Virus record (IMG/VR): IMGVR_UViG_3300044638_004915
Coordinates: 1 to 31,969 of that record
DNA from: a virus
Length of the DNA: 31,969 nt
Direction: 5' to 3' (one strand)
A model generated the notes under the pieces. That model was not told the origin of the DNA. It was given only the letters and a program-made list of their open reading frames with translations, and ran no database searches. The position numbers were made by a program, and so were the translations under genes. Below are positions 1 through 31,969 of this stretch, in pieces (position 1 is the stretch's first letter; each line of letters opens with the position of its first letter).

Positions 1-695
1 TCAACCCCACCTAAGCTATCACTGTTAGTAGCAGTTCCCCAGAATCTGTGTATAGTACTGGTTTTCCCTGGATGGACAGGATCATGCGTATTACATAATG
101 TTACACCTGGATGAATGTAATCAAACCCAGATATTGGATTTAATGTTGGTTCTAATTGGAATTGTTGCAAATCTGCACTAATTGTAAATACTGTTGTCCC
201 ATTTACAATCGCCTCGATAATATCATGTGATCCACCATCTACATCATATACATTTACGAATTCAAAGCTAGTACCAAGAACATCTTTCTGTGGTGGGCCA
301 ACAAGTACATAGCCGGGGGTACCGGACGTACTTCCAGTTAATGAATATACATATAATTGCTTGTTTGCTCTATCATACCAAAAATCACCTTCAGTAAGAT
401 ATGATGGTCTTTCTGATGATATATCCGCACCATTTGTTACACGCCACTGTAAATTATTATCATAAAACTTTAATTTGTTACTGGCACTATCAAACCATAA
501 TTGACCAGTGATCGGTCTAGTTGGTGAGTTTGTGTTTGAAAAATTTTCTAATAAATAAAGGAAATTTTCATTTTGAATGGTTCCGTACCCAGCATAATTT
601 TTCCCAACTAATGATAATTCAGTTGTGTTATCAATTGTTCCATCAGATACTGTTGTTAATTGTGTACCATTATATGTATTAATGATATATGTCAT
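1..695 (-). CDS. Tail fibre protein, N-terminal part (cut by window edge)
   Basis: This gene starts at the ATG at 693-695 and runs leftward out of the window, so only about 231 residues are visible. An AAGGAAT ribosome binding site lies about 8 nt upstream, overlapping the end of the neighbouring fibre gene. The N-terminus carries the motifs LSLVGKNYAGYG, NENFLYLLENF and GQLWFDSAS, also present in the adjacent fibre (706-2700). The visible part ends at FWGTATNSDSLGGV, again matching the neighbour (FWGTATDSDKLGGV). The two are therefore paralogues in tandem. I recognise this N-terminal module from structural proteins of aquatic T4-like phages, where it probably attaches the fibre to the baseplate; that role is inference. 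The C-terminal, receptor-contacting part is outside the window. Fibre assignment is likely; the exact fibre type is unknown. Confidence 0.75.
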   Translation of the reverse strand, partial: MTYIINTYNGTQLTTVSDGTIDNTTELSLVGKNYAGYGTIQNENFLYLLENFSNTNSPTRPITGQLWFDSASNKLKFYDNNLQWRVTNGADISSERPSYLTEGDFWYDRANKQLYVYSLTGSTSGTPGYVLVGPPQKDVLGTSFEFVNVYDVDGGSHDIIEAIVNGTTVFTISADLQQFQLEPTLNPISGFDYIHPGVTLCNTHDPVHPGKTSTIHRFWGTATNSDSLGGV

Positions 696-705
696 TTATT
701 ATTCC

Positions 706-2700
706 TTATAAAATACCAGTAAAAATTATATAGTTGAATCCAGATGCTGGGCTTGATATATTTGGTAATGAAAAATTTGCAGCATCAATGATATAACTTG
801 GCCCCAATACAGCAAATAAATCCGGGTATTGTGATCGCAATCGTGCAGATCCATTGCATATTAAATATCCAGTTGGAAGTGTCAATGATGGATATAACAT
901 AATACTACCAACAACTACTGTAGAAACATTACTTAAAAATGTTTGTTTTGATACACTATATAAATTACTAGATCCAAATACCAATACTTCTGGGAATTGT
1001 TGAGTACCAACTGATCCAGTTTGTGAAATATTAAGAGTCCATCTGGTATCATCATTCTGAACCGCACTTTCAATATAAGTCCCTGGGGTAATTCCCTCCC
1101 CAGAGATAGTCATACCAACTTCGATTGTGCCATAAGTTACACTAGCAATAGTTAATAAGGTGCCTGTTATATACCCATTTGCTTCAGCTGCATATTCCCT
1201 ATATACTAAAAATTTATCAGTTGCATCAGAATCTAATAATTCCTCTTTACCAGTAATTATTGTTTGATTAGCAGTAGTATTAAACACCAAACTATTTTGA
1301 GCAGATGACCCGTTATATGATATTGGCGCAGCACTTTCGATATCGCCAATAATACTAAATTGTGATGTAGTTGCTAAATAACCCGCCGATCCAGATACAC
1401 TACCAGCCACATTTCCTGTTACATTTCCTGTTACATTACCAATAACATTACCAACGAAATTTTGAACATATAAGTTTCTAAACTGATATTGGCTTGAACC
1501 GATATCATATACACCAGAATTTCCTGGTAATATAATTGATCCAGATATAGGTGATCCAACAGAATCTAATTTACTTACACGTACAATACCATTGGAAATG
1601 GTTAAATCATTACCAATTATTGCACTTAATCCAACTTTTATACCACCAGCAGTATTAATACTTGGAGTGGTGGCTGATGCATTATTTCCACCTGTGATAG
1701 TTAATCCAACTGCAGTAGTTATTCCATTTACATGCAATGTTGAAATAGGTTGATTTGTACCAATTCCTACCAATTTATCTGGATGGAAGAAAGCTACTGT
1801 ATTTAAGTTATCACTTAAATCTTTTAATCGTATTTCTAATGTATTGTTTCCTATATTAGATGAGATTAAGTAGTTTGATGCATGAATTGAATCATTACCA
1901 ATATTTAAATTATAATCATTACCAATATTTAATTTATTAACACTGAATTCCAATCCAGGTTTTATGATATTATTCTGATCATTTCGTAAAAAATGTGTAT
2001 TATCAACCCCACCTAATTTATCACTGTCAGTTGCTGTCCCCCAAAATCTATAACTTAACCCATTGAAATCAGGTCTAGTTTGTCCAGGGTATAACGCATC
2101 ATCAGAATTAATCAGTGTAATACCTTGTTGAATAGTTTTAAATCCAGATATAGCTTTTTTTGGAACAAATTTTTGTGAACTTATAACTGCTACTCTATTA
2201 TTTTCAGAATATAATGAAATTACGTTATGACTAGAATTTGATGAATCGTAGATTGTTTCAACAATTTGTCCAGACAATGCACCTTGACTATATTGTGGTC
2301 CAACTAGCGTCCAATTAGTTCCAGATCCAGAGTAAATATATAATTGCTGATTGATTGTATCTACCCATAAATCACCAGTACTAGCAGAAGATGGTTTACT
2401 AATCGCTTTCTTAACGGCACCGGCAGCACCCCAGTTATTAGGTGTACCATCTAAATTTACCATTAATTGGCTATTAACATTATCAAACCATAATTGACCT
2501 TGAATTGGGTTCGATGGTGGGTTTGAATTAGCAAAGCTTTCCATCAAATGTAAAAAATTATTTGCAATATGTGAGCTATACCCTGCATAATTCTTACCAA
2601 CAAATGTTAAACTTGTTTGAGTATTGATCGTTTTGTCTATAACAGTTATAGGTTGTTTTGTTGGATTTGATGATTCTGTATATGAAACTATATATGACAT
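706..2700 (-). CDS. Tail fibre protein with C-terminal tail-collar domain
   Basis: A 664-residue fibre. Residues 1-110 hold the attachment-like module (FVGKNYAGYS, GQLWFDNVN, then a second copy-like GDLWVDTINQQLYIYSG). The middle is a stalk-like region with the fibre phrases FWGTATDSDKLGGVDN, VGIGTNQPISTLHVNG and YDIGSSQYQFRNLYV, followed by a GNV(T/I)GNV four-residue repeat. Residues about 508-563 form a small beta module also found in two other tail proteins of this window. Residues about 597-664 resemble the phage tail collar domain (VGSIMLYPSLTLPTGYLICNG, then ANFSLPNI), which in known fibres lies at the distal, often receptor-contacting end. The start ATG follows a GGAG ribosome binding site 9 nt upstream, inside the end of the previous gene. 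The role in host binding is inferred from family architecture. Confidence 0.8.
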   Translation of the reverse strand: MSYIVSYTESSNPTKQPITVIDKTINTQTSLTFVGKNYAGYSSHIANNFLHLMESFANSNPPSNPIQGQLWFDNVNSQLMVNLDGTPNNWGAAGAVKKAISKPSSASTGDLWVDTINQQLYIYSGSGTNWTLVGPQYSQGALSGQIVETIYDSSNSSHNVISLYSENNRVAVISSQKFVPKKAISGFKTIQQGITLINSDDALYPGQTRPDFNGLSYRFWGTATDSDKLGGVDNTHFLRNDQNNIIKPGLEFSVNKLNIGNDYNLNIGNDSIHASNYLISSNIGNNTLEIRLKDLSDNLNTVAFFHPDKLVGIGTNQPISTLHVNGITTAVGLTITGGNNASATTPSINTAGGIKVGLSAIIGNDLTISNGIVRVSKLDSVGSPISGSIILPGNSGVYDIGSSQYQFRNLYVQNFVGNVIGNVTGNVTGNVAGSVSGSAGYLATTSQFSIIGDIESAAPISYNGSSAQNSLVFNTTANQTIITGKEELLDSDATDKFLVYREYAAEANGYITGTLLTIASVTYGTIEVGMTISGEGITPGTYIESAVQNDDTRWTLNISQTGSVGTQQFPEVLVFGSSNLYSVSKQTFLSNVSTVVVGSIMLYPSLTLPTGYLICNGSARLRSQYPDLFAVLGPSYIIDAANFSLPNISSPASGFNYIIFTGIL
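1409..1456 (-). repeat. Four tandem 12-bp units encoding GNV repeats
   Basis: Two identical 12-base units (acatttcctgtt) at 1409-1432 are followed by two degenerate ones (acattaccaata, acattaccaacg). They encode the GNVxGNV stretch of the fibre stalk. In-frame units of this kind can expand or contract by slippage and so alter shaft length; that is inference. Confidence 0.7.
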
Positions 2701-2703
2701 CTA

Positions 2704-3303
2704 TTAAACTCCAGATAATGATTGAATTCGAACTGTATAATCAATTTGAACTAATCTATTCAATGATTTTTGCACTGGATGAAAAATTACATGGGTTAAT
2801 AACATATTACTACCATATGGGTCATAACTACGTAGTCCCAATTCATCAAATACATATGCACTTTCCCCATTTGTGGTAGTATCATATGCCGCCTGATTGG
2901 TAGGCTCACCATAATCCAATAAACATGATACTAAAATATCTGTATAATTATTACCAGTATTATGTATTACCTCAATTCTATTTCTACTTGGGTCTAAGTT
3001 CCCACTTACAGTATCATTAACAATTTTTGAATATGTTTTATTATATAAATTTGCATTGGATCCTGAGCTATTTGGTGTTAAATAAGTAATAATACCAGTA
3101 GGATCAACTACTGTACCACCATTTCCAAATGCCATTTCATATATAAACTGTTGTCCTTTATTGGCAACACTATTTGCTAATGCAATACTTATATTTTCAT
3201 AATGAATTGCATTACGTTTGTTAACGAATATCTCTTGAGTTGTTGGATCAAATATCTTAATATGGCCTTCAACATGTATTCCTGTTTTTTCTTTACTCTG
3301 CAT
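2704..3303 (-). CDS. Conserved virion structural protein of T4-like aquatic phages
   Basis: A 199-residue protein. An upstream in-frame TTG at 3331-3333 would add ten residues, but I chose the ATG at 3301-3303 because an AGAGAG ribosome binding site sits 6 nt before it and a late-promoter box overlaps the TTG. Recognisable stretches are GIHVEGHIKIFDP near the N-terminus, NAIHYENISIALANS, IYEMAFGNGGT, then FDELGLRS and a C-terminal HVIFHPVQKSLNRLVQIDY. I associate this combination with a structural protein of unknown role found near the fibre genes of cyanophage-type T4-like viruses. No enzymatic motif is visible. It leads a likely transcription unit that continues into the two fibre genes, suggesting a fibre-attachment or baseplate-periphery role, which is inference. 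Confidence 0.65.
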   Translation of the reverse strand: MQSKEKTGIHVEGHIKIFDPTTQEIFVNKRNAIHYENISIALANSVANKGQQFIYEMAFGNGGTVVDPTGIITYLTPNSSGSNANLYNKTYSKIVNDTVSGNLDPSRNRIEVIHNTGNNYTDILVSCLLDYGEPTNQAAYDTTTNGESAYVFDELGLRSYDPYGSNMLLTHVIFHPVQKSLNRLVQIDYTVRIQSLSGV

Positions 3304-3323
3304 GGTAATCTCTCTATATCCTA

Positions 3324-3331
3324 TATTTATC
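3324..3331 (-). promoter_or_regulatory. Late-promoter-like box GATAAATA
   Basis: On the minus strand the 43-base gap between the protease gene and the 199-residue gene contains GATAAATA, one base off the T4 late consensus TATAAATA. It lies 20 nt upstream of the ATG at 3301-3303, followed by the AGAGAG ribosome binding site. The same box at a similar distance precedes the gp6- and gp48-like genes, and a gp55 homologue is encoded in the window. Confidence 0.6.
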
Positions 3332-3346
3332 AATTAATATTATCTA

Positions 3347-5026
3347 CTAATTTAATCCATATCTTAGTTTTTTTGGTCTAGGGTAAACTACACCTGTAGA
3401 TGGTCTAAATTTATAATTTGTTTTTGGAAATATAATATTAATGGTGTATCTCTCCAAATTGTGATATAAATATTTATTTGGGCCATTTTGTAAATCATAT
3501 AAATCAGAAGTACCCCCAGAGGTAGACGTTAGTTGTCCAGTTTTAGCATAAGATGTAATATAATTCTTTGCAGCAGCTTGCGCCATATTTGGATATATTT
3601 CTAGTGCACATGCTAATACGCCACACACTTGTGGTGATGCCATTGATGTCCCAGATATTTTTCCTTTATAATATGATGAATTTCTAGGATCAGTGGATGC
3701 CGCATATGTCCCATTATCATTAAAAGAACTCATTATATATTTACCTGGAGCATACAGGGATATTGCAGGACCTGTATTACTAAATGATGCTTTTCGTTCA
3801 GTATAAATTGTATCTATTGCACCAACTCCAATTACTCCAGGAACAGACCCTGGTGTTGAACCACGATGTGTGTACCACAAATATGATGTACCACCATATG
3901 TTGCGTTAAAAGTATTATCATAATCTGGTCCAGAGGATACATCTATTAAAAATGAATCATTACCAGCCGCTGCAACTATTATAATACCATCGTTAATTGC
4001 CTGTTGTATGTCAGATGCCATTGAAGTACTATAATATGGCACTGCCGCAATTGCTGATGTATTATATATACCAGCATTTGTTAACTCAGTTACAGTTAAT
4101 GCAGTTGAATAATCACCAACACTAATTCCACGCTTTATTGCATGTGTAATAGAACCCGTACCAAGTGATGACGATGGAAATGTTACAGTAGTTCCATAAC
4201 TACAATTACAAATTGTTGGATTTTTCACCCCAGTTAACGGATTTATTGCCTTATTTCTATGAAACGCCCTAATGTAATCCCATAATATTAATGCATCCAT
4301 TGTGTTTGAATTTGGAGACACTCCGAATGGACTAATATTATATATATTAGCATCTCTAGCCCATCCATTTGTATTACCGGCAACCGTTCCTGCAACATGA
4401 CACCCATGATTGTTTTCTGGACCGGTATATGGGGTGTATACATATTGCCCAGATAACGCTGTAGTAGCATCATTATCTATTGATGATGCTATCGAATTTA
4501 ATGAATGCCAATCAAATTGATTAACTCTACTCCCACCAGTACCATCTGAATTAACACTAAATTCTGGGTGTTCAGGATTGATATGACCATCAATTATAAT
4601 AACATCAACATGTCTCCCACTTGTTGTTGTTGAAATAGTTTCCGTTAGTGTTGAAGTGCCATTACTTCCCCAATTCGCAGTTTGGTCACCTTTTACACAT
4701 CTAGATAGCCCCCAATTATAATAAGAACTACTATTAGATGATGACTTGTCAAATGCTTCAACTGGTGTGGTCCAGTTTGGTGTAATCGTAGATAATACCA
4801 AACTCGCTAATTCAATATTGGTTATTCTAGGATCTAATAACAACTTTTGTACTTCGTCATAAGTTAATAAATAATGTGTATTTTTACTTAATGGTCTTCT
4901 TTTATATACTGAAACTTCCCTATCCGGGACATTCTCAGTCCCACCAATGGTCTCCATATCTATATAAAATTGGTCCAACTCTGACTCATCATTTAGTGTA
5001 ATAATATATTCAGAATAATCACTCAT
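3347..5026 (-). CDS. Subtilisin-like serine protease (peptidase S8 family)
   Basis: A 559-residue protein with all subtilase signatures: catalytic Asp146 in DVIIIDGHINPEH, His207 in NNHGCHVAGTVAG (the usual HGTH has Cys209 in place of Thr), the oxyanion Asn356 in VAAAGNDS, and Ser461 in SGTSMASPQVCGV. Residues 1-80 (YIITLNDESELDQFYIDM and following) resemble an I9-type propeptide, so autoprocessing is possible. There is no signal peptide or membrane segment, so it is not expected to be exported; it could act in the infected cell or ride on the virion. A short basic C-terminal tail (PRPKKLRYGLN) follows the catalytic domain. It starts at an ATG with GGAG 8 nt upstream, one base after the preceding fibre gene, within the baseplate/fibre transcription unit. 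Protease identity is secure; substrate and location are unknown. Confidence 0.92.
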   Translation of the reverse strand: MSDYSEYIITLNDESELDQFYIDMETIGGTENVPDREVSVYKRRPLSKNTHYLLTYDEVQKLLLDPRITNIELASLVLSTITPNWTTPVEAFDKSSSNSSSYYNWGLSRCVKGDQTANWGSNGTSTLTETISTTTSGRHVDVIIIDGHINPEHPEFSVNSDGTGGSRVNQFDWHSLNSIASSIDNDATTALSGQYVYTPYTGPENNHGCHVAGTVAGNTNGWARDANIYNISPFGVSPNSNTMDALILWDYIRAFHRNKAINPLTGVKNPTICNCSYGTTVTFPSSSLGTGSITHAIKRGISVGDYSTALTVTELTNAGIYNTSAIAAVPYYSTSMASDIQQAINDGIIIVAAAGNDSFLIDVSSGPDYDNTFNATYGGTSYLWYTHRGSTPGSVPGVIGVGAIDTIYTERKASFSNTGPAISLYAPGKYIMSSFNDNGTYAASTDPRNSSYYKGKISGTSMASPQVCGVLACALEIYPNMAQAAAKNYITSYAKTGQLTSTSGGTSDLYDLQNGPNKYLYHNLERYTINIIFPKTNYKFRPSTGVVYPRPKKLRYGLN

Positions 5027-5027
5027 A

Positions 5028-5879
5028 CTATTGCTCCAATGGTAATAATGTCAAAGTGATAGTAAATGTACCAGCAGATGAATTGGTATTTGTTATTGCT
5101 AACAAAATATTTGTCGATGCTGGTGATTCATTACTAAATCCAATTACACCGGGTGCTATAGGCACGGTGGTATTAGCAGTTGTAACTACTTCCGCAATAA
5201 TACCGGTCGTTGTTGGATCTACAGAAATAAGTCTAGCAGCATCTGCAGTTCGGGATGCGGCATCTGTATAGATCCTTACCCATGCGCCACCAATACTCGA
5301 TGCGGTTTGAACACTGTACAATACATATCCGTTATACCCAGTTATTGTTAGATTTGCAGTTGCGCCAGCCGCAATTAATGTTGTTGTTGCACTAGCCTGT
5401 GTTCTAGCTGGTTTATTCGTTAATGAAGTATAGTTGCCACTAAATCCAGAAATAACTCCATTATTAATTGTAATACTTGTACCATCTATCTTAACTCCAC
5501 CTAATACCGATGCAGTAGCAGTTGGTAATGTATATGCAGCAGCACTGCTAATTATTCCATTATTAATTGTAATACTTGTACCATCTATCTTAACTCCACC
5601 TAATGCCGTTGTAGTCGCAGTTGGTAATGTATATGCAGCAGTACTACTAATTACTCCATTATTAATTGTAATACTTGTACCATCAACTTTAACTCCACCT
5701 AATGCCGTTGTAGTCGCAGTTGGTAATGTATATGATGGTATCGAATTAACTGCCGTGTATAAATCAGTAAAGTTGCTATTAATTTTTATAGCACCTTGTC
5801 GCAATGTATCACCAGTTCCATCATTTGCGATGGAACCAGTTGATAATATGAGTTGTTGCGTTGTCGTCCATGTTGTCAT
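5028..5879 (-). CDS. Short tail fibre-like protein with three 33-residue repeats
   Basis: A 283-residue protein. The N-terminus has the fibre-type motif GDTLRQGAIKINSNFTDLY (residues 23-41). Residues 50-148 are three 33-residue repeats beginning YTLPTAT and containing LGGVKxDGTSITINNG, a pattern typical of trimeric fibre shafts. The C-terminal 100 residues (GGAWVRIYTDAASRTADAARL, APGVIGFSNE, TFTITLTLLPLEQ) match a beta domain I know from many aquatic phage fibre proteins, probably the tip or a receptor-binding head. The ATG at 5877-5879 has a strong AAGGAA ribosome binding site. It lies 14 bases after the giant structural gene and one base before the protease. No enzymatic motif is visible. 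Confidence 0.75.
   Translation of the reverse strand: MTTWTTTQQLILSTGSIANDGTGDTLRQGAIKINSNFTDLYTAVNSIPSYTLPTATTTALGGVKVDGTSITINNGVISSTAAYTLPTATTTALGGVKIDGTSITINNGIISSAAAYTLPTATASVLGGVKIDGTSITINNGVISGFSGNYTSLTNKPARTQASATTTLIAAGATANLTITGYNGYVLYSVQTASSIGGAWVRIYTDAASRTADAARLISVDPTTTGIIAEVVTTANTTVPIAPGVIGFSNESPASTNILLAITNTNSSAGTFTITLTLLPLEQ
5436..5732 (-). repeat. Three tandem 99-bp coding repeats
   Basis: Copies at 5634-5732, 5535-5633 and 5436-5534 are nearly identical in DNA. For example, gttggtaatgtata recurs at 5521, 5620 and 5719, exactly 99 bases apart. They encode the shaft repeats of the short fibre. The repeats are contiguous, in frame and without spacers, so this is not a CRISPR array. 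Confidence 0.95.
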
Positions 5880-5893
5880 AGTTTATTCCTTAA

Positions 5894-8800
5894 TTATAAA
5901 GTCCATTGTAACCCAGTTTTCTTGACTATAGTAATCTTCGTACCAGCTGGTACAGGTCTTGTTAATCGTATTTTTTTCGAAGTTCCATCAACTGAAAAAT
6001 CAGCATCAAACTGTACATCACCAGCTGGACTATATGGCGAAATATTCAAATTAAATACTATATACGGATGTTTTTTTAATCTTATATGTGCTGAAAAAAA
6101 CTCCCAGTTATTATAATCAGTTAAGAAATCTTCACTAGTATGAGAAGAGATACATCTATATGTATATATTCCATAACTTATTATATCACCGATATTATAG
6201 GTTGTTGTTATTGACCAGCTTGTAACTTCATAATGCACAAATACATCAATTTCATCACATTGACCATAATTATTCGGTATCACACTTGTAAATTCTTCAG
6301 GTAAATCCCACTCAGTAACTGCTTTTGATGGGATAAATGTCACATCAACCATATTAGAAAATGAGCTCATGGTAACATGTTCAGTAACATTATTATCACG
6401 ATATGAAATAATAGTACTTGGTCCAATATTTTGAACTTCTGTCCCAGATTCATATAGGTTTACTGCACCAGTTCCCATTGTTCCACGTCTTATTTGACTC
6501 AACGTGTTGTCATGAATTTTAAAGTACTCAATTCGTTCACCATTAATATCAATCACACCTGGTTTATTTTTCTTTATGTCAGGTATATCAAAATTATCTG
6601 TGTTCTTTAAATATATCACATCATCAGTTATGTAAAAATCCTGAGTCAATTCAGTTCGTTGATCATAATTCAAATTTTTATATTGGAATCTGTTCAACAT
6701 ATCTTTAAACTGCATATATGAAACCCGTGTAGTTTTATTACTATTATAGGTAATAATATCAAATACATCTTCTGTCGTAGGTTCAAATAATAATGTTAAA
6801 CTAATTTTATCAGGGTTTATTATAAAATCAACACCTGGTGTTAATAATTTTCCAGTTTTTACAACCCATATATAATCCTCATTTATAATTTCATTTGGAA
6901 GCTGGATAATACCACCCAACACTTCTAAATTATAATAATATTGTGAAGAATCTTGTACAGGTATAATATCTGGTGTAGCATCAATCTCTATCCTTGATAC
7001 ACCCAAAATTGTATTATTATAAGAACTAAATATAACCACAATATTGTTAGGTCCAATTACAGTATCAAATATGATCCCAGCGGGTGATCCACCAAATGCT
7101 GGAATATAAGTGTATTCAGAACTCAATAATATGCGTTGATCTATTCTAACAATCATATTGATTTCATTCGGTGATGCATCACCAACGATACTAGTTAATA
7201 TATATGCTTGTGTTTTAGGTCTATTATCACCAACAACTTTCTGTGATGTTGTTATAGTAAATGTTCTTTCAGCATTACTAGCAAGAATATAATGAACAAT
7301 CGCATTAGGTGGTATAGGATTAGAAAATATAAACTTCAAAACACCATCAACATTTTCAATATGATTTGATAAGAATTCACCATGAAAATATGCATATGCA
7401 GTTACACTAATAGAAGAATTCCACATTGTTTTGGTTGCAAATATTGTTTGACCACCATTCCCAACAAAAAATCCAGTATCTAATATATCAGATCCATTTA
7501 CACCAATACTGAAAATAGTTACAATGAAGCCTTCATCAGGTGCCGTTGTAAATGTAATAGTATTGTCATCATAGTTAACAATATAATCAACACCAATTTC
7601 TTGGTAAACAATCTCTGAAAGTAATTCATCATCTTCATTTCTAAAAAATGATTCAACCGTAACGATTAATGATTGGTTACTATTCATTCGTTGGCCAATA
7701 TCAAATATAGTATCTTCACCATTTGCAACATGCTTTTCAACTTTAATATTGCCTGAAACAACTGATTGACTATCATATACCTTAATAGAGACTGCATCTA
7801 CCAATTGACCAGGAACTATTTCCTCTGGAGCATAACTAGTATTTTCTGTTACAAGCCCATCCCCATCAACATTGACATCACTTGGTGAAATTCCTGTTGC
7901 TGAGGTATATGCCAAATTCCCACCATCATAAGAGGTGTCATAATCTTCCTCATATGGTTTAATTGAGCCATCACTTGTAATTTTTCTTAAAATGATTACA
8001 TCGCCTTCATTAATACTAACATTTATAGGTATATTAATACTAACATACCCATTAATACCAACTGTGACCTCATCGTTAGATTCCGATTCAACCAACGCTG
8101 TTTTCATTACGGCATTAATATTTGTTTGAAAATGTTCTGGTCCAGTAGCGCCAGGCATAATTCCATAGTATTGATCATCAATTCTAGTACCATTTAAATA
8201 TACAGTAATTAACGTACCAATTTCTGGGACATATGGCAAATCTATTGAATGTTCATTAGCACCAACATTTACTGCATGATCATCATAAGTTGTATCATAA
8301 TTATCCCATCTATCAGATGCATATGGTGTGCTATCCCATCCTTTATTGTATTCAAAATTCATACCATCAACGATTACACCACCATAGTCAACACCAGTCA
8401 TTAATTGTGATAAATCTTTACCCAAATCGGTAGAAGATGGATTATAAAAATGTTGAATTCTGTCAGCCGCATTTAATGTTGAAACATCTTTACTATATGT
8501 AATTTCTATAATAGACCCAATTACAGGTATTGTATCAAATGTTATTGAGCCAGTTACTTTACTGAAGTAAATATTATATTCAGGATTTATTGGTTCATGT
8601 ACTATAGCTAATGTGTATACACCTCTAGAAATTTCAACACCGTTTATAGTTACTAATGCTTTTCCAATCTTAATATCTGGTGCCCATGATAATCCATAAG
8701 TACTGTTTACACCATCCGCTTCAAAACTTTCAGTTTCTTCTAATTTATTAATACTATAATCATTAGTAATTCTATCGAATTTTAAACCAATTGTATTAGT

Positions 8801-11800
8801 TCTGATATTACTGTCACCTATGATTGCTACAGCTCGTGCAGCATCACCATTACTGGCATTACTAATTCTCACCACAGGTGCAGCTAAATAACCAGACCCA
8901 CTAGTAACAAGAACTATACTATCTACTTTTCCATTATTAATAGTGGTGTATGCAGTAGCACCAGATCCAGAATCACTTATAATTTCAACCGTTGGCGCAG
9001 TTAAATACCCGTATCCAGAATATGTCAACGTTAATTTGGTAACTTTAAATCCAACATGATCCAACCAGCTTTTCCATGGATATTCATTAATCGCAGTATC
9101 ATATGCAACAATTTCACCATTTTCAACAGTTGCATCAATCACTGTAGTTCCGCCATAATTATATAATGATGGTAAATCAAAATCCGTAGTTCCAAATTTA
9201 CCGATATCATTATTATTGTAAGAACTTACATATTCTCTAATTTTCGTTCTATATGGTTTCACTTCAGCAACATATGATTCAAAATCTGCTAAATTATCAT
9301 TTTTATATGTAATAGGTTGATCCAACATACCAACATTATGAGTTGCTTTTACAAAACTTGTTTTAAAAATCCAATCTATATATGTTTGTTCACTAAATGC
9401 ATATCTTATACTATTGAAAAATAAATTTAGATATTCAACTTTTAAATCATTGATGAATATTGATTCCTTAATGGCTGTCAATATGTTACGCAATTCAGTT
9501 GTTACATTTATATCATAACCAGTGGTATCATATAAGGCACCATCATACGCAGTTTGATTATATAATGATGTTTTTAATTGAATAGTACCGTTTTCAATGC
9601 CAATTATTGTATATTCCTGTGTCCAATCAATAGTACCAACAGTTGAATTACGTTTTAATAATACCCATTCACCAACATTATTATACTTAACTTTAACAAT
9701 ATCATTTACTTTTGGTGAAATCGATGTTAAATCTGAAAAATTTAGAACTTCGTATTCAATTGCAGTAAATTCATTATAGCCTGGCTCATACCAATTAACT
9801 TTATCCCAATAATTAGGAGTATTATAAGATTGTGTTAATGATCTAACCCACCCAGGTACGGATGCATATGATCTAATCGTAGTCATTGTAACTGTTTGTA
9901 CATTATTCACAGTCCAAGTCGTACCATTTCCACTCACTATAAATGTACCTGGAATTACACCTGTTCCATATAAATATTGTCCGGTTTCTATGATACCAGT
10001 AATCGATCCGTCAATAGTATCAATAGTCAACGTAGTCCCATTAATATTAGCAATGCTTGCAACAAATGAATTTCTTTTTGGTTGATATGAATATATCGCC
10101 CATGTATCATTTGATTGGGTATCACTATTAATCAATATAGCAAAATCTCTAACACGTATAACAGTATCATCTGAATAACCTTCACCACTATTAATAATTG
10201 AACAACTTATAATTTGTCCTTTTGAATTAATAATTGGAACTATATTTGCATTAATACCGCTGCCTAATACAGTAATAACAGGGGCTGTAATATACCCTAA
10301 CCCAGAATTTATTATTTTAACATCAGTAATTTTACCATCATTTATTATAGGTAATAAGACAGGCTGTTTAACAGAACTAACGTTAATAAATTGTAATTCA
10401 GAATCTGTGTCAATTGCTTTATCGTATAATCTTGATGACTCCAATGGTGCCGAATCATATTTCTCCAATAATGATAAATCACGAGTTGATGAAGATATTT
10501 GATTTTTTATTAGAACTAAATTTGCTTGTTCAATATATTGTTTTAATGCTTCAAATCTATTTACAAACATAGATTGACGTGGGCGATTCTCGATACCATA
10601 TCGTAATTTCGGTGATACAGTATTATCAGGCACCAGGCGGCCAGCCGTGTCACTTCCACATAAGCTATCAAACCATTTCTGTTCAACATTGTAAGGTATT
10701 GTTGTTAATGGATCATTACTGATAAGTTTCCATTCAGAATGTATTTTTTGATCAATATCGCCAATTGTCCAATATTGTAATGATAAAACAACATCTTTAT
10801 TTTGTAATAAATATTTACAATTAGCTACATTAAATGAATTCATACCAGTTAACGATACAAATTTATATCCTTCACTTACTGGATTTGCAATCATGTTTGC
10901 AACACTTGCACTAGAAATATATCTTCCAGATACTGATGGAACTGTTACTTTATTTTTAACCCAATAGTAATATGTATATTTTAAACTTTTACTGATATTA
11001 TCAAAATAAGTTTTAACACTATATACACTATCAGAGTATAATGATTTCCCACTAATACCCATTGATAACCCACTATCAGTGTCTGATTGTGCATCCCACG
11101 CAGATGGTTTTAATGATGTTTCAACCCATTCATAAATATCAACAGATGCCAATGGTGCAAGTTTATACCAATTAGTTGATCTGTATACATCATCAACATC
11201 ATTACATTCAATAAATTTAGAAGTACTTAAATCCCACCATATTTTACCAACTTGTTTTGTCGTCCATGCAGCAGTAGTATCTACATTAACAGAAGATGTC
11301 CCAACAGAATAAATTGCTGGATCATAAAATGTCTTGTAACTAATCTCTTCGTCAGCTGGCCCTGCAATTTTACCTTGTAATGGATCTAATACATCCAAAC
11401 TAGCTAAAAGCATATTGGTTTTTTTATTATATACAAATGCTTTTTTTATTTTACTAATATTTGGGACAGTAACCTCGGTATTCAACTTGGACCAGCTGTA
11501 CGCATTAGCTTGTTTATTGTATTCAACAACCAATCCAATATTTTGCAATTGATTATCATATGAAGGCGTTCCAATTAACACAGTTCCATCACCAACTGAA
11601 AACCCAACATTTGCAGTATTTTCAATATTAGTAATTAATGATATGGTTTCACTAAAAATCCATTTAGTCGCATATCTATCATAGATATCAATTCTACCAG
11701 AAGGTGAATTTGAATATTTGCTATGTACAACTATTGTATTATCACCCATGAACGATATGTTTGTACCAAATTTTTCGTTAGATTCTGGGACAGTATTTAA

Positions 11801-14800
11801 TATTTGTTGGTATTCTGAATACATTGTACCAAATTTATAAACAGTAACAGTCCCCTCATTTGGATATTGCACTGTTTCCAGTGGATCAGATATTGCAATA
11901 TATGTTCCGGTATCATTAACTGAAATACCAGTACCAAACGCCGATGTACTACCAGTCAATGTTTGTAAAAATTCAAAATCTTTATAAATATGCACTTTGC
12001 CAACTGCAGAAATCAATAGTGTAGAGTTATCTGTACTGACATTTACATTTGTTCCATATAAATCACCGGAAACCTGGCCATTATAATTAGTTGTTAAATC
12101 ATACTGCCAGTAATTTACAACAAAATTAATTGTACCAGATGGTTGAACATCGGGTGCAGCACTTAGTGTTACAGTTTTTGTTACAGTATTAACACTTATT
12201 ACTTGTTGATTACTATAGAATCCGGTCCCAACCACATACATACCAAACCCAATTTTAGCAACCGAAGATAATTTTATAATATTACCATAGCTACCAGCAG
12301 GATTATATTCAGCACTTGTAACTATACTTTGATTGTATGAAACTTTATAAACTTTCCCAGTATCATTATCTGAACCTGGTGCCCCAATATATAATGCATA
12401 AGAGCTCGCATCATTGTCAAATGATAAACTATATCCAAATTTTTCATTTGATGCAGGGAATGGGCTAACAAATGTAGATACTTCAAAGTAATTGTCTGTA
12501 TCATCCTTTTCATAAATCGTAACAACACCTTGGTTTGTATAAATTGAATCAAGCCCTTTAATTGTAGTATGATTTAAATCATAGATTTCTCGTGTTATTG
12601 CATTGTTTAATCCAGTAGTATTATCAAATGAAACAGCAGCCGAATCAAATGTATTAACACTATTATCAAATCGCATATCTGTATAGTAAATTACAGATGC
12701 ATTACTTGCATTTGGGGAACCAACCGCAAGCCATTTCCCATCACCTGACATTGCAATAACTTCACCAAATATATTATTTGGATTGATTCCATTATTAGAA
12801 ATATATGGGGTTGTTAATACTTGCTTTTGTCTTCTAATAGAAGAATCGTTAGAGCTGTATGTATATATTTCTCCAAGTGCAGTTGATATGGCTACTAATT
12901 TTCCAGAATCCCAAGACGCAATAGATCTACCATAATTCATTTCAGATGTAATATATGGTTGGACTATCATTCTCCCAGTATACACTGGATTATATCGCCA
13001 TACTGCCCAGTTACCGGTTCCATCATTGTCTGTCCATAGTTTTTCACCAGATAAAATGTTATTTTGCAAAATAGTATTTGCATTATCAATATTAGTAATA
13101 CGTTGATTAGTAAATTTAAAAATTTCAATAGATGATTGATGGGTAAACGGATTTTCAATTGTTAACCCTGTTTTTATAATTACTATAGTATGTGTTGTTG
13201 TTGAATTTATTTTATAAAAACCATCAAATCCAATAACACCAGTAATACCAATATAATCACCTGTACCTAATGTGACTATGGAAGATGTTGTAATTGTTAA
13301 AACACCATCATTAGCTGTATATGTAACATTAGTTATAACTAAATTTGATGGGGTATATCTATACACATTCCAAGAGCGTTGTTCAAATGTACACCACACA
13401 TAACTACCTTCAGAAAAGTTAGATATGTCTTGATCGATAATCTGATCTATAGATTTCAAAGTAACTAATACATCAGACTCTCTAACATATCCAGCCGATC
13501 TTAAAAATGGTTTTTTAGAAGTAACAACCGGAAATGGGTTTGAATTATATCCAATTGGTTTTAAATACAAATCCGTTGGAAGTTGTTGTATAATATAGTC
13601 TGATAACGATAAATCAATATTTGGTACTAATTTATATCCTTGAGGATTATTAACGTGGGTTTGTTCATCTAATAAGATTTCCACCTCATCAAATGCACTA
13701 CTAGCACCATATTGACCTACACGCAATGCCCATTCTTCGTAAAATGTCAGACTTTCTGCATTTTCTGTATTAAATACACCAAATAAATGGTCAAATACAT
13801 TTTGAGTACCTTTATCACGAATCATGCCTTGATAGAACTTAAATTCACTAACATTATCTTGAATAATATTGTCTAAATATTGACGTTTCTGATACCCAAT
13901 CAAATGTTGTGCCATTGTTTGCTGTGAATTATCAAAACTATCAACTTCTAATGTATAAAATTCATTAAATTGTGTAGCGATTGTTGTCAAGTTTGGTAAA
14001 ATTTGCTGAACTGGTTTCTTTGATAATTTAACCCAGTTGCTTGGCATAAAATTTTCGGATCCAGCCATGCATATATCTGCACTATAATAATACGATTGAT
14101 ACCTTACCACATCCCCAATAACATAATCTTTCCATGGTGTCCAATTTGATACACTAGCATCATCAAATATAAAGCCAGGAATATCAAATCCACCATACCA
14201 GTCACTACTCACATATGCAGATACTTTAATTCTATCTTGTTTATATCCACTAGTTGGATCATAAATTAAATCATTAAACATTGTTGTATTGTTGATAATA
14301 ACAACATGTTCTTTTTGTATCAAGTAAAAGCTAGCATTGTAAATACCATCATCATTGGTTGGTGCATAACTAACAAAATTTTCATCTCTGTTTGATTTTA
14401 AATATAATGGTGATATTGGTTGCCCGTCTACTCTAAACATTTCATAATCATTGTATGGATTAGATATATCGTCAATAATATTGATAGTTGTAGAAAATGT
14501 TATTTTATTCGCAGATGGACTTAAGGATATAACTGAACTCCCAACCGTACTTAATCCATCCATTTTTAAATAATATTCGGTTTGAAATGTAGAATTAGCT
14601 GGAATATTTCTAAGAGCCTTATAGTAATCACCAAAATATCTAACAATAGTACCATATTGAACAGCGGTGTTAGGTACCCATTCTGACCATTTATCCTGTC
14701 CGGTTGACCAATTTTGTGTTGTCCAAAATAAAAATTCCTTAGCACTGGTTTCCCAATTACATACTTGTGCTAAATTAGAATTAAAATCATCAAATATGAA

Positions 14801-17800
14801 ACCTTGATCTTTTAAGTACTCACCATAGCCAAGTAAAAAGTCAACTACTTCTTGAATAGTACTAAACACTGAATTGTATGGCAATGTGATTGGTGTTTGT
14901 CTATTCCAGGCTTTTCTAAAATATACAGTTCTTCCACCAACAATTGGTAATGATGCTAATTGTTGATATTTTGAATTATCGAATACAGAATCACGGTTAA
15001 TAAACACAGTGGCTCTATAAAACACGTTACCTAATTTAACTATTTGCCCGTGTGGGTATGATTCACCACTTTTCCATGAAACATATGATTCTGAAATTCC
15101 ACCAATTGTTATAATTGACCCTTTTTGTGACCAATTATAATAGTTGAAATATGGCTGTGTTTTACTGTATCCGTTTACAGAATATCCATTCGCGAGTTTT
15201 GATACAATAACTCCACTATATGTTATTTTACTCGTAGGAGTAGACGTATTTAATATAATTTTATAATCATCTGACGGTACAAATACCCCACCAGCAGTTA
15301 ATGGTGATTTTGAATCTAATATTAATTTAAATTGTTGTTTGCTTGTGAATGCACCAACTCTATAACATAAATTATAATTCAAATTAAAAATATCATATAG
15401 ATACTGATTATATTTTGTTAAATCTTCACTTACTAAATAATTAATAATATAGTTTATTATCCCAGATGTCTGGACACGTGAATTACTAGAATAGATACTT
15501 GGTAATTTTAAATCAGATGCTGTTATATGCACCCCAGATTCTGTGTAAATTAGCTGCCCATTGAGATTTCTTTTTATTCTTGATCTATCAAATAATACAC
15601 CAATAACACTTGATGGTTTCATTAATATAGTTGTTAAAAGTAAACTAAATGGGAAGTGTGAACTACGTCTCCATGCATTTTCTACCGGTGCAATATCACC
15701 AAAAACAAAATCACCTTGTATATTTTGTGATAAAAATCCTGAAACAATTCCAGAATCAAATGGACTTACTAAATTTCCACCATCATCTACAGGAATATGT
15801 GATAATAAAAATGGTTTTAAGTAATCTACCAATACAATTGGATCTTTACCAGGTTCTTTTAATAGGCCATTACTGATATCTTCCCACATTATGTGATTAT
15901 CACTGGTATATGGAGCAGGTCCATACACAGTATCCCACCACGATGGCTTATCAGTAATTCCCATGATTTCCCATGGACATATATTTGGTCTATCAGTATC
16001 CAAAATCCATTTGTATACTCCTCTCCAATATCCAGGTGCAGTTGACCCGTTTGGTGATGATAACCCACTATAATTAAATGTGAATGGATTATTTTGATCA
16101 AATGTAACTGCTGAAAAATTAACATCAATTAATGACAACCATTTATAAAAACTTGATGATAATATTTTGTTAAACTCAGTCATACTATAATCATTTTTAA
16201 CATTATACCTAGATATAATGTCATTAATATTGAAAATATTAGGATCGTATGATATTTTAGTATTATTGTATATTCTTTTTTCTAACTCTATTAGTAAATC
16301 ATCACGATAATCACCATATGCAAGTGTTAAACTACCATCGTGTCCCTGTATCATTGATACTGGTGTTATTAAAGTTGTATCAACATATATATTAGGATCA
16401 TATAATGGAAAAATCCCTAATTTAGAAGGGGTTTCTGGTACAAAACATCCATCAGTATTCTCATATTCATAAATTGTTATTTCATCACCAGGTGCAATAG
16501 TCGCAGAAATATCAACGAACCCTTGATCATCAAACATATAATCATGGCCATACAATAGTTGAACACCATTTAAATATATTCCAACTGCTCTGTTAGATAA
16601 TGCATCTAAAGTAAATGGTACATTCAATGGATATTGTGTTTGAATATAATCTAAAACTATATAAGTTGTTTTAACACTAGCACCAAATGGGATCATATCA
16701 CTAAAATAATACGGAGACGTTTTAGGAACATTTCTAGTTAACTCTTGCATGATCAAATCTACATGATTTTTTACGTCAGTATCAATACCAAGAGTTTCTG
16801 CTACTTTAATAAAATTTCGTTTAAACTTATTATAGTCTTCACGAGCTTGTTCAATTGCTCTAACAATATTAACCTGATCATTTGTAATATGATACAATGA
16901 TAGACAAGATGGTCCGCTATGACGGACAAACTTTGTTCCATATTGTGATATATTACCCAAATCTCTTAAATTACTAGATCCAGGAAAAATTCCATTGAAT
17001 CCTGGTAAATTGTCAACCATTGATGTTACATGGTCTAGTACTTCACCAAGTGAAAAATTAGAAATAGTTTCATTTAATGGATTATTTTGCAAATTATTTG
17101 GTATTTCATAATATCCATTTGAATTTATTGGTTGTGAAGCAAATGTTCTTATTGTCAATACGTCAGTTAATGATATTGGGGTTGTCAATACTATTCGTTT
17201 ATATTTTGGAGAATTTTCAACCACCCATTGTGTGACTAAGCCAATATCTTTTTGTAATCTAATACCATTAATGTAAATCTTTACTTCTAAATCATCTAAT
17301 AAAGATATATCATCAAAAATATCAATATCAAAATTATTTACTTTACCAGAGTTTTTATATATTCTAATACCAGCTTGGGTAATTAGCGATGTATTTGTGA
17401 CCCACCCATTGGAATAGACAGGAGAACCAACATAATCAGATGTAATTAAGTACCCAGTTCCTACATTTTTATCAACAAATGACAAAGTTGAACTATCTCT
17501 ATAACTAAACATATCAGAAATAAAGTTAAAGTTGAATACAATATCACCAATATTGTTTATACTTTTATAAGTTATTGGGAAATTTAAAATAGGGTCATCA
17601 ATTCCAGTTGTATTGACTTTATACGTAAATACCTGTGATCCTTTAAAATTAGAACCACTATACACAGAAGTGTCACTGAAACTAATACCATTTTCGTCAA
17701 CTACATCAAACACCGGCTGTTGATTCTGCTTTATTTTTTGCTGCCCAAGGACCCAATTAGATCCATTAAACCAAAATTGCTTATTAATCATAGACCCATT

Positions 17801-19243
17801 TGTAACACGAACTACGTCATTGATCGATGGTACTCGTATTTTATGCAAATGTATTAAGGAATCGATTATTTCAACTTTATAAATTGCATTGGCAACACTT
17901 GAATCCAAATCTGCTGTGAAAATGATATATTGACCATCAGATACTGCTATTTTATCTACAGTATACCCGGTTGATCCTTCAATATCAGAAAAAACATCAT
18001 TTGTAAAATCATCAACTAAATCAACATCTATTATGCCGGTAGTTCCAAAATTAAAAAGTTTTAAATTAGCAGAAAACTCAATAATTGGTCTATTAGCACG
18101 AGCACTTTGATTTAATGTGACTACTATTTTATTTAATTTTGCACTTGTAATTAATACATCTTTATGAACCCATCTATTTGATCTACTCCACGCATTTTTA
18201 TCAGTACTATCACGATTTATTGTAATATAATCAGGAGTTGGCGCTATAACATCCAATAAAGAGCTGTCTACTAGTTTAATTGCATTACCAACACCCTCAA
18301 CATAAAATGTACCAGAAGCATATTGGGTTGGTACCACTTTACCACTAAATGAAACCAACATTCCATTGCTTAATGGTGTACCATTTGTTAATGTATATGT
18401 CTTTTTGCCTAAAATATCTGATTCAATATCAATTTCAGTGTTATCATCGATTGAAGATATAATAAAAATACCACCGGTATCTAAAGAGGTTTCACTTTGA
18501 TAAAATAATTGATTAGGTGCATTAAGTGGAACAGTAAATGTAATGGTCCCGTTTTCAACTGCATGTCCAGTAACTCCTTCTGTATATCGATACTGACCAC
18601 CAACTGATCTTTCAGTAACAATACTGAATGGATTCCCAACTGAATTTATTTCAAATACATAGGTTTGGCCTCTATATAAGCGAAGTTGTGGATTAGTAGT
18701 AACACCATTTGGCGTGAATACATATTCAGTTGTATTACCATAAGTTGTTGTTTTTACAGAAAACGTACTTATAGAGTTACTTTGTTGTCCATGAATATTA
18801 ATTACAGATGGAATTTCCCAATAATAGTTTTGATAATTTACTAACTTGTCCCAATCAATATTAGGATTCCAGCTATACATTTCTTCTTTATTCAATCTGG
18901 CATGATTTGATACATCACCACCAAAAACCTTAATTTTATTGATATAATCTTGATAATCTTTAAAATAAATGTTATTACCTTCTTCATCATTTATTGTGAT
19001 AGAAGGTTCTAATTGATAATTCTGTCTATTACTATCCGGTGCTTGAATAAAAACATCTGCACCGGTTGTAGCTTTTGCATTTTGACGGCCAATATATCCA
19101 TTCAATTTTGAAACAGTACCACGTTGAGTCAATTGCTCAACAGTTGCTTGCAAAAATTTTGAATTTGCATCTGTTCTAAAATATCTTGGTAAAAAAGTTG
19201 CAGATATATTAGTAGATGCGTTTGGATTAACTCTATCGGTCAT
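5894..19243 (-). CDS. Giant modular baseplate/tail structural protein, 4449 residues
   Basis: One uninterrupted 13.35-kb reading frame. It overlaps the gp6-like stop by one base (TAATG) with GGGAG as ribosome binding site. It occupies the place of T4 genes 7 and 8, to which I see no clear similarity. Visible modules: an N-terminal conserved segment (LPRYFRTDANSKFLQATVEQ, IGRQNAK, SNRQNYQLEP); a cupredoxin-like fold at about 188-262 without metal ligands; W-rich carbohydrate-binding-like modules at about 1387, 1517, 1700-1740 and 4341-4383; a conserved centre near 1790-1870 (FYEEWALRVGQYG); FG-GAP-like propeller repeats at about 2102-2575; GxGY beta repeats at about 2960-3025 and 3402-3459; fibre-like beta repeats at about 3500-4200; and GERIEYFKI...IRRGTMGTG near 4234. 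No catalytic motif or signal peptide was found. Giant proteins with this N-terminus occur in aquatic myoviruses as I recall; function there is undefined. A structural role is strongly implied by context; host-glycan contact is inference. Confidence 0.8.
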   Translation of the reverse strand: MTDRVNPNASTNISATFLPRYFRTDANSKFLQATVEQLTQRGTVSKLNGYIGRQNAKATTGADVFIQAPDSNRQNYQLEPSITINDEEGNNIYFKDYQDYINKIKVFGGDVSNHARLNKEEMYSWNPNIDWDKLVNYQNYYWEIPSVINIHGQQSNSISTFSVKTTTYGNTTEYVFTPNGVTTNPQLRLYRGQTYVFEINSVGNPFSIVTERSVGGQYRYTEGVTGHAVENGTITFTVPLNAPNQLFYQSETSLDTGGIFIISSIDDNTEIDIESDILGKKTYTLTNGTPLSNGMLVSFSGKVVPTQYASGTFYVEGVGNAIKLVDSSLLDVIAPTPDYITINRDSTDKNAWSRSNRWVHKDVLITSAKLNKIVVTLNQSARANRPIIEFSANLKLFNFGTTGIIDVDLVDDFTNDVFSDIEGSTGYTVDKIAVSDGQYIIFTADLDSSVANAIYKVEIIDSLIHLHKIRVPSINDVVRVTNGSMINKQFWFNGSNWVLGQQKIKQNQQPVFDVVDENGISFSDTSVYSGSNFKGSQVFTYKVNTTGIDDPILNFPITYKSINNIGDIVFNFNFISDMFSYRDSSTLSFVDKNVGTGYLITSDYVGSPVYSNGWVTNTSLITQAGIRIYKNSGKVNNFDIDIFDDISLLDDLEVKIYINGIRLQKDIGLVTQWVVENSPKYKRIVLTTPISLTDVLTIRTFASQPINSNGYYEIPNNLQNNPLNETISNFSLGEVLDHVTSMVDNLPGFNGIFPGSSNLRDLGNISQYGTKFVRHSGPSCLSLYHITNDQVNIVRAIEQAREDYNKFKRNFIKVAETLGIDTDVKNHVDLIMQELTRNVPKTSPYYFSDMIPFGASVKTTYIVLDYIQTQYPLNVPFTLDALSNRAVGIYLNGVQLLYGHDYMFDDQGFVDISATIAPGDEITIYEYENTDGCFVPETPSKLGIFPLYDPNIYVDTTLITPVSMIQGHDGSLTLAYGDYRDDLLIELEKRIYNNTKISYDPNIFNINDIISRYNVKNDYSMTEFNKILSSSFYKWLSLIDVNFSAVTFDQNNPFTFNYSGLSSPNGSTAPGYWRGVYKWILDTDRPNICPWEIMGITDKPSWWDTVYGPAPYTSDNHIMWEDISNGLLKEPGKDPIVLVDYLKPFLLSHIPVDDGGNLVSPFDSGIVSGFLSQNIQGDFVFGDIAPVENAWRRSSHFPFSLLLTTILMKPSSVIGVLFDRSRIKRNLNGQLIYTESGVHITASDLKLPSIYSSNSRVQTSGIINYIINYLVSEDLTKYNQYLYDIFNLNYNLCYRVGAFTSKQQFKLILDSKSPLTAGGVFVPSDDYKIILNTSTPTSKITYSGVIVSKLANGYSVNGYSKTQPYFNYYNWSQKGSIITIGGISESYVSWKSGESYPHGQIVKLGNVFYRATVFINRDSVFDNSKYQQLASLPIVGGRTVYFRKAWNRQTPITLPYNSVFSTIQEVVDFLLGYGEYLKDQGFIFDDFNSNLAQVCNWETSAKEFLFWTTQNWSTGQDKWSEWVPNTAVQYGTIVRYFGDYYKALRNIPANSTFQTEYYLKMDGLSTVGSSVISLSPSANKITFSTTINIIDDISNPYNDYEMFRVDGQPISPLYLKSNRDENFVSYAPTNDDGIYNASFYLIQKEHVVIINNTTMFNDLIYDPTSGYKQDRIKVSAYVSSDWYGGFDIPGFIFDDASVSNWTPWKDYVIGDVVRYQSYYYSADICMAGSENFMPSNWVKLSKKPVQQILPNLTTIATQFNEFYTLEVDSFDNSQQTMAQHLIGYQKRQYLDNIIQDNVSEFKFYQGMIRDKGTQNVFDHLFGVFNTENAESLTFYEEWALRVGQYGASSAFDEVEILLDEQTHVNNPQGYKLVPNIDLSLSDYIIQQLPTDLYLKPIGYNSNPFPVVTSKKPFLRSAGYVRESDVLVTLKSIDQIIDQDISNFSEGSYVWCTFEQRSWNVYRYTPSNLVITNVTYTANDGVLTITTSSIVTLGTGDYIGITGVIGFDGFYKINSTTTHTIVIIKTGLTIENPFTHQSSIEIFKFTNQRITNIDNANTILQNNILSGEKLWTDNDGTGNWAVWRYNPVYTGRMIVQPYITSEMNYGRSIASWDSGKLVAISTALGEIYTYSSNDSSIRRQKQVLTTPYISNNGINPNNIFGEVIAMSGDGKWLAVGSPNASNASVIYYTDMRFDNSVNTFDSAAVSFDNTTGLNNAITREIYDLNHTTIKGLDSIYTNQGVVTIYEKDDTDNYFEVSTFVSPFPASNEKFGYSLSFDNDASSYALYIGAPGSDNDTGKVYKVSYNQSIVTSAEYNPAGSYGNIIKLSSVAKIGFGMYVVGTGFYSNQQVISVNTVTKTVTLSAAPDVQPSGTINFVVNYWQYDLTTNYNGQVSGDLYGTNVNVSTDNSTLLISAVGKVHIYKDFEFLQTLTGSTSAFGTGISVNDTGTYIAISDPLETVQYPNEGTVTVYKFGTMYSEYQQILNTVPESNEKFGTNISFMGDNTIVVHSKYSNSPSGRIDIYDRYATKWIFSETISLITNIENTANVGFSVGDGTVLIGTPSYDNQLQNIGLVVEYNKQANAYSWSKLNTEVTVPNISKIKKAFVYNKKTNMLLASLDVLDPLQGKIAGPADEEISYKTFYDPAIYSVGTSSVNVDTTAAWTTKQVGKIWWDLSTSKFIECNDVDDVYRSTNWYKLAPLASVDIYEWVETSLKPSAWDAQSDTDSGLSMGISGKSLYSDSVYSVKTYFDNISKSLKYTYYYWVKNKVTVPSVSGRYISSASVANMIANPVSEGYKFVSLTGMNSFNVANCKYLLQNKDVVLSLQYWTIGDIDQKIHSEWKLISNDPLTTIPYNVEQKWFDSLCGSDTAGRLVPDNTVSPKLRYGIENRPRQSMFVNRFEALKQYIEQANLVLIKNQISSSTRDLSLLEKYDSAPLESSRLYDKAIDTDSELQFINVSSVKQPVLLPIINDGKITDVKIINSGLGYITAPVITVLGSGINANIVPIINSKGQIISCSIINSGEGYSDDTVIRVRDFAILINSDTQSNDTWAIYSYQPKRNSFVASIANINGTTLTIDTIDGSITGIIETGQYLYGTGVIPGTFIVSGNGTTWTVNNVQTVTMTTIRSYASVPGWVRSLTQSYNTPNYWDKVNWYEPGYNEFTAIEYEVLNFSDLTSISPKVNDIVKVKYNNVGEWVLLKRNSTVGTIDWTQEYTIIGIENGTIQLKTSLYNQTAYDGALYDTTGYDINVTTELRNILTAIKESIFINDLKVEYLNLFFNSIRYAFSEQTYIDWIFKTSFVKATHNVGMLDQPITYKNDNLADFESYVAEVKPYRTKIREYVSSYNNNDIGKFGTTDFDLPSLYNYGGTTVIDATVENGEIVAYDTAINEYPWKSWLDHVGFKVTKLTLTYSGYGYLTAPTVEIISDSGSGATAYTTINNGKVDSIVLVTSGSGYLAAPVVRISNASNGDAARAVAIIGDSNIRTNTIGLKFDRITNDYSINKLEETESFEADGVNSTYGLSWAPDIKIGKALVTINGVEISRGVYTLAIVHEPINPEYNIYFSKVTGSITFDTIPVIGSIIEITYSKDVSTLNAADRIQHFYNPSSTDLGKDLSQLMTGVDYGGVIVDGMNFEYNKGWDSTPYASDRWDNYDTTYDDHAVNVGANEHSIDLPYVPEIGTLITVYLNGTRIDDQYYGIMPGATGPEHFQTNINAVMKTALVESESNDEVTVGINGYVSINIPINVSINEGDVIILRKITSDGSIKPYEEDYDTSYDGGNLAYTSATGISPSDVNVDGDGLVTENTSYAPEEIVPGQLVDAVSIKVYDSQSVVSGNIKVEKHVANGEDTIFDIGQRMNSNQSLIVTVESFFRNEDDELLSEIVYQEIGVDYIVNYDDNTITFTTAPDEGFIVTIFSIGVNGSDILDTGFFVGNGGQTIFATKTMWNSSISVTAYAYFHGEFLSNHIENVDGVLKFIFSNPIPPNAIVHYILASNAERTFTITTSQKVVGDNRPKTQAYILTSIVGDASPNEINMIVRIDQRILLSSEYTYIPAFGGSPAGIIFDTVIGPNNIVVIFSSYNNTILGVSRIEIDATPDIIPVQDSSQYYYNLEVLGGIIQLPNEIINEDYIWVVKTGKLLTPGVDFIINPDKISLTLLFEPTTEDVFDIITYNSNKTTRVSYMQFKDMLNRFQYKNLNYDQRTELTQDFYITDDVIYLKNTDNFDIPDIKKNKPGVIDINGERIEYFKIHDNTLSQIRRGTMGTGAVNLYESGTEVQNIGPSTIISYRDNNVTEHVTMSSFSNMVDVTFIPSKAVTEWDLPEEFTSVIPNNYGQCDEIDVFVHYEVTSWSITTTYNIGDIISYGIYTYRCISSHTSEDFLTDYNNWEFFSAHIRLKKHPYIVFNLNISPYSPAGDVQFDADFSVDGTSKKIRLTRPVPAGTKITIVKKTGLQWTL

Positions 19244-22200
19244 TATAAACTCCCATATGGTGAACTAGTCACGGATTGTTGTGATGTGCTTGCTGTTGCA
19301 GATATACTGCTGCCTGATTTAATATTACTTGATGTAATACCTGATATAATTTCAATATCATCAACTGTTGCGCCATTTATAAATAATTGGTCTGTATTTG
19401 CAGTTATTTCAAATAAACTTCCAAAATTTAAATCCGATTTGTTCGGAACGATAACAAAACTAACAATGTCTGGTGCTAATTGCGAAATTACATATGTTGA
19501 CAACTCAGTAAAATAAAAAGTATCACCAAAATTCCAATTTTGTATAGAAAAAAATTGGTTAATTGCAGTTATTACTCGGGATTTTACATCATTATCAGTA
19601 ACTACTTGCTCAGGATTTTTGATAACTTTAAATGTTGCTTGTAGTTCTGGAATTGCTGTTCTACCAAACAATACCGTATATGATACTGGATGATATATAA
19701 TTTCATCAGAAACCGTTTTAATTAAATTTAAACTTGGTGATAATGTATTATACAGCTCGTCAGAACTTGGTGGTAATGGCTTAGTTGTTATTGTTCCGTT
19801 AATCCATTGTCTAAATGTAATATCATAATCATTTGTTAATACAAAAATATCAATAATATTACTTACACCTGGATCTATTCTAGAATCATAGTCAGCAGCA
19901 TGTGTATATTTAAACTTTATGTTGTCTCGCCCAATGTATACCTTATAATCAAGTGATGTAACCAATCCATATGGTAATACCAATTTTTTAACCACACCAG
20001 TATCTATAAAATAAAAGTATTGACCATTTGCATATGCAGATAATGAATCAACTGCTGATTGGCTAGCAAGAATAATAACTTTATTGTCAGAATTACTTAC
20101 ATATCTATAATCTTCTTGGCCATTTGTAATTAAGTATTTTTGTTGAAATATATACTTATTATTTGATGTAGAAGGCGGTACTAATTTTTGAAATAGATCT
20201 GGGTCGTATACTGTAGAATTATTGTTATCAACAAATGCTACAACAACTTTTTTTGTATCAATATAACCATCTTGACCTATATAACTTGAAGAAATTTTCC
20301 AAGTTATATCATTTGTATATGATGGTGATCCCAATTGTGTAAATGAGATTGGTCCATTAACAGCAGCAGAATTTACAATACTAAGTGTTATAGTAATATA
20401 TCCATTGGTTAATTGTTCAACCTTATTTACGATTGCACCCTGGCCAATTCCAACACCGGTTACTAACATCCCAACTGTTATGCCCAATGCATTGGTTACT
20501 GTTAAAGTTGGTTTACCAATTAACCCGATGGCATTAACGGTAGTCGCAGATGTATTCACATTGATACTTAATACAGTAATCAAATCATTAACAATCGTTG
20601 CCGTTTCACTGTTATAAATCTTATTATTTCCATCAAAATAAAATCGAATAGCCTTATCACTTTCAAATATGTATCGAGTTTCTCTACTGACAATTGTATA
20701 TGAGCCATTATTTGGTATGAAATTCAACAACCAACTTGCATCTCTATGATTATTAGTTAAATCTCCTTGAAATTCTAAACTAAAAGAGCTAATAGAATTC
20801 AAATTAGAATTATAAACAATCTGCCATGCGCTAGTGGTAACATCATAACGTAATCCAAATGGTTGGTTTGAAAATACAAGATCAATAATATTTGATATTG
20901 TGGTTTTTTCATCAATGGATGAAGACCATTTAGGAATAATCTTACTTATCACTGATAATGATGGCACAATTGTGTTGAATTGATATACTCCATTATTAAC
21001 ACTGATTACTTCTGCCCATAAATAATATGATGATCCAGGCAATACGGCAGTGCCTTCTACAAGACTGTTGTAATTATTTGTGTCAAAGTAGTACCCATAT
21101 GGAGCTATAAACTTAACCATTGCACCAACTTTGATATAAATTAAATCAAACGCAGCGTTTGATGAAACTGTTAATGTTCCATACGAAGTTGTAATATCAG
21201 TCTCGGTTTGCACAAACGTTGCAGAAAATCCATCAGTAACTGCATCTCGTATGAATTTTGAATAGTAAAAATTTCGCAAATTATCATAAGAAAGGATATC
21301 AAAAACAGTATTATAAATTACATATTCAACATCAGTTTTTGAAATATATGAAAAATTAATAGAATTTGAATAAACCTCATTATAAATGACACCATCATCA
21401 GAATATAATACAGTAGAACTATACTTGCTAGATGGATCCACTAAATCAAAATACCTACTAATACCACTTGAAGTTCTATTAATCGCTTTTACTTTTAATA
21501 CTTGCTGAGATGCACTCAATGGACTAATATTGTAGTCCTCACCAGTAATCATTCTATTTTGCGTATAGTATGTTTGTGGTGCATTTGTTTTAATACTTTC
21601 GTTAGATTCAGCTGGTGTTGAATTGGTCACAGAAGATGTCAATGACAACGAAATACTTAACGTATGATTTTGCCCGGTCGCAGAAATATATGGCAATTCA
21701 ATAGATACATTTCTTATATCTTGTGGATTAATTACATAAGATATTCCATTACTAACTCGGTAATATACCCTGAATGTACCTTGTGGAAGATTTCCAAAAG
21801 TACCATCAGCAAAAGTTAAACTGATTGCGTCACTTGCTCGCGTAACTACTCCATAGATATTTCTAATATTATTATTAACACTATTATAAACAATATTAGT
21901 ACCAGTTAAGCTAGGAACTTTTGTCCAAGCATTTGATTCTAATCCATTAACATCCAATCCATATAACCAAACATCATTATTGTTAATATTTTGAGATGTT
22001 ATATCAATCGATTCATTAGTACTTGGTTGAGTAATAGCAAACGTACCGGTATTCAGTGAACCTTGTGTAAAATTAAAGAAAAACCCAGAGTTTGCACTCC
22101 CGGCTCCTTGACCATCATCCCTGTATATACATGCAATACTATTACCAAGCTTTGGTGCTTCTTCATATATGAAATTTTGGCCTTTAAAAGCGGTACTGGT

Positions 22201-22842
22201 GATTTCAAAATTCATTGACATTCCAGATACTACTTTTGTAAACCCATATACAGGAACATCATTATTGGCTGCATTAAATCGATATTGACTGGTAGGAATA
22301 CCATATATTGTCGCACTATCCGTTGGATTTCCAAACTGTTGCGATACGGGTAATGCTGCATTTAATACTTTAATAAATTGATCATTCCAATTAGAATTAG
22401 ATGGATCATTCCATGATATAACTTGATTTGCTAAATTACGGCCATTACTATCTATTACTGTCTCGGTTGTTGATATTGTTGTAAATTTTAACAACCCTTG
22501 TGCAGCAATGTTACGTTTGGCATTATAACTTATTACTCTGGCTAACCGTAATATACTATCACGTCTTTCAGCCAATTCTAAGAAGTTTTCACGTGCATTT
22601 AAATCAACTCTGAATGCAATGTTTTGTCCTAAAAATGCAATAAGATCAATCAATGCCAAATATTCAGAACTCTCAATATAATCATTGAAGTCTTCTGGAT
22701 AATTTTGACGTATATAATTAACCATTGTGCGTCTAATATTCTCAAAATCATAGCTTTGAAAATCCGCATTGCGAAAAGATTGGTATACCTTTGTCCAATC
22801 CTCTGCTACTAAAAGTCTATTTTCTCTATCTGTTGCACTCAT
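19243..22842 (-). CDS. 6: Baseplate wedge protein, T4 gp6-like
   Basis: A 1199-residue protein. Its first 115 residues are strongly gp6-like: FENIRRTMVNYIRQNYPEDF, EYLALIDLIAFLGQNIAFR, then RENFLELAERRDSILRLARV and ISYNAKR. In T4, gp6 dimers form the iron-like ring of the wedge that ties it to the hub. T4 gp6 is about 660 residues, so this version is nearly twice as long. The extra length includes beta-rich insertions, one of which (about 770-838, TLTVTNALGITVGMLVTG) is a module shared with the giant protein and a tail fibre. The C-terminus (NFGDTFYFTELSTYVISQLAPDIVSFVIVP) fits the baseplate J/gp6 fold. The ATG has AGGA upstream and a late-promoter-like box beyond it. Assignment is confident for the N-terminal part. 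Confidence 0.88.
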   Translation of the reverse strand: MSATDRENRLLVAEDWTKVYQSFRNADFQSYDFENIRRTMVNYIRQNYPEDFNDYIESSEYLALIDLIAFLGQNIAFRVDLNARENFLELAERRDSILRLARVISYNAKRNIAAQGLLKFTTISTTETVIDSNGRNLANQVISWNDPSNSNWNDQFIKVLNAALPVSQQFGNPTDSATIYGIPTSQYRFNAANNDVPVYGFTKVVSGMSMNFEITSTAFKGQNFIYEEAPKLGNSIACIYRDDGQGAGSANSGFFFNFTQGSLNTGTFAITQPSTNESIDITSQNINNNDVWLYGLDVNGLESNAWTKVPSLTGTNIVYNSVNNNIRNIYGVVTRASDAISLTFADGTFGNLPQGTFRVYYRVSNGISYVINPQDIRNVSIELPYISATGQNHTLSISLSLTSSVTNSTPAESNESIKTNAPQTYYTQNRMITGEDYNISPLSASQQVLKVKAINRTSSGISRYFDLVDPSSKYSSTVLYSDDGVIYNEVYSNSINFSYISKTDVEYVIYNTVFDILSYDNLRNFYYSKFIRDAVTDGFSATFVQTETDITTSYGTLTVSSNAAFDLIYIKVGAMVKFIAPYGYYFDTNNYNSLVEGTAVLPGSSYYLWAEVISVNNGVYQFNTIVPSLSVISKIIPKWSSSIDEKTTISNIIDLVFSNQPFGLRYDVTTSAWQIVYNSNLNSISSFSLEFQGDLTNNHRDASWLLNFIPNNGSYTIVSRETRYIFESDKAIRFYFDGNNKIYNSETATIVNDLITVLSINVNTSATTVNAIGLIGKPTLTVTNALGITVGMLVTGVGIGQGAIVNKVEQLTNGYITITLSIVNSAAVNGPISFTQLGSPSYTNDITWKISSSYIGQDGYIDTKKVVVAFVDNNNSTVYDPDLFQKLVPPSTSNNKYIFQQKYLITNGQEDYRYVSNSDNKVIILASQSAVDSLSAYANGQYFYFIDTGVVKKLVLPYGLVTSLDYKVYIGRDNIKFKYTHAADYDSRIDPGVSNIIDIFVLTNDYDITFRQWINGTITTKPLPPSSDELYNTLSPSLNLIKTVSDEIIYHPVSYTVLFGRTAIPELQATFKVIKNPEQVVTDNDVKSRVITAINQFFSIQNWNFGDTFYFTELSTYVISQLAPDIVSFVIVPNKSDLNFGSLFEITANTDQLFINGATVDDIEIISGITSSNIKSGSSISATASTSQQSVTSSPYGSL

Positions 22843-22860
22843 GTTATGTCCTAATAACAG

Positions 22861-22868
22861 TATTTATC
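22861..22868 (-). promoter_or_regulatory. Late-promoter-like box GATAAATA
   Basis: The 47-base gap between the gp25-like stop and the gp6-like ATG carries GATAAATACTGT on the minus strand, 18 nt before the ATG, followed by an AGGA ribosome binding site. It shares TAAATACTGT with the box ahead of the gp48-like gene, which supports a real phage late promoter. Confidence 0.65.
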
Positions 22869-22889
22869 GTAATGTATAAACTACATACT

Positions 22890-23318
22890 TTATTGCAATA
22901 ATAACCCATTTGTTTGATCAAATTGTAGTTGCAATTTTTGTGATATATTGTATGGTAAGTATGTTAATATACACTCAATCTGAATACCAGATTCATATTG
23001 TGTAACAATAACATCTTTCGCAGTTATTCGTGGATCATAGTTAATAATTTCATTAACATTTTGTATAATCAATCCTCTAACCTGATCTGTTAACGGTTCA
23101 AACAGTAAATCCCAAATTATTGTTCCAAATGTAGGATTCATTAACAATTCACCTTGTCTAATGTTGAAATGGTTTAATAAATCTTGTTTTATTAAATTAA
23201 AATCATATAACTTATAGTTCTCAGTATCAGGGCTAACAGTACTAAATCCTCTATACATCTGCGAACTAATTGGCTGGTTTTTTGAAGGAACCGTAACTTT
23301 TTGATATATTGAACTCAT
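22890..23318 (-). CDS. 25: Baseplate wedge protein, T4 gp25-like
   Basis: A 142-residue protein, close to the 132 residues of T4 gp25. The diagnostic core is LYDFNLIKQDLLNHFNIRQG, followed by MNPTFGTIIWDLLFEPLTD; the FEP signature is typical of the gp25/TssE family. In the T4 baseplate, gp25 joins the wedge to the sheath initiation site together with gp6 and gp53. The ATG lies 5 bases beyond the gp5-like stop, with AGGAT as ribosome binding site. It is the last gene of the first late unit, since a promoter-like box follows. No anomaly seen. Confidence 0.92.
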   Translation of the reverse strand: MSSIYQKVTVPSKNQPISSQMYRGFSTVSPDTENYKLYDFNLIKQDLLNHFNIRQGELLMNPTFGTIIWDLLFEPLTDQVRGLIIQNVNEIINYDPRITAKDVIVTQYESGIQIECILTYLPYNISQKLQLQFDQTNGLLLQ

Positions 23319-23323
23319 GTATG

Positions 23324-24865
23324 TTATCCTGTAATTTTATTAAATGTATCAGTTGTTGTACTATAATTTTTCCATGCAGCAGCGGGTTCTTTCATAGATT
23401 CAGTTGGATGTGTTAACTGATTGTCAACATTTCTGTCAGTCTTATCTGACGAATATTTTAATGGATCTAAATTTTCATGCTGTGGGTATGGTTCATGTGT
23501 TGGAACTCTACGCATTATAGATTCAAATGTCGATCCATCGGCTGATGGTAAAATATGTGTCAATAATGGTGATGCAATCTCGGCAATTGCGGCGATTGGC
23601 CCATTCATATGGACTTTTGCAGCAGTTACCAGCTGGTTTCCACCAGAATTAATCTCAGTTGTAGTTCCAGCAGTAAATTTATTACTCCCAGTTGTATTAA
23701 CATCCATTTTACCAAGCGTAGTAATTTTTCCATTTTGTCCAATAACAATATCTGTATTTTTTGCAGACTCAGCATGAATATTATTACCTGCCTTTACATT
23801 AACATTTCTTCCTGCTTCTAAATTTATATCTCTACCGGCATGAAAATTAAAATCCTTTGAGGTGTGTATACTAATGCTATCTTCTGCAAATATATCTATT
23901 TTTCCGTTACTGGTTAGTTCTATCCAAGTAGATCCGCTTGCATTACCAATGTAAATCAAATCTTCACTATTATGTAATAAAATTTGATGACCAGTCCGAG
24001 TTCGGATTCTAATCAATTCATTATGAGGTATATCAACATTTCCACCGGTTTCCCCCTGTTCTATCGCAGCATATGATGGACCACCTGTTCCGGCTGGTGT
24101 TTTTCTTAAAAATTTATCATCCCCATCATCCATTACAAAAGTAGACCCACCTATATGGCTAACTGGTGCGTTCGTGATTCTGGAATCAGATTTACCAACT
24201 GCTCCAGTTTTTGCAGTTGGCTTTTTATCAAATGGGCCTGGTGTGCTGATACCAAAAACCATACTAGGTGTTTCACGTCTGGCGCTGCTTGTTGTTATCC
24301 CTCTGGTATCATCCAAAAGTAACCCCTGAGATGCTAACGCATCAACTAATGGGTGTTGTGGTTTTTTAAATTGAGTTGAATCACCGTCTCTATTATTTTC
24401 TAACTTGTTGTATTCTGCTACTGGTACACGGCCAGGTCTTCCAGCTGCATCAGCGGTTGCCGAATCTACTGAATTCTGGGTTGCTGCAATACCGGGAATC
24501 ATAAAATTCATACCTTCATCAGGTACACATCCAATCCAGTAACCTCTTCCAGGATCATCATTAACAAATATAACTACAACTAATGTCCCAACATCAGGTG
24601 GCACAAACCACATCCCGTAACTTTTTTGAGTATTGTTATAATCATTCTGATTTGTTACATAATCAAATCCAGTTACTCCATAAAATGGACTCATATATTT
24701 TACTTGTTGTACCTGTGCAGCAGATGTATCATTACCAGAACCTGGTCGTAATAACTGTACTTCCAATGATCCCATATATGATGTATCCAGATGGCTAATT
24801 ACTTTTGCTAAACATGGGCCTGTTGGCAATTCTGATTTTATACCGCTATTCTTATCTTCTGCCAT
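23324..24865 (-). CDS. 5: Baseplate hub/spike protein, T4 gp5-like without lysozyme domain
   Basis: A 513-residue protein. Residues 12-125 form the N-terminal OB-fold of the gp5/VgrG family (PCLAKVISHLDTSYMGSLEV, WFVPPDVGTLVVVIFVNDDPGRGYWIG). A low-complexity linker (about 130-235) follows where T4 gp5 has its lysozyme domain. Then come GGSTFVMDDG and IRIRTRTGHQILLHN, and a beta-helix of short repeats (about 320-420: GKIDIFAEDSISIH, GRDINLEAGRNVNVKAG) that would form the membrane-piercing needle. A C-terminal RRVPTHEPYPQHENLDPLK motif is present. The lack of a lysozyme domain means peptidoglycan cleavage must be done by another protein or is not needed. The start overlaps the upstream stop by one base (TAATG), with AGGGA as ribosome binding site. 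Confidence 0.88.
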   Translation of the reverse strand: MAEDKNSGIKSELPTGPCLAKVISHLDTSYMGSLEVQLLRPGSGNDTSAAQVQQVKYMSPFYGVTGFDYVTNQNDYNNTQKSYGMWFVPPDVGTLVVVIFVNDDPGRGYWIGCVPDEGMNFMIPGIAATQNSVDSATADAAGRPGRVPVAEYNKLENNRDGDSTQFKKPQHPLVDALASQGLLLDDTRGITTSSARRETPSMVFGISTPGPFDKKPTAKTGAVGKSDSRITNAPVSHIGGSTFVMDDGDDKFLRKTPAGTGGPSYAAIEQGETGGNVDIPHNELIRIRTRTGHQILLHNSEDLIYIGNASGSTWIELTSNGKIDIFAEDSISIHTSKDFNFHAGRDINLEAGRNVNVKAGNNIHAESAKNTDIVIGQNGKITTLGKMDVNTTGSNKFTAGTTTEINSGGNQLVTAAKVHMNGPIAAIAEIASPLLTHILPSADGSTFESIMRRVPTHEPYPQHENLDPLKYSSDKTDRNVDNQLTHPTESMKEPAAAWKNYSTTTDTFNKITG

Positions 24866-27183
24866 TAAAATTTCCCTGATCCAAATTGTGGTGTAATCAT
24901 ATCCGCACCTGTATTTTTTACTAATGTGTTCATCTTTGATGATCCCATACTATATTCTGTATCTACCGATAATCCTTTGTCGGTTACTGGCTGCAATGAG
25001 GCAGTTAACAATTCTTTTGCTTTTGGTTCATCTTGATTATTCTGACCTCTCAGTCTGTTAGCAGTTAACGTTTGTTTAAAAAGGCCACCTTTAAACTCAC
25101 TTCTAATGTTTGTCAATCTATATAACCCACTAAATCTCTGGCACAATTTATTATTCTTAAGATTATACATCCCTGTTGATGAGTTTATATCAGTAGGAGT
25201 TCTAAAATTTATAACAATATGAACTTCTCCATTTTGATAGTGCATACTACCATCTTTCGTAATATTCATTTTATCTTCTTTATCCGTAAAATTACCAGTA
25301 CCACTATTAGAAATATAATACGGATCACCTATAATGTCGCATGTTATATTCATCATATCCATTGAATTAATTACCGCGTCATGAAATATTTTTGCAGCTC
25401 GTGTAGCTGCAATATCACCACTTGTTCCACCAATATTATCATTGGATGTCTTGGTATTATCATATTTTGTAGATGATGCATCAATAGAATCATCATCACC
25501 AGATGGTGGAGAAACTGATGAAGTACCATTTTGTGATGATGGTTTATCAGCTACTCCAGAGGCTTGTTGTGATGACACAACATCGCCGTTATAAATGTAA
25601 TTATCGGTGGCCATTGATGTATAAAATGCATTATGCATAGTAAATTCAAATCTTATTAAATCTACGTTTTTACCAGTGTAAATATAATTGTATTCCTTAA
25701 CTGCTTGCTTAGTTAATTCCTCAATTCCAGGTGCTGGAGCATTCGGTGCCATAGTTTTACTAGCATGTACATAATATGGTATTACTCTATATACAATTAA
25801 TTTTGGAACTTGACCAGTTATTTTTAAATTTTCATCTGTTACAATGTGGTACGCTTGTGTATCAATTCTCCACCACTGATACATCCCTTCGGGGGTTAAT
25901 TTTTCAAATTTTAAAACATCATTTGGAATGTTGCTTTTTATCATTACTTGATTGATTGCATTAATAATGTCAGAATCTTGGGCAAATTTAAAATCAACTG
26001 ATCCAGGTTTAGCAGCAACTTTTGATCTATTATGTGATTTAGTTTTTGGATTCCATACATCATTGTCTAATGCAAATGGTGCATCCCCACTCCTATCTTT
26101 ATTGTAATTCATCGTTGCTTTACCTAATGCATTACAAGTACCATCGTTCTGCACAATACTCGATACAGTTGAATTTGATGATATCTTTACATCAACTCGT
26201 TTTACACCAAGTGTTTTAAATATTTCGTCATTATTTGCCGAGGTTGGATTTTTTGTTGCACCATCTTTGGTTTCAGTATTACCTGGTTTAGTTACCGATG
26301 ATCCAGCACCACTGGATGAAATATTAGTTGGAAACATTATTAATATTTCATCTGGAACTTTTACTATTTTTTTATCTTTTAATTGTTTTAATCTGGCATT
26401 GACAACTTGTTGTAGACTTTTTGGGCCGCTTTGTAACATCTCTTGGACAGTACTACCTGAAACAGTAGTATCGGTTTTAAGCTTTTTATATTCATCATTT
26501 AATGCTTTACCAGCAGTAGTGTATCCTTGAATAGTATATACACTTCCTGCTTCAGTTACTTTCATGTTGCATGTATTGAAATGAAATGTAATAAATTTAG
26601 TAGTATTTGGTATTTTAACCATCTGACCATTTTCAGTATTACCTCTAAATTCAATTGATAACAAATAGGGAGCTTCGTTCCAATTTTTATACTTTTGATT
26701 ATATGCAGCTACCTGCACTGCTTGCATAAACATTCCCATACTATATGGTTCTATTACTGTAAATTCAAGCGTGGTATTTGTTGTATTGCCATGATCATTT
26801 GAAAATGACGCATAACCATCAATTACTAAATCATCGATGAAAAAATCAAATTTACCACCATCTAAAGTAATTCTATCGTTTGGTTGCATACTTGCAGATT
26901 TACATATTAATGGTGGCATTTTTCCAGCAATATACGATTTATCTGGATGATTATATCCATTTGCATCTAAACAACTCAAACTAATAATATATGAATATGA
27001 TGCATATTTGTGTAAAGGATTTGCGATTGGCAACTTTGTATCAGACTTTCCAGATTTTCCGGTTGGACTTGAAAAAATCTTACCTATTCCATCAGTAACT
27101 GATGAAATTGCACCAGATATTGCTGAAACTGGTGATATGTTATCTAATACATGCGTTACACTTGGTATATTTGTTGCTCCCAT
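24865..27183 (-). CDS. Putative baseplate hub protein (in gp27-like position)
   Basis: A 772-residue protein between the gp53- and gp5-like genes. The N-terminal half holds a conserved block at about 59-260 (YSYIISLSCLDANGYNHPDK, TLEFTVIEPYSMGMFMQAVQ, APYLLSIEFRGNTENG) that resembles the tube-like domains of tail hub proteins. Two serine/asparagine-rich linkers (about 294-325 and 540-580) separate further domains. The C-terminal FSGLYRLTNIRSEFKGGLFKQ at about 684, then TANRLRGQ, is a pattern I associate with hub/late-control proteins. In T4, gp27 forms the trimeric hub that carries gp5; this protein is about twice as long and sits directly upstream of gp5, so a gp27-equivalent role is likely but inferred from position and local motifs. 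It starts one base after the gp53-like stop. Confidence 0.6.
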   Translation of the reverse strand: MGATNIPSVTHVLDNISPVSAISGAISSVTDGIGKIFSSPTGKSGKSDTKLPIANPLHKYASYSYIISLSCLDANGYNHPDKSYIAGKMPPLICKSASMQPNDRITLDGGKFDFFIDDLVIDGYASFSNDHGNTTNTTLEFTVIEPYSMGMFMQAVQVAAYNQKYKNWNEAPYLLSIEFRGNTENGQMVKIPNTTKFITFHFNTCNMKVTEAGSVYTIQGYTTAGKALNDEYKKLKTDTTVSGSTVQEMLQSGPKSLQQVVNARLKQLKDKKIVKVPDEILIMFPTNISSSGAGSSVTKPGNTETKDGATKNPTSANNDEIFKTLGVKRVDVKISSNSTVSSIVQNDGTCNALGKATMNYNKDRSGDAPFALDNDVWNPKTKSHNRSKVAAKPGSVDFKFAQDSDIINAINQVMIKSNIPNDVLKFEKLTPEGMYQWWRIDTQAYHIVTDENLKITGQVPKLIVYRVIPYYVHASKTMAPNAPAPGIEELTKQAVKEYNYIYTGKNVDLIRFEFTMHNAFYTSMATDNYIYNGDVVSSQQASGVADKPSSQNGTSSVSPPSGDDDSIDASSTKYDNTKTSNDNIGGTSGDIAATRAAKIFHDAVINSMDMMNITCDIIGDPYYISNSGTGNFTDKEDKMNITKDGSMHYQNGEVHIVINFRTPTDINSSTGMYNLKNNKLCQRFSGLYRLTNIRSEFKGGLFKQTLTANRLRGQNNQDEPKAKELLTASLQPVTDKGLSVDTEYSMGSSKMNTLVKNTGADMITPQFGSGKF

Positions 27184-27184
27184 A

Positions 27185-27487
27185 TTATAACCCCAATACT
27201 GATATTAAACTGCTGCTTTTTGGAAGATATATTTGTTTTCCTGGAATAAAATCAAATATTGGATCTTCCAATACATCTAAATTTCGTTGAATAAATACCC
27301 ACCATAATGTAGAATCACCGTAAACGTCAAACGCTAATAAGTCTGGTCTATAAGTGTATTGTGGTTCAATTGTATACAAATAATCATCTACCTCTGCACT
27401 AACTGGCCTAATTGCCAATATATCCAAATAATTTTGATTAACTGGGGTTGTGTACCATGGACTAGTACTAGAATATTTTGCTGCCAT
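27185..27487 (-). CDS. 53: Baseplate wedge protein, T4 gp53-like
   Basis: A 100-residue protein with the gp53/LysM-like core: TYRPDLLAFDVYGDSTLWWVF at about 45-65, then DPIFDFIPGKQIYLPK at 74-90. T4 gp53 is about twice as long, so only the core is kept. In T4, gp53 clamps neighbouring wedges around gp25 and gp6. The gene overlaps the stop of the gp48-like gene by one base and is followed one base later by the putative hub gene, consistent with coordinated synthesis of the inner baseplate. Confidence 0.8.
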   Translation of the reverse strand: MAAKYSSTSPWYTTPVNQNYLDILAIRPVSAEVDDYLYTIEPQYTYRPDLLAFDVYGDSTLWWVFIQRNLDVLEDPIFDFIPGKQIYLPKSSSLISVLGL

Positions 27488-28488
27488 TATATATACCCCA
27501 CTGAACTATTCATGTATCCGCCTGTAACAAATTTATCGAGACTAAACTTACGCACACTATCTCTACTGTATATTGGTTGTAATGTAACTTCGATTGAACT
27601 TTTAGTTGGAACATGAGCTGTACCACTATCGGTGCCACCAACACCAAATGTACCGAGTACACCAGATACTTGCCCAACCGTACCAGCAACACTACTCAAT
27701 GCACCAGTAATTCCCGATAATCCATTAACTGCACCACCGATGGTGTCAAACAATCCACCCATTTGATCAGATATTGCAGATATTTCACTTGCCATACTAC
27801 CAGCTACATGGCACCCAATATAATCACTACTAGCATCTAATTGAACAGACATTTTTGTAACTACAACTGGTACATTTTTAAATACATAATGTCCATATCC
27901 ATTAAGATGTACGATTGGTGGTGGATTTCCTGCTTTTGGATCGCTGCCGGTGAACATTTTGGTTAATGATCTTAAATAATGAACCATAGCTATCCAATAT
28001 AACCCTTGTGTGGAATCCTCAACATACATAGGTGCTTGAATTTGGATTGTTCCAGGATCACTATTTTGATAATATTGGAACATATAATTGTTATGCACTA
28101 CTGATTGCGTACCGTACCTTGCACCACTCGCTATTGTAATTGTGGGTGTGTACGGGAATATCAACCCACCAGCTTGTTTCAGTGGTGCCATAACTGGACT
28201 AGATTTAAAGCTGGACCAATTCGCCAAGCTTAATCGCACTCGCCAATCATCAGCATTTTCATCGCCTCCGAATGATGCAACTGCTCCTAAAATATCACCC
28301 ACCGCTTCTGCTCCAGCAGGAATGTTGATACTTCGGATCGCACTCATCACCCCACCAGAATCATAAGCAGATGATAATGCTGATCCAAGATTTCCAACGG
28401 TGTCAACTAAGCCAGCCGCTGATGTAATCGCGTTTTGTGCTGTACTAATAGTGGATGATAAGTCCCCACCAAGATCAAATAAACTCAT
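27487..28488 (-). CDS. 48: Baseplate tail-tube cap protein, gp48-like
   Basis: A 333-residue protein. An in-frame TTG at 28522-28524 would add 12 residues, but I chose the ATG at 28486-28488 because AAGGA lies 8 nt upstream and the TTG falls within the promoter region. Residues 1-75 are a small-residue-rich helical N-terminus (ISTAQNAITSAAGLVDTVG). The conserved part begins DDWRVRLSL (80) and includes GGLIFPYTPTITIASGARYG (107-126), VEDSTQGLYWIAMVHYLRS and GNPPPIVHLNGYGHYVFKN (187-205), with KSSIEVTLQPIYSRDSVRKF near the C-terminus. I know this pattern as the gp48-type tube cap of aquatic T4-like phages; a gp54-type assignment cannot be fully excluded. In T4 these proteins seed tail-tube polymerisation on the hub. 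First gene of the leftward late unit. Confidence 0.65.
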   Translation of the reverse strand: MSLFDLGGDLSSTISTAQNAITSAAGLVDTVGNLGSALSSAYDSGGVMSAIRSINIPAGAEAVGDILGAVASFGGDENADDWRVRLSLANWSSFKSSPVMAPLKQAGGLIFPYTPTITIASGARYGTQSVVHNNYMFQYYQNSDPGTIQIQAPMYVEDSTQGLYWIAMVHYLRSLTKMFTGSDPKAGNPPPIVHLNGYGHYVFKNVPVVVTKMSVQLDASSDYIGCHVAGSMASEISAISDQMGGLFDTIGGAVNGLSGITGALSSVAGTVGQVSGVLGTFGVGGTDSGTAHVPTKSSIEVTLQPIYSRDSVRKFSLDKFVTGGYMNSSVGYI

Positions 28489-28510
28489 TGTTTTTTCCTT
28501 TTTTATACAG

Positions 28511-28518
28511 TATTTAGT
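28511..28518 (-). promoter_or_regulatory. Late-promoter-like box ACTAAATA
   Basis: On the minus strand, ACTAAATACTGT lies 22 nt before the gp48-like ATG, followed by AAGGA. It shares TAAATACTGT with the box ahead of the gp6-like gene. Its first base on the minus strand (28518) is also the first base of the plus-strand -35 element of the gp55 promoter. Confidence 0.55.
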
Positions 28519-28546
28519 TGACAAAATTATGTTCGTATGTTATAAT
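28518..28546 (+). promoter_or_regulatory. Consensus sigma-70 promoter for gp55
   Basis: A perfect TTGACA (28518-28523) and a perfect TATAAT (28541-28546) are separated by 17 bases, with TATG just before the -10 box. The gp55 ATG is at 28570, leaving a short leader that contains the AAGGAT ribosome binding site. This marks gp55 as an early gene read by the unmodified host polymerase. Confidence 0.9.
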
Positions 28547-28569
28547 ACATAAACTTATAAGGATATAAA

Positions 28570-29400
28570 ATGAAAGAAACACCAAAAAATTATCTCAATA
28601 ACAAGGATTTGTTATTAGAAATTCACCGATCAAAATCCTCATACTGTAGCTTTACAGACCCCTCATATCATCAATATGACATCATTTTGTATGATTTGGA
28701 AAAGATTAACATCAGATCAGTTGCTACTGCCAAACGCAATAGAGCTAAACGATTAAGTGAAATCGAATTTGCAAAAAGAAAGGCAGCAGGTGAAAAAGTT
28801 AAACAAGCTGATTGTGAAATCAACTATAAAAAAATCCAAAAAACAGATTTAGTGTTCAGGATTATGACATATGAGCATATACCACTGAATAATATCCGTA
28901 AAAAAAATCCAAAAACAGAAGCGGATAAAAGAGAAAAAGTAAACTTTAAACCGTTTCAACATTGGGTTTTTAACGATAATGACGAACTTGTTTGTGTTGG
29001 AAAAAGCCATTGGAAAGGCGATTTAGTAACAGGGCATTTTGATAAAAATGCTGGAAAAATGACTGAAAGATTAGCAAGAATGTTGCTAATGATGTGTGAA
29101 CGGTATGGCACTAGAAGTAATGTTAGGGGTTATTCATACAACGATGAAATGCGTGGTCAAGCCATTCTGCAATTGGTTAGTATTGGTCTTCAATTTGATG
29201 AATCAAAATCTGATAATCCGTTTGCATACCTCACATCGTGTGTAATTAACAGTTTTGTTAGAATTATAAACATTGAAAAAAAACATAGAGAAATCAGGGA
29301 TGATATCTTAGAAATGAATGGATTAAACCCATCATTCACACGCACGAACTCAGGCGATTACGAGTCTGGGGAACGAAGAAATAACGAAGATTACGAATAG
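28570..29400 (+). CDS. 55: Late-transcription sigma factor, T4 gp55-like
   Basis: A 276-residue protein. The N-terminus NYLNNKDLL parallels T4 gp55 (NYVNNKELL). Residues about 163-247 align with the gp55 sigma region-2-like core: RLARMLLMMCERYG, then GYSYNDEMRGQAILQL, LQFDESKSDNPFAYLTSCV and NSFVRIINIEKKHRE. T4 gp55 binds core RNA polymerase and recognises TATAAATA late promoters. Differences: the protein is about 90 residues longer because of a lysine/arginine-rich insertion (about 50-150), and the C-terminus (TRTNSGDYESGERRNNEDYE) is acidic, without the hydrophobic clamp-binding tail of T4 gp55. It has its own sigma-70 promoter and AAGGAT ribosome binding site. The TAAATA boxes upstream of tail genes are its likely targets. 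Confidence 0.85.
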   Translation: MKETPKNYLNNKDLLLEIHRSKSSYCSFTDPSYHQYDIILYDLEKINIRSVATAKRNRAKRLSEIEFAKRKAAGEKVKQADCEINYKKIQKTDLVFRIMTYEHIPLNNIRKKNPKTEADKREKVNFKPFQHWVFNDNDELVCVGKSHWKGDLVTGHFDKNAGKMTERLARMLLMMCERYGTRSNVRGYSYNDEMRGQAILQLVSIGLQFDESKSDNPFAYLTSCVINSFVRIINIEKKHREIRDDILEMNGLNPSFTRTNSGDYESGERRNNEDYE

Positions 29401-29418
29401 CATGAAAAATTCATAATA

Positions 29419-29451
29419 TATGATATGAATACGAATCGTATTCATATCATA
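29419..29451. repeat. Near-perfect 16-bp inverted repeat between convergent genes
   Basis: The arms atgatatgaatacga and tcgtattcatatcat (15 bp, extended by a T-A pair) flank a single central base at 29435. It occupies most of the 58-base gap between gp55 and the antisense endonuclease gene. On the plus strand an A8 tract follows the stem. That is the reverse of a standard intrinsic terminator in either direction, so the function is uncertain. Confidence 0.85.
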
Positions 29452-29458
29452 AAAAAAA

Positions 29459-30097
29459 TCAAATATAAGACCAATTCTGAAATTTTTTACTACCACTTTT
29501 GCATCTTTTACAAACATTATTAGCTGTTATATTATGTGAGATCCCAGCATCTTGTAGTGAATTATAAATAATTCCATTAATTAGTACCTTTTTATATTGT
29601 TTAGGTCTATTTTTCATTTTTTCATAAAATTCAGGATTTTTCCATAATTCTTTTCTGTAAATCGATAAACGGCGTTTAAATTCCTCATTATTTTTGAGCT
29701 TCATCAATCCAGCCAATGCAGTGGTTCTATATTCATAATTAGTTTTCCATTCGTGTTTTAATTTATCACTTTTCAATTGCTTCAAGTATGCATATATCCT
29801 TGATGAAGTTTTGAATGTTCGGTCATGATTAGTAGTTTTCCATCTTAAAAATGATGATGCTGCATGTATCATCTTATATTGATCTTTACCACATGTAATT
29901 TTAATCAATAACAAATGACATATATAATGCTCTCTTGCTGTTAATTGTACTAAATTTAATTTTGTATTGTCACCACCCATACTTTTTGGTATTATATGAT
30001 GTTTTTCAACATACATATCGGTAGGCAAAATTCGGTGTTGTGCATTATATATAATAGAAAAATACCACTTTTTATACTTATTATCAATAAATATCAT
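29459..30097 (-). CDS. Free-standing HNH homing endonuclease
   Basis: A 212-residue protein. The HNH motif is at residues 32-61: KHHIIPKSMGGDN (His33/His34), LNLVQLTAREHYICH (Asn48, His57). The C-terminal 42 residues (INGIIYNSLQDAGISHNI, CKRCKSG, FQNWSYI) match the NUMOD1/IENR1-type DNA-binding module of phage homing endonucleases. A basic middle segment (NNEEFKRRLSIYRKELWKNP) resembles NUMOD3-like linkers. Such enzymes cut a target in phage lacking the gene and spread by repair. It is antisense to its neighbours, sitting between gp55 and gp47, as expected for an inserted selfish gene. The ATG at 30095-30097 has GGAG upstream, which can fold into a small hairpin. Length and motifs look intact, so it is probably active. 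Confidence 0.88.
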   Translation of the reverse strand: MIFIDNKYKKWYFSIIYNAQHRILPTDMYVEKHHIIPKSMGGDNTKLNLVQLTAREHYICHLLLIKITCGKDQYKMIHAASSFLRWKTTNHDRTFKTSSRIYAYLKQLKSDKLKHEWKTNYEYRTTALAGLMKLKNNEEFKRRLSIYRKELWKNPEFYEKMKNRPKQYKKVLINGIIYNSLQDAGISHNITANNVCKRCKSGSKKFQNWSYI

Positions 30098-30099
30098 TA

Positions 30100-30121
30100 C
30101 TGTAACTCCACTTAGTTATAG
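30100..30121 (-). promoter_or_regulatory. Hairpin overlapping the ribosome binding site of the HNH gene
   Basis: On the minus strand TAACT-AAGTGG-AGTTA forms a 5-bp stem with a 6-base loop, extendable by two pairs past a mismatch. The GGAG ribosome binding site is split between loop and stem. Sequestered ribosome binding sites are known for some T4 homing endonuclease transcripts. The stem here is short, so this is tentative. Confidence 0.35.
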
Positions 30122-30122
30122 A

Positions 30123-30152
30123 GCAGTTAGATATCCCCATATCGTGAACTGC
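30123..30152. repeat. Interrupted inverted repeat between divergent HNH and gp47 genes
   Basis: GCAGTT (30123-30128) pairs with AACTGC (30147-30152), and GATAT (30130-30134) with ATATC (30139-30143), enclosing a CCCC loop. No T-tract follows on either strand, so it is not a standard terminator. It lies in the HNH leader and just upstream of the gp47 promoter. Confidence 0.6.
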
Positions 30153-30167
30153 GTTTCTTATAAATCC

Positions 30168-30196
30168 TTGACTTATGTTTTAACAGATGTTATAAT
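30168..30196 (+). promoter_or_regulatory. Consensus sigma-70 promoter for gp47-gp46
   Basis: TTGACT (30168-30173, one base from consensus) and a perfect TATAAT (30191-30196) are 17 bases apart. The sequence around the -10 box (ATGTTATAAT) is the same as in the gp55 promoter. The gp47 ATG is at 30229 with AAGGA 6 nt upstream. Confidence 0.85.
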
Positions 30197-30228
30197 GTCC
30201 TTTTATTTATAAATTCCAAGGATGGACA

Positions 30229-31239
30229 ATGAACTTATTCCACAAAGCAGCCTGTTTCACGGATATTCATTACGGCGCTAAAAGCAATAGTGAAATACAC
30301 AATCAAGATTGTTTAGATTTTACTAAATGGTTTATAGAAGTTTCTAAACAACAAAATTGTGAAACTTGTATAATTCTAGGTGATTATCACAATAATAGAT
30401 CAACAATAAATACACGGACATTAGATTACATGCTTAAAGGTTTTGAATTGTTAAGCACTGCGTTTGAAAACACTTATATAATCCAAGGAAACCATGATTT
30501 ATTTTTTAAAGATAAACGTGATATCTCCAGTATAAAATGGGCATCCCATATAAAAAATATACATGTAATAGAAAAAGTTTCTTCTATTGGTAATGTAACA
30601 TTATGTCCTTGGTTGGTCGGGGATGAATGGAAATTACTTAACAAAATAAGTGGAAAATACATTTTTGGTCATTTTGAATTACCATCATTCTTTATGAATT
30701 CTCTCGTCCAAATGCCGGATCATGGCGAACTTCAGCTAGAAAATTTCCAAAATTATGAACTTGGATTCAGTGGACATTTTCATAAACGTCAAGCACGTGG
30801 AAACATGCATTATATTGGCAATGCATTCCCGCATAATTATGCAGACACCTGGGACGATGATAGAGGAATGATGATATTAGAATGGGGTGGTCAACCAGAA
30901 TATCATGCATGGCCTAAACAACCAACATTTAGAACTCTAAAATTAAGTGAATTAATAGACAATGCAGACAATGTTCTCAAGGAAAAACAGCACCTTAGAG
31001 TATCATTGGACATTGATATTTCATTTGAAGAAGCCAGTTTTATTAAAGAAAAATTTATTAGTGACTATGGGTTGCGTGAATTGACTTTAATAGCAGAGAA
31101 AAAAGTAGCAGAAATTAACAACAATATTGATATCCAAGGATTTGAAAGTATTGACACCATTGTTTCAAACCAGTTACTAAGCATCGAATCAGATGCATTT
31201 GACAAGAACACACTATTATCAATTTATAACGGATTATAA
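30229..31239 (+). CDS. 47: Recombination endonuclease subunit, T4 gp47-like (SbcD/Mre11 family)
   Basis: A 336-residue protein, almost the length of T4 gp47 (339). All metallophosphoesterase motifs are present: TDIHYG (Asp12, His14), LGDYHNNR (Asp52), QGNHD (Asn88, His89), GHFE (His148) and SGHFH (His183, His185). With gp46 it forms the Mre11-Rad50-type nuclease that resects DNA ends, feeding recombination-dependent replication and host DNA breakdown in T4. It starts at an ATG with AAGGA upstream, under its own consensus promoter, and gp46 follows after 5 bases. No residue loss seen. Confidence 0.93.
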   Translation: MNLFHKAACFTDIHYGAKSNSEIHNQDCLDFTKWFIEVSKQQNCETCIILGDYHNNRSTINTRTLDYMLKGFELLSTAFENTYIIQGNHDLFFKDKRDISSIKWASHIKNIHVIEKVSSIGNVTLCPWLVGDEWKLLNKISGKYIFGHFELPSFFMNSLVQMPDHGELQLENFQNYELGFSGHFHKRQARGNMHYIGNAFPHNYADTWDDDRGMMILEWGGQPEYHAWPKQPTFRTLKLSELIDNADNVLKEKQHLRVSLDIDISFEEASFIKEKFISDYGLRELTLIAEKKVAEINNNIDIQGFESIDTIVSNQLLSIESDAFDKNTLLSIYNGL

Positions 31240-31244
31240 ATTAA

Positions 31245-31969
31245 ATGACAATTGAATTTAAAGAACTAACAGTAAAAAATTTCATGAGTATTGGTAACCA
31301 AACACAAGCCGTGAATTTCAATAAAGAAAATCTTACCTTGGTTTTAGGAGAAAACCTAGATCAAGGTGGTGATGACAGCGGTAGTAGAAATGGTACTGGT
31401 AAAACTACAATAGTAAATGCGCTAAGCTTTGTCCTATTTGGTGTTGCCCTATCTAATATTAAACGTGATAATTTAATCAACAATATCAATAATAAAAACA
31501 TGTTAGTTACACTGACATTCAACAAAGACGGGGTTGATTATCATATCGAACGAGGCAGAAAACCAGCTATTTTCAACTTTACTAACTTATCAGATCCAGA
31601 AAAAAATCAAGAAAGTGATAGTCAAGGCGAATCCAAAGATACACAAAAAGATATTGATTTACTATTAGGAATGAGTCACGATATGTTCAAACATATAGTT
31701 GCACTTAACACATACACAGAAGCTTTTTTATCTATGAGAGCCAATGATCAACGTAATATCATGGAGCAATTACAAGGTATAACCATCCTTAGTGAAAAAG
31801 CAGATGTACTTAAAGAACAAATAAAAGTATCGAAAGAAAATATTATCAAAGAAAATGCTGAAATTGAAGCTATTAAAAAGTCAAATGAGAAAATACAACA
31901 AAGTATTGATACATTACTCATGCGGCAAAAAGCATGGAATAAACAACACCAGCTTGATTTAGAAAAGAT
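31245..31969 (+). CDS. 46: Recombination endonuclease subunit, T4 gp46-like (SbcC/Rad50 ATPase), partial
   Basis: The gene begins at the ATG at 31245, 5 bases after gp47, and runs out of the window, so about 241 residues are visible (T4 gp46 has 560). It starts FKELTVKNFMSIGNQTQAVNF. The Walker A loop follows at residues 35-55: LGENLDQGGDDSGSRNGTGK, with Lys53, including the gp46-type insertion before NGTGKTT. A Rad50-like Q-loop region follows (MFKHIVALNTYTEAFL). From about residue 180 the sequence becomes a charged coiled coil (EKADVLKEQIKVSKENIIKE). The Walker B and signature motifs would lie beyond the edge. It is the ATPase partner of gp47, probably on the same transcript. Confidence 0.92.
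   Translation, partial: MTIEFKELTVKNFMSIGNQTQAVNFNKENLTLVLGENLDQGGDDSGSRNGTGKTTIVNALSFVLFGVALSNIKRDNLINNINNKNMLVTLTFNKDGVDYHIERGRKPAIFNFTNLSDPEKNQESDSQGESKDTQKDIDLLLGMSHDMFKHIVALNTYTEAFLSMRANDQRNIMEQLQGITILSEKADVLKEQIKVSKENIIKENAEIEAIKKSNEKIQQSIDTLLMRQKAWNKQHQLDLEK

Follow-up and report, generated by a model that had tools for sequence, protein, structure and literature searches.

The window analysed here, 31,969 bases from a viral contig, encodes a 4449-residue protein that we propose to be the third, gp7/gpI-type chain in the baseplate wedge of a jumbo myophage, with very long arms and standing in gp7's place (probability roughly 0.7). The baseplate genes around it are arranged as follows.

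5894..19243, minus strand: giant gene, PHROG 10938; 4449 aa, 497.6 kDa
19243..22842, minus strand: gp6, 1199 aa, the partner gene; its last base is the first base of the giant's ATG
22890..23318, minus strand: gp25 (PF04965)
23324..24865, minus strand: gp5-like spike with an OB domain and beta-helix repeats
27185..27487, minus strand: gp53 (PF11246)
5028..5879, minus strand: gp9/gp10-N-like fibre connector, the next downstream gene; T4_gp9_10_N just under cut-off

Read along the minus strand, a 345-aa structural protein (phrog_12050), gp53, a 772-aa protein, the gp5-like spike, gp25 and gp6 precede the giant, and a gp9/gp10-N-like protein, an S8 subtilase, a phrog_11259 protein and a collar-domain fibre follow it. 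By comparison with the T4 gene order, the giant stands where T4 has gene 7. Its partner gp6 is clearly T4-type in sequence: the window gp6 family aligns with T4-type gp6 over the full length (E=2e-125 with HHalign, 2.7e-160 with hmmsearch), and since some jumbo-phage gp6 sequences entered the T4-type profile, the independent figure is the first-pass match to PHROG 219 (1.1e-17). Among contractile systems, those with gp6 have a (gp6)2-gp7 heterotrimer, which argues for a wedge chain beside it. Of 57 loci that could be tested, 55 have gp6 directly upstream of the giant (the median gap is -1 nt), and locus L031 is a 56th, missed since the predicted start of its giant overlaps gp6. The exception is SCTP-2 (L006 2609-11899), in which a different ORF of 3096 aa precedes the giant; this ORF was considered as a giant gp6 and rejected, and the SCTP-2 gp6 was not located. 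The giant thus shows the pairing with gp6/gpJ by which gp7/gpI/TssG wedge subunits are recognised, and this adjacency in nearly all loci is a main reason for placing it in the wedge.

Several neighbouring genes deserve mention in their own right. The spike at 23324-24865 consists of OB and beta-helix parts with no lysozyme match; in the relatives from RaK2, CBB and Vibrio 2.275, a lysozyme/GH24 annotation falls within the gp5-like spike or next to it. The 772-aa protein (24865-27183) occupies the hub position between gp53 and gp5 and has no counterpart among the families of Pfam, PHROG or NCBIfam. The S8 subtilase (3347-5026; PF00082, 1e-29; phrog_9158), which sits within the baseplate/fibre operon, is possibly a virion-associated protease. 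On the opposite strand, an HNH homing-endonuclease-like gene (29459-30097; phrog_655) is flanked by a late sigma factor (gp55-like) and an SbcD-like gene.

The initial annotation described a single intact 13.35-kb gene directly after gp6, and this description holds: the ORF at 5894..19243 starts with ATG, runs through 4449 codons with zero internal stops, overlaps gp6 by one base, and recurs as the same 4449-aa ORF on two separate near-identical IMG/VR contigs (L010 and L011). Its great length, taken alone, would speak for an assembly or annotation artefact that fused several genes; however, independent contigs share the identical ORF, full-length relatives (50, most of them ~31-54% identical) are collinear with it, and cultured phages have homologues of 3313-4555 aa. 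These findings refute that explanation, whose chance of being right we put at practically nil.

A profile comparison assigns the giant, over its full length, to PHROG 10938, "virion structural protein" (E=2.8e-301, 1004 bits, five stretches). With tblastn the giant matches 79 phage records, which, besides short cyanophage matches, are jumbo phages or their fragments: the PA5oct group, Atu_ph07, Phosso, SCTP-2, Vibrio 2.275, XaC1/XbC2, 121Q/PBECO4, Munch, RaK2/K64-1, CBB/GAP32 and Erwinia/Serratia relatives. In the phage records the homologues measure 3313 aa (XacN1), 3326 (RaK2), 3771 (Vibrio 2.275), 3807 (SCTP-2), 3857 (PA5oct), 4449 (Atu_ph07) and 4555 (Phosso), and, from the longest start, 3333 (121Q) and 3344 (CBB). 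Among cultured jumbo phages, Atu_ph07, Phosso, PA5oct, RaK2, 121Q and CBB have the giant beside gp6. The RaK2/CBB/121Q/PA5oct/Atu_ph07-type proteins share family and gene order with the window giant and are similar in size, that of Atu_ph07 having exactly the same length, whereas identity is ~25-31%, the enterobacterial versions are shorter (3326-3344 aa) and the window giant has an insertion of its own at residues 3052-3126. PHROG 10938 is filed under 'head and packaging' though the gene sits among baseplate genes, and this category looks wrong.

Relatives are encoded at 478 places in IMG/VR. Of these, 50 are full-length metagenomic ORFs, the window's included; they span 4190-5337 aa (median ~4718), lie on contigs reaching 382 kb and exceed the window giant in length in 42 cases. 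The expectation that this would be one of the largest structural genes in a phage of its type is therefore not borne out: the giant falls below its family median, and giant gp7 proteins are already known in cyanophages (P-SSM2, 5195 aa), so that its size has a precedent. Virion proteomics, proposed as a check, is available for relatives: the PA5oct family member carries an ESI-MS/MS mark in its record, and CBB_236 yielded 21 peptides from CBB virions by mass spectrometry (PMC5259590). That relatives are virion proteins fits a place in the wedge. Taken together, the giant is an ordinary member of a widespread, conserved jumbo-phage virion-protein family rather than an exceptional gene, and the family, already known, is almost unannotated.

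The closest link to known wedge proteins is a helical segment about 40% of the way along the protein.

13628..13996, minus strand: helical segment, proposed gp7/gpI-type wedge core, residues 1750-1872; KGT at 1811-1813, EEW ending at 1838

Across 29 diverse family members, its motif FYxGxIxxKGT-x(22)-EEW is nearly invariant: KG never varies, and EW is kept in at least 90%. The core aligns KGT on KGT both with cyanophage gp7 (P=0.001-0.005) and with P2-type gpI (P=0.005-0.007). Not one of 150 column shuffles or of 98 decoy windows, read in either direction, came up to its scores against gpI or against the MA01- and Melnitz-based gp7 profiles, and outscoring all 248 decoys against both families argues for a wedge chain. 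The region was picked after the motif had been noticed, and an unbiased scan of the whole protein gave the same place: the core is the giant's best gpI match and, outside one shared module, its best cyanophage-gp7 match. As a control, cyanophage gp7 against gpI scores no better (E 0.013) than the giant core does (E 0.0066). HHalign assigns the core low absolute probabilities (6-14%), which leaves the decoy comparison and gene position to carry the case for gp7 homology. The gpI model PF09684 found nothing in the tested jumbo-phage records, a negative that is uninformative because the model also misses T4 and P-SSM2. Judged from sequence, homology of the giant core to gp7/gpI is suggestive, not proven.

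T4 gp7 itself has no match in the giant by BLAST, HMM or profile comparison and no significant one in the neighbouring ORFs, and Foldseek against the PDB retrieved no T4 gp7 from models of residues 930-2110 or 2590-3500; these negatives, along with the low HHalign probabilities, count against a wedge chain. The earlier statement that there is no clear gp7 similarity is accordingly right for T4 gp7 and probably too strong for cyanophage gp7, with which, as with gpI, the KGT core aligns. T4 gp7 (1032 aa) shares with the giant its gene position and a T4-type gp6 partner and carries a related motif, DFYxTKG, that matches cyanophage gp7, whereas the giant is more than four times longer and shows no direct sequence or fold match. 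In a profile comparison, the motif DFYxxKGxxxSxKxLFxxL connects T4 gp7 in turn with cyanophage gp7 (E=7e-9). Like the giant, the cyanophage proteins (5195 aa in P-SSM2, where "gp7" lies downstream of gp6, 3515 in S-RSM4 and 1942 in MA01) follow gp6, are huge through module insertion and have RGxxGT and GxGY modules, and their KGT core is a candidate counterpart of the giant's; unlike it, they carry the core at the N-terminus and are followed by a separate gp8. Phage Melnitz has a small gp7 counterpart of 896 aa. P2 gpI (PF09684) aligns its KGT-x(18)-EW with the giant's KGT-x(22)-EEW and adjoins gpJ/gp6 as the giant adjoins gp6, but at 176 aa it is without arms, and the PF09684 model does not match the giant. 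We found no paper giving the PHROG 10938 family a gp7 role in a literature search that left most subscription journals outside.

Structure prediction covered two segments of the protein. The AlphaFold2 models of residues 930-2110 and 2590-3500 have a mean pLDDT of 77 with many small confident domains, while the core helices (model residues 825-924), though among the most conserved residues, fall below 50 as a monomer, as expected if the segment folds on its partners; the low confidence fits such folding and does not prove it. The 2590-3500 model has no meaningful Foldseek match in the PDB. The 930-2110 model retrieves only CBM5/12, small beta domains and receptor-binding parts of phages Milano and 7-7-1, and, in BFVD, relatives of the same family plus small matches.

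The remainder of the giant carries the following modules.

18794..19243, minus strand: conserved N-terminal block, residues 1-150 (Y..YYW.. linker end), from the conservation profile
18458..18766, minus strand: putative cupredoxin/YHYH-like beta domain, residues 160-262, from sequence pattern
14948..15079, minus strand: weak CBM5/12-like module, residues 1389-1432
14012..14149, minus strand: weak CBM5/12-like module, residues 1699-1744
11444..12976, minus strand: propeller-like segment with FG-GAP_2 repeat, residues 2090-2600
10154..10348, minus strand: GxGY beta module, residues 2966-3030, also in the Melnitz gp7-position protein and tailspike Dpo31
9866..10090, minus strand: insertion, residues 3052-3126, in almost no other aligned relative
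8834..9046, minus strand: second GxGY beta module, residues 3400-3470
6422..6709, minus strand: 'RGxxGT' module, residues 4179-4274, corresponding to cyanophage gp7 residues 51-153 (P=5e-9)
6086..6217, minus strand: CBM5/12 chitin-binding-type module, residues 4343-4386 (Pfam PF02839)

The picture of a mosaic of beta modules stands in part. CBM5/12 and FG-GAP modules are recognised by their sequence profiles above cut-off: PF02839 scores 37 bits at residues 4343-4370 (cut-off 26.2), and FG-GAP_2 scores 31.5 bits (cut-off 23) when residues 2090-2600 are scanned alone. The weaker CBM5/12-like stretches near residues 1390 and 1700 have PDB profile and Foldseek matches to chitin-binding domains, and the GxGY modules recur in Melnitz gp7 (E=8e-10) and Dpo31 (E=2e-4). 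The cupredoxin-like character of residues ~160-262 is a pattern-based suggestion: the segment has no significant Pfam or PDB match, and a metal-ligand-like C..H...M is present in relative L085 and lost in the window giant. The fibre-like repeats are putative, and a module-repeat model built for them proved circular and was set aside. In a separate observation, the insertion at 3052-3126 is similar to a stretch of the collar-domain fibre protein (residues 510-565, window 1006-1173; E=8e-5), a beta module that this phage thus has in two of its tail genes.

What would the giant be, if not the third wedge chain? It may be a peripheral baseplate adhesin or fibre scaffold, gp10-like or with a new role, that merely sits beside gp6 while another, unrecognised protein supplies the third chain. 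Its bulk is indeed beta modules, CBM5/12 included, Foldseek brings up chitin-binding domains and the parts of the phage Milano baseplate that bind receptors, and direct T4 gp7 similarity is lacking. Against this, coupling to gp6 is near-universal, and the KGT core gives a signal with two gp7-type families. Moreover, a search of nine large sequences that carry a giant, namely six genomes of cultured jumbo phages and three IMG/VR contigs (331-382 kb), yielded no T4-type gp7 at another place. We regard the scaffold, the main rival reading, as rather unlikely.

If the giant united the functions of gp7 and gp8, this would explain why gp8, which follows gp7 in T4 and cyanophages, has no separate gene here, but we hold such a fusion to be very improbable, because HMM searches, HHalign and a rebuilt gp8 profile gave no gp8 signal in the giant or in neighbouring ORFs. 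The phrog_438 matches in relatives' giants, once considered as gp8, cover only a beta module at positions ~185-280, outside the parts that match T4 gp8. The gene at 5028-5879 was likewise rejected as gp8, its strong matches being false and due to a profile contaminated with gp9-like sequences. In the remainder of the nine genomes or contigs, no convincing T4-type gp8 turned up. The suggestion that the giant takes the place of gp8 as well as gp7 must thus be dropped, while the companion remark that it shows no clear gp8 similarity agrees with BLAST, HMM and Foldseek searches. That these nine genomes or contigs offer neither a T4-type gp7 nor a convincing T4-type gp8 speaks for the giant as the third wedge chain.

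In contractile systems of known structure, the wedge consists of two gp6-type chains and one gp7-type chain; gp7 counterparts such as P2 gpI, TssG and XM1 gp17 differ greatly in size, gp7-type proteins being as short as 242 aa and as long as 1032 aa, and the gp7 counterpart of XM1 is where its tailspikes are attached (PMC6300606, PMC10457771). As a third wedge chain, the giant would pair through its helical core (residues 1750-1872) with two gp6 chains, as T4 gp7 and the gpI-type proteins of simpler phages do, and the N-terminal ~1750 and C-terminal ~2580 residues would reach out as peripheral arms built from beta modules, a few of them of a putatively glycan-binding type. On the T4 plan, six copies per baseplate would add ~3 MDa, surround the hub, hold fibres and perhaps touch the cell surface themselves. 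Of the earlier proposal of an extended wedge arm with adhesion domains, gp7's place by a T4-type gp6, the virion relatives and the adhesion-type modules are borne out, and the wedge role itself is what we infer from gene position and the match of the core. A further and more tentative idea, possible though doubtful, is that in this jumbo-phage lineage the contraction-trigger wedge subunit itself became the adhesin, its gp7-type core bearing two giant glycan-binding/propeller arms, so that surface contact could be sensed by the wedge without gp8 and perhaps without gp10/gp11 adaptors.

The PHROG 10938 family is large, abundant in metagenomes and present in much-used jumbo phages, yet annotated merely as "virion structural protein". 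A gp7/gpI role, if assigned, would give these jumbo phages a recognisable wedge, would show how greatly module insertion can enlarge a gp7-type protein (176 aa in P2, over 5000 at the upper end), and would single out a baseplate region that may be in contact with the host surface.
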